Source: Mucilaginibacter geliditolerans
GTDB lineage: Bacteria > Bacteroidota > Bacteroidia > Sphingobacteriales > Sphingobacteriaceae
Length of the DNA stretch: 64,000 nt
NCBI RefSeq assembly: GCF_014200495.1
Contig: NZ_JACHBY010000005.1
Span: 248,001-312,000, forward strand
Direction: 5' to 3'
Under the pieces are notes generated by a model, which had not been told where the DNA came from, ran no database searches, and worked only from the letters and a program-made list of their open reading frames with translations. Within the stretch, counting starts at the first letter, position 1. Every line of letters begins with the position of its first letter. The position numbers and the translations under genes were made by a program. Shown here piece by piece: positions 1 to 64,000 of this stretch.

Positions 1-660
1 GAAACTATTACCAGAACACCGGAAAATTATACCCAGCATGTCAATGAGTTCCTGCAAAGTTATGGCCATTACCAGTTTGAAGTAACTGAACTTATCGCCA
101 ACAATGACAAGGTTTATGCACGCTGGAAACAAACCGGGAATCAGACAGGTGATGTTGATGGATTTAAACCCACGGGATTACCGGTAACTGAGATAGGGAG
201 CGCAGTTTATAGGGTGGCTGCTGGAAAGATAGTTGAATACTGGGTACAGATTGACCGGAAAGGTACAGAAGTACAGCAGCAGAATAATAGCAGCATTAAA
301 CCCGGTGCAAGCAAAGTTGGTTTGCCTTTTTCGGATGCTTACATCTCCGGTGATGTGTTGTATATATCCGGCCAGATAGGAATAGACCATACCGGTGAAC
401 TGGTAAACACCGGGTTTGAAGCCGAAGCAACGCAGGTGATGGAAAATCTTGGCAATGTGCTACGAAAAAGCAGGCTTCATTACAAGGACCTGGTTAATGT
501 AACAATATACCTTACAAGTATGGATAACTATGCTGCACTCAATAAAGTTTACAGCAACTATTTCGGCAAGAAATTCCCGGCGAGGGTATGTATTGCTGTT
601 AAGGAGTTACCACGCCAGGCACATGTTGAAATTGCGGCAGTAGCAGATTTTAATAACTGA
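1..660 (+). CDS. SnoaL-like/RidA two-domain fusion protein, 5' end outside window
   Basis: Frame 1 is open from base 1 to the TGA at 658-660, so this is one polypeptide (219 codons visible) and not a RidA gene starting at the in-frame GTG at 214. Residues 1 to about 90 read like a SnoaL-like polyketide-cyclase or ester-cyclase fold (ANNDKVYARWKQTG, then FKPTGLPVTEIG and AAGKIVEYWVQ). Residues about 95-219 read like RidA/YjgF: SDAYISGDVLYISGQIG, then FPARVCIAVKELPRQAHVEI, which includes the conserved Arg used by RidA enamine/imine deaminases. It is convergent with the GH78 gene. The fusion is seen directly; its substrate is unknown. A frameshift joining two genes is unlikely because both domains are intact in one frame. 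Confidence 0.8.
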   Translation, partial: ETITRTPENYTQHVNEFLQSYGHYQFEVTELIANNDKVYARWKQTGNQTGDVDGFKPTGLPVTEIGSAVYRVAAGKIVEYWVQIDRKGTEVQQQNNSSIKPGASKVGLPFSDAYISGDVLYISGQIGIDHTGELVNTGFEAEATQVMENLGNVLRKSRLHYKDLVNVTIYLTSMDNYAALNKVYSNYFGKKFPARVCIAVKELPRQAHVEIAAVADFNN

Positions 661-763
661 TCCCGGTAATTCAATTGGGCAGATATGAAATCATCTTTTT
701 ATTTCCCATCTGAGCGTGATGACTTTATCCTGGTCAACACGCTTAATCATTAACCGATAAAAC

Positions 764-3418
764 CTACTTTATCTCAAACTCATAACTACCTGCCTGTAGC
801 TGATAATTATTTTGTATCGGCAGTTCTTTGCCATTAGCATACACCTTTTTACCGTCATTAGTTGGGAAAACAACACTTGCCGTAGAATTTGCAGGAACGG
901 TAACAGCATAATTAATGCCCTTGCCAACACGTTTCCATGAAGATATTATTTTACCATAAGGCCCGGTATGCGTAGCTTCAAAATGATCAAGCCCTGTTAC
1001 AAAATTGGGCGACAATAATATATTTTTAAAGCCAGGCTGCGTTTCATCCGGCTTTATGCCGCCCAATGCCTTGTACAGCCAGGCATCAATTTCGCCGAAC
1101 ATGATGTGGTTTAATGACAAGTCTCTTGGTGCGTTAATGTTCCAGTTTTCATACAAAGTAGTAGCGCCATTCACTATCCACCATCCCCATGATGGGTAGG
1201 TATCCTGCGAAGCTAATCTATAAGCCGTTTGTGCCTGCCCGTTTTCACTCAGGGCATTTAATATGGCTTTAGCACCCAGTATACCAACATCCAGATGGAA
1301 ATTGTTGGCAGCTACTGAATCAGCAAGATGAGCTGCGGCTTTGGCCTTTAAACTATCGGGTACTATGCCCCAGCAAAGCGGTACACTTTGCTCCGTTTGA
1401 TGGCCTTCGGCATAAATACCTGTTTTGGGGTTCAGGTATTTGGCATTAATTGCAGCCTTAATTTTAGTGGCTAAGGCCGAATACTTTGCATAATCATCGG
1501 CTTTACCTAATATTTTAGCCGCTTTTGCCAATATGTTTACATCTACATAATAATAAGCCGATGAGGTGAGTTCAACCGGGGTTTTTGATTTTACCGGTGC
1601 CCAATCGCCCAGCCCCCAGGTGGTTAAGCCCGTTGGGTAAAGCTCATTTATATGATCCACATAACGCTGGATATTACCATAGCAATCGCTCAATAACTTA
1701 GGATCGCCATAAAATAAATATACATTCCAGGGAATAATGGCGATGGTACTCGTCCAATCCGGGCCATTACCCCATTCGTAACCCCAGCCATCAGTTGGAA
1801 TTATAGATGGTAATACGCCGTTAGGCTGCTGCTCATCGCGGTGATCGGCCATCCATTTTTCATAAATAGTGATGCCATCAAAATTATATAAACCTGTTTC
1901 GCTGGCAATATGCGCATCACCTGTCCATCCGTTTTTTTCGCGCTGCGGGCAATCGGTTGGATAGCCAAACAGGTTTGATAAATAAGACGCGTTTGAAGCC
2001 GCCCACAATTTGTTGATCAGTTCGCTTGAAGAGTTGATGCTACCTGTTGGTTCAACATCGCTGTGCATAAAATAAGCCACCAGGCTTTCTTTAGTTAAGC
2101 TGATAGGCTTGTTGCTGGTCACCTCTACATATTGAAAGCCCTTATAATTAAAACGGGGCATAAAGGTTTTCTGGCCTTTGCCGCTCAGTTTATAAATATC
2201 TGTTGAAAACGGATCACTTTTGCGGGTGGGAATGGATAGGAAATAATCCACATTTGATTGATCGGGATAGCCATTTTTATATAAGCGTTCTGCGTGGGTA
2301 AGCCTCACGATGGTACCCGAATCGCCATTTAAAGTGATCTGGCTTACGCCTGCAATGTTCCTGCCCATATCAAAAATATAGGTGGTGTCGTTTATCTTAC
2401 TCATGCTTTTGCAGATGATCTTCTCCACATTACGGATGGGCTGCATAGCCTGTGACACAATATTTAGCGATGGTGCCTGGCGGTTAGCAATGCCGTTCCA
2501 TTTGGTATCATCAAAATTTGCGATATCCCAGCCCGGTTGCTCTAAACGGGCGTCGTATTGTTCGCCCGTATAAATGCTGTTATAAATAATGGGACCGAAT
2601 GAGGTTTTCCAGCTTTTATCGGATGTAATAGTTTCTACCGAGCCATCATTATAGGTAACACGCAGATCGAGGCAAAATGCAGGGCGGTTTCGCCATGGCG
2701 CCCTTTCAAAGTCCCATACGCCAATTGACTGGAAGTTATACCATCCATTCCCTAAAATTACGCCGATAGCATTTTTCCCGGTTTGCAGATCGGCCGTTAC
2801 ATCATAGCTTACATACAGGTTACGCCTGTCGAACCGGGTATACATCGGATCGAGGCGGTGGTCGCCTACTTTTTTGCCGTTGATATAAAGCTCATATAAA
2901 CCAGCCGCAGCAATATAAGCCCGTGCTGATACAATCTTTTTACCGGTTTCAAATGTTTTCCTGAAATAGGATGCAGGCTTTGTGTTGATGTCATGATCAT
3001 CACTTATCCAATAACCTTTCCAGTTTTTGACGCCCATAAGCCCGGTTTCAAAACTGGCTATGGTTGGTGCTGCTATCTTCTTACCGTCTTTATCCCACAA
3101 GCTTATACTCCAAAAATATTTGGTGTAAGGTTGCAGGACTTTGCCGGCATAAGCTATTAAATTGGTTGATGAGTTAACTTTATCAGTTTGCCAATCGGTG
3201 CCATGTCCATTGCTGACAGCGAGTGAATCTGTACCCACTGTAATTTGATAGGCTGTTTGCTTTGCGCCTTGCTTGTCATCGCTCAATTGCCATGTTAAAC
3301 GCGGATTGGGCGCGTCAATGCCTATTGGGTTGCTGAGGTATTCGCATTTAAGGGCAACAGCTTTTACCGGCGCATGTATCCCGAAAAGAAACAAAAGTTG
3401 AAAAATAGCACAAAGCAT
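764..3418 (-). CDS. GH78 family alpha-L-rhamnosidase, secreted
   Basis: The 884-aa product has a hydrophobic signal segment (about 1-20) and the GH78 order: N-terminal Ig-like region (CEYLSNPIGIDAPNPRLTWQ), a jelly-roll rhamnosidase N domain (about 160-330), the (alpha/alpha)6 catalytic barrel and a C-terminal beta domain. The active-site region is TDCPQREKNGWTGDA with D489 and E494, and a second acidic site is E757 in TTLYENWN. The residue six after D489 is Lys, whereas the other GH78 of this window has Glu there. The start lies 3 bp after the stop of the upstream gene, so the two are surely co-transcribed. It would release terminal alpha-L-rhamnose from plant glycans in the periplasm. The family call is secure; the linkage is unknown. 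Confidence 0.9.
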   Translation of the reverse strand: MLCAIFQLLFLFGIHAPVKAVALKCEYLSNPIGIDAPNPRLTWQLSDDKQGAKQTAYQITVGTDSLAVSNGHGTDWQTDKVNSSTNLIAYAGKVLQPYTKYFWSISLWDKDGKKIAAPTIASFETGLMGVKNWKGYWISDDHDINTKPASYFRKTFETGKKIVSARAYIAAAGLYELYINGKKVGDHRLDPMYTRFDRRNLYVSYDVTADLQTGKNAIGVILGNGWYNFQSIGVWDFERAPWRNRPAFCLDLRVTYNDGSVETITSDKSWKTSFGPIIYNSIYTGEQYDARLEQPGWDIANFDDTKWNGIANRQAPSLNIVSQAMQPIRNVEKIICKSMSKINDTTYIFDMGRNIAGVSQITLNGDSGTIVRLTHAERLYKNGYPDQSNVDYFLSIPTRKSDPFSTDIYKLSGKGQKTFMPRFNYKGFQYVEVTSNKPISLTKESLVAYFMHSDVEPTGSINSSSELINKLWAASNASYLSNLFGYPTDCPQREKNGWTGDAHIASETGLYNFDGITIYEKWMADHRDEQQPNGVLPSIIPTDGWGYEWGNGPDWTSTIAIIPWNVYLFYGDPKLLSDCYGNIQRYVDHINELYPTGLTTWGLGDWAPVKSKTPVELTSSAYYYVDVNILAKAAKILGKADDYAKYSALATKIKAAINAKYLNPKTGIYAEGHQTEQSVPLCWGIVPDSLKAKAAAHLADSVAANNFHLDVGILGAKAILNALSENGQAQTAYRLASQDTYPSWGWWIVNGATTLYENWNINAPRDLSLNHIMFGEIDAWLYKALGGIKPDETQPGFKNILLSPNFVTGLDHFEATHTGPYGKIISSWKRVGKGINYAVTVPANSTASVVFPTNDGKKVYANGKELPIQNNYQLQAGSYEFEIK

Positions 3419-3421
3419 AAG

Positions 3422-5119
3422 TTATAAATTTAGTACGATCTGATTTTGAGTTGGCTTAAGCCTGAATTGAACATGGTTACCAGGTGTGGAGAATGTGCCC
3501 CTGGTGGCATTAACGGAATAAGCCATGCCTTCAAATCGGGCGTTCAGGTGGTTGCCGGTGGCAGAAGTAAATGGCAATGTAATTTGAGCATTACTGGTCA
3601 GGTCTAAAAACCAGTCGAGATGTTTATTGCCAGCTACTGATATTTGGATTTGTTTTTCCGTGAATTCAATTTTCAAGGTACCGTTGTCACCCTTTAATGC
3701 CCAGCTTATCAATAGTTTTCCTGCTGTACCGTCGGTTATTATCGGGTCACCGCCTTCTAATATTGTCTCTTTTCCGTTAACAATAGCCTTGAATCTAAGG
3801 CCGGCCGGCTCATCTGGTGTGCTCCATAAATAACCATCAACAACGGGCAGCGTAAAAAATGAGCATTCATTAGAAGTAGCCACCTGGGTTTCATACTTTG
3901 AACGGAACTTTTCATTAAACAGGTGAATATCCCGGAATCGTAAATTTTCATTTTCCCATAACAGGTTAGCACGGTAATAGCGGCTATCAAACCAAACGGT
4001 TTTGTCATTACTTCCCGGCAGGTCGTTATTAATAGTAACTGAAGTAGGAGGGGTAACTTTAAAATGTTCCTTGAACCACCTGCCGGATGCCTCCAGTGTT
4101 TCTACCCTAACCTTTTTTTCATCCCGTAGTTTTTCAATCAGCGGAAATTGCAGGGTTAATCCTTTTTCCATTGCATCCCAGGTGAAAGAATTTTCCTGCC
4201 CGGCTTGCGTATAGGCGAAGTTGGTTGATGCTCCATTTACAAATTCTTTAAAGAACCAGGCAACCCATGTTGAGTCGCCGCCCGCATGGGGATAAACAGG
4301 TTCTAAAGTGATGACGCCCTGCCTTTGCTTGCCTGGCGCATCGCCATATTGTCGGATCGGATCACTGCCAAGCATCCTGAAAATTGGTACAGGGATTTGG
4401 TTGACTGCATTTTGGGCAGGCATATACGAATTTATCTTGCTCGGGTAATAGGCCTGGTTCCAGTAACCACCCCAAAGGGTATAGCCGTCTGTACCGTATT
4501 GATCTTTGCAATTGCAGGATGCTACGATATGGTATTTCTGATACATATAGTTTAAACTGTATGCATCAATAAACCATGAACCCACGGATTTCGGATAATA
4601 GCCGAATATTTTTTTGAAATCCTTCATATAAACATCTATCAGTTTTATCCGCTCCTGTTGCGTATAACCTGTAGAAAAACCGATGTTAGCCCGCCAGTCC
4701 CATGGATATCTTCCGCGCCACTTTAGTCCGGCATTTTCCACTAGGGGTTGGGGTATTTCCCACCAGGCCCCAATCTCGAAAGAGCCTTTGGGCAAGCCGG
4801 CCAAAAGTGTTTGGTACCTTTTATCCATGAGTGCATCGTATTGCAAAAGAAAAGTGCCGCCCAGGTGATATTTCTTCATTAAAGCAACCTGCTTTACTAC
4901 TGTTTGATATAAAACGTCTTCGGTAATCTTAGGATCTCTGGGTTCGAGCAGGCGGATAAAGTTGACGATATTGACTATTTTGGGTTTGCCGGCTGTTGAA
5001 TTAGCGCCCGGATCTTTGCTGCCGAAAGCAGTGCCGGTAATCAATACTCCAATGAAAATAAGGCTGTTGGAAAGGCATATGCGCAAAATTTTGCTTTTGT
5101 TATTTTTATTTGAAATCAT
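3422..5119 (-). CDS. secreted protein of unknown function, possible (beta/alpha)-barrel deacetylase/glycosidase-like
   Basis: I do not recognise this 565-aa protein securely. An N-terminal hydrophobic segment (about 13-32, ending TGTAFGS) suggests export. Residues about 45-330 alternate predicted strands and helices, with phrases such as IVNIVNFIRLLEPRD, FEIGAWWEIPQPL and YPKSVGSWFIDAYSL. These recall NodB-like or GH57/GH38-like glycoside hydrolase/deacetylase barrels. Residues about 400-565 look like a beta-sandwich. It is translationally adjacent to GH78 (3 bp gap), so it probably acts on the same rhamnose-containing substrate, as an enzyme or accessory protein. No catalytic residue can be assigned with confidence. 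Confidence 0.6.
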   Translation of the reverse strand: MISNKNNKSKILRICLSNSLIFIGVLITGTAFGSKDPGANSTAGKPKIVNIVNFIRLLEPRDPKITEDVLYQTVVKQVALMKKYHLGGTFLLQYDALMDKRYQTLLAGLPKGSFEIGAWWEIPQPLVENAGLKWRGRYPWDWRANIGFSTGYTQQERIKLIDVYMKDFKKIFGYYPKSVGSWFIDAYSLNYMYQKYHIVASCNCKDQYGTDGYTLWGGYWNQAYYPSKINSYMPAQNAVNQIPVPIFRMLGSDPIRQYGDAPGKQRQGVITLEPVYPHAGGDSTWVAWFFKEFVNGASTNFAYTQAGQENSFTWDAMEKGLTLQFPLIEKLRDEKKVRVETLEASGRWFKEHFKVTPPTSVTINNDLPGSNDKTVWFDSRYYRANLLWENENLRFRDIHLFNEKFRSKYETQVATSNECSFFTLPVVDGYLWSTPDEPAGLRFKAIVNGKETILEGGDPIITDGTAGKLLISWALKGDNGTLKIEFTEKQIQISVAGNKHLDWFLDLTSNAQITLPFTSATGNHLNARFEGMAYSVNATRGTFSTPGNHVQFRLKPTQNQIVLNL

Positions 5120-5142
5120 AGGATGTGTAAAATTATAAAATA

Positions 5143-5179
5143 TACACAGGCAGCTGTACTGAGCTATGCTGCCTGTGTA
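5143..5179 (-). terminator. Rho-independent terminator or attenuator after the AraC gene
   Basis: A perfect 12-bp inverted repeat (TACACAGGCAGC, 5143-5154, with its complement at 5168-5179) has a 13-nt loop. Its minus-strand exit is T-rich. It lies between the AraC gene and the 565-aa gene on the same strand, so it likely separates the amidohydrolase-AraC unit from the GH78 unit. Confidence 0.6.
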
Positions 5180-5248
5180 ACAACTGTGGGTTTTTATAAC
5201 AGTAAAAACAGTTATTTTCTTCAGTTATGAAGACAAGATATTTGAAGA

Positions 5249-6103
5249 TTACTTACGGCCAAGCATCCTGAATTTTAAAGGCGACATGCCAGATACCTTG
5301 CGAAAAAAGCGAATAAAATAAGCGTAATCTGTATATCCCAATTCATGAGCAATTTGTTTTACATCAACATCGCTATGATATAGCAGGCGCTTAGCTTCAC
5401 TGAATATTTCCTGCTGGATCCAATAACTTACCGTTGAACCCGTAATTTTTTTTATAGCCTCATTTAAATAACCCGGTGAAACATTAAGTTTTGAGGCATA
5501 TGCTGATGGGCTTTTGATTGTATGGCTATACGTTGTAAGCAAGCTTTTAAATTGACGGGTAAGTTCTGCTGATCGGGTATGTTTATTTTCTGTTGTTTCC
5601 GCAGAACTAAAGGTGCTGACTGCCATCGATAAAAATGACTGGACAAGGGTATGGATGATAGGTAAGTAATATTTATCGCCTTGCCGTTCAACAAACTCAT
5701 TATGTAAAAGGATGAGCAGGTTTGAATACTGCTTTAATTCGTAATCCGTTAGCCTGCATGGCAGCTGTGAATTTAGCCGGTGTTCAAAAATATCCCTGAA
5801 ATCTGGTGGAATTAATGAAGTATCCACTGCCAGGAACCATCCTTCAGCGCGATCAGTTTTTATCCGGTAATGAACTTGTGATGGTAATATATAGTAAAGC
5901 TGACCGGCGGTAAGAACGACATCCTGCAAGTCGACCTTTAAAGTTCCTGAACCGTTTGTAAGCAGGAAGAAGATATAATGATCGTCGCGGTGAGCAGCAG
6001 CGCTTTTCGTTTCATTTTGCTGATTATCGCTGGCCCGGAAAGCTTTGATCTGTAAACCAACCCTTGTCTTGTCCCGTAATTGATCTACCGGAATGCTTCT
6101 CAT
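5249..6103 (-). CDS. AraC-family transcriptional regulator with cupin-like sensor domain
   Basis: The 284-aa protein has an N-terminal cupin-like region (about 30-110, LQDVVLTAGQLYYILPSQVHY) and a C-terminal AraC double helix-turn-helix (about 185-284, including VKQIAHELGYTDYAYFIRFFRKVSG followed by the typical SPLKFR end). There is no signal peptide or membrane segment, so it is cytoplasmic. It starts 16 bp after the amidohydrolase stop and is probably in one operon with it. It may also control the downstream rhamnosidase pair, separated from it by a terminator-like hairpin. The inducer is unknown. Confidence 0.88.
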   Translation of the reverse strand: MRSIPVDQLRDKTRVGLQIKAFRASDNQQNETKSAAAHRDDHYIFFLLTNGSGTLKVDLQDVVLTAGQLYYILPSQVHYRIKTDRAEGWFLAVDTSLIPPDFRDIFEHRLNSQLPCRLTDYELKQYSNLLILLHNEFVERQGDKYYLPIIHTLVQSFLSMAVSTFSSAETTENKHTRSAELTRQFKSLLTTYSHTIKSPSAYASKLNVSPGYLNEAIKKITGSTVSYWIQQEIFSEAKRLLYHSDVDVKQIAHELGYTDYAYFIRFFRKVSGMSPLKFRMLGRK

Positions 6104-6119
6104 CTATACAAAAATACCT

Positions 6120-7106
6120 TTATATCTTTAAATTCAGTAGTTTGTCTGCATTACCATGAGCAATTTGTGCTACTTGCTCATCAGAAAGGTCAATCGCATT
6201 TAAAAATTCAATACCCATTTCGTTTGTACTGAACGGATAATCAACAGAAAACATAATATTATCAATGCCTAAGGTATCTAAAGCAATTTTTAACGGCGGC
6301 TGCGTGAAAAAGCCGCTGGTAGTAATATGAACCTGCTGATGAAAAGTATCGGTAAGGGTACGCTGATTGGCACCCCCGTTTCCGGGTTTGAATGCTTTCT
6401 CTGACCTAGCCATCATCATCGGCAACATTTCGCCCATATGGCCAATAATCAGTTTTAGTTTCGGATACTTATCAAAAATTCCTGAAAAAAGCAGGCGTAA
6501 AACATGCAGGGCAGTTTCTGAGTGCCATCCCCAGCCGTAACAGGCTAAAGCTTCTGCCATACCCGAATAATTTGGTAGTCCACTATAGTAAATATCGGCT
6601 ATTCCTTTTGGCGGCAGGCCAGGATGGAGATAAACAGGCACGTCAAGCTTTTCAGCGCGTTCAAATATCGGTGCAAATTCAGGTTGATCTAAAAATTTAT
6701 CCTGTGTCAGCCCCCGGATCATTGCTCCGCGAAAATGGTATTCATTTACAGCCCGTTCCAATTCATCGGCCGCGGCGAGGGGAGCTGTCATGGGCAGATG
6801 GGCAAAAGCCGTAAAGCGATGCTCAAAACCCGCAATTCTTTCGGCAATCAGATCATTATATTGCGTAGCAAAAGCCGGACCTTCCTGTGGGTCCAACAAA
6901 TTAGCGCCTGAACTATCCACGGAAAGTACCTGCATCGAAATGCCGTTTGCATCCATTGATTTTAAACGCTCCCCGGTAATATCGGCCAGTTTTGGAGCTA
7001 TGCGCTGCATAGCTGCTGATTGGCCGAAGCCACCCAAAGCCTCTTTGGGTATTTTATCAGCCATTTCCGGAAAGGAAATGTGTTCTTCAAGTGTAATTAT
7101 TCGCAT
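6120..7106 (-). CDS. amidohydrolase-family metal-dependent decarboxylase-like (ACMSD/gamma-resorcylate decarboxylase group)
   Basis: The 328-aa TIM-barrel protein opens with LEEH (E7 and H9, the ExH metal motif). It continues with H161 in VYLHPGLPP, H223 in IGHMGEMLPMM and D289 in FSVDYPFS, the set of metal and catalytic positions expected in 2,3-dihydroxybenzoate/gamma-resorcylate decarboxylases and related hydrolases. There is no signal peptide. It is first in a two-gene unit with an AraC regulator 16 bp downstream. A role in non-oxidative decarboxylation of an aromatic acid is the family expectation; the actual substrate is not shown. Metal-dependent lactonase or hydrolase relatives remain possible. 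Confidence 0.82.
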   Translation of the reverse strand: MRIITLEEHISFPEMADKIPKEALGGFGQSAAMQRIAPKLADITGERLKSMDANGISMQVLSVDSSGANLLDPQEGPAFATQYNDLIAERIAGFEHRFTAFAHLPMTAPLAAADELERAVNEYHFRGAMIRGLTQDKFLDQPEFAPIFERAEKLDVPVYLHPGLPPKGIADIYYSGLPNYSGMAEALACYGWGWHSETALHVLRLLFSGIFDKYPKLKLIIGHMGEMLPMMMARSEKAFKPGNGGANQRTLTDTFHQQVHITTSGFFTQPPLKIALDTLGIDNIMFSVDYPFSTNEMGIEFLNAIDLSDEQVAQIAHGNADKLLNLKI

Positions 7107-7272
7107 ATTAAGGTGCTAAAGAAATGTCAGTTACGTACTCATGAACAGTTCATAAATACCACAATGCAAAGAAACGTACTCAGCGTTTAAACCGCAATGT
7201 GCTATTGGTGGTAGTTATAGGATTATTCGTGGATTAATGATGTGGTCCAAATTCTGCCCGGCCTGTAAAAGC

Positions 7273-7298
7273 AAAGCCCCACAGATCTGCGGGGCTTT
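7273..7298 (-). terminator. Rho-independent terminator for the GH2 gene
   Basis: The inverted repeat AAAGCCCC/GGGGCTTT (8-bp stem, 10-nt loop containing AGATCT) is followed on the minus strand by GCTTTT. It sits 47 bp past the GH2 stop and could also work from the other side. Confidence 0.65.
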
Positions 7299-7344
7299 AA
7301 TTTGTCTTTAGTGCGTTTAGGGTGGTCCGCTGGTTTATGCTTGT

Positions 7345-9870
7345 TTATTGTTGTACCAATTGCAGCGTTGCGCCTTTAAGGTTTTTTGATGTAGCGGTAA
7401 TGGTCAGTATGCCTGCCTTGGTGTCCGCACGCACCAAAATAGTCGCTATACCGCCTCTTACCTTTGCCGTAGCCGGGCTAATGATCCTACCATTGCCAGT
7501 TATGGTAAAATGCACAACGGTTGTATTATCAAGGCAGCTGATGGTACCCTTGTTATCGGTTACACGTGCATGCACAAAAACGGCATCAGCACCGTCGGCT
7601 TTTAGCGGTATGCCTTCGGTTTCCTCCACCAGTTTAAGCCCGGTTGCTACACCCGGTGAGTTGATGGTTTGTTGAGTTGCTATTTTGCCTTTGATATAAC
7701 CAATCACCTTTAGCTCACCAGCCTGCCAGTTGATGTTATTAAAGGTATAGGGTGGATGAAGAAGGTTATTGCCGTTACCGCCATCAAACGCGTTACCGCC
7801 GTGGTCGTAGTCGCCATAGTCTGTATCAGAGCCTGCATCAGGGTGCTGTTTTTTGATGAACTTGCCATTTATATATAAAGCCACCTCGTCGCAATTAGAA
7901 TATACGATAACTTTCTCGGGCTTATCGGTTGGTGTCCACCAATTGGCTATGTAAACCATCGGCTTGTTATCGGCAGCAAAAATAGGTTTGGTGGCACTAA
8001 GCTGGCTCCTGAAAAAGTAATAACTAAATTTTGGAAGCCGGAATACATCTACTGATCCCCAGTTTGATGTGGTTTTATTGGTAGCTTCAAAGCCATCATA
8101 AAATGCCCATGTAGCATCACCTATTGTCCAGGGATAATATTTAGGGCCCATTAATAAGTTGTGTTCCCACTGAAAATTCCAGGCATTTTGCAGTAAGGCC
8201 TTTTCACCATTGGCACGGTTTACACGGGTGGTCGATTTGTCTCCGCCAAATTCATAGTCGCCATATTCGCGTGCAAAACCAGGCTGCTCGGGTTGTACAT
8301 TCTGTGGCCTGCCGAAGGGGTCGTCCCAGCTATTATAAGGTACATCCCATTCTGTATGTTTGGCAGCATAGGTATCACCGGAGGTAAAAAAGTTATTACC
8401 CGGATATTCCTCATGCGCAATTTTTGATGATTTTACCCTGAAGCTATCGGCAGGGTAGGTTTCATTCAGGCTTACTTCCCACATAATAACGGAGGGATGG
8501 TTCCTGTCGCGGCGGATCATTTGTCTTATATCTGAAAAAACACGCTGCGAAAAGATCTCATTGCTGTTAAAAAACTGCCAGCCGGGTATAGGATCACCAA
8601 GCATCAGGCCGATTGAATCGCAGTATTTGTATACTGAAGGATCCTGTGGATAGTGGGAGAGGCGCACAAAGTTAAAACCGGCTTCCTTTATCCGTTTCAT
8701 ATCACGGCATTGCATCGCGTCAGACATGGCATTACCCACAAAAGGGAAATCCTGGTGACGGTTAGTACCTACTATTTTTAGTGGCTTGTCATTTATTTTA
8801 AAACCACCTGCACGTGTGTATGATAATTTACGAATGCCTATTTTTTGTGTGAGGTCATCCATCAATTTATCGTCTTCCCATACCTGGGTAATGAGCGTAT
8901 AAAGGTTCGGTTCATCGGGCGACCATAAATCAGTGTTTGCGACCTTTATCGTTTGGTCAATATCGTTTATACTTCCGCCATCTATCTTAATATTGGTAGA
9001 GGTACTTAACTGTGCTTTTGTTTTGTTGTTAATGAGGATCTGCTTCACAGTAACCTGTGATAAGCCGGTTGCTGAATTCTTAACCTGTGTTTTAATAAGC
9101 ACATCAGCTTTACTGGCCGATATATTTTCGGGCCGTACAAAAACGCCACCGCCTGCAACAGTATTTGCATCGGTAGGGTCGGTTATAAATAGTTTATGTG
9201 TAATGATGAGCCATGCATCACGGTAAATGCCGCTCCAATATAAAAAGCCCATGCGGGCCAATGGCTTGCCGGGTGGCAGGTTGATGTTATCGCGATTATC
9301 CAGCCTTACAATGATCTCGTTAGTACCTGTATTAATATTGCCATCAAGCGGAACAATAAAGGGTAGATATCCGCCCGCGTGCTGTGTTATAAATTTCCCA
9401 TTGATCCAAACAGAGGCGGTGTGCATGGCGCCTTCAAAACGGATATAAAGGTGTTTATCCTTATAGTCAGCAGGAACCTGGAATTGTTTGCGGTAATAGC
9501 AAATGCCGGTAAACTGGTTTACGTTGGGGTTGAGTTCTTCTTCATACCTGGCCGGGTGGGGTATAGAGATTTTTTCCCATTTTAACGATCGGATAGCAGG
9601 GTATTCTATTGAAAACCCGTTCAATGCCTCCTGCACTTCACGGTTACGAATAGTATCTGCCGGCCACGATCTCTTTTTAATGTTTTCCTGGTTAAACTGG
9701 GATTTAAAGGAAGTGCTATTCCTGATATTGACGGCATTCTTCAATTGGCGGGCCGAATCTATCCGATACATTTCCCAGTCGTAATTAAATTTAATAACCT
9801 GCCGGGCTGTTTGTGCATAAGCTACATGAAAAATTGCCAGGTATAGTATGGTTATAAAGAGTTTTTTCAT
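7345..9870 (-). CDS. GH2 family beta-galactosidase-like glycoside hydrolase, secreted
   Basis: I chose the start at 9870 (MKKLFITILYLAIFHVAYAQ, a clear signal peptide) over an in-frame ATG 26 codons upstream that would bury it; the product is 841 aa. Domain order is GH2 sugar-binding jelly roll (about 60-230, with WINGKFITQHAGGYLPF), Ig-like domain (about 240-350), TIM barrel (about 360-640) and C-terminal Ig-like domains. The acid/base is E470 in WEVSLNE and the probable nucleophile E535 in FAREYGDYEFGG. It follows SusC-SusD on the same strand but a strong terminator hairpin lies between. It would cleave beta-linked galactose (or a related sugar) from imported oligosaccharides in the periplasm. 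Confidence 0.88.
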   Translation of the reverse strand: MKKLFITILYLAIFHVAYAQTARQVIKFNYDWEMYRIDSARQLKNAVNIRNSTSFKSQFNQENIKKRSWPADTIRNREVQEALNGFSIEYPAIRSLKWEKISIPHPARYEEELNPNVNQFTGICYYRKQFQVPADYKDKHLYIRFEGAMHTASVWINGKFITQHAGGYLPFIVPLDGNINTGTNEIIVRLDNRDNINLPPGKPLARMGFLYWSGIYRDAWLIITHKLFITDPTDANTVAGGGVFVRPENISASKADVLIKTQVKNSATGLSQVTVKQILINNKTKAQLSTSTNIKIDGGSINDIDQTIKVANTDLWSPDEPNLYTLITQVWEDDKLMDDLTQKIGIRKLSYTRAGGFKINDKPLKIVGTNRHQDFPFVGNAMSDAMQCRDMKRIKEAGFNFVRLSHYPQDPSVYKYCDSIGLMLGDPIPGWQFFNSNEIFSQRVFSDIRQMIRRDRNHPSVIMWEVSLNETYPADSFRVKSSKIAHEEYPGNNFFTSGDTYAAKHTEWDVPYNSWDDPFGRPQNVQPEQPGFAREYGDYEFGGDKSTTRVNRANGEKALLQNAWNFQWEHNLLMGPKYYPWTIGDATWAFYDGFEATNKTTSNWGSVDVFRLPKFSYYFFRSQLSATKPIFAADNKPMVYIANWWTPTDKPEKVIVYSNCDEVALYINGKFIKKQHPDAGSDTDYGDYDHGGNAFDGGNGNNLLHPPYTFNNINWQAGELKVIGYIKGKIATQQTINSPGVATGLKLVEETEGIPLKADGADAVFVHARVTDNKGTISCLDNTTVVHFTITGNGRIISPATAKVRGGIATILVRADTKAGILTITATSKNLKGATLQLVQQ

Positions 9871-9912
9871 AATGTACTTTAAAGCTATGCAGTAAATAGG
9901 AGGGGCTATAAT

Positions 9913-9953
9913 AAAAAATGATTTTGATGCACCGGGCATCAAAATCATTTTTT
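9913..9953 (-). terminator. strong terminator/attenuator between susD and the GH2 gene
   Basis: A perfect 18-bp stem (9913-9930 with 9936-9953, core TGATTTTGATGC) has a 5-nt ACCGG loop and A/T-rich ends giving a U-run on either strand. It starts 17 bp after the SusD stop and ends about 43 bp before the GH2 start, so it should reduce GH2 transcription relative to SusCD. Confidence 0.75.
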
Positions 9954-9969
9954 TATTTAATGGGCAGAA

Positions 9970-11616
9970 TTAATAGCCCGGGTTTTGTTTTATGTTTTTG
10001 TCGAGGTCAATTTCTGATTGTGGTATAGGCCACAGGTAATTCTTAGCAGCAAATGTCCTGGTTTCCAACTTTAACGGTGCACCGGTTATGGTGTACTTAC
10101 CTGTTGTGGCATCAACTGTACCTGTTTTGGCGCCATAAACGATTCCGGTCATTACCTGGCTTGCTGTTTGCCAGCGTTGCAAATCAAACCAGCGTAAGCC
10201 TTCAAAAGCAAATTCAACCCTGCGCTCGTTACGTACCAAGGTGCGTAATGATGCCTGGGTACTATACACGCTTTGATCAACAGACGGCATACCAGCCCTG
10301 TTACGAACAAGGTTAATATCTGCATAAACACTTCCGTCAATTTGGTTCGATTCTATTTTAGCTTCAGCGTCAGTTAATAATACTTCCGCATAGCGTATAA
10401 CGGTCATATTCAGGCCGCTTTGAAACAGGTTATCAAAGTCGCTTAAGTTTGATGTGAACTTTTTAACTATATAACCACTTGGCGATGTGTTGTTGCCGCT
10501 CGCATAGTAATCAGCCGATGAAGCATCCAGCGGATCAAAATAAGAAACCGTTTTTGCTAATTGGCCAACTACGCCGCTTGCCTGGTAAAAGGGTGCGCCG
10601 GGATATAAAATGGTTGCAGCCAGGCGCGGGTCGCGGTTTGCATATGGGTTTGTTGGGTCATAGCCTGATGCCGGGTCGGTTATCGGTTTGCCATTGTCCA
10701 TCTCATAGGAGTCAACAAGCGATTGCACCGGATCAATTGATGACCATCCGCCCATTGAGTTTGATGGCATAACGCCCAATACACCATTTGCGTTAGCAGA
10801 TGGATTCTCCACATATTGTACCGAGGCAATTATTTCAGGATTGTTAGCCTGCGCTACCATACGGAAAAGATCAGTATAACTTGGGTATAATGCATAACCT
10901 AATTTCATTACTGCCTGGCAGTCGGTGATACAATCTTTATAATCAGCACTATATAGCTCAACTCTCGCTTTTAATGCAAGCGCGGCTCCCCTGGTAATAT
11001 GGCCATCGCCTGAATTATTAGCTGCAGTAAGATCAGGAGCTGCTGCTGCAAGTTCACTTAATATAAATTTGGTTACATCAGCTTTTGGCGTTCTTGTTAG
11101 TGCAAGTGATTGTTCGGGGGTAAGTGAAGTTGTTACCAAAGGCACATCACCATACAGCTGGCTCATTAAAAAATATTGGTAGGCACGTATAAAACGCACC
11201 TGTGCAATCATATTTGCTTTGTCTGTTGCAGACATAGGGGTTTTATCAATGTTAGCCAAAAAGAAGTTACACCTGGTTATACCGGTGTAAATATAGGCAG
11301 ATGCATCACCGGTTGATGGATTGACAGTACCGTTACCATATGCCTGGAAACCTTCCCAGGGATATTGACTATAAGCATTGTCTGATGCGCAATCAAGATA
11401 AGCGATCCAAAGGCCATCGGCCCAACCGTTTCCATTACCATAAGTAACAGATGTACCATTATAAACGCCCGCTAAAGCCGCGGCGGCATCACTTTCAGAG
11501 GTCCACAAACTGGAGTTGGTATAGGCATCCTGTGGCTGCCTGTCAAGGAAATCCTTTTTGCAGGACGTAAATAACAGTGATATAGCTAATATATTTAAAA
11601 CAAGGTTCTTTTTCAT
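9970..11616 (-). CDS. SusD/RagB family outer-membrane nutrient-binding lipoprotein
   Basis: The 548-aa protein starts with a lipoprotein signal (LLFTSC then KKDFLDRQPQ, typical of SusD). It has the SusD helical repeat features (VRFIRAYQYFLMSQLYGDVPLVT) and a C-terminal end with RNERRVEFAFEGLRWFDLQRW and LWPIPQSEIDLD. It lies 20 bp downstream of SusC, as usual. It would cap the TonB-dependent transporter at the cell surface and bind the glycan, here probably a galactose-rich one given the GH2 and GH35 neighbours. Confidence 0.95.
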   Translation of the reverse strand: MKKNLVLNILAISLLFTSCKKDFLDRQPQDAYTNSSLWTSESDAAAALAGVYNGTSVTYGNGNGWADGLWIAYLDCASDNAYSQYPWEGFQAYGNGTVNPSTGDASAYIYTGITRCNFFLANIDKTPMSATDKANMIAQVRFIRAYQYFLMSQLYGDVPLVTTSLTPEQSLALTRTPKADVTKFILSELAAAAPDLTAANNSGDGHITRGAALALKARVELYSADYKDCITDCQAVMKLGYALYPSYTDLFRMVAQANNPEIIASVQYVENPSANANGVLGVMPSNSMGGWSSIDPVQSLVDSYEMDNGKPITDPASGYDPTNPYANRDPRLAATILYPGAPFYQASGVVGQLAKTVSYFDPLDASSADYYASGNNTSPSGYIVKKFTSNLSDFDNLFQSGLNMTVIRYAEVLLTDAEAKIESNQIDGSVYADINLVRNRAGMPSVDQSVYSTQASLRTLVRNERRVEFAFEGLRWFDLQRWQTASQVMTGIVYGAKTGTVDATTGKYTITGAPLKLETRTFAAKNYLWPIPQSEIDLDKNIKQNPGY

Positions 11617-11636
11617 GATTCTAATTTTTTTAAGTC

Positions 11637-14600
11637 TTAAAAGGTTACATTTAAGCCCAATGAATTAATTTTTACCTGAGGGAAATCATATCCGCTTTCT
11701 CCTGCCGGAGCTTCAGGATCTATCCATTTGTAAAAGCTGGTAAACGTTAAGATATTTTGTCCGCTGTAATAAACCCTAAGCTTTTTTACACCTATTTTGG
11801 TAGCCCAAGCAACAGGCAGCGAATAGCCCAACTGAACATTTTTTAAGCGCACGTAGCTTGCATTTCTAACCCAGAAAGAGGATGTAACATTGGATGGGTT
11901 ATCTTGTGTATAATTTAACCACAGGCGAGGGAAGGTAGCATTGGTATTAGTGGGTGACCAGCTATCCAGCATAGCTGAAGTAGGTTTACCTGTTGCAATA
12001 CCATTTTGGCCCAGCGCTATGCCTGTGATATAATTTTTAACCCCTGCTGCACCCTGGAAGAATGCGGTGAAATCAAATTGTTTCCAATTGGCATTTAAAT
12101 TTAAACCGAATGTTACCTTAGGGAAATTAGAACCTAATACTACCCGGTCATTTGCATCTATTTTACCGTCACCATTAACATCTTTATAGATCAAATCGCC
12201 GGGACCTGTGTTCGGGCTTATACCGCTTTGATCGGCATGTGCTTTAACCTGTGCTTCGTTTTGGAATATCCCTTGTGATACGTAGCCATAAAATGAACCC
12301 TGTGGCTGTCCAACTTCAGTGATGTAAGCGCCGCTGATTTGAGGCGCGTTGCTGGTTCCGAGCTGAGTTACCTTGTTAGCTATAAAAGATGCGTTACCTG
12401 TTACGTTCCAGCTAAAATCACCGGCTCTATCGTGGTAACTTAAAGCAAGTTCCCAGCCTTTGTTTTGATAGCTTGAACCATTTACATAAGGGGCGGTTAA
12501 GCCGTAAGGTGCAGGTAGTGATACCTGGTATAAAACATCGCTGGTCTTTTTGATGAAGTAATCAGCGGTAAGGGTAAATACCTTTAGGAAATCCGCATCC
12601 AAACCAAGATCTGTTTGAGTAGTTTTTTCCCATACTATACTTGGGTCAACACCTGCAGTTGGGGCTACACCACCTACAACAGTACCACCATAAGGATAGT
12701 TTTGACCAGCGCTTACTGTTGCAATAGTAGGATAATAACCTGCTATGTCCTGGTTACCCAGCTTGCCCCACGATGCGCGCAGTTTTAAATTAGAAATGCT
12801 ATTTTTTAAATTCTTAAAGAAATCTTCTTCAGATATACGCCATCCGGCTGAAGCACCCGGGAAAACGCCCCAACGATTTGCAGGAGCAAAACGGGAAGAA
12901 CCGTCATCACGAATATCACCCTCTAAAAGGTATTTTCCTTTATAATCATAATTAACTCTGCCAAAAAATGAACGCTGTGCTACATCATAAGTATCATTTG
13001 ATGTAGTTTGGCCTGTGGTAGGAGCCACGTTAAGGTCACTTAAAGAGTTATTCAGGAAACCTTGCCTGTAACCTGTTAAAGTATAATAGCTGTTATACTC
13101 CTGTGAAGCACCGGCTAATATTTTAATATCATGATTTCCTAATTTCTTATCATATTCTAATAATGCCTGTGGCGCAATGTAGGTATGGCTGCTATAGCTA
13201 TCTGTAGCATTGCTAATGTTTGGCGTACCACTTAAAGAGCCGTCGGCATTGTAGTATTGAATTGCTGAAACGAAATTATCGCTCTGGTTGGTGTTAAACT
13301 TATAGTTTAATGAAGGCTTAAAATGCAGGCCTTTAATGATTTCCCAATCGCCGCCAACGCTACCCTGGAAATTGTAAGCGTTCTGCTTATCGAATGATGG
13401 CGAGTTGAGCCATGCCAGCGGACTACCATCTGCTATATGCCCGTATTCGCCATTGGCGTAATAGGCCGGGATGATAGGCGAGATCCTGTTAAACTGGCGA
13501 ATAACCTGGTCAAAGCCCTGATCGGCAGATAATGAGCTTTGCGGTTGAGTAAGCGGTTGGTAAGCATAAGATAAGTAACCGAACACTGATAAGTTGTCTT
13601 TTATCTGGGTATTCAGGTTTAAACGCGCGGTATAACGCTGTGTGTTGGTTTTTGGGGTAATACCATCCTCATCAAAGTAGCCGATTGATAGCGCATAAGT
13701 GGTTTTATCACTGCCGCCATTAACGCCTAAGTAATGATTTTGCTGGAAACCGCTTCCACTATAAAATAGCTTTAACCAATCTGTATTCGGATAGTTATAT
13801 GGGTCCGAACCATCTTTAAAAGTTTGTATCTGGGCAGCTGTATAAACAGGTGTTTGGCCCTCATTAACCCTTGCCTCATCATACAATGTAGCAGCCTGCC
13901 ATGATGGAAGATAATCAGGTAATGCTACCGCCTTATTTTTACCAAAATAATCGCTGTAAGTAATTTGTGCGGTTCCCTTTTTACCTTTTTTGGTAGTTAT
14001 TACTATAACACCGCCTGCAGCCCTGTTACCATAAATTGATGCTGATGCTGCATCTTTTAGTATGGAAATGTTATCAATATCATCAGCGTTAATGGCATTC
14101 ATGTCACCTGTAGTTGAGATAACGCCATCAATAACAACCAATGCAGAGGTGCTGTTTAGCGACTGGCCCCTTATATTAATGCTACCTGCATCAAAACCAG
14201 GTTGCCCGTTGTTGGATGAAATGGTAACACCGGGTACCGTTCCCTCCAAGGCATTGGTAACGCCGGTAACCGGCCGGTTTTCTAATTGGGCGGCACTAAC
14301 AACTGATACAGCTCCGGTAAGGTTTACCTTTTTCTGTGTGCCGTAACCTACTACCACCACTTCATTTAAGCCTTTAGCGCTCGATGGTAGTGTTACATTG
14401 ATCACTGTTTTCCCGTCTACATTAATTTCCTGGGTGGTGTAGCCAATAAACGAAAATGTTAAAACACCGTCTTTAGGTACTGTAATGGAGTATTTCCCAT
14501 TAGCATCGGTCATTGATCCAACGCTGGTGCCTTTTACGGATACTGATGCGCCGGGCAGGCTTTCGTCATTGTCAGCTCCTTTAACAACACCGGTAACTTT

Positions 14601-14678
14601 TACTTGTGCAAAGCCAAATACTGCAAACAGCAGCAAGAGGCATGTCAAATAAAATTCTTTTTGATAGAATTTGCTCAT
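11637..14678 (-). CDS. SusC/RagA family TonB-linked outer-membrane transporter
   Basis: The 1013-aa protein has a signal peptide (ends FGFAQ), a carboxypeptidase-regulatory-like domain (about 27-105, VTGVVKGADNDESLPGASVS), a TonB plug with the Bacteroidota signature VVVGYGTQKK, and a long beta-barrel ending VKINSLGLNVTF. No extra N-terminal STN signalling domain is visible, so control through an ECF sigma/anti-sigma pair is not expected; the PurR/LacI-like operators upstream are better candidates. It forms a transporter with the SusD 20 bp downstream. Confidence 0.95.
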   Translation of the reverse strand: MSKFYQKEFYLTCLLLLFAVFGFAQVKVTGVVKGADNDESLPGASVSVKGTSVGSMTDANGKYSITVPKDGVLTFSFIGYTTQEINVDGKTVINVTLPSSAKGLNEVVVVGYGTQKKVNLTGAVSVVSAAQLENRPVTGVTNALEGTVPGVTISSNNGQPGFDAGSINIRGQSLNSTSALVVIDGVISTTGDMNAINADDIDNISILKDAASASIYGNRAAGGVIVITTKKGKKGTAQITYSDYFGKNKAVALPDYLPSWQAATLYDEARVNEGQTPVYTAAQIQTFKDGSDPYNYPNTDWLKLFYSGSGFQQNHYLGVNGGSDKTTYALSIGYFDEDGITPKTNTQRYTARLNLNTQIKDNLSVFGYLSYAYQPLTQPQSSLSADQGFDQVIRQFNRISPIIPAYYANGEYGHIADGSPLAWLNSPSFDKQNAYNFQGSVGGDWEIIKGLHFKPSLNYKFNTNQSDNFVSAIQYYNADGSLSGTPNISNATDSYSSHTYIAPQALLEYDKKLGNHDIKILAGASQEYNSYYTLTGYRQGFLNNSLSDLNVAPTTGQTTSNDTYDVAQRSFFGRVNYDYKGKYLLEGDIRDDGSSRFAPANRWGVFPGASAGWRISEEDFFKNLKNSISNLKLRASWGKLGNQDIAGYYPTIATVSAGQNYPYGGTVVGGVAPTAGVDPSIVWEKTTQTDLGLDADFLKVFTLTADYFIKKTSDVLYQVSLPAPYGLTAPYVNGSSYQNKGWELALSYHDRAGDFSWNVTGNASFIANKVTQLGTSNAPQISGAYITEVGQPQGSFYGYVSQGIFQNEAQVKAHADQSGISPNTGPGDLIYKDVNGDGKIDANDRVVLGSNFPKVTFGLNLNANWKQFDFTAFFQGAAGVKNYITGIALGQNGIATGKPTSAMLDSWSPTNTNATFPRLWLNYTQDNPSNVTSSFWVRNASYVRLKNVQLGYSLPVAWATKIGVKKLRVYYSGQNILTFTSFYKWIDPEAPAGESGYDFPQVKINSLGLNVTF

Positions 14679-14867
14679 GTGAATTGATCTTTTGATTAAT
14701 AATTAGATTAGTTAAATTGAGTTTAGTTGTCATCTGAACATTTATCGGATTTGGCAGTATGATCTACTTTAGATTTTTACTGCAAAATGATTAATGTAGC
14801 AAATAATAGTTTCTAAAGTTGGGATATAAGTATTGTAGAAACAAGAAATCAAGGGCCGAACCTTAAC

Positions 14868-14879
14868 GCAAACGTTTGT
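14868..14879. promoter_or_regulatory. PurR/LacI-type operator O1
   Basis: GCAAACGTTTGT contains the perfect 10-bp palindrome CAAACGTTTG at 14869-14878. The wider context ACGCAAACGTTTG matches the PurR-like LacI-family consensus. It lies about 190 bp upstream of the SusC start. Confidence 0.6.
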
Positions 14880-15075
14880 TTATATATGTGGTAAAACGAT
14901 CATGCTTTTTTTGAAATTTGCTAAAAATCAGTCGTTTGCAATAGCGTTTGTCGTTTATATGACTCTCTACTTATTATTAACTAAGGTTTTGACGGGATTA
15001 CAGGATAAATGCAGATAGCCAAAAATAATTTTTGAGGGCGTAACCAGGATATTATTCCTTGGCGAAGAATTTTTA

Positions 15076-15089
15076 AGCAAACGTTTGCT
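15076..15089. promoter_or_regulatory. PurR/LacI-type operator O2, upstream of the GH35 promoter
   Basis: AGCAAACGTTTGCT is a perfect 14-bp palindrome ending 24 bp before the TAGGTTTG -7 element of GH35. Its centre is 209 bp from that of O1, suggesting one LacI-family repressor for both divergent units. No LacI gene is in the window. Confidence 0.68.
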
Positions 15090-15152
15090 CACATTTTTGG
15101 GCTTTTAATTATTTAGGTTTGATTTGACTATATCATACTACAAGTAATAAAA

Positions 15153-17024
15153 ATGAAAAACAGATCAATAGGAATTCTTATTCTCTTTCTTTTAGTTAAT
15201 TATACTGCGTTTTCACAAGCAAAACACACTTTTGAAGTAAAAGGCGGCAATTTTGTTTATGACGGTAAACCAATTCAGATCCACTCCGGGGAAATGCATT
15301 TTGCCCGTGTGCCAAAGCCATACTGGCGCCATAGGTTAAAAATGATGAAGGCAATGGGGCTTAATACTGTAGCCACCTATGTGTTTTGGAATAATCAGGA
15401 AACCGCGCCGGGCGTATGGGATTTTAAAACAGATAGTCGCGATGTTGCGGAATTTGTTAGAACAGCGCAACAGGAGGGCCTAATGGTAATTCTGCGGCCG
15501 GGGCCTTATGCCTGCGCCGAGTGGGAATTTGGAGGCTACCCATGGTGGTTGCAAAAAAATAAGGACTTGGTGATCAGAAATAACAACAAAGCATTCCTTG
15601 ATTCATGCAGGGTTTATATTAACCATTTAGCGGAGCAGGTGAAAAACCTGCAAATTACCCATGGCGGCCCAATCATTATGGTACAGGCTGAAAACGAGTT
15701 TGGCTCATACGTAGCGCAAAGAAAAGACATTCCCCTTGAACAGCATAAGGCATACAGCATGGCCATTAAACAGGAGCTGGTTGATGCAGGCTTTGATGTG
15801 CCATTGTTTACCTCAGATGGTAGCTGGCTTTTGGAAGGTGGCAGCATAAAGGGCACTTTACCAACTGTAAATGGCGAGGATAACATAAACAAAATACACG
15901 AAACCGTTAATAAATATCATGATAACATGGGCCCTTATATGGTTGCCGAGTTTTACCCTGGCTGGCTTGATCATTGGGGCGAGGATTTTGTAAAGGTTAG
16001 TACCAAAGAAGTGGTTGACCAAACAGATAAGTACCTTAAAGCAGGCATATCATTTAATTATTATATGATACACGGTGGTACAAATTTTGGATTTACCTCC
16101 GGTGCCAATTACGATGAAAATCATGATATACAGCCCGATATTACCAGTTATGATTATGATGCCCCTATATCAGAAGCTGGTTGGGAAACGCCTAAGTATG
16201 ACTCGCTGAGAAAAGAGATACAGGCTTACACCCATGAGAAATTACCGCCGGTACCGGCTCCAATAAAAACTATCGGGATACCTGCTGCATCGTTTGATGC
16301 CTCTGCTGATCTTTTTAGCCTGATAAGCAAAATGACACCTGTAGAGAATGATAACCCAATGACCTTTGAAGACTTGAACCAGGGCCATGGTTACGTATTA
16401 TACCGCCGCAAGTTTAATCAGCCCATTAGCGGCAAACTGGTATTAAACGGTTTAAGGGATTATGCGCTTATATATGTAAGCGGTAAAAAAGTTGGCGAGC
16501 TTAACCGCAATACCAAAACCTATACCATGGATATTAATATACCTTTTAACAGCACACTGGATATATTGGTTGAAAACATGGGCCGGATAAATTACGGTTC
16601 ACAGATCACTCAGAATTTTAAGGGGATTATTAGCCCGGTTATAATAGCCGACCAGGAGATTACCGGTAACTGGAAAATGTACAAGCTGCCAATGTCATCG
16701 GTTCCTGAGATAGAGAAAGGTAAAACTGGAGCTGTTGAAAATCACCCCGCTATTTATCACGCAAAATTTAATTTAACTGAAGCGGGAGATACTTTTGTAG
16801 ATATGAGCAAATGGGGTAAAGGTATTGTATTTGTGAACGGGCATAACCTGGGCAGATACTGGAAAGTTGGCCCGCAGCAAACGCTGTACCTGCCGGGTTG
16901 CTGGTTGAAAAAAGGAGAGAATGATATAACTGTATTTGAGCAGTTGAATGATGTTGTTCACGCTGATATTAACGCTGTAAAAGTACCGGTGCTTAATCAG
17001 CTTAATACAAACCAGGGTAAATAA
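15153..17024 (+). CDS. GH35 family beta-galactosidase, secreted
   Basis: The 623-aa protein has a signal peptide (LLVNYTAFSQ) and a GH35 TIM barrel starting IHSGEMHFARVPKPYW, the family-diagnostic opening. The acid/base is E182 in VQAENEFGSY and the nucleophile E266 in VAEFYPGWLDHWGE. Residues about 380-610 form the C-terminal jelly-roll domains (KGIVFVNGHNLGRYW). It is divergent from SusC-SusD-GH2 with a shared operator region, so both sides likely respond to the same galactoside. It would remove terminal beta-galactose in the periplasm. A terminator follows. Confidence 0.93.
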   Translation: MKNRSIGILILFLLVNYTAFSQAKHTFEVKGGNFVYDGKPIQIHSGEMHFARVPKPYWRHRLKMMKAMGLNTVATYVFWNNQETAPGVWDFKTDSRDVAEFVRTAQQEGLMVILRPGPYACAEWEFGGYPWWLQKNKDLVIRNNNKAFLDSCRVYINHLAEQVKNLQITHGGPIIMVQAENEFGSYVAQRKDIPLEQHKAYSMAIKQELVDAGFDVPLFTSDGSWLLEGGSIKGTLPTVNGEDNINKIHETVNKYHDNMGPYMVAEFYPGWLDHWGEDFVKVSTKEVVDQTDKYLKAGISFNYYMIHGGTNFGFTSGANYDENHDIQPDITSYDYDAPISEAGWETPKYDSLRKEIQAYTHEKLPPVPAPIKTIGIPAASFDASADLFSLISKMTPVENDNPMTFEDLNQGHGYVLYRRKFNQPISGKLVLNGLRDYALIYVSGKKVGELNRNTKTYTMDINIPFNSTLDILVENMGRINYGSQITQNFKGIISPVIIADQEITGNWKMYKLPMSSVPEIEKGKTGAVENHPAIYHAKFNLTEAGDTFVDMSKWGKGIVFVNGHNLGRYWKVGPQQTLYLPGCWLKKGENDITVFEQLNDVVHADINAVKVPVLNQLNTNQGK

Positions 17025-17072
17025 TTAAACGGGCTAACGATTGTTAAGTTACTGACCCATATTTGAAAAATG

Positions 17073-17104
17073 AAAACCCGCTTTTGATTCCAAAAGCGGG
17101 TTTT
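17073..17104 (+). terminator. Rho-independent terminator after GH35
   Basis: A perfect 14-bp stem (AAAACCCGCTTTTG and its complement) has a 4-nt ATTC loop and runs into TTTTTT. It is 48 bp after the GH35 stop. Confidence 0.9.
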
Positions 17105-17291
17105 TTGTGAAATATATATTGGTGCCCATACTTATATAGTATTAGCCATCATTGGCAGTTTGATGTAAAACGTCTCATAATCTTTTAAAGAGCCTTTAAC
17201 AGATTATTCAGGAGCAGGCAGGGGTTTGAAAAAATCAATCCATAGGCAGCGAAAAAAATAATAAGCGGATAAACAGGATCTATTAAATTTC

Positions 17292-17317
17292 AAAGTGATT
17301 TTATTAAAAATCACTTT
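17292..17317 (-). terminator. terminator hairpin after the 80-aa gene
   Basis: An 11-bp perfect stem (AAAGTGATTTT/AAAATCACTTT) with a 4-nt loop lies directly past the stop of the minus-strand small gene. Confidence 0.6.
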
Positions 17318-17320
17318 TAT

Positions 17321-17563
17321 TTAACGGATAGAGACTACTCTTTTTCTTGCTGAAATTATTTTGTCAATAAAACTTCCCAAAGCACGTAAAAGATGTTCCT
17401 CCAAATAGTCCTCGTTTCTTTGCATCCAGTCAGTACCCAGTTTGAATAGCATAATTGCTTTTCCATCCTCGAACTTAACATTCCATACATGCCATGCCTT
17501 AAAATAGGCGCTGCTGATCTCCACCAATTGCGCCCTGCCTGCTAATTTGATTTTGTATTTCAT
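17321..17563 (-). CDS. small conserved-looking protein of unknown function
   Basis: I placed the start at 17563 (MKYKIKLAGRAQLVEI, 80 aa); an in-frame ATG 18 codons upstream adds a segment rich in hydrophobic residues but less natural. The product has no signal peptide or membrane segment, with a mixed beta N-terminus (WHVWNVKFEDGKAIMLFKLG) and a charged C-terminal helix with an RKR patch. A hairpin directly after the stop supports it being a real transcription unit. Neighbours give no functional clue. Confidence 0.55.
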   Translation of the reverse strand: MKYKIKLAGRAQLVEISSAYFKAWHVWNVKFEDGKAIMLFKLGTDWMQRNEDYLEEHLLRALGSFIDKIISARKRVVSIR

Positions 17564-17736
17564 AATAAATGGACGGTTAAATATTTCCAATATTGTCCCC
17601 TTAACATAAATTAACATTCTCTAAAGCCACCCGTTTTACAGCAGATGAGATCGTTAATTCGATTATCGCAAGAAGCGAAGAGGTGTTATTTGTTGATAAT
17701 CAATTTGATAGTTGATTAGGTATTTTCCATTCAGAA

Positions 17737-19278
17737 TTAAAAAAACCAGCGAGCTGCAGCCTTTTGGAGTTCGCTGCAATCCGGGTCGCTGTCACAAGCC
17801 CAGGCGATAAACCCATCAGGGCGTATCAGTACAGCGCTCAGGCCTAATTGCTCTTTCGCCCGGGCCGAAACATATTTCATTTGGTCGCCATATTTATCAG
17901 CCAAAGTTTTAAGTGAAGCATTCCTGTCAAAATCAAGCAGTATCCCATGGCCATCATGCATTAACTCGCCAATTGCCGTGCCGTTCTCCAACTCAAAGTG
18001 AGGAACACTATAGCCTGTCAGAGGATGGTCGCCGCCGAGGTTGTAGTGTGTGAAAATGCCCCACACTCTTCCTGCAAAGTAGGTGGCACCATCGCGCGTA
18101 CTTATAAGGTCGCGGATGATCGCGTTCAGCGCGCGGGCTTCCGGGGTTAGCCCCATGATGGCAACCTGAGCACGTGACCAATCCAGCACCTGTACACCAA
18201 TTGGATGCCGTTCTGTATAATAACTGTCCAGCAAGCCTTCCGGGGCTTTCTCATGGATAGTTGCAGCGAGTTTCCAGCCCAGGTTCATGGCATCGCCTAG
18301 CCCAAGGTTAAGGCCCTGGCCGCCCAACGGCGCGTGAATGTGCGCGGCATCGCCGGCTAAAAGTACCCGTCCGTTGCGATAAGTTGTGGCCTGTCGTGCC
18401 CGGTCGGTCCAGGTGGTTGCAATATGCAGGGTGCTGATAGTAACATCGGTATTCGATACGCGGCGCAGCACCTCCTGCACATGTTCAAGCGTGATTGGCT
18501 TTTCTGAACTATGAAACGCTCCGCCATCAAAATCCTGTATCACCACGTAACCCGGCTGCGACTGCAGGTACATGCCTGTTGGTGTCACGATGCGGCCCGG
18601 GCTAAGCTTCTCCGGGTCGACAATGTCAATCTTAGTAGAGTAGCCGGTAAATTTCGGCTCCGTACCGGCGAATTCAAAACCGCCTGCCTTGCGAACAATA
18701 CTACGGGCTCCATCGCAACCCACCAGCCATTTACCTTGAAAAGATTGGTCGCCCGACTGAACAGTTACTCCATCCGTGGTTTGATGAAAGCCGGTAATAG
18801 CAAGCCCGCGCCTGATCTCTACACCCAGTGCTTCGGCGCGGCGGGCCAGTACCGTTTCAAGCTCCTGCATTTCAGAAATTAAACTGGTGGCGGTAGAGCC
18901 TGGCAATCTATATTTCCACTGTGAGGTATCGACATCACCCTCAAGAAATGGAATACCCGCGAAGTGCCCCACCTGGCGCTGTGCTCCCTGTTTGGCATTT
19001 TGATGAGGATTTTTAAGGCGTTTGTGTATCTCCAATTCGTTTAGCAGATCACGACGGTAGAGCGCTTCAATAGTAGGTGCTGAAAGTCCCCGTATGCCGA
19101 AAGGAAGCTGCTTTAATGGTGAGTGTGGATCTTCCGCCTTTTCCAGTACCAGAATTGAACATTTGGACAGGGCCAGTTCACAGGCGAGGAACAGGCCTAC
19201 GGGCCCTGCACCTGAAATGATCACATCGTGAATAGAAGGATTTTGTATGGATTTATTGCTTTTAAGTGTGTCGTTCAT
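17737..19278 (-). CDS. FAD-dependent aromatic monooxygenase (PheA/TfdB-type)
   Basis: The 513-aa protein shows the three flavoprotein hydroxylase motifs: GxGxxG at 23-28 (ISGAGPVGLFLACE), the DG motif (VGCDGARSIVRKAGG), and the GD motif binding ribityl (VLLAGDAAHIHAPLGGQGLN). The C-terminal thioredoxin-like tail (AVLIRPDGFIAW) fits the phenol/resorcinol/PCP hydroxylase group. There is no signal peptide, so it is cytoplasmic and NAD(P)H-dependent. A divergent-type regulator is not present, but an AraC gene lies 42 bp upstream on the same strand, suggesting co-expression. The substrate is unknown; polyketide or phenolic hydroxylation are both possible. Confidence 0.88.
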   Translation of the reverse strand: MNDTLKSNKSIQNPSIHDVIISGAGPVGLFLACELALSKCSILVLEKAEDPHSPLKQLPFGIRGLSAPTIEALYRRDLLNELEIHKRLKNPHQNAKQGAQRQVGHFAGIPFLEGDVDTSQWKYRLPGSTATSLISEMQELETVLARRAEALGVEIRRGLAITGFHQTTDGVTVQSGDQSFQGKWLVGCDGARSIVRKAGGFEFAGTEPKFTGYSTKIDIVDPEKLSPGRIVTPTGMYLQSQPGYVVIQDFDGGAFHSSEKPITLEHVQEVLRRVSNTDVTISTLHIATTWTDRARQATTYRNGRVLLAGDAAHIHAPLGGQGLNLGLGDAMNLGWKLAATIHEKAPEGLLDSYYTERHPIGVQVLDWSRAQVAIMGLTPEARALNAIIRDLISTRDGATYFAGRVWGIFTHYNLGGDHPLTGYSVPHFELENGTAIGELMHDGHGILLDFDRNASLKTLADKYGDQMKYVSARAKEQLGLSAVLIRPDGFIAWACDSDPDCSELQKAAARWFF

Positions 19279-19320
19279 AATTAGTATGATTGTGACACAA
19301 AGGTCCGGAACGTTTCTGGA

Positions 19321-20139
19321 TCAGGCTTGTATAAATGCGACAAAATCGTTGCTTACAGCTTGTTTTCCTTTCTTTGCTTTTCGTGCAAATGCCGCCGGGG
19401 TAGCGCCGCTGTAGCGTTTAAATTCCCTGCTGAGGTGGGATTGATCCGTATAGCCCAGTTCATGAGCTAAGCTGGCAATATTGGAATCGGGATAATGCCA
19501 TAACCGGTTCCGTACCTGCTCAAAGCGCATCAGGCCCGACACATCTTTAACAGAATAGCCAGAAGATTGCTTGAAGTTCCTTTCCAGTGTACGAACCGTG
19601 GCATGGGCCGCCGCTGCTACCTGGCTTACCGGCATGGTGCCGTTTGCCCCCCTCATAGCAAAACCTGCTTTGAATAGCATGCTACTGCTGGCAACATGCA
19701 ATCGTGCATCCAGGAAATACTGTTTTACCTGGGCCAGTGCTTCATCTATCCTGCCGGTTTCAATCGATTTACTCAATGTAGGTTGAAGCTGGGCGATGGG
19801 GTGCTCAAATATGCGCACCCCGCCTTTCCCCGACGGTAGTCCGAGCAGATCGAACACAGTCCAGGGAAAGCACCTGATACCAATGATCTCTAAACGGTTT
19901 TTTGTGTGAAAAATAACAGGCTGATTGAGCAGCCCCATCATAAACGGCGATGGCAATGGCTGCAGGCTTCCATTGGATGAAATGCTGCATAGGCTTCCGA
20001 AATGAAAAATAATTTCAGCGTAGCCATCAGGTTGTACCTCAAAACTCGATTGTTGTTCATCACCGTCCCTTTTGTTGTACCAAAAGCACTTTATGGTATC
20101 CTGTAGCTCTTCAGGAGGGGCGAATTCATGGTGCTGCAT
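19321..20139 (-). CDS. AraC-family transcriptional regulator
   Basis: I prefer the start at 20139 (MQHHEFAPPEELQDTIKCFW, 272 aa), the usual beginning of this N-terminal sensor domain; a longer in-frame form starts at 20211. The N-terminal half has the IKCFWYNK...VQPDGYAEIIFHFG pattern common in these regulators. The C-terminal AraC HTH contains SNIASLAHELGYTDQSHLSREFKRYSG. It is immediately upstream of the FAD monooxygenase on the same strand and is its most likely regulator. Confidence 0.85.
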   Translation of the reverse strand: MQHHEFAPPEELQDTIKCFWYNKRDGDEQQSSFEVQPDGYAEIIFHFGSLCSISSNGSLQPLPSPFMMGLLNQPVIFHTKNRLEIIGIRCFPWTVFDLLGLPSGKGGVRIFEHPIAQLQPTLSKSIETGRIDEALAQVKQYFLDARLHVASSSMLFKAGFAMRGANGTMPVSQVAAAAHATVRTLERNFKQSSGYSVKDVSGLMRFEQVRNRLWHYPDSNIASLAHELGYTDQSHLSREFKRYSGATPAAFARKAKKGKQAVSNDFVAFIQA

Positions 20140-20231
20140 TTTTAAAGATAGGATATTTGAGGCGCATGAAAAACAACCTAAGTCCCGGACCAATGCCAGG
20201 GGCACCTTCATCCGAAGAATTATCTCTCCAT

Positions 20232-21134
20232 TTAATTCAGGTGCCTGTACTCGCTGGGTGATTTTCCTGTCTTTGATTTGAATATCTTTGTAAAGTGCGA
20301 AGGGTGTTCAAAACCAAGGCCGTACGCAATCTCACTGATAGAGTTATTCGTACCCCACAACAATGATTTAGCTTTATCTATCAGTTCCAGGTGGATGTGT
20401 TCCTGAGTAGTTTTACCAGTAAATTTATTTAACAGATCAGATAAATAATTGGGTGAAAGGTTGAGGCGGGAAGCAAAATATTTAACATTTGGCAAGCCGG
20501 TTTCAATCAGGGTGCTTTGTGAAAAATAATCCTTTAATATTTTTTCAAACTGTTGCACCACGTCTGAATTAACTTTTGCCCTGGTATAAAATTGCCGGTC
20601 GTAAAAGCGGTTGCAGTAATTCAACAGGAGTTCGATATTGCTGACGATGAGCCCCTGCGAGTGCTTGTCTATATTTTGCGAATACTCTTTTTCAATCTTT
20701 GCCACGCAATCCTTAATGGTCAGTTTCTCCTCTTCCGAAATATGCAGGGCCTCGTTAGCTTCGTAATTAAAAAAGGAATACTGGTGTATTTTCTTACCCA
20801 AATCGGTGCCATGCATCAAATCAGGATGAATGAACAGCGCCCAACCCTCATCAACAATAACATCCGGACCAGGGGCAATGACCTGCCCGGGTGCCGTGAA
20901 CATCAGGGAACCTTCATTAAAGTCGTAATATCCTTTACCATATTTTAACACGCCTTCAAATTTTTTGCAGGAAATGGTATAAAAGCCAAAACGGTAAAAA
21001 GCATCCACCCTGGGGCGCTTTTCATAAAAATCTGCATGGTCAATCACGCTTATCAGGGGGTGCTTAGGCGACGGGTATTTTACCAGCTTATGCAGGTCGC
21101 TGATAGATTGAAGATCAATGTATTTATCCGGCAT
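20232..21134 (-). CDS. AraC-family transcriptional regulator with cupin-like N-terminus
   Basis: The 300-aa protein has an N-terminal effector region (about 35-120, FNEGSLMFTAPGQVIAPGPD) and a C-terminal AraC HTH (about 200-300, LNLSPNYLSDLLNKFTGK, then ISEIAYGLGFEHPSHFTKIFK and SPSEYR). This N-terminal type is common next to short-chain dehydrogenase genes in Bacteroidota. It follows the SDR gene on the same strand but behind a strong terminator, so it may have its own promoter. Confidence 0.87.
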   Translation of the reverse strand: MPDKYIDLQSISDLHKLVKYPSPKHPLISVIDHADFYEKRPRVDAFYRFGFYTISCKKFEGVLKYGKGYYDFNEGSLMFTAPGQVIAPGPDVIVDEGWALFIHPDLMHGTDLGKKIHQYSFFNYEANEALHISEEEKLTIKDCVAKIEKEYSQNIDKHSQGLIVSNIELLLNYCNRFYDRQFYTRAKVNSDVVQQFEKILKDYFSQSTLIETGLPNVKYFASRLNLSPNYLSDLLNKFTGKTTQEHIHLELIDKAKSLLWGTNNSISEIAYGLGFEHPSHFTKIFKSKTGKSPSEYRHLN

Positions 21135-21160
21135 GTTTTTAATTATTATAAAGTTACCAT

Positions 21161-21200
21161 AAAAAATCTGGCTGCCCGGATTTGGGCAGCCAGATTTTTT
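21161..21200 (-). terminator. Rho-independent terminator overlapping the SDR stop codon
   Basis: A perfect 17-bp stem with core TCTGGCTGCCC has a 6-nt loop, A-run on the left and T-run on the right. Its first bases overlap the SDR stop codon (21199-21201), so ribosomes reach into the hairpin. Confidence 0.85.
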
Positions 21201-22011
21201 AGATGCCTGTTTGGGCAGTCATCATTTTTTTAAAATCCACATCATTCATTTGCTGCCTGGCTTCTATCAATTGCACAGCATCATGACCTACTGGGTAACG
21301 CAATTTTTCAGTGCCATCGGTTGCGGCTTCATAAATAACATCAGCCACTTCGCCAATATTTTCAGACATATCCCAATTATCTAATATGGCTATGAATTTA
21401 TCAAATGCAGGTTTGTATTCTTCTAAACCCTCGGTTCCGAAAAGGTCCATCGAACGCCCGGCAAATTCGGTTTTATAGCCGCCCGGTTCAACTATTTTCA
21501 GATGGATACCCAGCGGATTTAATTCATACTGTATAGATTCTGTCAAACCTTCAACCGCAAATTTAGTTGCATGATAAAGCGACGAGAACGGGAAGGTAAT
21601 TCTTCCACCGACTGAAGAGACGTTGATGATGGTGCCTGATTTTTGTTGCCGCATACCTGGCAATACAGCTTTTGTTACTTCTATCAACCCAAAGAAATTT
21701 ACGTCGAACTGTTGTTTAACCTGTTCTTCGGTAGCGGCCTCCAACGCACCCAGCGCACCATAGCCTGCATTGTTCACCAATACATCAATTTTGCCAAATT
21801 TTTCGATGCCGGCTGCCACCGCATTTTGTATGCTTAGCTTATCAGTTACATCCAATTTGCTGATAAAAACATTGTCAAGTGTAGTTAATTCTGTTTCTTT
21901 TTCGGGTGAACGCATAGTGGCGATCACGTTCCAGCCATTGGTATGAAATAGTTTAGCGGTCTCTTTTCCAAACCCTGACGAAACACCTGTTATTAATACT
22001 GTCTTTTTCAT
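21199..22011 (-). CDS. short-chain dehydrogenase/reductase (SDR), classical type
   Basis: The 270-aa cytoplasmic oxidoreductase has the NAD(P)-binding motif TGVSSGFG (8-15), the NNAGYG motif near 81-86, and the catalytic Ser-Tyr-Lys set in INVSSVGG and LYHATK. The Rossmann fold is of normal length. The substrate is unknown. It is probably regulated by the AraC gene downstream, an arrangement often seen in this phylum. Confidence 0.9.
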   Translation of the reverse strand: MKKTVLITGVSSGFGKETAKLFHTNGWNVIATMRSPEKETELTTLDNVFISKLDVTDKLSIQNAVAAGIEKFGKIDVLVNNAGYGALGALEAATEEQVKQQFDVNFFGLIEVTKAVLPGMRQQKSGTIINVSSVGGRITFPFSSLYHATKFAVEGLTESIQYELNPLGIHLKIVEPGGYKTEFAGRSMDLFGTEGLEEYKPAFDKFIAILDNWDMSENIGEVADVIYEAATDGTEKLRYPVGHDAVQLIEARQQMNDVDFKKMMTAQTGI

Positions 22012-22437
22012 TGCTTTATATTTTTAATTTCTAAAGCAAAGGTGAGGTTAAGGGCACTGCCTGATTTATACGTTTCAACTGATCCCTTATACATTTCGGG
22101 TATAAGCAAAAAATTATATTGTTTTTTTGACCTTAAGGGAATATGCCCGAACTGTTTTTTAACAACTCGGATGAACCGGTAAACCGTCACGATAAATTAA
22201 CTGCCCTAATATGCCGCAGGCAATGAATATTTTTTATCATAAAAAGGGAAATACCGTAACCCGTTCACAATCGTTCTTAAAATGGGGATATTAAAAACAA
22301 CGGTTTGAAAGGAAAGCCAATATTTAGCGCGGTTTAAACTTGCAAAACGATATTTAATATATATGATGAGAGCCAAATCAAAACCAGTTCATAGCATAAG
22401 TGCAGCGGAATACAGTAATAATTCTAAAGATCTAAAA
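22012..22437. other. intergenic region between SDR and PQQ dehydrogenase genes
   Basis: About 420 bp between divergent genes must hold both promoters. I see no strong palindrome or repeat and no convincing gene; the small minus-strand frame at 22008-22190 has no coding character. Confidence 0.4.
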
Positions 22438-24633
22438 ATGAAAAAAAAACATTTGCTATATGTTATTGGGAGTACTGCAGCCTTAATAGCCATATTTAGT
22501 TTCATTTTATATTCACAAACAGACAACCAGGATTGGCCCGTTACCGGAGGAGGTAAAACAAATATCAGGTACTCATCATTAAAACAAATTGATACAAACA
22601 ATGTAAGCCGTTTACAGGTGGCCTGGGTTTATCATTCTGAGAATAATGATAGTACAAAATTCGAAATTATGGAGTGTAATCCAATTGTTATAGGCCGTAC
22701 ATTGTTTGGTGTTTCCCCAAAAATGAAGCTATTTGCAATTGATGCGGTTACAGGTAAGGAAAAATGGCATTTTGATCCATCGGATAGCATAGCAAATAAA
22801 ATATGGCATCGCGGTGGAGTAAATATGAACAGGGGGGTTACTTATTGGGCTGAAGGGAAAGACCAGCGTATAATTTACACAACTGGTCCTATTGTTTTGG
22901 AAGTCAATGCAAATACCGGCCAGCTTATCCAATCCTTTGGCAAAAACGGCGGAATAAATTTGGCAATAGGATTAGATAGGGATCCGAAAAAACTCTCCGT
23001 AACCCCAACTTCTCCGGTAATGATCTATAAAAATCTCTTTTTTGTAGGCGGTGCTGTAAACGAAGAGACACCCGGGCATATTCGGGCCTTTGATGTAAAA
23101 ACGGGCATTCAGAAATGGATATTTCATACTGTTCCTTATCCCGGTGAAGCTGGGTATAAAACATGGCAAGATAAAAAGGCCTATAAATGGGTTGGATCAA
23201 CCAATAGCTGGGGTGGTTTTAGCCTTGATGAGAAAAGGGGGATATTATACGCTCCGATTGGTAGTCCAACGAATGACTTTTATGGTGGTAACAGATTAGG
23301 AAAGGGTCTTTATGGAAATTGCCTTGTTGCACTGAATGCGGTAACAGGCAAATTATTATGGAATTTCCAAAATGTGCATCACGATGTATGGGATATGGAT
23401 TTGCCAACGCCCCCGTCGTTGATAACAGTAATGCACAATGGTGAAAAAACAGATGCGGTTGCCCAAACCACAAAAACCGGTTTCGTCTTCGTGCTTGACA
23501 GGGTGACCGGCAAGCCAATTTTTCCGATTATAGAAAAACCGGTACACACTAATACCTCACTTGAAGGAGAAAGATTATGGCCAACTCAGCCATTCCCCGT
23601 ATTACCAAAACCTTTTGCCCGGCAAACAATAACGGAGGCAGATCTTAATACGTTAGTAAGTGATGCTTCTTTTCAGGATATAAAGAGGCGGTTTCATACT
23701 TATCGCTCGGATGGGATATTTACCCCGCCCAGCGTTAAGGGAACTTTGGTTTTTCCCGGATATGATGGTGGAGGCGAGTGGGGAGGGGGAGCAGTAGATC
23801 CCGAAACCAATATTATGTATATAAACAATAATGAAATGGCCTGGGTGTTGAATATGGTGAAAAACAAGGAGGTTAAGAATAGTGGTAAAAGTAATTATGC
23901 AACTAACCTGGAAGCTGGTAGGGGTTTATATATGAAGAACTGTATGGGTTGCCACGGCCCTCAGCGTTTGGGTGGAGGTAATTATCCCTCTCTTATAGGC
24001 GCGGAAAAAAAATACAATACAGCGCAGTTTTTTGAATTGCTTTCTACCGGGAGGAGAATGATGCCGGGGTTTAACCAATTGACAAAAACAGAACGACTGG
24101 CAATTGCTTCTTTTATACTTAATCTTAAAACAGAGCAAAAGAAACCGTATAGCGCAAGCGAAACCTTAGCCAAGTCTAACATTCCTCCGCAGCAAACCTA
24201 TGGCTTTACCGGGTATAATAAATTTTTAACAAAAGATGGATATCCGGCGATCAGTCCTCCCTGGGGAACATTGACTGCTATTAACCTTAATACAGGAAAA
24301 CAGGTATGGAAAATTCCCTTTGGTGAATTTGAAGAATTGAAAGCGAAAGGTATACCTACAACAGGCAGGGAAAACTTCGGAGGCCCTGTTGTAACAGCCG
24401 GAGGGTTATTATTTATTGCGGCAACTGCGGATGGAAAATTCAGAGCCATTAGTAAAAGTTCAGGGGAAATTTTATTTGAAACGGATCTGCCTGCAGCAGG
24501 ATCAGCTACCCCGGCGGTATATTCCGTCGATGGAAAAGAATATGTAGTGATCGCCTGCGGAGGATCTAAAAATAAGGATGTAGTTAAAAAAAGTGATACG
24601 TATGTGGCTTTTTCGTTGCCAACAAATCAATAA
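22438..24633 (+). CDS. PQQ-dependent dehydrogenase with inserted cytochrome c domain
   Basis: The start at 22438 (MKKKHLLYVIGSTAALIAIF) gives an N-terminal anchor or signal and 731 aa; an in-frame ATG at 22363 is less likely. The beta-propeller begins DWPVTGGGKTNIRYSSLKQI and has the quinoprotein blade repeats (LFAIDAVTGKEKW, IRAFDVKTGIQKW, LVALNAVTGKLLWN, LTAINLNTGKQVW). A cytochrome c domain with CMGCH (C502, C505, H506) is inserted before the last propeller blades. It should be an electron-donating sugar or alcohol dehydrogenase in the periplasm. Rhamnosidase genes follow after 209 bp on the same strand, so oxidation of a released sugar is possible but only inferred. Confidence 0.88.
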   Translation: MKKKHLLYVIGSTAALIAIFSFILYSQTDNQDWPVTGGGKTNIRYSSLKQIDTNNVSRLQVAWVYHSENNDSTKFEIMECNPIVIGRTLFGVSPKMKLFAIDAVTGKEKWHFDPSDSIANKIWHRGGVNMNRGVTYWAEGKDQRIIYTTGPIVLEVNANTGQLIQSFGKNGGINLAIGLDRDPKKLSVTPTSPVMIYKNLFFVGGAVNEETPGHIRAFDVKTGIQKWIFHTVPYPGEAGYKTWQDKKAYKWVGSTNSWGGFSLDEKRGILYAPIGSPTNDFYGGNRLGKGLYGNCLVALNAVTGKLLWNFQNVHHDVWDMDLPTPPSLITVMHNGEKTDAVAQTTKTGFVFVLDRVTGKPIFPIIEKPVHTNTSLEGERLWPTQPFPVLPKPFARQTITEADLNTLVSDASFQDIKRRFHTYRSDGIFTPPSVKGTLVFPGYDGGGEWGGGAVDPETNIMYINNNEMAWVLNMVKNKEVKNSGKSNYATNLEAGRGLYMKNCMGCHGPQRLGGGNYPSLIGAEKKYNTAQFFELLSTGRRMMPGFNQLTKTERLAIASFILNLKTEQKKPYSASETLAKSNIPPQQTYGFTGYNKFLTKDGYPAISPPWGTLTAINLNTGKQVWKIPFGEFEELKAKGIPTTGRENFGGPVVTAGGLLFIAATADGKFRAISKSSGEILFETDLPAAGSATPAVYSVDGKEYVVIACGGSKNKDVVKKSDTYVAFSLPTNQ

Positions 24634-24842
24634 GCGGGTAGCGTATCAATCAGGTTGTTGCTGAATAGCAAGTTGATGATGGTGAGCTGTGATATGCCTT
24701 TCTGATGATTATGTACTGATCGGATGGATTTAAATTTATTGAAGGGGGTGGCTACTCTGCGGCACAACACAGTACAGTACGCTTTATATATTCCTATTAT
24801 CTAATTTGCCTCCTCAATAAAACCATATTATAATTCACAAAG

Positions 24843-27557
24843 ATGAGAAAGATGTTATTCATGTTCCTTGCCCTGTTTATGGGTGGGGTTTGTTATGCTC
24901 AACTAAAAGTTCAACACCTGCTTACCGAAAACCTGGTTAACCCACTCAGCGTTGATGCGCCGGTTCCGCGGTTTAGCTGGCAGCTGACTGAAAGCGATAA
25001 GCAAAATGTAATGCAAACCGCCTATGAAATAAAAGTAAGTACCGAAGCACCGGCCGGTAAAGGCAAACAGGATGTTTGGAATAGCGGCAAAGTATCATCA
25101 GGCGAATCTTTGTATATTAATTACAACGGTAGTCCGCTACAATCAGGCCGGCGCTATTTTTGGCAGGTTAAAGTGTGGGATAATTATGGTAAATCTTCAG
25201 GTTGGAGTGCAATTGCCTGGTGGCAAATGGGCTTGCTTACTGTTGCCGACTGGAGTGCCAAATGGATAACGCCTGGTTTTACAGACAATTCACCTTTACA
25301 GCCAAGCCCGCTTTTTCGTAAAGATTTTCATCTGGATAAAAAGATCCGCTCAGCAACTGCTTATATAACAGCACATGGTTTGTATGAGGCTACTATAAAC
25401 GGGCAGCGTGTTGGCGATGCCTATTTAACCCCTGGCTGGACGAGCTATAACAAGCGCCTGCAATACCAGGCTTATGATGTTACCGCATTGTTGCAACAGG
25501 GTAATAATGCCGTTGGGGCGATGTTAGGTAGTGGCTGGTACCGGGGCCATGTGGGGTATGACCCAACACCAAATTTGTATGGTAAAGATATTGCCCTATT
25601 ATTTCAATTGCAGATTATCTATACTGATGGCTCTACTGCAACCATCGTTTCGGATGATAGCTGGAAATCGTCGACCTCGGCTATTCGCAGTTCTGAAATT
25701 TATTATGGCGAAACCATTGACGCACGGAAAGCGCAACCGGGATGGGCCACCACAAAATTTGATGATAAAGGTTGGTCGGGCGTAATTGTGCAGGATTTTC
25801 CTAAGGATATATTGATAGCAACTATTAATGAACCGGTAAAACAACATGAAACATTTAAACCGGTAAGAATATTTAAAACACCTAAAGGCGAGCAGGTGAT
25901 TGATTTTGGGCAGAATCTGGTAGGCTGGGTGAAATTCAAAGTAACCGGCAAAGCTGGTGACACTATAAAACTTTCACATGCCGAAGTACTGGATAAGCCG
26001 GGTGATTTTTATACCGATAATTTGCGCAGTGCCAAATCGCAGGATATTTATGTGCTTAGCGGTAAAGGCGAAGAAACTTTTGAGCCTCATTTTACCTGGC
26101 AGGGTTTTAGGTTTGTTAAAGTTGAAGGTTATCCCGGAGAAATTAAGCCGGAGAATTTTACGGCCATTACCCTTTACTCGGATATGAAACCGATGGGGAC
26201 ATTTACCTGCTCCAATCCAATGATAAACCAGTTGCAGCATAATATACAATGGGGCCAGAAAGGTAACTTTTTAGATGTCCCTACAGATTGCCCGCAGCGT
26301 GATGAACGTTTAGGCTGGACAGGCGATGCGCAGGTATTCTCCCGCACGGCATCGTATAATATGAATGTACATAACTTTTTTGCTAAATGGCTAAAGGATG
26401 TGGCAGCCGATCAATACAGCAGCGGAAGTGTACCCCATGTAATACCCGATGTTATTAAGCGGAAAGGCAGTGAGCCGGGCGGTAGTGCCGGATGGTCTGA
26501 TGTATCAACCATCGTTCCCTGGAATATGTATCTGGCTTATGGTGATAAGCGCATACTGGAAAACCAATACAGCAGCATGAAGGCATGGGTTGATTATATG
26601 CAGCACCAAAGTAAAAATAACTTATGGAATACCGGATCGCATTTCGGCGACTGGCTATTTTATAGTGTAAATGATGATAACGATGGGTCGTCGGCTATTA
26701 CGAGCAAATATTTGATAGCCCAATGTTTTTATGCTTATTCAACCAGTTTATTAGTAAATGCGGCACAGGTATTAGGTAAAACAGATGATGTAACCTATTA
26801 CAAAGGGCTGCTTGAAAAAGTTAAAGATGCTTTTGTAAAAGAATATGTAACACCGAATGGGCTCATCTCATCAGATACGCAAACGGCCTATGTACTGGCC
26901 CTGCAATTTGATATGCTGCCCGAAAATTTAAGGCAGCAGGCAGCAGACAGGCTGGTAGTTAATGTAAGAAGATATGGTAATCACTTAACTACCGGCTTTT
27001 TAGGTACACCATATCTTTGCCATGTGCTAAGCAGGTTTGGATATACCGATGTTGCTTATAAGCTTTTATTGCAGGATACTTATCCATCATGGTTATATCC
27101 TGTAAAGATGGGCGCAACCACCATTTGGGAAAGATGGGATGGCATAAGGCCTGATGGATCATTCGAGGCAGCTTCGATGAACTCATTTAACCATTATTCC
27201 TACGGTGCCATTGGCGATTGGATGTATCGTGTAGTTTCAGGTATCGATACTAAGGATGACGGCCCTGGGTATAAACAGATTACCATTAAACCACATCCGG
27301 GAGGCGATTTTACTTATGCCTCGGCAGATTATGAAACAGGTTACGGGGCTGTTAGCTCACACTGGAAGTTAGAAGCCAATAATTTGGTACTGGATGTTGT
27401 AATACCCGCAAATACTACCGCAACTATTTATGTTCCGGTAAAAGAAAAAAGCCAGGTAACAGAAAACGGTAAGGCGGTAGATACGCAATCTGTTGATGGT
27501 TATGTAGCCGTTAATGCAGGCTCCGGCAATTATCATTTCAGCAGCACAGGGTTTTAA
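24843..27557 (+). CDS. GH78 family alpha-L-rhamnosidase, secreted
   Basis: The 904-aa protein has a signal peptide (FMGGVCYAQ) and the complete GH78 layout: Ig-like N-terminus (LTENLVNPLSVDAPVPRFSW), two beta domains (about 140-440), the (alpha/alpha)6 barrel and a C-terminal beta sandwich. The active-site motif TDCPQRDERLGWTGDAQ contains D482 and E488, and a second catalytic-type Glu lies in GATTIWERWDG. It is a paralogue of the GH78 at the left of the window but with the canonical motif. GH106 follows 13 bp downstream, so the two rhamnosidases are one operon. Confidence 0.93.
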   Translation: MRKMLFMFLALFMGGVCYAQLKVQHLLTENLVNPLSVDAPVPRFSWQLTESDKQNVMQTAYEIKVSTEAPAGKGKQDVWNSGKVSSGESLYINYNGSPLQSGRRYFWQVKVWDNYGKSSGWSAIAWWQMGLLTVADWSAKWITPGFTDNSPLQPSPLFRKDFHLDKKIRSATAYITAHGLYEATINGQRVGDAYLTPGWTSYNKRLQYQAYDVTALLQQGNNAVGAMLGSGWYRGHVGYDPTPNLYGKDIALLFQLQIIYTDGSTATIVSDDSWKSSTSAIRSSEIYYGETIDARKAQPGWATTKFDDKGWSGVIVQDFPKDILIATINEPVKQHETFKPVRIFKTPKGEQVIDFGQNLVGWVKFKVTGKAGDTIKLSHAEVLDKPGDFYTDNLRSAKSQDIYVLSGKGEETFEPHFTWQGFRFVKVEGYPGEIKPENFTAITLYSDMKPMGTFTCSNPMINQLQHNIQWGQKGNFLDVPTDCPQRDERLGWTGDAQVFSRTASYNMNVHNFFAKWLKDVAADQYSSGSVPHVIPDVIKRKGSEPGGSAGWSDVSTIVPWNMYLAYGDKRILENQYSSMKAWVDYMQHQSKNNLWNTGSHFGDWLFYSVNDDNDGSSAITSKYLIAQCFYAYSTSLLVNAAQVLGKTDDVTYYKGLLEKVKDAFVKEYVTPNGLISSDTQTAYVLALQFDMLPENLRQQAADRLVVNVRRYGNHLTTGFLGTPYLCHVLSRFGYTDVAYKLLLQDTYPSWLYPVKMGATTIWERWDGIRPDGSFEAASMNSFNHYSYGAIGDWMYRVVSGIDTKDDGPGYKQITIKPHPGGDFTYASADYETGYGAVSSHWKLEANNLVLDVVIPANTTATIYVPVKEKSQVTENGKAVDTQSVDGYVAVNAGSGNYHFSSTGF

Positions 27558-27570
27558 TGAATTATAAATC

Positions 27571-30500
27571 ATGAGTGGATGTAAGAAACATCTTTGTTTG
27601 CTGATGTTGCTGTTTGGCTGTAGTTATGGTTATGGTCAAAAAATTGATGTCATCAAAAAGGGTTTCTTAAATCCGCCCGATTCTGCCAAACCCGGTGTAT
27701 ACTGGTATTTTATGGATGGCAATATGACCAAAGAATCCGTAACTGCCGACCTCGAATCAATGAAGAAAGCAGGTATTGGTAATGTGATTTTTTTGGAGGT
27801 AAATGTGGGTTTGCCGGTAGGTAAGGTTGATTTTTTGAGCGAGGAATGGCAGGGTATTTTTAAACACGCTGTAAGCGAAAGTAAACGTTTAGGGATTGAG
27901 ATTACACTAGGCATAGGCCCCGGTTGGACGGGTAGTGGCGGCCCATGGGTGCCTGCCGATCAATCCATGCAGCATTTGGTTCCGGCTGCAATTACAGTTA
28001 CCGGAGGGACACGGCAAAAAATACAATTGCCTTTACCCGCACCCAGAGAACCATTTTTTGGCGAAGGCGTTTTTACACCCGAATTAAAAAAGCAATGGCT
28101 GGATTACTATAAAAATGTGGCAGTGTTAGCCTACCCGACACCATTAAAAAGCAGCAAGATAAATGATATAGATGAAAAAGCCTTGTACTATCGGGCGCCC
28201 TATTCTTCCGTGGCAGGCGTAAAGCAATTTTTGCCTTCAAAACTGAAATACGATGAGGTTTCACCGGAATCTATCATCGCCAAAAAAAATATTATTGATA
28301 TTACCGATAAAATGCAGCCGGATGGAACATTGGTTTGGGATGTACCGCCAGGAAACTGGACCATTATACGTTTTGCAAGCCGTAACAATGGTGCAATTAC
28401 CCGGCCTGCACCGGTAACCGGCTTAGGTTTTGAGTCTGATAAATTTGATACGGTTGCTTTAAACGCTCACCTGGATAATTATATAGGCAAACTTTTGAAA
28501 AAGATTGGTCAGCCTGATGCCAGATCAGCAGGTGGCTTGAAACGCCTGCACATGGATAGCTGGGAAATGGGATCCCAAAACTGGACAGGCCATTTCCGTG
28601 AGGAGTTTATAAAGCGCAGAGGATATGACCCTCTGCCATTTTACCCCGTATATGCAGGCAATATAGTTGAAAGCCCGGAAATCAGTGAGCGATTTTTATG
28701 GGATCTGCGCCAAACTTCAAATGAACTGGTGCTGGAGTATCATGCTGGTCAGGTAAAAAAATATGCACATAAAAACGGATTAGGCTTATCAATTGAGCCT
28801 TATGATATGAATCCATCTGCCGACCTGGAGCTTGGTTCAGTTGCTGATTGGGTAATGAGTGAATTTTGGAGCAAAGGCTATGGCTTCAATTCTTCCTTTA
28901 GCTGCTTTGAGGCAACTTCGGTAGCGCATATCAAAGGGCAGGCAATAATGCCTTCTGAATCATTCACCGCTCAAAATGATGAAGGCTGGCGGCAATACCC
29001 GGGTTCCATGAAAAACCAGGGCGATTGGGCCTTTGCAACCGGGATAAACAGGTTTGTGTTCCACACATTTATAAACCAGATGCTAAATGATACCCTGCGC
29101 CCCGGTATGACGATGGGACCCTACGGTGTACACTGGGACCGTGGCCAAACCTGGTGGCCTATGGTAAGCGGCTATCATAATTATATTACAAAATGCCAGT
29201 ATATATTACAGCAGGGTAAGGCAGTTGCCGATGTTTTATATTTAACGCCTGAGGGCGCGCCGCATGTGTTCCGCCCGCCATCCTCCGCACTAACCGGTAA
29301 TGATACCATACCCGACAGGCGGGGGTATAATTTTGACGGATGCTCGCCTTTACAATTATATACAGCTACTGTTAAAAACGGCTTGATCGTTTTCCCATCC
29401 GGAGCATCATATCATTTGCTGGTAATGCCTGCGGTAAAAACCATGACGCCTGCTTTGCTGGCAAAAATACTTGCGTTGGTAAAAGCTGGTGCTATGGTAG
29501 TGGGTTCGCCACCGGTAAAATCTCCAGGCTTATCGGGCTATCCTGCTTGCGATCAGCTGGTACAAACCATGGCCCAATCACTTTGGGGCCCGGTTAGCGG
29601 CCCTGCAGCGGAAACAACACGTCATTATGGTTCAGGAAAAATAATCTTCGGCGGTGCGCTGGATAAACAAATAGATGACCTGTATCCTGAATATAATTTA
29701 ACAGCCGATATCTTAAAGTCGATGGGCGTAGCTGTTGATTTTAAATCAGATAATGCAGTCCGTTACACCCATCGTATTTCACCTGCCTGGGATATCTATT
29801 TTGTATCCAATACAACAGCCACGCCTGAAAAAGTAAATGCAGTATTCCGCAGCACAAAAGGAGCCCCCGAGCTATGGAACCCTATAAGCGGAGAAATCAG
29901 GAAACTTAACCAGTTTTCGGTAAAAGGGTCTCAAACTACTGTGCCATTGCAATTTGATTCCTATCAAAGTTATTTTATCGTATTTAACAAAAATGTCGCT
30001 TCAAAGGCTGCGTTAAATCAATCAAATTTCCCAACCTTTAAAACACTTACCTCCTTAAACGGGCCGTGGCAGGTTTCATTCAATACTAAATTTGGCGGAC
30101 CTAAAAGCGCCACTTTTAATGAGCTAACCGATTGGACTAAAAACCAGGATGATGGTATTAAATACTATTCCGGTATTGCTGTTTATCATAAAGACTTTAA
30201 CCTGCCTCAGGCTATTTCAGCAACAAAGGGCAAGATCTACTTAGACCTGGGTGATATAAAGAACCTGGCAAGGATAAAACTGAATGGTAAAGATTTAGGT
30301 GTGCTTTGGACAGCACCATGGAGAATTGATGTTACCGGGGCTCTAAAAAAACAAAATCATTTAGAGATAGAAGTGGCCAACCTTTGGGTAAACCGGCTTA
30401 TCGGAGATGAAAAATTACCTGATGACGGTGTGAAAAACGGTCAATGGCCTGATTGGTTAATCAAAGGATTGCCGCGCACATCAGGCAGGGTTACATTTGC

Positions 30501-30585
30501 TACATTTCATCCTTATAATCAAAATTCGCCACTATTTAAATCTGGCCTTATGGGCCCGGTAACATTACAGCAAAGCTCCTTTTAA
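27571..30585 (+). CDS. GH106 family alpha-L-rhamnosidase, secreted
   Basis: The 1004-aa protein has a signal peptide (FGCSYGYGQ) and the GH106 opening (FLNPPDSAKPGVYWYFMDGN, then SMKKAGIGNVIFLEVNVG and GPGWTGSGGPW). The barrel covers about 30-600; E463 in PSESFTAQNDEGW is a likely catalytic Glu by comparison with the Bacteroides thetaiotaomicron GH106 enzyme, and E561 in YLTPEGAPHVF is another candidate. The C-terminus has a GH2-like sugar-binding domain (about 830-1000, RIKLNGKDLGVLWTAPWRID). It is 13 bp after GH78 and completes a rhamnose-release operon. GH106 and GH78 pairs typically work on rhamnogalacturonans. Confidence 0.92.
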   Translation: MSGCKKHLCLLMLLFGCSYGYGQKIDVIKKGFLNPPDSAKPGVYWYFMDGNMTKESVTADLESMKKAGIGNVIFLEVNVGLPVGKVDFLSEEWQGIFKHAVSESKRLGIEITLGIGPGWTGSGGPWVPADQSMQHLVPAAITVTGGTRQKIQLPLPAPREPFFGEGVFTPELKKQWLDYYKNVAVLAYPTPLKSSKINDIDEKALYYRAPYSSVAGVKQFLPSKLKYDEVSPESIIAKKNIIDITDKMQPDGTLVWDVPPGNWTIIRFASRNNGAITRPAPVTGLGFESDKFDTVALNAHLDNYIGKLLKKIGQPDARSAGGLKRLHMDSWEMGSQNWTGHFREEFIKRRGYDPLPFYPVYAGNIVESPEISERFLWDLRQTSNELVLEYHAGQVKKYAHKNGLGLSIEPYDMNPSADLELGSVADWVMSEFWSKGYGFNSSFSCFEATSVAHIKGQAIMPSESFTAQNDEGWRQYPGSMKNQGDWAFATGINRFVFHTFINQMLNDTLRPGMTMGPYGVHWDRGQTWWPMVSGYHNYITKCQYILQQGKAVADVLYLTPEGAPHVFRPPSSALTGNDTIPDRRGYNFDGCSPLQLYTATVKNGLIVFPSGASYHLLVMPAVKTMTPALLAKILALVKAGAMVVGSPPVKSPGLSGYPACDQLVQTMAQSLWGPVSGPAAETTRHYGSGKIIFGGALDKQIDDLYPEYNLTADILKSMGVAVDFKSDNAVRYTHRISPAWDIYFVSNTTATPEKVNAVFRSTKGAPELWNPISGEIRKLNQFSVKGSQTTVPLQFDSYQSYFIVFNKNVASKAALNQSNFPTFKTLTSLNGPWQVSFNTKFGGPKSATFNELTDWTKNQDDGIKYYSGIAVYHKDFNLPQAISATKGKIYLDLGDIKNLARIKLNGKDLGVLWTAPWRIDVTGALKKQNHLEIEVANLWVNRLIGDEKLPDDGVKNGQWPDWLIKGLPRTSGRVTFATFHPYNQNSPLFKSGLMGPVTLQQSSF

Positions 30586-30728
30586 TAAGCAATGATAATG
30601 CTTATATACCATATTGGACATGTTTAATGGCCGACTGAAACAGAACGGCTCTTTTCATGCGAAAATGCTTTGAAACCGAAAAACTGTGACAACTAACAAG
30701 CACTAGTGTTTGTTTCCTTTAATGCCCG

Positions 30729-30753
30729 AGGGGGATTTCTCGCCCCCTTTTTT
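30729..30753 (+). terminator. terminator of the rhamnosidase operon
   Basis: AGGGGG (30729-30734) pairs with CCCCCT (30743-30748) across an 8-nt loop and is followed by a T-run. It lies in the 263-bp gap between convergent genes, in which nothing else is visible. Confidence 0.7.
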
Positions 30754-30848
30754 ACAAGATATACGATTGTTAAGCCTCTTAATTTCGACTGCAAACAGTA
30801 ACTAAAAACGCCTCCTGATTTTGACGCAGTGTCCTCAAATTTTGTTGC

Positions 30849-31577
30849 TCAATTGGCATAAGTGTTGTAAGGCACACCAAAATTGAGACGTAAATAACCA
30901 TTGTCTAGTTTTTTCTGTTGGCCATCAGCGTCAAATACAACCGCGGTAAATTTTGCCTCCAAATTGTAACCGCCACCATCAGATGTTTTTGTAAAACTTA
31001 TAATCTCGAAGGTGGAATTATTTTGAAATCCGGGCGGAATCGCGACCGTATTGATCCCGTTATAAGCATTATAAGATGAATATCCTTTATTATTGGCTAA
31101 TACATCGATGGCAATACCATTTTGCGAATTTTCCCATTCAAAATCTTCCGCTAACGGATGTTTGCCAACAGTAAACAATTTAAGCGCATCTGTTAGCCCG
31201 GGCATCCAGGAAATCCCTTGTTTTTGCTTGAGGTATTTTTTTAGAAAGAATACGTTTATGTTTGCATTGGTAGAAAATAATGTATTTTTCTGAAAATACA
31301 TTACGGAGTCTGGGTTGCCGACAAGGGAATACCCGGGAATATTGTTGTCATTGGTGAAAACAACCTTCCGGTTTGCATCTTCGCCGCCACTGGATAAGTT
31401 ATTAAGGTTCATACCACCAGCCGTATATGTTTTACCATCTATAGTGTAAGAAACCGAATCACTTACTGCGGCTATTACAGTAGGTTTGTTTGGAAAGGTT
31501 TGCTGGTTAGCATCTTTTTTACATGATGTAAATGCCGACAAAAGCAAAAGAGCATAAATAAGATTAAGGTTTTTCAT
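30849..31577 (-). CDS. lipoprotein of unknown function
   Basis: The 242-aa protein starts with a lipoprotein signal (LLLSAFTSC then KKDAN) and is otherwise beta-rich with no recognised domain. Repeated phrases such as SYTIDGKTYTAGGMNLNN and YNLEAKFTAVVFDADGQQKKLDNGYLRLNFG resemble small surface lipoproteins with a lipocalin-like or beta-sandwich fold. It lies 166 bp downstream of GH29 on the same strand and may be the last gene of the GH16-GH29 unit. It might bind glycan; this is not shown. Confidence 0.7.
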   Translation of the reverse strand: MKNLNLIYALLLLSAFTSCKKDANQQTFPNKPTVIAAVSDSVSYTIDGKTYTAGGMNLNNLSSGGEDANRKVVFTNDNNIPGYSLVGNPDSVMYFQKNTLFSTNANINVFFLKKYLKQKQGISWMPGLTDALKLFTVGKHPLAEDFEWENSQNGIAIDVLANNKGYSSYNAYNGINTVAIPPGFQNNSTFEIISFTKTSDGGGYNLEAKFTAVVFDADGQQKKLDNGYLRLNFGVPYNTYAN

Positions 31578-31743
31578 AAATTATTTCAAGTGCAGATAAC
31601 GCATAAAATTAATTGATTCCCGCGAATTTTTAATCAAAAAATTTTAATCAATAATTTTAATACCGAGAATAGAACCCTATTGTGGTTCGAAGCCACTGCC
31701 GGGAGTTCCCATCAACTGCTTGCGCTATTTGTATTTGATTTCA

Positions 31744-33159
31744 TCAGTGATCGGATATATTGAAGATCCCTATATAGCGCATAACAGCGGGCTGTGATAC
31801 AGCGCCAATTACTTTGAATCGTAAGGCGGTAGCAGTTACTTTCGGGAATTGGTCTATCCGCTTATGTCCGATGGTTTCACCCGTAACGATTTGATTCCAG
31901 TGGCCATTTATTTTTGCTTCAATAGTATAATTTGAAATTTTCTGGCCGTTATGCAAGTCTTCCATAGTAAGGACATGATTGAAAGTTTTTGAACCAACAA
32001 AATTAATTGTTTGTACAGATGCTTTGGCAGTTGAGATGGCAACCGGATGGCTGAACCGTCGTTTGATCTCATCCCCGGTTTCCTTAGCTGCGGTGACAAG
32101 ATCTGCCGGAATTAGTCCGGAACGGTCGGGCGTTAAATTGATAATTATACTGGATCCACGTCCTACAGTTTCATAATAAGCCTTCATCCGTATTTCAAGA
32201 GGCTGGGGTTTACGCAGGCCATGCCACATCCACCCCCCGGTACTGAATGCATTGGTTGTGGGTGCAATTTGCGGACGATATAACTTGCCCAGCGGATCAC
32301 CTGTATTTGCGTGATCCCATTTATAGGTCTTGCTTACGGTGTATATAGTACCATCTATTGTATTCAGGGCGTTCCACAAGGGATAGCCCGCATGCCCGTT
32401 TTCATTGCCAACATGTTCCACATCCCGCCCCAATAACAAACAATGTGGCTGTAAACTATGGGCATAGCTGGTTATCTCCTTATAGAACTCTCTGAACTTG
32501 CCCCCCATTGGGATTGAGTCCAACACATCGGAGCGGCCAAAATGATCGTCCCAAATAAAAACCAATGGTCCGTAATTGGTCATCAGCTCTTTAATCTGTT
32601 CTTTCTCCTTTTTTAAAGCCAACTTGTATAGTTCAGGATCGTTTAGTTTATCAATGTTGGCAGTTTCACCACCTTTATAACCGTTATGAATCGATTCCCA
32701 ATGCGAGTCGATCCAGGGCGGGGTATACAGACCTACTTTCAGGCCATATTTCCTGCAGGCGGTTACGAACTCCCTGACTATATCACCATGCCCATTTTTA
32801 TAAGGACTTGATTTTACGCTATAATCAGTTGTTGTGGTGGGCCATAAACAAAAGCCTTGTTCATGTCGCGCGGTAAGTACTACATATTTTGCACCCATAG
32901 CTTTAGCGGCAAGTACCCATTGGTCGGCGTTTAAATGGGTAGGGTTAAACGCAGAGGCTGGCGTACTTCCCTGGATTGCTCCGGGTTCTGCATAAGTGTC
33001 GATGCTGAAGTGTATGAAAACCCCCATCTCCATATTTTGAAAAGCCAGTTGGTCGGTAGATGGTTTAGCTAATACAATGGACTGGCTTTTTCCAGTGATT
33101 GCAGTAGTCGTCAGAAAAAAAATGAGTATGATATTAGGGAGTGATAGCTTAATTTTCAT
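31744..33159 (-). CDS. GH29 family alpha-L-fucosidase, secreted
   Basis: The 471-aa protein has a signal peptide (ITGKSQS), the GH29 start (MEMGVFIHFSIDTY, then AKYVVLTARHEQGFCLWPTTTTDYSV) and the probable nucleophile D204 in LVFIWDDHFG. Residues about 375-471 form a C-terminal beta domain (F5/8-type like). The second GH29 in the window has the more classic HHDGFAMW and LWYDGGW motifs, so the two probably have different linkage specificity. It starts 51 bp after GH16 on the same strand and belongs to the same transcription unit. Confidence 0.88.
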   Translation of the reverse strand: MKIKLSLPNIILIFFLTTTAITGKSQSIVLAKPSTDQLAFQNMEMGVFIHFSIDTYAEPGAIQGSTPASAFNPTHLNADQWVLAAKAMGAKYVVLTARHEQGFCLWPTTTTDYSVKSSPYKNGHGDIVREFVTACRKYGLKVGLYTPPWIDSHWESIHNGYKGGETANIDKLNDPELYKLALKKEKEQIKELMTNYGPLVFIWDDHFGRSDVLDSIPMGGKFREFYKEITSYAHSLQPHCLLLGRDVEHVGNENGHAGYPLWNALNTIDGTIYTVSKTYKWDHANTGDPLGKLYRPQIAPTTNAFSTGGWMWHGLRKPQPLEIRMKAYYETVGRGSSIIINLTPDRSGLIPADLVTAAKETGDEIKRRFSHPVAISTAKASVQTINFVGSKTFNHVLTMEDLHNGQKISNYTIEAKINGHWNQIVTGETIGHKRIDQFPKVTATALRFKVIGAVSQPAVMRYIGIFNISDH

Positions 33160-33210
33160 GTATTAATGTTGATGGATGACTTACTTTAAATATTGCCTTA
33201 GCAATGATTC

Positions 33211-34113
33211 TTATTCACTTTTTTGATAAACTCTTACATAATCAACCTCGAACCGGGCCGGAAAGCTTGTTTTAGCAGGATCACCACCCTGCATGCCTCC
33301 AATTGCCAGATCTAAGAGTATATATTGAGGTTGTTGGAACGGGTACGTTTCTGATTTATCCCTGTTATACAAGTCTTTCATATGTACCTGGTTCATTAAT
33401 ATGTCGTCTACATATAACGCTATCCCGTCTTTATCCCAATCCATTCGCCAGACATGAAATTTTTTAGACCAGTTCTTGTCTTTAAACGTTGATATATCTT
33501 TCCTGTTGGAGTACCATAAGGCTTTATGCTGTTCAGCTTCAACAGCAATATTGGCTAACAGGTAATGCCGGTAAAATTCCATAATATCTATTTCTCCATT
33601 GGCTGGCCATTGTCCCTGGTTCCCTAAGGTCCAAAAGGCCGGCCATAGCCCCATCGCTGTATTTATTCGCGCGCGCATTACAAAACGACCGTATTTCCAG
33701 CTTTTCTTTCCTCTGGTATTAATAGAACCTGAAGTGAAATCGACAAATTCCCTTTGCCTTTTCCAGTTCGTATCTGCTTTGTTATACGTGGGATTAGGAA
33801 AATGTGTCTTTTTAGCTTCAATAATTAAATAGCCGTTTTCACACCTTACATTTTCTGGCAGGTACCATTGATATTCTTTGTTACGAACAAATCCTTTCTC
33901 AAAACGCCAAACAGAGGTATCCACAGCCCCGTTTTTATTGAACTCATCTGCCCACACTAATTTGTACCCGTCACTTTCAGGATCAATTAGGGCATCTTTT
34001 TCTGTAATCAGGGCTCGGGTGCTGTTCCCCCTTTTTAGCCCCGAATTGCCGGCCTGACCGAAAACTGCTGTTACCAATAATATTATAGTAAAGACTAATT
34101 TGAGTTTATTCAT
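33211..34113 (-). CDS. GH16 family endo-glycanase, secreted
   Basis: The 300-aa protein has a signal peptide (VTAVFGQAG) and one GH16 jelly-roll domain (about 50-298). The catalytic ExDxxE motif is E174-I-D176-I-M-E179 in NGEIDIMEF (nucleophile E174, acid/base E179), and the end RFEVDYVRVYQ is typical. GH16 covers beta-1,3-glucanases, galactanases, agarases and others; with GH43, GH51 and GH29 nearby, an endo-beta-1,3-galactanase role is a reasonable inference. The upstream region carries a 34-bp box shared with the susC promoter. Confidence 0.9.
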   Translation of the reverse strand: MNKLKLVFTIILLVTAVFGQAGNSGLKRGNSTRALITEKDALIDPESDGYKLVWADEFNKNGAVDTSVWRFEKGFVRNKEYQWYLPENVRCENGYLIIEAKKTHFPNPTYNKADTNWKRQREFVDFTSGSINTRGKKSWKYGRFVMRARINTAMGLWPAFWTLGNQGQWPANGEIDIMEFYRHYLLANIAVEAEQHKALWYSNRKDISTFKDKNWSKKFHVWRMDWDKDGIALYVDDILMNQVHMKDLYNRDKSETYPFQQPQYILLDLAIGGMQGGDPAKTSFPARFEVDYVRVYQKSE

Positions 34114-34902
34114 TTTTAGGTTTGTGCATTACGGTAAACTATTATCACTAACATGAAGGTTTGACAATAATTGGCATCGCAAATAACTGAAAAGATGCGT
34201 TGAGTTATGCGCTGTAATAGGTTTAAAATGCGTTCAAATCGATTAAAATCATTTTAGCCGTAATGTTAGCGCAATATTGGTAAGTCTATAAGCTATCTGC
34301 TTCTTTGTATAGTTTACTATGCTGGTTATGTGATCAATAAGCGTTGAACCCTTTCTTTTATGCTAATATCGCTTAATAAAAAGATAATTGTTAATATGAC
34401 AATATAAGTTATATTTATTTTATTTGTTGCGGAAATGTTAATAGGCTCCATAAAACTGGTTTGAAGCGGACGTTAATAGAACAAAGGCGTTTTATCTGAA
34501 TTGGTAATAGTTAATTAGTGTCTTTATAACATTTATATTCAGAGCTGAGAAAAATATTAGCTTGCCCTCATTGACCTAAAATAATACCATTATAACCGTT
34601 GATCTTTTAAGGCGCCAGATAACCTGTGGTTTACTTTGAGTAGCTCTCAACTGATCATCTTATTTTTAAAACAAATGTGCTTCTTAATAGAGATCAAAAT
34701 GAATACTATAGCTATAAATCAGCAAGGGGGATTGCAATAAATGCTTCTTTATTAATTAATGCCAGAGTGGTAAATATTAACTACAAAACATAATACGGGA
34801 ATAGCTTGGAATTATGCTATTTTGGTTCAATTATTCAGGCCGTTAATGTTCCTGATATGGTTTAAAACCTTCAACGCAGATAGCCAATTCTTAAAGGATT
34901 TT
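34114..34902. promoter_or_regulatory. long divergent control region between GH16 and the hybrid sensor gene
   Basis: Nearly 800 A/T-rich bases separate the GH16 start from the sensor start. The only strong element I find is the 34-bp box 91 bp upstream of GH16, with a GCAAATAA (minus-strand TTATTTGC) 18 bp further towards GH16. I see no gene, repeat or hairpin of note in the remainder. Confidence 0.5.
34205..34238 (-). promoter_or_regulatory. conserved 34-bp box upstream of GH16 (probable hybrid-sensor binding site)
   Basis: Read on the minus strand it begins TTTGAACGCATTTTAAACC and ends ACAGCGCATAA. It matches the box before susC at 28 of 34 positions without gaps, and both are followed after 18-19 bp by TTATTTGC, a likely -7 element. 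Orientation relative to the gene is the same. Confidence 0.7.
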
Positions 34903-37900
34903 ATGATGAACCTAAAAGAAAGACCAATAAAATTCCTCAGGATAATATCAATCCTGTTTGTTTTTCTTGTTGGCAGGTGCCCAACGGTGAATGCGCAGCA
35001 AAATTCCTTGAAGTTTTCTTATCTGACAGTTGATGAAGGGTTATCACATACTGACGTAAAGGAAGTAAAGCAAGATAAGTTAGGGTTTATATGGATCGCA
35101 ACTTTATATGGTTTAGACCGTTACGATGGCTACGAAATCAAGCGGTTCTATAATACCAACATACCCAAAAACTATTCTTTTAAGAACAGGATCCGCAGCA
35201 TGTGCCTTGATGAAAATGACCGGATTTGGCTGGGATCGGAAGATGGCATACAGTTTTTTGATCCGCAATCAGAGAAATATACTAACGTCGATAATCCGGA
35301 GCATAACACCGGAAAAAAAAGTTATTCCCGTCTGATCGCATTAAAAGGGGGCCTGCTGGCAACACTGGCAGAAGATAAATTCAGGTTATTTAAAGTAAAC
35401 GGCGCCGTATTGGAAGACATTCCCCTAACTTATCCTGCCGGGGTCAGCTTTACAGATATAATGGCTGATGATGATAACGATATCTGGTTATCAGGCAATA
35501 ATGGATTATGGAAACTTGATCAAAATCACATATTCAGTCATTTAATTATTGATAGCGCGAAAGTTCCTCATAACCTGCTGAAGGTCTTTAGAAACCGGAA
35601 GGGGCAGCTAATAACGGTAGAAGGTACGACTGTTTTGCTCACAAGGGAAAATATGTCATCGGGCGAAAAAACAGCCGGTTATACTTTACATACGCAACAG
35701 CGTTGTTTTATAGCCGGATGCTCAGCCATTCATGATGTAGTACAAGATAAAAACCTCGACTACTGGGTTTGCACAGATAACGGATTATTCCTACTGGGCC
35801 AGGATTTTAAATTGAAGCAATCAATTACTTCGCAGAGTTTCACACATAGTCTCAATACCAATTTTCTTGAAAAATTATTTATTGACAAGTCAGATTGTTT
35901 GTGGATATGCACTTTCGGAGGTGGTCTTGATTTTTGTGACTTAAACGCAAAACAGTTTTACACATTTCAGCGTAATCCCGAAATGTCAAATACCCTGTCA
36001 GGCAATCACATCCGGTCGATATTAGAAGAGTCGCCGCAAATTGTATGGCTTGGGACAAATACTAACGGCTTAAATGAGTACAATTATAAAACGAAGGAGT
36101 TTGTTCATTTTAATACAGAAACAAAAGACGTCAGGCTGAAAAGCAATGAGGTGGATGCCCTGGAACTGGATAGAGCAGGGAATTTATGGGTTGGTAATGA
36201 TAAAGGAATTGACATTATTAACAAGCAGCGAAACGGCATATATACACCACCCGGTAATGATAAATTTCCGCTTGCTATAACCAGCATAGCCAGGGACTGT
36301 TATGGGCATATATGGTTTGGCAGTTATTATAACGGATATGGTAATATCATACCTGATAAAAATGGTAATTTCAGGGTTAGTTATAAAGGGGCAGGCTCGG
36401 GCTACCAGATCTGGGCCGATAAAAAAAAGCCTGAAATTATGGTTTCCACTATCAATGGCTTACAGCGCCTGATCATTTCTGAATCTGGCGAGGTTATTAA
36501 AAAATTTCTTTATCAGGTAAATGACAAGGTAAATTCATTAAGTTCCAACTATATTTTTCCTGTCCAAAAGAAAAATGACAGCGCTTTTTGGGTGGGAACC
36601 ATAGGCGGAGGGTTGAATTATCTGACGCTTGATAAAAATGACAATTATAAGGTCAACATCTACGACAGTAAATATGGAGTTTTTAATGACGTGGAAGCAA
36701 TGGAACTTGATGACAGGGGAAATGTATGGATGGGGGGAAATGGATTGGAGCGATTTGATCCCAAAACACATCAATTGACACGATATGACAAGAACGATGG
36801 ATTACAAAGCAATAGTTTAAAAGTTGGAGCATCGTATAAGGGCAGCGATGGGCGGCTATATTTTGGCGGCGTAAATGGGGCTAACTATTTTTTTCCAGAC
36901 AGTATTAAACCCAATAGATTATCTGCACATCCCATATTTACCGATCTAATTATAAATAATAAGAATGTCCGGATTGATCAGGCCCATGATTTAGAAAATA
37001 CGCTTCCTAAAGCTATTTCTTATATTAATAAGCTGGTATTAAGTTATTTGCAAAATAATTTTATGGTGTCTTTTTCTGGGATGCATTATGCAAACGCGGA
37101 AAAATGCCAGTATCGATATAAACTCGAAGGCTTTGACAAGGGTTGGAAGTATACCAGTGGTAAGAATCCTACAGCAGCTTATACGAACCTGGACTATAGT
37201 GATTACAGATTAGTTCTTCAGGCATCCAATAATGATGGTATCTGGAGCAGTGACAGCGCCGTCCTTCAGATAGAAATCACTGCCCCATGGTGGAAGTCTC
37301 CTCTGGCGAAGGTGATCTATTCTATATTAATTCTTTCCGTATTGATCGGTATTTATGTTTATCAGGCCAGGTGGTTCCGGCTAAAGAAGGAACTGGCTGT
37401 TCGCGACGTCGAAGAAAAGAAAAGGGAGGAAATGCATATTCAGCGGGAAGAGCTTTATCAGCAGCAATTACAATTTTTCACCAATATATCACATGAATTC
37501 CGTACCCCACTAACATTAATATTAGGGCCACTTGAGAATTTACTGATGGAAAATGCGAATACCGTTTATCAGCATACTTTCCAGATCATGCGGCGTAATG
37601 CAAAAAGACTTATTAATCTGATAAATGAATTAATGAACTTTCGCAAAGTTGCTGATAATGTTATCCCGCTCCAGGTCGCTGAAGTTAAACTTTCCGAATT
37701 CACAGCAAGGCTTTATGAGGAATTTAAACCATTAGCAGAAAACAATCAAATGGACTTTTCCTTGAAAATCGGTGATGCAAAAACGACAGCTTATTTAGAT
37801 ACACAGATTGTAGAAAAGATTTTATTTAACCTGTTAAACAATGCTTTTAAATATTCTCCCCCGGGTGGAAGCGTAATTCTGGAATCATTTAATGATTTTG

Positions 37901-39081
37901 ATGATTATAAGCCATTATATTCCTCGGAGTTCAAGTTGATAAACAATTCGCGGGCGGAAAATTATACTTTTTTTAGAATTGCTGATACCGGAATTGGAAT
38001 TTCTAAGGATTCTATTGGCCAAATATTTGACCGCTATTACAGGATCAGTAACAATCATATCGGATCAGGGATTGGACTAGCTTTGGTAAAAAGCCTTACT
38101 TTACTGCATCGCGGCGATATTTATGTCTACAGTGACAGAAACCAGGGAACAGAAATCATTATTGCGTTACCGCAGGGCCCTCAAAATTATTCTCCTGAAG
38201 AAAAAGCACGCCACGAGCGTGGCATTTCCTCAGTCACGCTCGAAGAGTTAGATAATTCGGTTGATTTAAATGCGGTCAACAATGCAAATAGTTTAAAGGA
38301 TGAGGACAAGTGCGATGCGCAGAAGCAGCATATTTTACTGGTTGAGGACAATGATGAGCTAAGATCTTTTTTAAAGGAAGTACTGCAGAAAAAATATTTT
38401 GTCTACGAAGCAATCAATGGAAAGGAAGGCTACGATGTTGCGCTAAATCATATACCGGACCTTATTATAAGTGACGTGATGATGCCGGTAATGAATGGGG
38501 TGGAAATGTGCCGTTTAATAAAATCTTCTTTCGAGACAAGTCATATACCATTCCTGTTCCTATCTGCTAAGAGCGCTCTGGATGCAATGCTTGAGGGGCT
38601 TGAGTCAGGCGCTGATTATTACATTGCAAAACCGGTAAGTATAGACCTGTTATTACTCACCATTGGTAACTTATTTGAGCAAAAGCGTAAACTAAAACAA
38701 AGGTATACCGAAGATTTTTACGCCGATGCCACAGAGCTGGTTCATTCCAATCAGGACAAGCAGTTTTTGGAAAAGTTAATTAGAGTAATTGAAGAAAATA
38801 TCCATAAACCCGAATTGGATGTGGATTATATCTGCAGCCAGATGTTCACCAGCCGGTCAAAATTATATAAGAAAATCAAAAGCATCTCCGGACAATCAAT
38901 TAACGAGTTTATCAGAACTATCCGTTTAAAGAAAGCAGCATACATTATGACTCACGAGGATGTTACCCAAAACGAACTCGTAGAAAGAATCGGCATTTTG
39001 AGTTTGTCTTATTTTCAAAAAGCTTTTCGAAAAGAATTTGGAAAAACGCCTTCACAGTTTATTCAATCAGTCAAGAAATAA
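34903..39081 (+). CDS. hybrid two-component sensor/regulator (HTCS) of the polysaccharide locus
   Basis: A start at 34903 (MMNLKERPIKFL, 1392 aa) places the signal segment (ILFVFLVGRCPTVNAQ) at the N-terminus; the TTG 27 codons upstream is unlikely. Domains in order: two-component propeller repeats (about 30-680, repeated FIWIATLYGLDRYDG-type blades), Y_Y_Y domain (about 710-790), membrane segment (about 803-823), histidine kinase with H864 in FTNISHEFRTPLT and N-box NLLNNAFKYS, receiver with D1191 in ISDVMMPVMNG, and an AraC HTH (about 1290-1392). The periplasmic propeller should bind an oligosaccharide and the same protein binds DNA. It sits between the GH16-GH29 and SusCD units, which it most likely activates. 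Confidence 0.95.
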   Translation: MMNLKERPIKFLRIISILFVFLVGRCPTVNAQQNSLKFSYLTVDEGLSHTDVKEVKQDKLGFIWIATLYGLDRYDGYEIKRFYNTNIPKNYSFKNRIRSMCLDENDRIWLGSEDGIQFFDPQSEKYTNVDNPEHNTGKKSYSRLIALKGGLLATLAEDKFRLFKVNGAVLEDIPLTYPAGVSFTDIMADDDNDIWLSGNNGLWKLDQNHIFSHLIIDSAKVPHNLLKVFRNRKGQLITVEGTTVLLTRENMSSGEKTAGYTLHTQQRCFIAGCSAIHDVVQDKNLDYWVCTDNGLFLLGQDFKLKQSITSQSFTHSLNTNFLEKLFIDKSDCLWICTFGGGLDFCDLNAKQFYTFQRNPEMSNTLSGNHIRSILEESPQIVWLGTNTNGLNEYNYKTKEFVHFNTETKDVRLKSNEVDALELDRAGNLWVGNDKGIDIINKQRNGIYTPPGNDKFPLAITSIARDCYGHIWFGSYYNGYGNIIPDKNGNFRVSYKGAGSGYQIWADKKKPEIMVSTINGLQRLIISESGEVIKKFLYQVNDKVNSLSSNYIFPVQKKNDSAFWVGTIGGGLNYLTLDKNDNYKVNIYDSKYGVFNDVEAMELDDRGNVWMGGNGLERFDPKTHQLTRYDKNDGLQSNSLKVGASYKGSDGRLYFGGVNGANYFFPDSIKPNRLSAHPIFTDLIINNKNVRIDQAHDLENTLPKAISYINKLVLSYLQNNFMVSFSGMHYANAEKCQYRYKLEGFDKGWKYTSGKNPTAAYTNLDYSDYRLVLQASNNDGIWSSDSAVLQIEITAPWWKSPLAKVIYSILILSVLIGIYVYQARWFRLKKELAVRDVEEKKREEMHIQREELYQQQLQFFTNISHEFRTPLTLILGPLENLLMENANTVYQHTFQIMRRNAKRLINLINELMNFRKVADNVIPLQVAEVKLSEFTARLYEEFKPLAENNQMDFSLKIGDAKTTAYLDTQIVEKILFNLLNNAFKYSPPGGSVILESFNDFDDYKPLYSSEFKLINNSRAENYTFFRIADTGIGISKDSIGQIFDRYYRISNNHIGSGIGLALVKSLTLLHRGDIYVYSDRNQGTEIIIALPQGPQNYSPEEKARHERGISSVTLEELDNSVDLNAVNNANSLKDEDKCDAQKQHILLVEDNDELRSFLKEVLQKKYFVYEAINGKEGYDVALNHIPDLIISDVMMPVMNGVEMCRLIKSSFETSHIPFLFLSAKSALDAMLEGLESGADYYIAKPVSIDLLLLTIGNLFEQKRKLKQRYTEDFYADATELVHSNQDKQFLEKLIRVIEENIHKPELDVDYICSQMFTSRSKLYKKIKSISGQSINEFIRTIRLKKAAYIMTHEDVTQNELVERIGILSLSYFQKAFRKEFGKTPSQFIQSVKK

Positions 39082-39145
39082 CGAATTATTTCGGCACTAT
39101 TCCTAAATGGCGTATTCTGATGCTATTTAGCTTTTTTTATAGCTG

Positions 39146-39179
39146 TTTGAGCGTATTTAATACCAATAACAGCGCATAA
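39146..39179 (+). promoter_or_regulatory. conserved 34-bp box upstream of susC (probable HTCS site)
   Basis: The box begins TTTGAGCGTATTTAATACC and ends ACAGCGCATAA, then 19 bp later TTATTTGC (39199-39206), a likely -7. It ends 110 bp before the SusC ATG. Copies occur before GH16 and in the duplicated region at 48885-48918. Confidence 0.72.
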
Positions 39180-39289
39180 ATACCTTCTATTTATACATTT
39201 ATTTGCATCAACCAATTATTAAATAATGCGGTGGAGAATGATTCCGTATTTGCTAATAACCAATTAATTAATTTAAACAATTACCAATT

Positions 39290-42200
39290 ATGAGTAAAAC
39301 CTTACTACTTGCTAATGGACGGAAACCCATTAAGTTTAAACCAATTAAAAAATTAAGACAAAGGTCCACGTTTGGGTGCTTGTTGTTCTTATTTTTTGCG
39401 CTGCTAACGTTCACCCCGTTCATTACACAAGCGCAATCGGGCAAAGTTAACGGTACAGTAAAAGATGAAAAAGGTGAAAGCTTGCCAGGAGTATCCGTGG
39501 CGCTGAAAGGCACATCAAACGGCGTTGTTACGGATAAGGATGGCCGCTTTTCGATTACCGTGGATGCTGGCAAAACTACTTTGCTTTTTTCTTATGTAGG
39601 CTACCTGAGTAAGGAAATCAAAGCAACAGCAGGAACAATAATTAATGTTACTTTAACTACCGATACACGGGACCTGAATGAAGTAGTTGTAGTAGGCTAC
39701 GGCACACAAAGGAAGTCTGATGTCACCGGATCATTATCAAGTTTATCGCCCAAAGATTTCAAGGACGAGCCGGTAACCAGGATAGATCAGGCGCTGCAGG
39801 GCCGGGTGGCCGGTGTAGAAGTCGTTAATAATTCCGGTGCGCCCGGCGGCGATGTTTCTATCAGGATAAGGGGTGCCAATTCTATTTTGGGCGACAATAA
39901 TCCCTTATATGTGATTGACGGATTTATAGGAGCGGACTTTAATAACTTAAATCCCGATGACATTGCCTCGATCGAAGTGCTTAAGGATGCTTCAAGTACC
40001 GCTATATACGGTAGCAGGGGAGCAAATGGTGTTGTTTTGATCACAACTAAAAAAGGAAATTCAAAAAAACCGGAGATTGATTTAACCTCTATTTTTTCTT
40101 CCTCTCAGGTATTGAAAAAAATGGACCTGATGAGCGCCTCAGTTTTTGCTACTACAGTAAACGAGCGCGATGCGGCAACAGGTCTATCGCCGACTTTCAC
40201 GCCGGAACAGATAAGTGCATTCGCAACCAATGGCGGTACTAACTGGCAGGACCTGGTGTACCGTAATGCACCTGCGCAAGAGTATAAGCTAAGCATGTCA
40301 GGAGGTAATGCTGTGACTTCTTATTTTATTTCTGCTGACTACCTGAACCAAGACGGTATCATCATTAACTCAAACTACAAACGATATGCGATCAGGTCTA
40401 ATATCAATTCGCAATTTTCAGATAAACTTTCTACACGGGTGAACATCTCAGCAGTCCGCAGGGAAGCACTAAATAACACCCAGGAAGGGATTGGCAGCCC
40501 GGCGAACCAGGCACTATCATGGGCACCCACAACACCGCTTAGAGATAGCACTGGCAACTATACCAGGGTTGATCCAACCAGTTCTATTTATGGTAACCCG
40601 GTCGCCAATGCCGTTGACGCGACAAATCTGTTGAACACCACCAATATGACCTTAAACGCCGGAGGTAATTATCATTTCTTTAAAGACCTTTCTTTGGATG
40701 TGACTTTTGGTGTTGATTATTCCAATATCCAGGGAGAATATTACGCGGGGCCTGAGATAACCAATAACATTCCCAGTGCAAGCCGCACATCAGAGGAAAT
40801 GATCAATTTGCAAAATACAAATACCTTAAATTATTCGCACATTTTTAATGGTGTACACAGCCTGACTGTTACTGCAGTATTTGAACAGGAAAAGTATACC
40901 ACTACTATGTTCAATGCAAATGCTAATGACTTGACCTATTCGAACCTTGGATATAATAACCTCGCTTTATCCACTACTCAATCTGCCGGTTCATCTTATT
41001 CTGAATCTGCACTAATCTCTCTTTTAGGCAGGATCAATTATGCCTACAAGGACAAATATTTGTTAACAGTTTCCTTAAGGCGTGATGGTTCATCAAAGTT
41101 TGCCCCTGAGAACCAGGAAAGTACTTTTCCATCAGTAGCTTTAGGCTGGAGATTATCTGAAGAACCGTTTATAAAGAACCTTGGCATATTTGATCAGTTA
41201 AAGCTGCGCGGTAGCTGGGGTTTAACAGGCAGCCAGGCAATTAATCCGTATGCTACATTGGCCACCTATCTTACGGACGCTTTTGATGGAGCGGCCAGCT
41301 TAAATAATAATTCCGTAACTTCTGGTATAGTGCTGGGAAACGCAGCCAATCCTGCTTTAAAATGGGAAACTACACAAGCCGAAGATTTAGGCCTGGATGT
41401 TGCATTGTTTAACAACCGGTTGAATTTTACAGCAGATGGCTATGTAAAAAACACCAGGGACCTATTACTATCTCTGCCGTTGCCTGCGTTTGACGGCGGG
41501 GGCAATATCATTAGCAATGTCGGCAAGATGAAAAACAGCGGTATTGAATTTAATATCGGTGGCATTCCTATTCATTCCGGAAAATTTACCTGGGCAAGTT
41601 CATTTAATATCTCCTTCATGAAGAACAGGGTGGAGAATATTGGAAACCTATCAAGTATTTTCACTAATACCATTACCGGAAATGCAGGAGCAGGCCTTTC
41701 CACCCAATCTGAATTTATTATTAAGCCGGGATATGCGCTGGGATCTTACTGGGGCTTAAAATATTTAGGCACATGGAAACCGAGTGAGGCTGCAGAGGCC
41801 GCTAAATACGGTGAAAAACCAGGGGATTCACATTACCAGGATCTGAATGGTGATGGCGCGATAAACGGCAGCGATTTCCAGATTATAGGGAATGGAACCC
41901 CAACCAAATCACTGGGATGGAACAATACCTTTACGTATGGTAATTTCTCGCTGAACGTATTTGTCCAGGCATTATTAGGCTTCGACAAGCTTGATTATGC
42001 TTATGGAAGTTCTGTAACACCGAATGCTGATGCTAAACAAGCAACCAATGCTGATGTTTTGAATCGATATATTCCGGGTGTAAACGAAACTTCCAATATA
42101 CCCGCTTTCAGCTCAACGAATATTGATTATTTTGAATCAACCCGCTTTTTGGAAAATGGCAGTTTCGTAAGGTTGAAAAATATCAACTTATCGTATCACC

Positions 42201-42397
42201 TGCCAACCGACCTTATCAAAAAAGTTGATGTGAAAGTATTTATAGGTGCTACCAATTTATTCACTATTACTAAATATAAAGGTATCGACCCGGAAGCGAC
42301 CAATGCAACGTCAGGTACTGACGTTGCACAAAGTATTGATTTGGGATCCTATCCAAACTCCAAGACATTTAACATTGGAGTAACTGCGAAATTTTAA
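39290..42397 (+). CDS. SusC/RagA family TonB-linked outer-membrane transporter
   Basis: The 1035-aa protein has an unusually long charged N-terminus (MSKTLLLANGRKPIKFKPI) before its hydrophobic signal (about 29-48, ending ITQAQ). Then come a carboxypeptidase-regulatory-like domain (VNGTVKDEKGESLPGVSVA), the plug signature VVVGYGTQRK and a barrel ending FNIGVTAKF. There is no STN domain, fitting HTCS control. SusD follows 13 bp downstream. A degenerate copy of its first codons and control region lies 9.7 kb away, before the T9SS enzyme. Confidence 0.95.
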   Translation: MSKTLLLANGRKPIKFKPIKKLRQRSTFGCLLFLFFALLTFTPFITQAQSGKVNGTVKDEKGESLPGVSVALKGTSNGVVTDKDGRFSITVDAGKTTLLFSYVGYLSKEIKATAGTIINVTLTTDTRDLNEVVVVGYGTQRKSDVTGSLSSLSPKDFKDEPVTRIDQALQGRVAGVEVVNNSGAPGGDVSIRIRGANSILGDNNPLYVIDGFIGADFNNLNPDDIASIEVLKDASSTAIYGSRGANGVVLITTKKGNSKKPEIDLTSIFSSSQVLKKMDLMSASVFATTVNERDAATGLSPTFTPEQISAFATNGGTNWQDLVYRNAPAQEYKLSMSGGNAVTSYFISADYLNQDGIIINSNYKRYAIRSNINSQFSDKLSTRVNISAVRREALNNTQEGIGSPANQALSWAPTTPLRDSTGNYTRVDPTSSIYGNPVANAVDATNLLNTTNMTLNAGGNYHFFKDLSLDVTFGVDYSNIQGEYYAGPEITNNIPSASRTSEEMINLQNTNTLNYSHIFNGVHSLTVTAVFEQEKYTTTMFNANANDLTYSNLGYNNLALSTTQSAGSSYSESALISLLGRINYAYKDKYLLTVSLRRDGSSKFAPENQESTFPSVALGWRLSEEPFIKNLGIFDQLKLRGSWGLTGSQAINPYATLATYLTDAFDGAASLNNNSVTSGIVLGNAANPALKWETTQAEDLGLDVALFNNRLNFTADGYVKNTRDLLLSLPLPAFDGGGNIISNVGKMKNSGIEFNIGGIPIHSGKFTWASSFNISFMKNRVENIGNLSSIFTNTITGNAGAGLSTQSEFIIKPGYALGSYWGLKYLGTWKPSEAAEAAKYGEKPGDSHYQDLNGDGAINGSDFQIIGNGTPTKSLGWNNTFTYGNFSLNVFVQALLGFDKLDYAYGSSVTPNADAKQATNADVLNRYIPGVNETSNIPAFSSTNIDYFESTRFLENGSFVRLKNINLSYHLPTDLIKKVDVKVFIGATNLFTITKYKGIDPEATNATSGTDVAQSIDLGSYPNSKTFNIGVTAKF

Positions 42398-42410
42398 TAA
42401 TATAAAATAT

Positions 42411-43862
42411 ATGAAAAAGATTCTCATTTTTATTTTAGCGAGCCTGTCGGTGATCGGTTGCAAAAAAGCGTTGGTGGAAAATCCAGCGGGTCAGGTAGTA
42501 GGCACAGAGGCGTTACAAACGGTTGCTGGCTTAAACGCCGCATTAGTTGGAGCTTATAAGCCACTTTCAGTTAGTTATGTTACTGGTTTTAATAACGCGG
42601 CAGTAGTTGCGGTGCTGATGGGGTCGGATGACTTAACTACGCATCCTGCAAGTAACAAAGCCGATTTACGGGAATTCGACCAATATCACGTATCAAATCT
42701 TAATGATAGGATGCCCACTATTTGGAACGGGTGTTATAAATCAATACAAGGTGCTAATAATATTATTAGCAATTATACATCAACCTCGGGAGACGCGGCA
42801 ACCATTAACCAGATTCTTGGGGAGGCTTATTTTTTACGTGCGTTTAATTACTATTGGCTGGTTAGGTTATGGGGCCCGATTCCACTTATCACTTCTGCAG
42901 TTTATTCAGCGGATGTGCTTAAAACAACTGTGTCGCAACCGGCCGATGTCTATAAATTAATTGAAAGTGACCTTGGCAACGCTATTAAATTAATGGGCGA
43001 TAAGAAGCTGGACGACGGACGGGCATCGAAAGGTTCCGCATCAGCGTTATTGGCGGATGTTTATTTAACAGAAGGTGGATGGCCAATTAATGATAACAGT
43101 AAATATGCATTGGCAGCTACTCAGGCATTGGACGTAATTAACAATAAAACTGCATATGGTTTTGACCTGGTGGCTGACCTGCCTACACTTTGGCTACAGA
43201 CCAAAGAAGGAGTGGCAACCTCCGAAGAGGTATTTGCAATCCATAATTGCGGTACATGTAACTGGTTTAATGGTAATGTACTATTCGGAAATTCTCCAAC
43301 GCCGGGTGAAGAAAATGGATGGGATGATTATTTTTCAGAAATCGCATTTTTTAATAATTTCCCTGCTGGTATCAGGAAAGATGTTACATTCCATACGGTG
43401 ATCACACTGGCAAATGGAACTACCGAACCTTGGCAAAATGACGATGTAAAGCACCCTTATTTTCAAAAATTCCGTGCGGCAGTTGAGGATCGCACTAATA
43501 ATGCGGGCAGTGCAACCGTGCCTTTGATTCGTTATGCCCATGTACTGTTAATTTATGCAGAGGCACAGGCCCGAAGTGGCGCAGTTAATGCGCAGGCTTA
43601 CGCCAGTATTAATGCGGTCCGTTCCAGGGCCGGTTTGGCACCCTTAAGCGGATTATCAAGCGCAGATTTTATTAATGCGGTTATCAATGAGCGGTCCTGG
43701 GAATTCGCTGGTGAATATACACGATGGTTCGACATCACCCGTCTCCAGATATTGCCCCAGATTATTGCGGCAAGGGATAAATCCGAGAATGCAGTAATAG
43801 GTACGCCTCAGTATTATTTGCCAATCCCTGCAGCTGATGTACAGTTAGATCCAAATTTGTAA
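42411..43862 (+). CDS. SusD/RagB family outer-membrane glycan-binding lipoprotein
   Basis: The 483-aa protein has a lipobox (SVIGC then KKALVEN) and SusD features: AYFLRAFNYYWLVRLWGPIPLIT in the N-terminal half, INAVRSRAGLAPL, INERSWEFAGEYTRWFDITR and YYLPIPAADVQLD at the end. It is paired with the SusC 13 bp upstream. It is somewhat shorter than the other SusD here (548 aa). Confidence 0.95.
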   Translation: MKKILIFILASLSVIGCKKALVENPAGQVVGTEALQTVAGLNAALVGAYKPLSVSYVTGFNNAAVVAVLMGSDDLTTHPASNKADLREFDQYHVSNLNDRMPTIWNGCYKSIQGANNIISNYTSTSGDAATINQILGEAYFLRAFNYYWLVRLWGPIPLITSAVYSADVLKTTVSQPADVYKLIESDLGNAIKLMGDKKLDDGRASKGSASALLADVYLTEGGWPINDNSKYALAATQALDVINNKTAYGFDLVADLPTLWLQTKEGVATSEEVFAIHNCGTCNWFNGNVLFGNSPTPGEENGWDDYFSEIAFFNNFPAGIRKDVTFHTVITLANGTTEPWQNDDVKHPYFQKFRAAVEDRTNNAGSATVPLIRYAHVLLIYAEAQARSGAVNAQAYASINAVRSRAGLAPLSGLSSADFINAVINERSWEFAGEYTRWFDITRLQILPQIIAARDKSENAVIGTPQYYLPIPAADVQLDPNL

Positions 43863-43907
43863 ATCTATAAAACCTGAACCTTAGATCCTGGCAAAAATAA
43901 TTTTATA

Positions 43908-44138
43908 ATGATTCAACGAGCAAGATTCGTTAAAACGGCGGTTGTTTCCCTGATGCTGGTATTTCCATACCTGGCATCAGGGCAATTGCCTGTTACTACC
44001 AGAGTGATAGACGAGACCAATCCTATTTACTTCTCCGGACCACCGACCCCGACGTTCTTTAACATAATAAATATCAGGAGGGTTCAATTGGCACCCAATG
44101 CATCAACCACCAGCATTGTTGCACTATTTAAAAAATGA
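43908..44138 (+). CDS. small exported protein of unknown function within the SusCD operon
   Basis: The 76-aa product has a signal peptide (VVSLMLVFPYLASGQ) and a short mature part of about 50 residues (IDETNPIYFSGPPTPTFFN, then VQLAPNASTTSIVALFKK) with no recognised domain. It lies 45 bp after SusD, and its TGA overlaps the ATG of GH43 in an ATGA arrangement, which argues for translation. It could be a short surface or periplasmic accessory protein or the leftover of a larger gene. Confidence 0.55.
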   Translation: MIQRARFVKTAVVSLMLVFPYLASGQLPVTTRVIDETNPIYFSGPPTPTFFNIINIRRVQLAPNASTTSIVALFKK

Positions 44139-45145
44139 AATACACATATATGAAATACTTATTGATCTTCGCGTTAACACTTAGTTGCTATCAGTCATCT
44201 TATTCAAAATCGTTTAAATGCCTCGCAGATACAGCTACAGCCGGCAAAACCATCTTAGATGAGGATGGAAAGCCGGTAAATGCTCATGGAGGGGGTGTTC
44301 TTTACTATAAAGGTGTTTATTATTTTTTTGGTGAAATAAAAAAGGGAAACACCTGGCTGGTACCAGATCAGCACTGGGAAGATTATAGGGTTCCGGCAGG
44401 CGGTATTTCCTGCTATTCATCCACTGATCTTGTCCATTGGAAAAACAGGGGAGTAGCACTTAAACCCACAACAAATAATCCTGGTTACGATATTGACACA
44501 AGCAGGGTAATTGAACGCCCAAAGGTGATCTATAATAAAGAGACGAAGAAATTTGTAATGTGGATGCACATCGATAAAAATGACTATAAGTATTCAAGAG
44601 GAGGTGTAGCCGTTAGTGATAAGCCATGGGGGCCTTATCAATATATCGGAAGCGTTAAGCCCAATAATCAAATGCTGAGGGATATGAACTTATTTAAGGA
44701 TGATGACGGAAAGGCCTATTTGATTTATTCTTCAGAAGATAATAACACGATGCAGATATGCCTGCTTAGCAACGATTATCTTAAACCCACCAAACACTAT
44801 TCCAGGATATTGATCAATAAAAAGAGGGAAAGTCCCGCTATATTTAAATACAGCGGAAAATATTATCTGATTACATCCGGATGTTCAGGATGGTCACCTA
44901 ACGCTGCTGCTTATGCAGTTGCAGATCACATAATGGGGCCATGGGAAGAACACGGTAATCCTTGTAAAGGGCCCAATGCAGATTCATCTTTCTATTCGCA
45001 GGGAGGTTTCGTATTACAGGTAGCCAACAAACCGGGCTCCTTTATTTTTATGGGGGATATCTGGAATAAGTTAGACCTTGAACAGTCCAGGTACCTATGG
45101 TTACCCATCCGTTTTGTGAAGGGTGAGATCGAAATTTATAACTAA
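44135..45145 (+). CDS. GH43 family glycosidase, exo-beta-1,3-galactanase-like
   Basis: The 336-aa five-bladed-propeller protein may start at 44135 (ATGA overlap with the previous stop) or at the in-frame ATG 44150, which gives a cleaner signal (MKYLLIFALTLSC). Key positions from 44135 are E127 in VIERPKVIYN, E232 in RESPAIFKYSGKYYL and Q289 in FYSQGGFVL. The ERPK motif and the glutamine in place of the usual Asp base recall GH43 subfamily 24 exo-beta-1,3-galactanases. With GH51 and fucosidases next door, attack on type II arabinogalactan side-chain backbones is likely. Subfamily assignment is from memory of motifs only. Confidence 0.82.
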   Translation: MKYTYMKYLLIFALTLSCYQSSYSKSFKCLADTATAGKTILDEDGKPVNAHGGGVLYYKGVYYFFGEIKKGNTWLVPDQHWEDYRVPAGGISCYSSTDLVHWKNRGVALKPTTNNPGYDIDTSRVIERPKVIYNKETKKFVMWMHIDKNDYKYSRGGVAVSDKPWGPYQYIGSVKPNNQMLRDMNLFKDDDGKAYLIYSSEDNNTMQICLLSNDYLKPTKHYSRILINKKRESPAIFKYSGKYYLITSGCSGWSPNAAAYAVADHIMGPWEEHGNPCKGPNADSSFYSQGGFVLQVANKPGSFIFMGDIWNKLDLEQSRYLWLPIRFVKGEIEIYN

Positions 45146-45341
45146 TGCCGATATCGAAATATATAAGCCTAAACCTTATCTTAATTAACAAAAAAGATAT
45201 TCAATAATCCAGGTAATGCAGAGATCACATGCTATCGAAGTGAAAAAAGGAATAAAAGACTTTATTGCAATAAGATCCGTCAATATTGATAAATTTAATA
45301 TCCTGATCCGATGTAGATATGCAGCATAATAAAATTGTTAA

Positions 45342-47357
45342 ATGATAAGTTTTAAAAGTATAATAAAAGGGAATATTATCTTATTTCTTCTTTTTCCTGA
45401 ATTTGCCCATTCACAAGCATCTATTCTCCCGGCGACACCGGTAGCACCTTTTTCGCATCCTGCCAAGCGTATCAGCGCTGACCTTTTCGGCGCTTTTTTT
45501 GAAGATCTCAGCTATGCTGCCGATGGCGGACTTTATGCCGAATTGATTCAAAATCGTTCATTTGAATATAGCGCGAGCGACCGGAAAGGATGGAACTCAT
45601 TAACCAACTGGGAATATACAACAGAAGGGTTTGGCTACGGAACTATTTCAGTAGAAACAAGACAGCCTATTAACGCCAATAACCCACATTATGTAGTTTT
45701 AAATATAGATGATCCTGGACAGAATGGGGTAGGCATCACGAATCTGGGTTATGATGGGATAAGGTTAAAAAAAGGAGAGCGTTATAATTTTTCTGCATAT
45801 ATAAACCAAATATCATCCAAGGCTATTCCGGTTGAAGTTAAATTATGCGGAAGAAAAGGTGAAGTTTACAGCGTTTTTAAATTTAATACCAGCGGCAGGG
45901 GATGGCGGAAGTATACTGGCAGCATGTCAGTAAAGCTGAGCACAGATTCAGCAGTACTCACATTGGTCGCCAGGCAAAAATCGAAATTGGCCCTTGACGA
46001 AATTTCTCTTTTTCCGCAAGGAACTTTTAAGAATGAGAATAATGGCCTTAGGGCTGACCTCGCACAGGCCATCGCGGATCTTAAGCCCAAATTTGTCCGC
46101 TTTCCTGGAGGGTGTCTGGTTCATGGCGACGGTGTCAATAATATCTATCGTTGGAAAAATACGGTTGGTCCGGTGGAAAACCGGATACAGCAACGTAATA
46201 TATGGTCTTACCACCAAAGCGTGGGACTGGGGTTCTATGAATATTTTAGATTTTGTGAAGATATAGGAGCAAAACCATTACCGATAATTGCAGCAGGGGT
46301 TAGTTGTCAGAACTCCGGTGGAACCTGGGCAATAGGAAGCACAGGTCAGAAAGCGTTACCGTCTACTGAAATGAAAAGTTATATACAAGATATCCTGGAC
46401 CTTATTGAATATGCTAATGGGCCCGTTAACTCGACCTGGGGGGCTAAACGCGCAGCAGCAGGCCATCCGAAACCTTTTCATCTGCAGTATATAGGGATTG
46501 GCAATGAGGACAAACAAACGGATGCATTCAGAAGTCGCTTCAAGATGATCTATGATGAGCTGCGGACAAAACATCCGGAAATAACTATCGTTGGTACAGT
46601 TGGCCCTTCACCCAATGGAGAAGATTATAACCTTGGCTGGGATTTTGCAAACAGACTTGCTGTTCCTGTTGTCGATGAGCATTTCTATGAAACACCACAG
46701 TGGTTTCTCGATAATAACAACCGTTATGACAATTACAGCCGGGCCAGATCGCATGTTTATATTGGCGAATATGCTTCGCAGGGGACTAAACTGATAAATG
46801 CCTTATCCGAAGCTGCGTTTATGACCAGCCTGGAACGAAACGGCGACGTTGTAAAAATGGCGTCCTATGCGCCCTTACTGGCTAATCTAAAACATACTTC
46901 ATGGAACCCTAACCTTATCTATTTTAACAATGACACCCTGGTTCGCACTGTTAATTATTACGTGCAGCAATTGTTTTCAGTGAACGAGGGCGACACTTAT
47001 ATACCCAATATCATCTCCTTTGAACGCGATCAGTCGGCTAAAGATTCCACGCTTGCATCATCATGTGTAAGGGACAGTAAAACTGGAGATGTTATCTTGA
47101 AAATCGTAAACGCCGGTCCAACGGCAGCTGTTGCAAAGGTCAATCTTTCATTATTGAATGTAACAGGTGATCTGATTGTTTCAAAAATTTTAACGGGAAA
47201 CCCTAATGACCAAAATTCTATCGATCGTCCTGCGGTTGCTGTGCCAATAAGCACCCGCGTTAAACTAACAGACCTGGACAGTTTTCTTTCGCCAGCCTAT
47301 TCTCTAACAGTAATACGTTTTTTAGCTAAATCCAACCAGCATCATGTTTCAAATTAA
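45342..47357 (+). CDS. GH51 family alpha-L-arabinofuranosidase, secreted
   Basis: The 671-aa protein has a signal peptide (LLFPEFAHSQ), the GH51 opening (ISADLFGAFFEDLSYAADGG), an inserted carbohydrate-binding-like beta domain (about 80-225), the TIM barrel and a C-terminal beta sandwich (about 560-665). The acid/base is E389 in IGIGNED and the nucleophile E476 in YIGEYASQG. It releases alpha-L-arabinofuranose from arabinan, arabinoxylan or arabinogalactan. It overlaps the next GH29 gene by 14 bp, a sign of translational coupling. Confidence 0.92.
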   Translation: MISFKSIIKGNIILFLLFPEFAHSQASILPATPVAPFSHPAKRISADLFGAFFEDLSYAADGGLYAELIQNRSFEYSASDRKGWNSLTNWEYTTEGFGYGTISVETRQPINANNPHYVVLNIDDPGQNGVGITNLGYDGIRLKKGERYNFSAYINQISSKAIPVEVKLCGRKGEVYSVFKFNTSGRGWRKYTGSMSVKLSTDSAVLTLVARQKSKLALDEISLFPQGTFKNENNGLRADLAQAIADLKPKFVRFPGGCLVHGDGVNNIYRWKNTVGPVENRIQQRNIWSYHQSVGLGFYEYFRFCEDIGAKPLPIIAAGVSCQNSGGTWAIGSTGQKALPSTEMKSYIQDILDLIEYANGPVNSTWGAKRAAAGHPKPFHLQYIGIGNEDKQTDAFRSRFKMIYDELRTKHPEITIVGTVGPSPNGEDYNLGWDFANRLAVPVVDEHFYETPQWFLDNNNRYDNYSRARSHVYIGEYASQGTKLINALSEAAFMTSLERNGDVVKMASYAPLLANLKHTSWNPNLIYFNNDTLVRTVNYYVQQLFSVNEGDTYIPNIISFERDQSAKDSTLASSCVRDSKTGDVILKIVNAGPTAAVAKVNLSLLNVTGDLIVSKILTGNPNDQNSIDRPAVAVPISTRVKLTDLDSFLSPAYSLTVIRFLAKSNQHHVSN

Positions 47358-48708
47358 GCCCGTGAGATTCAAACTAATTATAATAACTTTTATATCTCTA
47401 TCAATTTCACTTCATACCCAGGCCCAGCAGATGGGTAAGGAAGAGTTGAAATCGATGGAGAAAAGTAATTCAGCATTTAAAGGCGGTATTAATGGGGTAA
47501 GCCAACCGGGGCTGAACTTGCCTCCTGAAAAAATGCAATGGTGGCAAAATGCGAAGTTCGGTATGTTTATTCACTGGGGCTTATACGCTATCCCCGCATC
47601 CGGCGAATGGACAATGTTCAATAAAAAGATATCTCCTGAGGAATATGCAAAGTTGGCAGATCAGTTTAAACCGCGTTCTTTTAATGCAGATCGTTGGGCA
47701 GCCATAGCAAAAGCAGCCGGCATGAAGTATATGGTAATGGTTGCCAAACATCACGATGGATTTGCCATGTGGAACAGTCCTTCCAGCTATCATCATTTTA
47801 ATAGCATGGAAACGGCAGCTCATACTGATTTTATCGCGCAGTATACCGAAGCCTGCCGGAAAGCCGGACTGGGCGTAGGTATTTATTACTCTCCTATGGA
47901 TTGGCGCTTTCCGGGTTATTTTGATCCGAAAGGTCTGCCGGAAAATGCAGCATTGATGAAGCAGCAAGCCTATGGCCAGGTAGAGGAATTGATGAAAAAT
48001 TACGGTAAAATAGATATTTTATGGTATGATGGTGGCTGGCTGGCGCATAAAGGAACTGACGCTGATGCAGCATGGTTTTGGGAGCCGCTGAAGCTTAACG
48101 CCATGGTTAGAAAGTATCAACCTGATATCGTTATCAACCCGCGTTCCGGGATGTTTGGTGACTTTCAGGTAAATGAAGGCGGTGCGGAGGTTAAAGGACC
48201 AATTTTAGAGTTTCCCTGGGAAAAATGTTTAAGCCTGAATGGCACGGGCTGGGGATTTACAAAAGCGCAGAATTTAATGTCCGTGAAAAGCATATTGCAA
48301 ATGCTGGTAAATGTGGTTGACAGGGGAGGCAATATGCTGCTAAATGTTGGTCCCGATCCGGATGGGATTATACCACCGGCTCATGTGGCCCTATTAACTG
48401 ATGTAGGCAAATGGTTAGATAAAAACGGCAAAAGCATTTATGGTACACGTGCGGGCCCATTTGAACCCGTCGACAGCTTATATGGGAGTACACACAAGGA
48501 TAATAAGATCTATATCCACCTGATCAAATCAGATAAGGCTACAACGGAATTACACTTGCCAAAATATGACCGGCAAATACGATCATGTCGAATATTAAAG
48601 GGCCAAAATTTAAAATTTAGCCAGGATAAAAATGGTATCGATATCTCGATTGATAGTAAAGAACTTGATCCTGCGGTCACCACTATTGTTTTGACGTGCG
48701 CAGATTGA
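47344..48708 (+). CDS. GH29 family alpha-L-fucosidase, secreted
   Basis: The 454-aa protein has a signal peptide (SISLHTQAQ) and the classic GH29 set WWQNAKFGMFIHWGLYAIPA, VAKHHDGFAMWNS and the nucleophile D229 in DILWYDGGW. The C-terminal beta domain is short. It overlaps GH51 by 14 bp and is the last gene of the SusC operon. It would remove terminal alpha-L-fucose, which decorates arabinose on some arabinogalactan proteins, in line with its neighbours. Confidence 0.92.
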   Translation: MFQIKPVRFKLIIITFISLSISLHTQAQQMGKEELKSMEKSNSAFKGGINGVSQPGLNLPPEKMQWWQNAKFGMFIHWGLYAIPASGEWTMFNKKISPEEYAKLADQFKPRSFNADRWAAIAKAAGMKYMVMVAKHHDGFAMWNSPSSYHHFNSMETAAHTDFIAQYTEACRKAGLGVGIYYSPMDWRFPGYFDPKGLPENAALMKQQAYGQVEELMKNYGKIDILWYDGGWLAHKGTDADAAWFWEPLKLNAMVRKYQPDIVINPRSGMFGDFQVNEGGAEVKGPILEFPWEKCLSLNGTGWGFTKAQNLMSVKSILQMLVNVVDRGGNMLLNVGPDPDGIIPPAHVALLTDVGKWLDKNGKSIYGTRAGPFEPVDSLYGSTHKDNKIYIHLIKSDKATTELHLPKYDRQIRSCRILKGQNLKFSQDKNGIDISIDSKELDPAVTTIVLTCAD

Positions 48709-48806
48709 TGTTTTCAAGTGATATGCCGAGCTCTTTTAAAAAGACAATGTCAAACAGGCTTCCTACACTGTCAGTAATCCGTCAGAGCTTCTGATTGTAA
48801 CTCAAC

Positions 48807-49087
48807 AATCAGTCAACAAGTAACGAATCATTTCGGAACTATTTCTAAGGTATATTTCTATGCTATTTGCTTATTTTATAGCTATTTAAGCTTAATTAAT
48901 ACCAATAACAGCGCATTAATAACTTTTGATTATACAGTAATTTGTATCAACCAATTATTAGAATAATGCGGTGAAGCATGCCCCGTATTTGCTAATAGTC
49001 TACCAATTAATCTTAACCAATTATCAATTATGCGAAAAACCTTACTATTTGCTAATGGACGAAAACCCATTAATGACAAACAAATTA
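48807..49087 (+). repeat. degenerate duplicate of the susC control region
   Basis: From CAATCAGTCAA onward this stretch follows 39065-39345 in order: the last codons of the hybrid sensor, its downstream spacer, the 34-bp box, CAACCAATTATT, AATAATGCGGTG, CCGTATTTGCTAATA, and the first 20 or so codons of SusC. In the coding part I count about 50 of 61 bases identical. It ends just before the T9SS enzyme gene. Confidence 0.85.
48885..48918 (+). promoter_or_regulatory. third copy of the 34-bp box, upstream of the T9SS enzyme
   Basis: It begins TTTAAGCTTAATTAATACC and ends ACAGCGCATTA. The central AATACCAATAACAGCGCAT is unchanged from the susC copy, while the distal part is degenerate. It is followed by TTTGTATCAACCAATTATT as in the original. 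Confidence 0.6.
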
Positions 49088-49185
49088 AAAGAACGATTTC
49101 TGTATTTCGGTACGACCTCTTCTTGATTTTCTTAGTGCAGACCTTGCACGATTATAAACCATCACAAACAAACCTATCACATTAA
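49030..49185 (+). pseudogene. remnant of a susC start (51 codons), now a leader-like ORF
   Basis: ATG at 49030 opens MRKTLLFANGRKPIN, matching MSKTLLLANGRKPIK of the intact SusC, then diverges and stops with TAA at 49183-49185, 12 bp before the T9SS enzyme ATG. No carboxypeptidase-like or plug domain follows. It is either a decayed gene or a short translated leader. Confidence 0.75.
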
Positions 49186-49197
49186 AATATTACCCCG

Positions 49198-51405
49198 ATG
49201 AAAACAATTCTAAACTTTAAAACGACTTTAACGACGAGCGTAAAGGCGTTGGCTATTATTATTTGCCTGTGCTTTTCGATTGCAAGCCATGCAACAGTGG
49301 TTACCTATCCTCAAGTCCCTGTTGTGCAGGCATGCCAATTCTCATATACTCTTAAGGCAAGAGATCATGGAACAACAACCTGGAATACGGTGTACTTATA
49401 CAACACTCCTGTTACAACTGCTACCGGAGCTGAAACTAACACTACATGTGGTTATCTGAGCTGCAGCGGTTCAACAGATTATAAAATTATCTTTTCCACT
49501 ACTGTTACCAGTGCAGCGATTTACCCTGCACCACTTAATATCACACCAACCTTTGCTGGTGATTCCATTATGTTCACCATTGCGGGACCCCAAAAATTCT
49601 ATGTTGATATAAATGGGGATCATTACAATGATTGTATACATATTATCGCTGATCCTCTAGAAGTGAATCCGCCACATCAGGGGGATGCAAATGTGATATT
49701 TATCCCAAGCGGCACTTTTGTTGACAGTATTGTAAAAGTGCCCAGTGGAAAAACGCTTTACATACAAGGAGGAGCCGGTGTGCGCAGTATAAAACTTGAC
49801 AGCACAACAAATACCCAGGTGCTGGGAAGGGGAGTTATTTTTCGCCCGACGTTTGACGCCGTTTCTATAATACGTGCCACTAATGTTACTATTGACGGTA
49901 TTCTCGACTTTGACCATGGCTGGGGTGGAAATGGCGGTTGCGGGATTCGATGCGGGCAAAGCACCAATGTTGCTATTAGTAATGCGGTATCCTTCAGTTC
50001 TAAGCCCTGGGGCGATGGCTATGATATTTTTTCCTCTAATGGTGTTACCGTTAATGATGTTTTCCTGCGTACAAATGACGATGCCATTGCTTTTTATGGT
50101 GGAGGAAAGGATGGTTTCACGGGAAATTGTCATAATATAGTTGTTACCAACTCAACACTTTTGCCCGATAATGCACACGAGTTTTCCATCGGTGTTTATG
50201 GCGATCAAAATATAGACACACAGATACGGGATATCGTAGTGGCGAATATCGATATCTGTAGCTGGAGCCGATCGTCAGGCCAGGGCTGTTTTTATTTTAG
50301 CGTGGGCGACAGGGTGCGGGCGGCTAATCTTAAGTTCAGCAATATCCGGATAAAGGATTTTATAGGCAGTGCACTAACTCGCATGGCGATAGTTTATAAT
50401 TCAACCTATAATTATAACCCGGGGCGCGCTATTGATAGCGTCTTTTTCACCAATATCAATTATACCGGCACTGGCACTCCCGCATCATCAGCCAGCGGTT
50501 ACGATACAACACGCCGAACTACAAATATTTTTTTTAATAACCTGATAATTAACGGCACTGTAGCTACCAGCGCCACTGCAGCTAATTTCACCATAGGCAG
50601 TTACGCCAGTAATATTAAGTTCTCAGCCTTACCAGTCACCATCGGGCAAACTTATGTGCTAACTGCGGAAAATAGTAGTAAATGCGCTAATCCCAGCGGA
50701 GGCTCATCGTCTCAAGGAACAAATATTGTGCAAAATACCTATGCCAGTAACACCTACCAGCAATGGGTAGTTGAAGATGCGGGGAACAATTTTTACAGAT
50801 TTAGGAATGTATATAGTGGAGACTATATGGATATTAGTGGAGCTTCGACTGCCAACGGGACTAACGATATTCAATGGCCGTTGGACGGAGGGTTTAACCA
50901 ACAGTTCCTGCTCCTTCCACAGGGTGGCGGATATTATTCCATTATGGCCCGCCACAGTGGTAAAGTGCTCGATGTTAACGGGAATTCCAGCAGTGACGGT
51001 GCAACAATTATTCAATGGCCATATTCCGGAAACAACAATCAACGTTGGTTATTTACAAATGCCAGTACTGGAATTATCGCCATGGCTTTAAAAATACCTG
51101 AGCCCACTTTACCGGCAGGCGATCCTGCTGTTAATTCTGCATTATCGCCCAATGGCGATGGGGTGAATGATGTGCTTACGATAACCAATATTGAAAAGTA
51201 CCCCGACAATAAAATAATGGTGATGAATGTAAACGGCACCAAAGTGTATGAAGCTAGCCATTACGACAATGCAACGCAGGTTTTTAACGGGCATTCAAAC
51301 ATTACAGGCCAGTTACAGCCCCAGGGCACCTATTATTATCAACTGCAATACACCGATAACGGGGTAGTAAAAAGTAAAACAGGATTTATAGTGCTGAAAT
51401 ATTGA
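49198..51405 (+). CDS. T9SS-exported GH28-like beta-helix glycosidase with ricin-type CBM and type B sorting domain
   Basis: The 735-aa protein has a signal peptide (CLCFSIASHA) and an N-terminal beta domain (about 35-160). A right-handed parallel beta-helix follows (about 160-475) with D273, D294 and D295 (GDGYD, RTNDDAIAF) spaced as in GH28, and AHEFSIGVYG with H327 where GH28 has GHGLSIG. Next are a ricin B-like carbohydrate-binding module (about 482-622, with QQWVVED, FNQQFLL and NQRWLFT repeats) and a CHU_C/type B T9SS C-terminal domain (about 646-735, ALSPNGDGVNDVLTI to SKTGFIVLKY). GH49 is the alternative family. The PorP/SprF gene downstream is its probable export partner. Confidence 0.85.
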   Translation: MKTILNFKTTLTTSVKALAIIICLCFSIASHATVVTYPQVPVVQACQFSYTLKARDHGTTTWNTVYLYNTPVTTATGAETNTTCGYLSCSGSTDYKIIFSTTVTSAAIYPAPLNITPTFAGDSIMFTIAGPQKFYVDINGDHYNDCIHIIADPLEVNPPHQGDANVIFIPSGTFVDSIVKVPSGKTLYIQGGAGVRSIKLDSTTNTQVLGRGVIFRPTFDAVSIIRATNVTIDGILDFDHGWGGNGGCGIRCGQSTNVAISNAVSFSSKPWGDGYDIFSSNGVTVNDVFLRTNDDAIAFYGGGKDGFTGNCHNIVVTNSTLLPDNAHEFSIGVYGDQNIDTQIRDIVVANIDICSWSRSSGQGCFYFSVGDRVRAANLKFSNIRIKDFIGSALTRMAIVYNSTYNYNPGRAIDSVFFTNINYTGTGTPASSASGYDTTRRTTNIFFNNLIINGTVATSATAANFTIGSYASNIKFSALPVTIGQTYVLTAENSSKCANPSGGSSSQGTNIVQNTYASNTYQQWVVEDAGNNFYRFRNVYSGDYMDISGASTANGTNDIQWPLDGGFNQQFLLLPQGGGYYSIMARHSGKVLDVNGNSSSDGATIIQWPYSGNNNQRWLFTNASTGIIAMALKIPEPTLPAGDPAVNSALSPNGDGVNDVLTITNIEKYPDNKIMVMNVNGTKVYEASHYDNATQVFNGHSNITGQLQPQGTYYYQLQYTDNGVVKSKTGFIVLKY

Positions 51406-51450
51406 TAATGCGCCCCTGGCAGCACGTGTGCTTTTTACAATAAACAAGAA

Positions 51451-51492
51451 AATAAAAAGAGCAGTTGGATAACGCTGACTGCTCTTTTTATT
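51451..51492 (+). terminator. terminator after the T9SS enzyme gene
   Basis: A perfect 15-bp stem (AATAAAAAGAGCAGT and complement) with a 12-nt loop ends in TTTTTATT. It separates the enzyme from the PorP/SprF gene. Confidence 0.8.
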
Positions 51493-51600
51493 AGATCTGG
51501 ATTCCGCTGTCAGTCTAAATAACTAAAAAACGCAGTTACGGATTAATAAAGATCTGAAATGTAAACTGTCAGAATTCAAACATCATACCGAAAAGAAAAA

Positions 51601-52560
51601 ATGAATTTCATTACAAATAACTTTAACATTATTGGAATTTTACGAAAAAAGGCATTTAAACTATGCTCATTTACGGTTGTTTTCCTACTATATACCTTTA
51701 ACTTATCTGCTCAAAGCACTACACCGTTCAGTTATTCACAGTATATGAATAATCTCACGCCTATCAATCCGGCGTATTCAATGATCGGTCAGAGCGGTTC
51801 ATTAACCGGGGTAGTAAGGAAACAGTTTACAGGTATAGACGGGGCGCCGTCAACCTATCTTGTAAATGCAAACATTCCGCTTCCGGACATGGGAGCATCA
51901 GCCGGCTTTATTATACAAAATGACCAAATCGCTATTGAGAAACAAATGGAGGCCAACTTCTTTTTCGCAAAATCGATCCAATTAGATGAACAGAATTTTT
52001 TGGCAGTCTCTGTAAATGCGGGTATAAGTTCATACAAGGCCAATTATTTATCAATTGATGAAAATAACGATCCTTTATTTGGAACTAATATTAGTGAAAC
52101 TAAAGCCAACTTAGGTTTTGGAGTATTGCTATACAGCGATACTTATTATATCGGCCTTTCCATGCCGGAACTTTCTTTACGTAGCCTGGGAACAGCTTCA
52201 CAGCAGAGTGATAACTATTTTAAAAATCGCTACTATTTAGCCGGGGCCTACATTGCCGAGTTGAACGATGATTTCAAATTTAAGCCCTCAGCATTAGCAA
52301 CTTATGCAAGTGGCTCAACTATTACAACTAATTTCGCTGGTATATTTTATATAAAGGATGTATTAGGTATCGGGGCCAGCTATTCCACTAACAGCCTGGC
52401 AGCATTCCTGCTCGATGTAAATATTGGCACAATACGTTTAGGTTACAGTTATCAGTTTGGTACCAATAGCTCAAACCTGGGAGGCTTTAACAGCGCTATA
52501 CATGAAATTATGCTCAGTTATCGTTTTGGCGAGGGAAGCTCTACGCCAAAAGTTTTGTAA
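51601..52560 (+). CDS. PorP/SprF family type IX secretion outer-membrane protein
   Basis: The 319-aa protein has a signal peptide (TFNLSAQ) and the family start (FSYSQYMNNLTPINPAYSMIG, then GSLTGVVRKQFTGIDGAPSTYLVNANIPL), followed by an outer-membrane beta-barrel ending EIMLSYRFG. In Flavobacterium, SprF-like proteins are needed for export of specific type B (CHU_C) cargo such as SprB and are encoded next to it. Here it follows a type B cargo gene by 195 bp, so a dedicated pair is likely. Confidence 0.9.
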   Translation: MNFITNNFNIIGILRKKAFKLCSFTVVFLLYTFNLSAQSTTPFSYSQYMNNLTPINPAYSMIGQSGSLTGVVRKQFTGIDGAPSTYLVNANIPLPDMGASAGFIIQNDQIAIEKQMEANFFFAKSIQLDEQNFLAVSVNAGISSYKANYLSIDENNDPLFGTNISETKANLGFGVLLYSDTYYIGLSMPELSLRSLGTASQQSDNYFKNRYYLAGAYIAELNDDFKFKPSALATYASGSTITTNFAGIFYIKDVLGIGASYSTNSLAAFLLDVNIGTIRLGYSYQFGTNSSNLGGFNSAIHEIMLSYRFGEGSSTPKVL

Positions 52561-52579
52561 AACTATAACAGGAAAAGTG

Positions 52580-52951
52580 ATGGAACGGAATAGGAAAACA
52601 GGTACCCGCCCAAATTTAAAAACGAAGCAATTCTCTACACTGCATATCGAGATATTTGAACAGATACTTGTTTCGGGCAAAACTAACTGGGAACTAAATA
52701 AACAATTTGGATATACTAAACGATCGCATTGCATAGTTGATCATTCACGCAAGGTAATGTACAAATTGCTTGCATTCGAAAGACTTACCAGGGAAGAAAA
52801 TATGGAAAAAGTAATATATCCGCGCATATATAAATTTTGGTGGAAGCGGTTGCTTGACAACCACAGACAAGCTTTGTTAACAAAAGCGATCATACCTGCA
52901 TATTATGAAGAAATATCCCGATCAACGAAGCGTTCGCTTGCGGTTCATTAA
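52580..52951 (+). CDS. small basic protein, possibly HTH-like, function unknown
   Basis: The coding region likely starts at ATG 52580 (MERNRKTGTRPNLKTKQFST, 123 aa), 19 bp after the SprF stop; an upstream in-frame ATG at 52457 would overlap SprF in another frame. Residues about 18-65 (FSTLHIEIFEQILVSGKTNWEL to DHSRKVMYKLL) resemble a LuxR-type helix-turn-helix in spacing. The C-terminal part is rich in Lys, Arg and aromatic residues. It may be a DNA-binding protein co-transcribed with SprF. I do not recognise a family. Confidence 0.5.
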   Translation: MERNRKTGTRPNLKTKQFSTLHIEIFEQILVSGKTNWELNKQFGYTKRSHCIVDHSRKVMYKLLAFERLTREENMEKVIYPRIYKFWWKRLLDNHRQALLTKAIIPAYYEEISRSTKRSLAVH

Positions 52952-53030
52952 AAGCCAAAGAAAAGGGCTGCTCTTGAAATGGGGGCAATTATAAATCCGG
53001 GTGTTCGGCTAATTTTAATATGGCAATAGG

Positions 53031-53912
53031 TTAAAATGCCAAACTGATTTTCCCACTTTCGGAGCTCCCGACGTTTTTTCCCGAAACAAGGTCTTTGCAG
53101 TTAGAAAGCACTGTATTTAAAAGGTCATCAGTAGTGCCATAATGAACAACATCAATTGTGGATGTTCCTGACGATTTAAACTTTTTATTGATGCTTTTTA
53201 TACTGGATATATTACTTAATTCAGTAGAAAGAGAATTAAAGCTTGAAAAGTTTATCCCTGTAATACTGATAGCAGTTTTCATTGTTTTACCTGTATTGGC
53301 AACACCGCGGGCTGTAGAATCTGATTTGCTTTTAGCACTGTCAGCGGCGCTTAAGGGATGTAGCCGGTGGTTGATGTTTACCATAGTAACAGTTAGCATG
53401 GTATGTATATTTTTCAGGGATAGCTTTACCGCTTTTGTTGAGTTCCTAACCCTGATAAGTGCTGACGGGATCTTGAATGGATGGCCTTTAAGATCATTGG
53501 TAACATTTGCGGTCATGTCAGAGCTGGACGCTACCAGGGCTTGGCCATCAGTATTTAACGTGGTTAACTGAAGGTTGAAAGCTGTTAACTGTTTCTCGAT
53601 CCCGTTATTGTCCATATTTATTTTTTTAGTGACAATAACCTGCTGTTCAATGGCATTAAGCTGGGTTGATGCCTGGTTTGTCTGATCGTAAACATTATAA
53701 CAGTTGGTAACATAGGCATCTACTTCAGGAAGGCCCAGATCGTCACTTGGCCGGGTTAAATTATTGGGGTTATTAGTTGTTATAGCGGCTGGCGTGACGG
53801 CTGGTGTGGTAGCAGCAGTAACCGGCGGGGTATTAGTTTGCGAATAACCCTCGGTAACCAAAAGGATCAAAACCAAGGTTAAACAAATTAAGTAAAAAGC
53901 TTTTATTTTCAT
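53031..53912 (-). CDS. secreted, largely helical protein of unknown function
   Basis: The 293-aa protein has a signal peptide (LILLVTEGYSQ), a Thr/Pro/Ala-rich linker (about 25-55) and then long predicted helices (NAIEQQVIVTKKIN, IEKQLTAFNLQLTTLN, ISSIKSINKKFKSS). The linker resembles the one in the CDC-like protein encoded just upstream on the same strand (about 200 bp gap with a hairpin), so the two are likely functionally linked. It may be a partner, an immunity-type protein or an independent surface protein. No family is recognised. Confidence 0.65.
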   Translation of the reverse strand: MKIKAFYLICLTLVLILLVTEGYSQTNTPPVTAATTPAVTPAAITTNNPNNLTRPSDDLGLPEVDAYVTNCYNVYDQTNQASTQLNAIEQQVIVTKKINMDNNGIEKQLTAFNLQLTTLNTDGQALVASSSDMTANVTNDLKGHPFKIPSALIRVRNSTKAVKLSLKNIHTMLTVTMVNINHRLHPLSAADSAKSKSDSTARGVANTGKTMKTAISITGINFSSFNSLSTELSNISSIKSINKKFKSSGTSTIDVVHYGTTDDLLNTVLSNCKDLVSGKNVGSSESGKISLAF

Positions 53913-53999
53913 TGTTTTGAATAGCTATCAGGAAAGATTTAACACTCGTCAAGACATAAGGATCAGGAGTTGGAAAAATATTTTTTAGCAATTGCAGAA

Positions 54000-54032
54000 A
54001 GGTTTACGGAGCTTTTTAAGCTCCGTAAACCT
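54000..54032 (-). terminator. 15-bp perfect hairpin after the CDC-like gene
   Basis: AGGTTTACGGAGCTT pairs perfectly with 54018-54032 across a TTT loop; the minus-strand exit is TTTCTG. It lies 80 bp past the stop of the CDC-like gene and 88 bp before the next minus-strand gene. It is a terminator or an RNA-stabilising stem-loop. Confidence 0.6.
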
Positions 54033-54112
54033 GATCAAATTGATCCTCTCACATCAAATAATTACTCCCTGTTACTTTTATATCTTGATTTTAAATTTTA
54101 TAAAAACATATG

Positions 54113-55978
54113 CTATTGGTTGCCTGACGGGTTAAAACCAGCGTCAAAAAAACAACTTGAAACATTATGATTAGCAGAATTTAATTGCACTTCATTTGCA
54201 CCACTCAGGTTCCATGTCATCCCCTGGCCTTTGTTGGGGCCAAGCGCTAAAGGGTTAGAGTTGGTGCTGGTAACCTTAGGATTAATTTTTAATATGATCT
54301 GATCTATGTCCCAGATGTCAAGCCCTTGCCCATTGGCCGAATTACTAAGCGGCCCTATTACTAAAGTACCGCCGCCCGCTTTTTGAAATACTTCTTCATC
54401 AAAATGTCCTTTATAATTGGGGTTCCGCTTTAGTTGAACTGTAACAGTGCCATTGTTATTATATTTAGTATTAAGCCCTAGAGCGGCTGTGTACATAGCT
54501 TCGGTCTGGCTTGTCAGATTAGGCGTTAAACCCGGAAACACCTCGACGTAGTAATAAGTATAGGCTTCTTTCCCATCATTGCCCTGCAAAAAGGTTACTG
54601 AAGCATCTTCAAGCTGTACAGAACCGCCATCAGTAGGGGTGCAGGTTTGTTCGGCAAAATTGTCAGTGGCGTTGTAAGTATTTAACGTCTTTCCAGCCAT
54701 CGTGCAAACCGTATAACTAATGGGTAACGCATCTTTGTAATTTGTTTTACTAAAAACATCATTAACCATTTTTTGTAACTGGGCCAATGAAGTGGCAACA
54801 AATGTTCCTGAACTTGGGCCACCTACAAAATATCCGGTAATATTGGTTGCGCCGCTTTTACTGCTGCTGGCATAATTGACATCTAAGTTCGCTGACACTC
54901 CGAAACCGGAGTAGGAACCCTTAAATACATCTGCTTCCTGCTCGGAGCTAAATGTAATATCGGCATTTGCCAAAATACGCACACCATAACTAACGCTGCT
55001 TATAAAAGACAGGTCTGTGGTTGCTTCAACATTAGGGTCTTTATAAAAACCGCTATCAGGTGGTGTGGTACTTATGGTAAATAATGGTTTTATGGCCGAA
55101 ATTGTGAGGTGTACATGGTTTGACTGGTTGGCGGTGCTGTACACATTGGTCAAATCAACACCATACCCGCTAACCCCAGCCCCTATACTAATGTTATACA
55201 TAGCGCTGCTGGTAGCCAGGGATGTTACAAAGCTTGTACCTTCGTTTGCGCTGCTGTGCCCAAATCTTGATACAAGCTGGGCTACGCCGGTTCCTATTGT
55301 TCCTGAATTGGGGTTTTTAACATATACATACGTTTTCCCTTTCACATCAGTAATATTTGTACTGAGTTGTATTGTATTGCGGGCGCCGGGTTGCGGCTGC
55401 CATTTCCCTGAATTTATATTATCATAAGTATAACAGGCACCCGGAAAAATATTCCCGGCAGTATTTGAATAATCATTCACCGTAAAATCAGCTGAATTGG
55501 CATTAATTGAAATATTTGTAGTAGTACAATCATACCCTCCCCCTGAGGTTTTTTTGGGCTTACCGTGAGTTTTTTTGATTGGCCCTGCTACCATATTTGA
55601 AGGAGCGTTGGTACTTATCTTTATACTGTCCTTGGTGTTATCGGTAAATTTAAGGACTTTGACAGCTGGCTCTTTAAACGATTTTGATAAATTAGCAACA
55701 CGTTTGGCATATTGTGGCAATTTCCTATAATCCTCCATATTATGTGCCAAAGGGGCCGGAAGCTCGGCGATAGCTTTTGAAGGTACAACGGGGGAAGTTG
55801 TTTTAGGTGGCGTTGTAACAGCCGGTACTGTTGTTGTAGCAGGCTTTGCTGTGGGCTTTTTTACCTGGGCATTTGCATAAAAGGTACAAGCTAACAATGG
55901 TATTACTAAGTAATAAAACTGCAGGCGATGGCTAATATGAAAGCTATAATGTTTGGTGTTGCGGTTCATGTTTTTCAT
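54113..55978 (-). CDS. CDC-like (thiol-activated cytolysin family) pore-forming protein
   Basis: The 621-aa protein has a signal peptide (ACTFYANAQ) and a Lys/Pro/Thr linker (about 38-68). A CDC-type core follows, with GNIFPGACYTYDNI (about 175-188, cf. the YPGALxxAN segment), ISSVSYGVRILANADITFSS (about 326-345), the strand-bend glycines G386-G387 in TGYFVGGPSSGT, and ALPISYTVCTMAGKTL (about 417-432). The C-terminal region (about 450-590) is beta-rich. The Trp-rich undecapeptide of cholesterol-binding CDCs is absent. Cysteines at 151, 182, 425 and 446 could form disulphides. It is longer than typical CDCs (about 470-500 aa). The fold call rests on motif order; activity and target are unknown. 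Confidence 0.82.
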   Translation of the reverse strand: MKNMNRNTKHYSFHISHRLQFYYLVIPLLACTFYANAQVKKPTAKPATTTVPAVTTPPKTTSPVVPSKAIAELPAPLAHNMEDYRKLPQYAKRVANLSKSFKEPAVKVLKFTDNTKDSIKISTNAPSNMVAGPIKKTHGKPKKTSGGGYDCTTTNISINANSADFTVNDYSNTAGNIFPGACYTYDNINSGKWQPQPGARNTIQLSTNITDVKGKTYVYVKNPNSGTIGTGVAQLVSRFGHSSANEGTSFVTSLATSSAMYNISIGAGVSGYGVDLTNVYSTANQSNHVHLTISAIKPLFTISTTPPDSGFYKDPNVEATTDLSFISSVSYGVRILANADITFSSEQEADVFKGSYSGFGVSANLDVNYASSSKSGATNITGYFVGGPSSGTFVATSLAQLQKMVNDVFSKTNYKDALPISYTVCTMAGKTLNTYNATDNFAEQTCTPTDGGSVQLEDASVTFLQGNDGKEAYTYYYVEVFPGLTPNLTSQTEAMYTAALGLNTKYNNNGTVTVQLKRNPNYKGHFDEEVFQKAGGGTLVIGPLSNSANGQGLDIWDIDQIILKINPKVTSTNSNPLALGPNKGQGMTWNLSGANEVQLNSANHNVSSCFFDAGFNPSGNQ

Positions 55979-56087
55979 TTTTGATAAGTGCTTTTTTAGG
56001 AATTTAATAAACCATCATATAAAGCTTTATCTGTTGCAAAGACAAGCAGGATGGTGAAGGTTGTTTATTAGTTAAATTTGACTTGAT

Positions 56088-56133
56088 TAAAATTACTGCC
56101 GATAGAACAATCGGTCAATCACCAAATCGGGGG
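56088..56133 (-). promoter_or_regulatory. CCCCCG-box promoter of the CDC-like gene
   Basis: On the minus strand the box CCCCCGATTTGGTGATTGAC (56133-56114) includes a TTG at the -33 position. Exactly 20 bp later comes TAATTTTA (56095-56088) as the -7 element. The 5' untranslated region would be about 100 nt. Confidence 0.72.
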
Positions 56134-56288
56134 TTTTTAAATTCACAATATCGAATCATAAAAAAGAGACTTATCGATTGGTCTTAAATCAAATAGTGTA
56201 TATAAAATGCTAAACAAGCTATGCTTGTTGCAGGCTATATGTTCATATAATAAAATCAATTATTTCCATCTAAATGGAAAGCGCTTAT

Positions 56289-56334
56289 CCCCCGATTGGG
56301 TGATTGACACCGATTGGCTTATGTAATAGTTTTG
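56289..56334 (+). promoter_or_regulatory. CCCCCG-box promoter of the first secreted paralogue
   Basis: CCCCCGATTGGGTGATTGAC (56289-56308) has TTG at 56304-56306, then exactly 20 bp, then TAGTTTTG (56327-56334), a full TAnnTTTG -7. The ATG is 19 bp further on. Confidence 0.8.
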
Positions 56335-56353
56335 TTATATAAAATAAAAACAC

Positions 56354-57121
56354 ATGAAAAACTTTGTAGCCCTTGTCGCCAGTTTTTTAATAGCCAGCCA
56401 GTTGTTTGCCCAGGATTGTTCTGAATACATGTATATGCAAAAGAACAAGACCATTGAGATGACTGCCTTCAATAATAAAAATGAAATGACCTTTAAATCA
56501 GTTACAAAGGTTTCTGACGTAAGTACCGCAAACGGAGTAACTACTGCAAATGTGGCGGCACAGGCATATGATAAAAATGGGAAATTGATTAACTCAGCAA
56601 ACGCTGTTTATAAATGTGATGGAGGGGTAATGATGATGGACATGAGCGTTAATACTCAGCAGCAGTCTCAACAACAGGCCCAGCCAAATACCAAGGTGAA
56701 TTTTAAAATAATTAACCAGGGCTATATGGAATATCCGTCCGGTATGCAAGTTGGGGATCATTTAAAAGATGCCACCACCCAAATGGAAATGGATATGAAT
56801 AATGGTATGACAGGTGTTATGACCATTCAAATCACTGACAGGATAATTGCCGGGAAAGAAAATGTTACCACACCGGCCGGAAGTTGGGATTGCTTTAAAA
56901 TAACCTATAAAACTACATCTTCAACAACCTTTAAAGGTGCTCATGCCGACACTATCAACAATGCGATGAGCGCCTTTGCCAAGCTCAAAGCCAAATTGGG
57001 GAACTTAGGGCCAAAAATGCCTTCAAATACTTCTGAAACTACCGTATGGTATGCTCCGGGTTTTGGCATGGTGAAAATGCAGAGCAAAACCTTTGTAATG
57101 GAACTTACGGCACTCAGGTAA
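56354..57121 (+). CDS. secreted DUF3108-like protein, paralogue A
   Basis: The 255-aa protein has a signal peptide (LIASQLFAQ) and a beta-rich mature part. It has the conserved phrases YMEYPSGMQVGDHLKD, KENVTTPAGSWDCFKI and TVWYAPGFGMVKMQ, a layout I associate with DUF3108/TapB-like Bacteroidota proteins. A Gln-rich insert (about 100-112) is absent from its paralogue. Function is unknown. It shares promoter architecture with its neighbour and with the CDC-like gene, so it belongs to the same regulon. Confidence 0.75.
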   Translation: MKNFVALVASFLIASQLFAQDCSEYMYMQKNKTIEMTAFNNKNEMTFKSVTKVSDVSTANGVTTANVAAQAYDKNGKLINSANAVYKCDGGVMMMDMSVNTQQQSQQQAQPNTKVNFKIINQGYMEYPSGMQVGDHLKDATTQMEMDMNNGMTGVMTIQITDRIIAGKENVTTPAGSWDCFKITYKTTSSTTFKGAHADTINNAMSAFAKLKAKLGNLGPKMPSNTSETTVWYAPGFGMVKMQSKTFVMELTALR

Positions 57122-57197
57122 ATTTATTGTTTATGAATTAGTTATGCCGCTAATAATATCGGTAATGTTTTAGTTTGGTGTGCAGCAAAAATGATAT

Positions 57198-57243
57198 CCC
57201 CCGTTTGCGGTATTGACGGCTGTTGCAGCTTGTAATAGCTTTG
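57198..57243 (+). promoter_or_regulatory. CCCCCG-box promoter of the second secreted paralogue
   Basis: CCCCCGTTTGCGGTATTGAC (57198-57217) has TTG at 57213-57215, then 20 bp, then TAGCTTTG (57236-57243). The ATG follows 18 bp later, and GTTATATAAA is shared with the promoter of paralogue A. Confidence 0.8.
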
Positions 57244-57261
57244 TTATATAAACAAAAATCC

Positions 57262-57918
57262 ATGAAAAAATTTACATTCATCATCGCCTTGCTTTTAATA
57301 ACCTCAAAACTGCTGGCACAGGATTGTTCCCAGTATATGTATATGAAAAAAAACAAGGTTATTGAATCAACCTGTTATAATGAGAAAGGCGAAGTTTTGC
57401 GGAAAGTAATTTCAACAGTTGTTAATGTAATCACAACAAACGGGACAACCACTGCAAACGTTAGTACGAAATATTTTGATAAAAACGGAAAGCCCAACGG
57501 GGAAAAAAGTATTTCCTACAAATGTAATGGTGGTTCATTTATAATGGACATGGGTGATAATAGCCCCCAGCAGGGCAATGCTAATATTAAATTCACCGCC
57601 AGTTCCATGGAATATCCGTCAGGGATGAAGGTTGGCGACCGTTTAAAGAGTGTTACCTCACAAGTGGAAGAGAAAATTGGTGGTGTCTCAAGCATTGCTA
57701 CTTCTCAAATTGAAAGGACGGTTGTTGCTAAAGAAAACGTCACCACACCCGCCGGAACCTGGAGTTGTTTTAAAATAGTTAATAAAAATACCACTACTAT
57801 TAAAGGTTATAAAATGGCTCCGTTCACCGCTGAAACTACGGAGTGGTATGTCCCCAATTTTGGTATAGTAAAGGTTCAGGTTATTGGTTTAACAACGGAA
57901 ATTACCGCTCTCAGGTAA
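57262..57918 (+). CDS. secreted DUF3108-like protein, paralogue B
   Basis: The start at 57262 (MKKFTFIIALLLITSKLLAQ) gives 218 aa with a clear signal peptide; an upstream in-frame ATG at 57223 lies before the -7 element, so it is excluded. It aligns along its length with paralogue A (DCSQYMYMKKNKVIES, MEYPSGMKVGDRLKS, KENVTTPAGTWSCFKI, TTEWYVPNFGIVKVQV) but lacks the Gln-rich insert. Gene and promoter were duplicated together. It is convergent with the response regulator, 24 bp away. Confidence 0.75.
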   Translation: MKKFTFIIALLLITSKLLAQDCSQYMYMKKNKVIESTCYNEKGEVLRKVISTVVNVITTNGTTTANVSTKYFDKNGKPNGEKSISYKCNGGSFIMDMGDNSPQQGNANIKFTASSMEYPSGMKVGDRLKSVTSQVEEKIGGVSSIATSQIERTVVAKENVTTPAGTWSCFKIVNKNTTTIKGYKMAPFTAETTEWYVPNFGIVKVQVIGLTTEITALR

Positions 57919-57942
57919 GGTGAGGCTATAGTGGAATCAGCT

Positions 57943-58578
57943 TTAAACCACCCTGTTTTTTAAAGCTTTTGCAACGGCTTCTGATTGGTTATGCACATGA
58001 AGCTTCTCATAAATATTACGGATATGGCTTTTTACAGTTTCAAAACTGATATTGAGTGATCCTGCTATCATTTTGTAACTAAATCCCTTTACCAGGCCGT
58101 TCAGTATTTCTTTTTCCCGTACCGTCAGATCATATTTTTCAATCGTGCCTGAACTGGTTTGAGCTAAGTGCTCTAACAACATACGTGCAATATTAGCGCT
58201 TAATGGCGCTCCGCCTTCTAATGATTCCGCAATAGCGCCGAATAATTTCTCAAAGCAGTGTTTTTTGAGTAAATATCCCGAGGCACCGGCGCAAATAGCC
58301 GCAATTACATTTTTATTATCGTCAAAAACAGTAAGCATAATTATCTTCACTTCTTTATCAACCTGCCGGATCAGTTGAACTGCTTCAGTACCATTTCTCC
58401 CGGGCATATCAATATCCATCAAAATAACCTGCGGCTTTAAAGTTTGAAGATCGTTTATGACATTTGTACAATTTTGGAAGGCCCCGGCACAGGTATAATT
58501 ATCAGATGTGTTAAGGAGTTGCACAAGCGCTTCGCATAAGTCCGTATTGTCCTCGTATATCAAAACGCCTGTTTTCAT
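57943..58578 (-). CDS. NarL/LuxR-type response regulator
   Basis: The 211-aa protein has a receiver domain with phosphoacceptor D55 in ILMDIDMPGRNG, the switch region MLTVFDDNKN and K105-type Lys in GYLLKKH. A LuxR-type HTH follows (about 145-205, LTVREKEILNGLVKGFSYKMIAGSLNISFETVKSHIRNIY). It is encoded 114 bp downstream of a matching HisKA_3 kinase on the same strand. Its own upstream region has the same CCCCCG box as the CDC-like and paralogue promoters, so autoregulation and direct control of those genes are likely. Confidence 0.93.
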   Translation of the reverse strand: MKTGVLIYEDNTDLCEALVQLLNTSDNYTCAGAFQNCTNVINDLQTLKPQVILMDIDMPGRNGTEAVQLIRQVDKEVKIIMLTVFDDNKNVIAAICAGASGYLLKKHCFEKLFGAIAESLEGGAPLSANIARMLLEHLAQTSSGTIEKYDLTVREKEILNGLVKGFSYKMIAGSLNISFETVKSHIRNIYEKLHVHNQSEAVAKALKNRVV

Positions 58579-58662
58579 TAAATTTCTTTTTAGTATTTCG
58601 CCTTTTAATGAGGGCTGCTATCCAAACAATAATTAGGATAATCATGGGCGACCATAATAAGT

Positions 58663-58708
58663 TAAATGTAAACAGATTATTATTATTTACAGCTACCGAA
58701 ATCGGGGG
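58663..58708 (-). promoter_or_regulatory. CCCCCG-box promoter of the response regulator
   Basis: On the minus strand CCCCCGATTTCGGTA (58708-58694) matches the paralogue B box at 13 of 15 positions. Counting from the same box position, exactly 20 bp separate the -33 site (here GCT, not TTG) from TACATTTA (58670-58663). The box lies inside the last codons of the kinase gene. Confidence 0.6.
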
Positions 58709-61700
58709 ATATGGAAACTTAAAGACACCAGCGTTCCTTTGTTTTCGTCACTTTCAATATAAAGATCGGCTCCCATTTTTTTTGCCCGCTGCCCCATGTT
58801 ATAAAGCCCATTACCCGACGAAACAGCATTTATATTAAACCCTTTGCCATTATCGCTGATGGTTAATTTGCAAACGCTCTTATGTCTTGTTAAACAAATT
58901 TGTATGAAGGTGCATCCGGAGTATTTTGAAGCATTACAAATAGCTTCTTTAAAAATAAGATACAACTCTTTCCTTGAGGCCATTCCTATTTTTAGATGTT
59001 CTATTTCCAGGTCAATACTGAAATCGTAAGGAATACACTGGGCCTCGAGCACTTCAGAGAGGTATTCACGGGCTTTCATTAAAAAATTATCCAGACCATC
59101 GTTCCTGGTATTGATGGACCAGACAATATCTGATAAAGCATCCAGGGTTCTTTCCGATTTGTCGCTTATTTTTTGTAATAATTCACTACTGCTGCGCTTA
59201 TCTGTACTTATTTTTTGTAATGCTATTTTACTGAATATGTTGATGCTGCTTAACGTTGAACCAATATCATCATGCAGATCACGGGCTATATTATCACGTA
59301 ATTGCAAACGCATTTTAAACTGGTTCATGTTATACCTGTAAATGATATATATTATACTTAAAACTAATACACAAAGTGATAAATAAAACCACCATCGATG
59401 CCAGAACGGAGGGTTTACAATTAATACAAGCTTAGTAGGTGTATTATTCCATATACCTTCGTTATTACATGCTTTTACATTAAATACATAGGTGCCTTCA
59501 TCCAGATTAGCGTAAGAAACATAGCGGCGAGAACCGGCAATATTCCAACTTTTATCAAGCCCGTCCATTTTATAAGCATATTTATTAAGCCTTGACTGCG
59601 TATAATTAAGTGCTACATACTCAAAAGAAAAATAGTTTTGGTTGTAGTTAAGCCTAATGGTTTCCCCTTTGTGTATAGTGTAATCCTTATCAAAAATACG
59701 TAAGTCTGTTATTGATACTTCGGGCGGATGCGTATTTTTCACAAAGTTAGCCGGGTTAAAGCTATAAATACAGCCCTTGGATGCTATTGATATATTGCTG
59801 TTATCGTCAATAACTATTGAAGTTAGCCCGTCCGGACTTTGAATGCCATCTTTTTTATTAAATTGAGTTATTTTTCTATCAGGTATATGAAATTTAACTG
59901 CTCCTGCATTGGTCAACAGCCAAAGGTTGTTTTGTTTATCGCCAACTATAGTTGAAACAGACATCGACGGCAGGCCATCATTAACAGTTATAATCTGTGG
60001 GTTTTTAAATTGTGTATTGGTTGCCCACAAGCCATAATAATCGGTACCTATCCATAAATCTTTATCTTTTTTATATAATTCATTAATAGTAAGGTCTGAA
60101 ACAAGTTTGTTTATATTATTCCATGTGATTTTTTCAAAACGTCCCGTATTGGTATGTAATAAAATTAATCCTGTGTGCATGCCGCCTATTAACAGGCTGT
60201 CCTTTGATAATTCACAAAATGCACGTATCTCATTTATTTTAGACTCCGGCCCCATTGTATTATAATGATAAGAAATGAACTTTCTTGCTTCCGGGTCAAA
60301 CCTGAAAATGCCGTTGCTATGTGTTCCTATCCATATCCTGTTTTCATTATCAATGTATAAAATATAGATGCTGCTTTTAATATCAGGCGATTTAAATATC
60401 TCGGCTTGAAGGGGGTGATTTCTGTTATTAACATTTTCAGAAACCTTAACCAGCATATTTTTTACACTTAACCATGTTGCCCCACTTTTGTCCTTGAGGA
60501 TATTAAATACGGCAAAATTGGCTGGCAGCCCTAAAATTTTACTGTAATCTTGTATAAAGCCTTTTTTTTGATCGTACATGAACAACCCTTCATACATACC
60601 CATCCACCACAAACCATCTTTTTCTTTAAGCATGGTTAATGGTGCAAAATGCGTGTATATAAGGCCTGTATCCGTTTTTAACTGGTATATTGTTTTTGAT
60701 AAATGAACATAGTGCGGATCATATTTAACTATCCCATTTTCTGTACCGATCCAAAAGGTACCCGACTTATCGCGAAATAAGGATATTACCGCACCGGATA
60801 TTCTACTTTCACCTGCCCACTCAACCGGGTAATTGATAAACTTGTTTTTTGAAGGGCAAAAAATGGTAAGCCCGCCTTCCTTATTGGCGAGCCATATATT
60901 CCCATTTTCATCCTGAAGCAGGTCGGATATTATTTTATAAGGTAAGAAATGAAGATCATCTGTTTTATAAAACCAGGTTTTAATCTTCTCTGTTTTTGTA
61001 TTAAACCGTAAAAGGCCGGCATCCCAGGTGCCTATCCAAAGATTACCCTGGTTATCCAGTAACGATTTGCTAAAGCTCAGTGGGGCGTTTTTATCCCCCT
61101 GCGGAAACGTTGGCAGGTCGGGACGATAATACTTACAAACTCCGGTTAATTTGGAATAACAATAGAATCCATTCCTTGTTGTTACATATAAATGGCCATT
61201 ATGATCATCAGTTAATGAGTTAATAAACGTACTTTTTTCAAAGCCGGGGACTTTTGTCCAGAGGTAGTTGTTTTTGTTGAATTGAAATAAACCTGAAGCC
61301 GTTCCTACCCAAAAAATGGAATCATTTTTCTTTAGTATCGTATTTACCTTTAATCCGTAACAGTTAAAATTTTTTATATTTTGGGTATTGATATCAATCC
61401 TGCTCAGCCCTCCGTCTGATCCGATCCATAAATTATTTTTTTCGGGATAAAGGCATTGGATCGAATTGCCCATTAAGGTGGTTGAATCTCCGGGAAAATT
61501 CCTAAATGCTTTAAAGATGTAGCCATCATACCTAAAAAGCCCCTCCTTTGTCCCAAACCAAAGGAACCCATTACTATCCTGATTTATGCTTAATATACAA
61601 TCGTTGGTAAGCCCTTCTTCCTGTACCTTTTCTATATGCAGGTTACTAATGTCTTGTGCATTTAGCTGATTGGGTATAATAAACAGAAAAAAGGTGATAA

Positions 61701-61767
61701 TAATATAATGTAAAAACCAGGCTGTCTTATGATTTAATAAGGAATATCTTATTTCGCCCGTTTTCAT
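58693..61767 (-). CDS. propeller-type sensor histidine kinase (HisKA_3)
   Basis: The 1024-aa protein has an N-terminal hydrophobic signal (about 14-36, ending NQLNAQ), two-component propeller repeats (about 45-700, e.g. GFLWFGTKEGLFRYDG), a Y_Y_Y domain (about 710-785) and a membrane segment (about 792-812). The HisKA_3 dimerisation domain has H832 in RDLHDDIGSTLSS, and an HATPase follows (about 910-1024, SDNGKGFNI and GLYNMGQRAKKMGADL). Unlike the hybrid sensor at 34903 it has no receiver or HTH and signals to the separate NarL-type regulator downstream. The ligand is unknown. Confidence 0.93.
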   Translation of the reverse strand: MKTGEIRYSLLNHKTAWFLHYIIITFFLFIIPNQLNAQDISNLHIEKVQEEGLTNDCILSINQDSNGFLWFGTKEGLFRYDGYIFKAFRNFPGDSTTLMGNSIQCLYPEKNNLWIGSDGGLSRIDINTQNIKNFNCYGLKVNTILKKNDSIFWVGTASGLFQFNKNNYLWTKVPGFEKSTFINSLTDDHNGHLYVTTRNGFYCYSKLTGVCKYYRPDLPTFPQGDKNAPLSFSKSLLDNQGNLWIGTWDAGLLRFNTKTEKIKTWFYKTDDLHFLPYKIISDLLQDENGNIWLANKEGGLTIFCPSKNKFINYPVEWAGESRISGAVISLFRDKSGTFWIGTENGIVKYDPHYVHLSKTIYQLKTDTGLIYTHFAPLTMLKEKDGLWWMGMYEGLFMYDQKKGFIQDYSKILGLPANFAVFNILKDKSGATWLSVKNMLVKVSENVNNRNHPLQAEIFKSPDIKSSIYILYIDNENRIWIGTHSNGIFRFDPEARKFISYHYNTMGPESKINEIRAFCELSKDSLLIGGMHTGLILLHTNTGRFEKITWNNINKLVSDLTINELYKKDKDLWIGTDYYGLWATNTQFKNPQIITVNDGLPSMSVSTIVGDKQNNLWLLTNAGAVKFHIPDRKITQFNKKDGIQSPDGLTSIVIDDNSNISIASKGCIYSFNPANFVKNTHPPEVSITDLRIFDKDYTIHKGETIRLNYNQNYFSFEYVALNYTQSRLNKYAYKMDGLDKSWNIAGSRRYVSYANLDEGTYVFNVKACNNEGIWNNTPTKLVLIVNPPFWHRWWFYLSLCVLVLSIIYIIYRYNMNQFKMRLQLRDNIARDLHDDIGSTLSSINIFSKIALQKISTDKRSSSELLQKISDKSERTLDALSDIVWSINTRNDGLDNFLMKAREYLSEVLEAQCIPYDFSIDLEIEHLKIGMASRKELYLIFKEAICNASKYSGCTFIQICLTRHKSVCKLTISDNGKGFNINAVSSGNGLYNMGQRAKKMGADLYIESDENKGTLVSLSFHIPRFR

Positions 61768-61932
61768 TTGTGGAGTTTATTGAAATACAGCATTGCGAAT
61801 ATAACTATAATGGCTTATTAATGTGCAGTTTAATTCTATACTGATAAATCCGCACTAATCGTATTGGTATGGAATTTTTTGTAGTTTTTGGTAACTGTAG
61901 GGAAATGTGTTCGAACCGTTTTTTAACAGATT

Positions 61933-62124
61933 TTAAATGGCTAAACATTCTGCACGTAACTCATTAAATTTATTGGAGAGTTTATTGTCCCGTACCCCGA
62001 GGCAAGCCTGGTGTTCCCTGATCTTTCCTGACAGCACGCCTTTGATATAATTTCTCAATTCGTCCAGTTTTTTACAAATAACTAATAAGGATTGCTGACA
62101 ATCCTTGTTAGCTAAAGGGTATAA
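61933..62124 (-). pseudogene. possible gene remnant, start codon lacking
   Basis: The minus strand is open for about 63 codons between stops at 62125-62127 and 61933-61935 and reads like protein (KKLDELRNYIKGVLSGKIRE, then KLSNKFNELRAECLAI) but has no ATG. It may be the tail of a decayed gene; the match is to protein-like composition only, not a family. Confidence 0.25.
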
Positions 62125-62229
62125 TTATAGGACGTTGCCAGCAAATCACCCCTGCGGTTATAAAGGAACGAGGTGGTGAATGGCTCCAGAATGTTCAACA
62201 TTGTATTTAAATAGTTTAATAATATAAAA

Positions 62230-62243
62230 ATCAAACGTTTGCG
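62230..62243. promoter_or_regulatory. PurR/LacI-type operator, distal copy
   Basis: ATCAAACGTTTGCG contains the palindrome CAAACGTTTG at 62232-62241, the same core as the operators before SusC and GH35. Confidence 0.55.
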
Positions 62244-62423
62244 CATACTAAAATTCACAGAAAACAGTAAGTAGCTGATTTTGATTTATATATAAGATTT
62301 CCTGGCGATTCGGCATTGGTTATTAAGGATTAATACCGCAAAAATATGGCATTATTTATATGTAGTTAGCTGTAATGGGTTAGTAATCACCATAATATAT
62401 TTAATAGTTTATAAAAGGCAATG

Positions 62424-62439
62424 ATCAAACGTTTGCGTT
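62424..62439. promoter_or_regulatory. PurR/LacI-type operator, proximal copy
   Basis: ATCAAACGTTTGCGTT contains CAAACGTTTG at 62426-62435, about 90 bp before the ECF sigma ATG. It shares ATCAAACGTTTGCG with the copy 194 bp upstream. Confidence 0.6.
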
Positions 62440-62525
62440 ACATTTTGTGTTTTTTTCTTTGCTACCATTACATACAATTTCCATATTGCATATGGACAAG
62501 CCTAAGTTTATACTTTTAATAGCAG

Positions 62526-63110
62526 ATGCAAACAGTTGATTACAGCAAATTAACCGATCAGGAATTAGCTGCCCTCCTAAACGAGGGAGACCATGTTGCT
62601 TATGCTCAAATTTATACCCGTTATAAATACATCCTTTATGCACATGCTGTAAACAAAACGCGGGATCGTGAAGAAGCTATGGACATCATTCAGGAAGTTT
62701 TCACTTATTTATGGTTCAAGCATAAGGTAATTCATTTTTCCGGAAATTTATCTGGCTACCTTTATGGGGCGGTACGTCACGCCATCTTAAATAAAATAAC
62801 CCGTAAACAGGTTCAGGAAAAATATTTCGCCTCCCTGAAAACATTTTCAGAACAGGACAATGTGGTGACAGACCAGCGTATCATAGAAAACCAGTTCAGG
62901 GAGTATATTGAAAAGGAAATCGCAATGTTGCCCCCTAAAATGAGAGAGGTATTTGAGTTGAGCAGAAAAGAATACCTAAGCCATAAAGAAATTGCTTGCA
63001 GGCTGGAGATAGCTGAGCAAACAGTCAGTAAACAAATCACTAATGCTTTAAGAATCCTTAGGGTTAAACTGGGTGTTTTACTATACCTTTTTTTGATGGT
63101 ACATCATTAA
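62526..63110 (+). CDS. ECF-type RNA polymerase sigma factor
   Basis: The 194-aa protein has sigma region 2 (about 20-90, YAQIYTRYKYILYAHAVNKT and AMDIIQEVFTYLWFK) and region 4 (about 125-180, LPPKMREVFELSRKEYLSHKEIACRLEIAEQTVSKQI). It belongs to the Bacteroidota group that is paired with FecR-like anti-sigma factors and SusC transporters carrying an STN domain. A FecR gene follows 87 bp downstream. It is probably held by that anti-sigma factor and released by an outer-membrane signal; the palindromes upstream suggest additional repression. Confidence 0.93.
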   Translation: MQTVDYSKLTDQELAALLNEGDHVAYAQIYTRYKYILYAHAVNKTRDREEAMDIIQEVFTYLWFKHKVIHFSGNLSGYLYGAVRHAILNKITRKQVQEKYFASLKTFSEQDNVVTDQRIIENQFREYIEKEIAMLPPKMREVFELSRKEYLSHKEIACRLEIAEQTVSKQITNALRILRVKLGVLLYLFLMVHH

Positions 63111-63197
63111 AACAATATTTTTTTTAACCTAGCCTACCTGTTCCTCCCTTTTATCTTTCCTTACTATTAATTACGGTACAATTAGCCTTCAATTAAT

Positions 63198-64000
63198 ATG
63201 GAAGACAGCAAATTAAATGAATTATTGGAGCGTTACAGAACTGGTAAGGCTACACCCGAAGATAAGGCGTTTTTAGAAAGCTGGTATTTATCACATAACC
63301 AATCTTCTCCCTTTATAATGAGTGATGAAGAACGGCTAAAGGATGTTGATAAGGTGTGGGCGATTCTTGAGAAGGACCTTGGTTCTTCTCAAAAAAATGA
63401 TTTATGGTACCGTATTGCTGTCGCGGCCTCCATCTTGATTTTTCTTTCTATAGGTAGTTTTTTTCTACTTCATCAAAAGAAACAGGTTTTATTAAATAAT
63501 ATCGCGAAAAACGCTCTTGCCCCAGGTAAAAATATGGCTACCCTCACTTTGGCAAATGGCAAAAAAGTAATATTAGGCAACACGGTTAATGGTAAGCTTG
63601 CCAGTGAAGCGGGAGTAACCATCAGCAAAACCAAAAATGGGGAGCTTGTTTACACAGCCCATGCAGCAACCGCCAAAGATGAATCCCAATTCAATACACT
63701 GGAAACATCAAAAGGCGAACAATACCAGGTGGTGCTCCCCGATGGCTCTCATGTATGGTTAAACGCTGCATCTTCATTAAAATACCCGGTTGTATTTGCA
63801 GGCAAGGAACGCATAGTTGAGCTAAGCGGAGAGGGTTATTTTGAAGTTGCACATAACAAGGCTATGCCATTTAAGGTAATCAGTGCTAACCAAACTATTG
63901 AAGTTTTAGGAACCCACTTTAATGTGATGGCCTATCCCGATGAAAAAGCAATTAAAACTACTCTTTTAGAAGGTTCTGTAAAAGTGAGTAATAGATCAGG
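63198..64000 (+). CDS. FecR-family anti-sigma factor, 3' end outside window
   Basis: ATG at 63198 opens a frame (MEDSKLNELLERYRTGKATP) that runs to the window edge, 267 codons. It has the N-terminal cytoplasmic sigma-binding region, a membrane segment (about 72-92, IAVAASILIFLSIGSFFLL) and the periplasmic FecR domain: LETSKGEQYQVVLPDGSHVW (about 173-192), then LNAASSLKYP, VELSGEGYFEVAHN and VLGTHFNVMAYPDE. It pairs with the sigma factor 87 bp upstream. A SusC with an STN domain is expected just beyond the window. Confidence 0.93.
   Translation, partial: MEDSKLNELLERYRTGKATPEDKAFLESWYLSHNQSSPFIMSDEERLKDVDKVWAILEKDLGSSQKNDLWYRIAVAASILIFLSIGSFFLLHQKKQVLLNNIAKNALAPGKNMATLTLANGKKVILGNTVNGKLASEAGVTISKTKNGELVYTAHAATAKDESQFNTLETSKGEQYQVVLPDGSHVWLNAASSLKYPVVFAGKERIVELSGEGYFEVAHNKAMPFKVISANQTIEVLGTHFNVMAYPDEKAIKTTLLEGSVKVSNRS

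What the first reader, a model, noticed from the sequence alone, without database searches (positions are those of the whole stretch)
56088..58708. Four promoters of a CDC-like/two-component block share one box at fixed spacing
Seen: CCCCCG(A/T)TT boxes precede the CDC-like gene (56133-56114, minus), both secreted paralogues (56289 and 57198, plus) and the response regulator (58708, minus). In each, exactly 20 bp separate the -33 position of the box from a TAnnTTTG/A -7 element, so every promoter spans 46 bp. I found no other copy in the window by eye. Inference: the NarL-type regulator encoded in the block binds this box, controls itself and drives a CDC-like secreted system. I know of no description of such a regulon.
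Basis: partly seen in the sequence, partly recalled or inferred. Interest (0 to 1): 0.85.

Follow-up and report, generated by a model that had tools for sequence, protein, structure and literature searches.

The report
Shared promoter tag in regulator block
In a soil-type bacterium, four neighbouring gene switches carry the same short DNA tag, most likely the landing site of a regulator encoded next to them, which would control itself, two secreted proteins and a pore-forming protein.

Summary
CCCCCG(A/T)TT-N29-TAnnTTT occurs four times in the window; in the whole 6.5-Mb genome, at 28-30 bp spacing, the same four matches are the only ones. Six loci found in the genus carry the kinase-regulator pair beside a DUF3108-like gene. 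There, 18 of 19 promoters keep the box (15 exactly, 3 with one or two mismatches); four DUF3108-like homologues without the pair nearby lack it. The regulator's box lies inside the last kinase codons. Pro-Arg-Phe there is spelled alike in 6 of 6 genes, whereas 73 of 379 unchanged residues keep their codon across four of them. With at most one mismatch the 20-bp D1/CDC-type element occurs 7 times in 149 genomes, always in these blocks.

Best reading: a small local regulon, autoregulated by a NarL-type regulator acting at sigma-A promoters from about -43. Binding was not shown. The cytolysin-like gene is present in 4 of 6 loci, so it looks like one output, not the core. Its coding body appears exchanged between otherwise near-identical blocks behind an unchanged promoter and leader. 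New member of a known kind.

The parts
54113..55978 (-). CDC-like (CDCL) pore-forming protein gene, 621 aa, N-terminal signal region, domains 1-3 recognisable, C-terminal region without the CDC undecapeptide
   Evidence: PF01289 E 2.1e-11; PDB sequence hits to a hemolysin (3hvn, suilysin) and pneumolysin; low-confidence model (pLDDT 49.9) still matches perfringolysin O, E 5.5e-14, and solved CDCLs
56088..56133 (-). Promoter of the CDC-like gene: box CCCCCGATT 56133-56125, extended element to 56114, -7 TAATTTTA 56095-56088; predicted start 56083
   Evidence: box kept in G072 and G097, with two mismatches in G148
56289..56334 (+). Promoter of DUF3108-like gene 1: box 56289-56297, TTGAC 56304-56308, -7 TAGTTTTG 56327-56334; predicted start 56339
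   Evidence: kept in 4 of 5 other linked loci, with one mismatch in G097 and G098
56354..57121 (+). DUF3108-like secreted protein 1 (D1), 255 aa
   Evidence: PF21347 E 1.8e-28; PDB relatives 3fzx, 4fvs
57198..57243 (+). Promoter of DUF3108-like gene 2: box CCCCCGTTT, TTGAC, -7 TAGCTTTG; predicted start 57248
   Evidence: kept in G072 and G097
57262..57918 (+). DUF3108-like secreted protein 2 (D2), 218 aa, paralogue of D1
   Evidence: PF21347 E 1.2e-27; 52% identical to D1
57943..58578 (-). NarL-type response regulator, receiver + GerE/LuxR helix-turn-helix
   Evidence: PF00072 and PF00196; best NCBIfam match NarL, below its cut-off
58663..58708 (-). Promoter of the response regulator: box CCCCCGATT 58708-58700 inside the last kinase codons, -7 TACATTTA 58670-58663; no -33 TTG; predicted start 58658
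   Evidence: box and -7 the same in 6 of 6 loci
58693..61767 (-). Sensor kinase, two-component-regulator propeller + Y_Y_Y + HisKA_3 + HATPase

Best explanation
The four boxes are operator sites of the NarL-type response regulator encoded at 57943-58578. Seen directly: the box sits at a fixed place (-50 to -42, with the extended element reaching -31) upstream of four sigma-A-type -7 elements. Inferred: a periplasmic or extracellular signal sensed by the propeller/Y_Y_Y kinase (58693-61767) leads to phosphorylation of the regulator. It then binds as a dimer centred near -43, next to the -33 region, and recruits RNA polymerase in class-II fashion. It thereby raises its own synthesis from a promoter buried in the 3' end of the kinase gene, and that of two DUF3108-like secreted proteins and one CDC-like pore-former.
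For: Own genome: 4 of 4 pattern matches in the block. The <=1-mismatch 20-bp element: 7 of 7 in the blocks among 149 genomes. Of 19 promoters in six linked loci 18 score 12-15 of 15 (box + -7 in frame; lowest, at 12, the G148 CDC-like site and the G098 and G015 regulator sites); the four unlinked D1 promoters score 9, 10, 11 and 10 (Fisher on D1 promoters, 5 of 6 against 0 of 4, p 0.024). In diverged pairs box + extension + -7 keep 23-27 of 28 bases, while D1 and CDC-side flanks and spacer keep 20-29 of 72-73. Codon-level constraint on the box inside the kinase gene: Pro-Arg-Phe codons identical in 6 of 6, against 73 of 379 invariant residues across four genes, and 2 of 94 invariant three-residue runs. 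One natural variant (G097, D1) is a 26-bp inverted repeat, 11 of 13 positions, reached by 1 of 5000 shuffles, as expected for a dimeric regulator.
Against: No binding or expression data. Symmetry is unremarkable at the other 10 of 11 sites tested and at 8 of 8 in a shorter test. The regulator's own site lacks the GGTGATTGAC part and the -33 TTG; D2 differs from the 20-bp element at 3 places. Spacing varies by 1 bp in relatives. G015 D1 has no recognisable box (score 10), and the unlinked G114 D1 scores 11, so the gap between the groups is narrow on that score. D1 and D2 promoters are probably duplicates, so the four sites may be only three independent ones. With 3 mismatches allowed, the unlinked genome G149 has 8 matches to the 20-bp element (control 2) and the own genome one outside the block.
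Confidence: 0.75

Rival explanations
1. The box is read by a different regulator or by an alternative sigma factor, encoded elsewhere, and the local kinase-regulator pair controls other genes.
For: No binding data. An ECF sigma gene lies nearby at 62526-63110.
Against: The box goes with the pair: present in loci with it, not found upstream of D1 genes without it nearby. The regulator promoter itself keeps the box in 6 of 6. The -7 elements fit the sigma-A TAnnTTTG (PMC9723704 and PMC7366714, passages seen).
Confidence: 0.15
2. The regulator is a repressor at these boxes: binding next to and over the -33 region blocks polymerase, and the signal relieves it.
For: The extended element overlaps the -33 TTG in three of four promoters, a position where repressors also act.
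Against: Placement at about -43 and the missing -33 TTG in the regulator promoter, which would then need an activator, favour activation. NarL-type regulators are more often activators (recalled).
Confidence: 0.2
3. The similarity is only shared ancestry: duplicated promoters plus coding constraint on the kinase C-terminus, without a regulator.
For: D1 and D2 are paralogues (52% identical) with similar promoters. The regulator box codes for Pro-Arg-Phe.
Against: Box and -7 are kept while spacer and flanks have diverged. Synonymous codons of the box are unchanged, and so is the -7 element after the stop codon. By eye the CDC and regulator promoters share little else with D1/D2.
Confidence: 0.05

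Closest known systems
NarL/FixJ-type two-component systems with local, autoregulated targets
   Same: Receiver + GerE regulator next to its HisKA_3 kinase, repeated box upstream of neighbouring genes including its own.
   Different: I know of no described counterpart of this box (recalled, no motif library was searched). The autoregulatory promoter is embedded in the kinase reading frame. Binding untested.
Bacteroidota CDCL toxins (Elizabethkingia EaCDCL, Bacteroides fragilis BfCDCL)
   Same: PF01289, solved CDCL structures among the fold matches, glycine pair kept, no CDC undecapeptide (read by eye).
   Different: Single gene with no short partner found: one PF01289 match in the genome. YGV in place of the YGR motif (motif from PMC7527733, passages seen). 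A two-component system is adjacent.
Bacteroidota sigma-A promoter (TAnnTTTG at -7, TTTG or TTG at -33)
   Same: All four -7 elements fit TAnnTTT(G/A), three have TTG at -35 to -33.
   Different: An extra GC-rich box directly upstream; with the -7 element at this spacing it is found in the own genome only in this block.

Membership tests
NarL/FixJ two-component response regulator | Receiver domain plus GerE/LuxR helix-turn-helix | tested here: met
   PF00072 E 2.9e-24, PF00196 E 5.4e-18
NarL/FixJ two-component response regulator | Cognate kinase encoded next to it | tested here: met
   HisKA_3 + HATPase kinase directly upstream, same strand; in the five related loci with the regulator the kinase is beside it too
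Autoregulated local regulon | Same box at a conserved position upstream of regulator and targets, not spread over the genome | tested here: met
   sites with 3 or more mismatches cannot be excluded
Autoregulated local regulon | Regulator binds the box and changes transcription | not testable with these tools
   needs binding assay and expression data
CDC-like (CDCL) pore-forming proteins | CDC domains 1-3 | tested here: met
   PF01289 over cut-off; Foldseek to perfringolysin O and CDCLs, on a low-confidence model
CDC-like (CDCL) pore-forming proteins | F/Y-F/Y-Xn-YGR motif and Gly pair | tested here: inconclusive
   Gly pair G386-G387 the same in 5 of 5, YGR replaced by YGV or YGI in 5 of 5
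CDC-like (CDCL) pore-forming proteins | Long/short pair of the two-component Bacteroidota toxins | tested here: not met
   only one PF01289 match in the genome; a partner without that domain is not excluded
Classical cholesterol-dependent cytolysin | Undecapeptide in domain 4 | tested here: not met
   absent from the translation, read by eye

The most novel reading that the evidence does not exclude
A kinase-regulator-DUF3108-like control module serves as a fixed docking platform for exchangeable CDC-like pore-formers: promoter, box and secretion leader stay, while the pore-former body is swapped between close relatives. The co-regulated DUF3108-like proteins would be partners of the pore-former (protection of the producer or assembly), which would tie release of an antibacterial pore to sensing of a neighbour or its debris.
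Probability: 0.25. Interest if true: 0.65.

Novelty: new member of a known kind. Interest (0 to 1): 0.45.

Why it matters
The published work on Bacteroidota CDC-like toxins that I saw (passages) treats structure, proteolytic activation and immunity; those passages say nothing on how the genes are switched on. This block offers a small, testable operator set and a candidate sensor. It also shows an operator preserved through synonymous codons inside a kinase gene, and a pore-former body apparently exchanged behind a constant promoter, which makes regulation and diversification of such proteins directly testable in an environmental bacterium.

Tried and rejected
A short palindrome in every box: rejected, 12-16 bp symmetry is reached by 24-97% of shuffles in 8 of 8 sites. 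A 26-bp symmetry stands out only in G097 D1 (1 of 5000); the other 10 of 11 sites are reached by 585-4089 of 5000 shuffles.

The 8 unnamed loci and L184 are under 4 kb long, so neighbours further off were not seen.

A general regulator-CDCL link: of 23 class genomes with PF01289 (395 searched) I read wider stretches of 21: the window's own, G183 and 19 others (20 stretches); G317 and G401 were not widened, nor every further PF01289 match of the 21. By tblastn with the window's proteins only G183 shows a kinase-regulator pair directly upstream of the CDC-like gene (regulator 37%, CDC-like 31-33% identical), without a CCCCCG(A/T)TT box in the stretch. Partial regulator or kinase matches in L168, L172, L175 and L179 were not followed up.

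First Markov simulation (4 hits in 6 Mb) exceeded the analytic value; a larger run (1 in 60 Mb) did not confirm the excess.

The model of the CDC-like protein is poor (mean pLDDT 49.9) and is used only as support. The second structure job was not used.

The first codon comparison failed because the script took a wrong record as window; the corrected run is. One search started the G148 CDC-like gene one codon early (6271 instead of 6268).
Full report
WHAT IS THERE. The window lies in a Bacteroidota genome of 6.5 Mb. The block, left to right: a CDC-like gene (54113-55978, minus), two DUF3108-like secreted proteins D1 and D2 (56354-57121 and 57262-57918, plus), a NarL-type response regulator (57943-58578, minus) and its sensor kinase with propeller and Y_Y_Y domains (58693-61767, minus).

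THE BOX. CCCCCGWTT-N29-TAnnTTT matches exactly at 56133(-), 56289(+), 57198(+) and 58708(-). In the whole genome, allowing 28-30 bp between, there are the same four matches and no other; the reversed control pattern has one. For spacer 29 the analytic expectation is 0.0035 per 64 kb and 0.36 per genome; simulations gave 4 hits in 6 Mb and 1 in 60 Mb. If 2 mismatches are allowed, the number in the window (4) is reached by 13 of 100 shuffles, so the weight rests on exactness, clustering and conservation. Over 149 genomes of the genus, counted by hand from the list, the pattern has 80 matches, 15 of them in six blocks, against about 101 for the reversed control: outside the blocks it is at background.

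ANATOMY. Two promoters (D1, CDC-like) share the element CCCCCGATTkGGTGATTGAC exactly; D2 has CCCCCGTTTGCGGTATTGAC. The TTG of these three lies 20 bp before the -7 element, the usual place of the -33 element. With the -7 element at -12 to -5 (PMC9723704, passages seen; -7 and -33 consensus also in PMC7366714, passages seen) the box covers -50 to -42. Predicted starts are 56083, 56339, 57248 and 58658, giving leaders of 105, 15, 14 and 80 bases. The regulator promoter has box and -7 but no -33 TTG.

CONSERVATION. Nine other genomes of the genus have a D1 homologue at 44% identity or more (149 genomes searched), and I fetched all nine loci. Five (G072, G097, G098, G148, G015) carry the kinase and regulator next to it, four (G093, G149, G114, G163) do not within the 18-19 kb fetched (these genomes were not searched whole for the pair). 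With the window that makes six linked loci and 19 promoters: D1 6, D2 3, CDC-like 4, regulator 6. The 9-bp box is exact in 15, has one mismatch in G097 D1 and G098 D1 and two in G148 CDC-like, and is missing at G015 D1. On the score (box plus -7 at fixed spacing, maximum 15) the 18 have 12-15, G015 D1 10, and the four unlinked D1 promoters 9, 10, 11 and 10; G114 with 11 has CCCCC but nothing of the extension. Fisher on D1 promoters, 5 of 6 against 0 of 4: p = 0.024; loci are few and related. G015 also keeps a box facing away from D1 with no CDC-like gene found behind it, and its regulator gene is interrupted. In diverged comparisons (window against G098, G148, G015) box + extension + -7 keep 23-27 of 28 bases; upstream flank, spacer and downstream flank keep 20-29 of 72-73 for the D1 and CDC-side sites (for the regulator sites the upstream flank is coding).

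HOW THE LOCI WERE FOUND. The six loci were found through D1, so 'D1 goes with the pair' is partly built in. A separate scan of a second collection with the regulator alignment returned 16 loci; the four at 78-96% identity are G097, G098, G148 and G015 again, the next is at 51%. Of those four, four have D1 and two have the CDC-like gene. That scan used only two peptide patterns and may leave out the nearest genomes.

THE BOX INSIDE THE KINASE GENE. The regulator's box is written in the codons Pro-Arg-Phe near the end of the kinase gene (Pro-Arg-Phe-Arg-stop). Pro CCC, Arg CGA and Phe TTT are the same in 6 of 6 genes, the last Arg codon in 5 of 6. Among 379 invariant residues with a choice of codon, 73 keep one codon in the window, G098, G148 and G015 (66 in all six), and of 94 invariant three-residue runs only two keep all three codons, this one and one other. 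CGA is the rarest arginine codon in these genes, 18 of 219, six of these being this very codon. The -7 element TACATTTA after the stop codon is the same in 6 of 6, while most of the intergenic stretch is not. So the DNA, not only the protein, appears to be under constraint.

SPECIFICITY. The 20-bp element CCCCCGWTTnGGTGATTGAC with at most one mismatch occurs 7 times in 149 genomes, all in blocks: window 2, G072 2, G097 1, G098 1, G015 1. With exactly two mismatches there are 17 more, three in blocks (G097 twice, overlapping, and G148) and 14 elsewhere, one per genome, against 13 control matches. With three mismatches allowed in ten genomes, scattered matches appear: in the own genome one outside the block (4 in all, control 4), and in the unlinked G149 8 (control 2); these were not followed up. 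The element does not cover the regulator site, and D2 only at 3 mismatches. There is no sign of a wide regulon of strong sites; weak distant sites cannot be excluded.

MECHANISM. Most likely the adjacent regulator binds the box as a dimer and activates. The G097 D1 site is a 26-bp inverted repeat (11 of 13), reached by 1 of 5000 shuffles; the other ten sites tested show no significant symmetry. Steps shown: position, spacing, confinement, conservation. Steps inferred: binding, phosphorylation, activation, signal.

OUTPUT GENES. The CDC-like protein matches PF01289. Its model is poor (mean pLDDT 49.9) but matches perfringolysin O (E 5.5e-14) and solved CDCLs. It is the only PF01289 match in the genome. 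Such proteins in Bacteroidota kill other bacteria as long/short pairs (PMC11169675, abstract start and passages seen); here no short partner was found. D1 and D2 belong to PF21347; D1 matches two solved proteins named only as putative exported protein and putative lipoprotein (3fzx, 4fvs). Their function is unknown to me.

EXCHANGED PORE-FORMER BODY. Window and G072 are 95.7% identical in DNA from 55821 to 61848 and 88.9% from 52999 to 53883, but the CDC-like body between has no blastn match at E 1e-5. The proteins' first 50 residues are 76% identical, the segments after that 27-38%. G072 and G097 share one type (96% over window residues 151-450), the window is nearer to G148 (56% there). This points to replacement of the coding body behind a constant promoter and leader. 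What covaries with it is unknown.

LIMITS. No expression or binding data. The protein database was off. G015, G097 and G098 are 70-71% complete. Literature: search listings, and passages of five papers. No listed paper was recognisably about control of CDC-like genes by a two-component system, but the library holds open-licence papers only, and of the 248 loose matches only 20 were listed.

Noticed in passing
window 54113-55820: The body of the CDC-like gene differs from that of G072 although the DNA from 55821 to 61848 is 95.7% identical: an apparent exchange of the coding body behind a constant promoter and leader.
   Followed up: partly
L159 (G183) 7286-11486: In another family of the class a different kinase, a 37% identical regulator and a CDC-like gene (31-33%) stand in a row on one strand, without this box.
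   Followed up: partly
L096 (G015) 8376-10075: A decaying block: the regulator gene is interrupted, no CDC-like gene is found in the stretch, yet an outward-facing box remains.
   Followed up: no
window 54000-54032: Inverted repeat with 15-bp arms just after the CDC-like gene, a likely terminator separating it from the 293-aa gene 53031-53912 that follows on the same strand (by eye).
   Followed up: no
L091 (G097) 8458-8483: The D1 box of G097 is a near-perfect 26-bp inverted repeat, so it also matches the element on the other strand.
   Followed up: partly
G149, whole genome: With 3 mismatches allowed the 20-bp element has 8 matches against 2 for the control, although this genome's D1 locus lacks the pair.
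   Followed up: no
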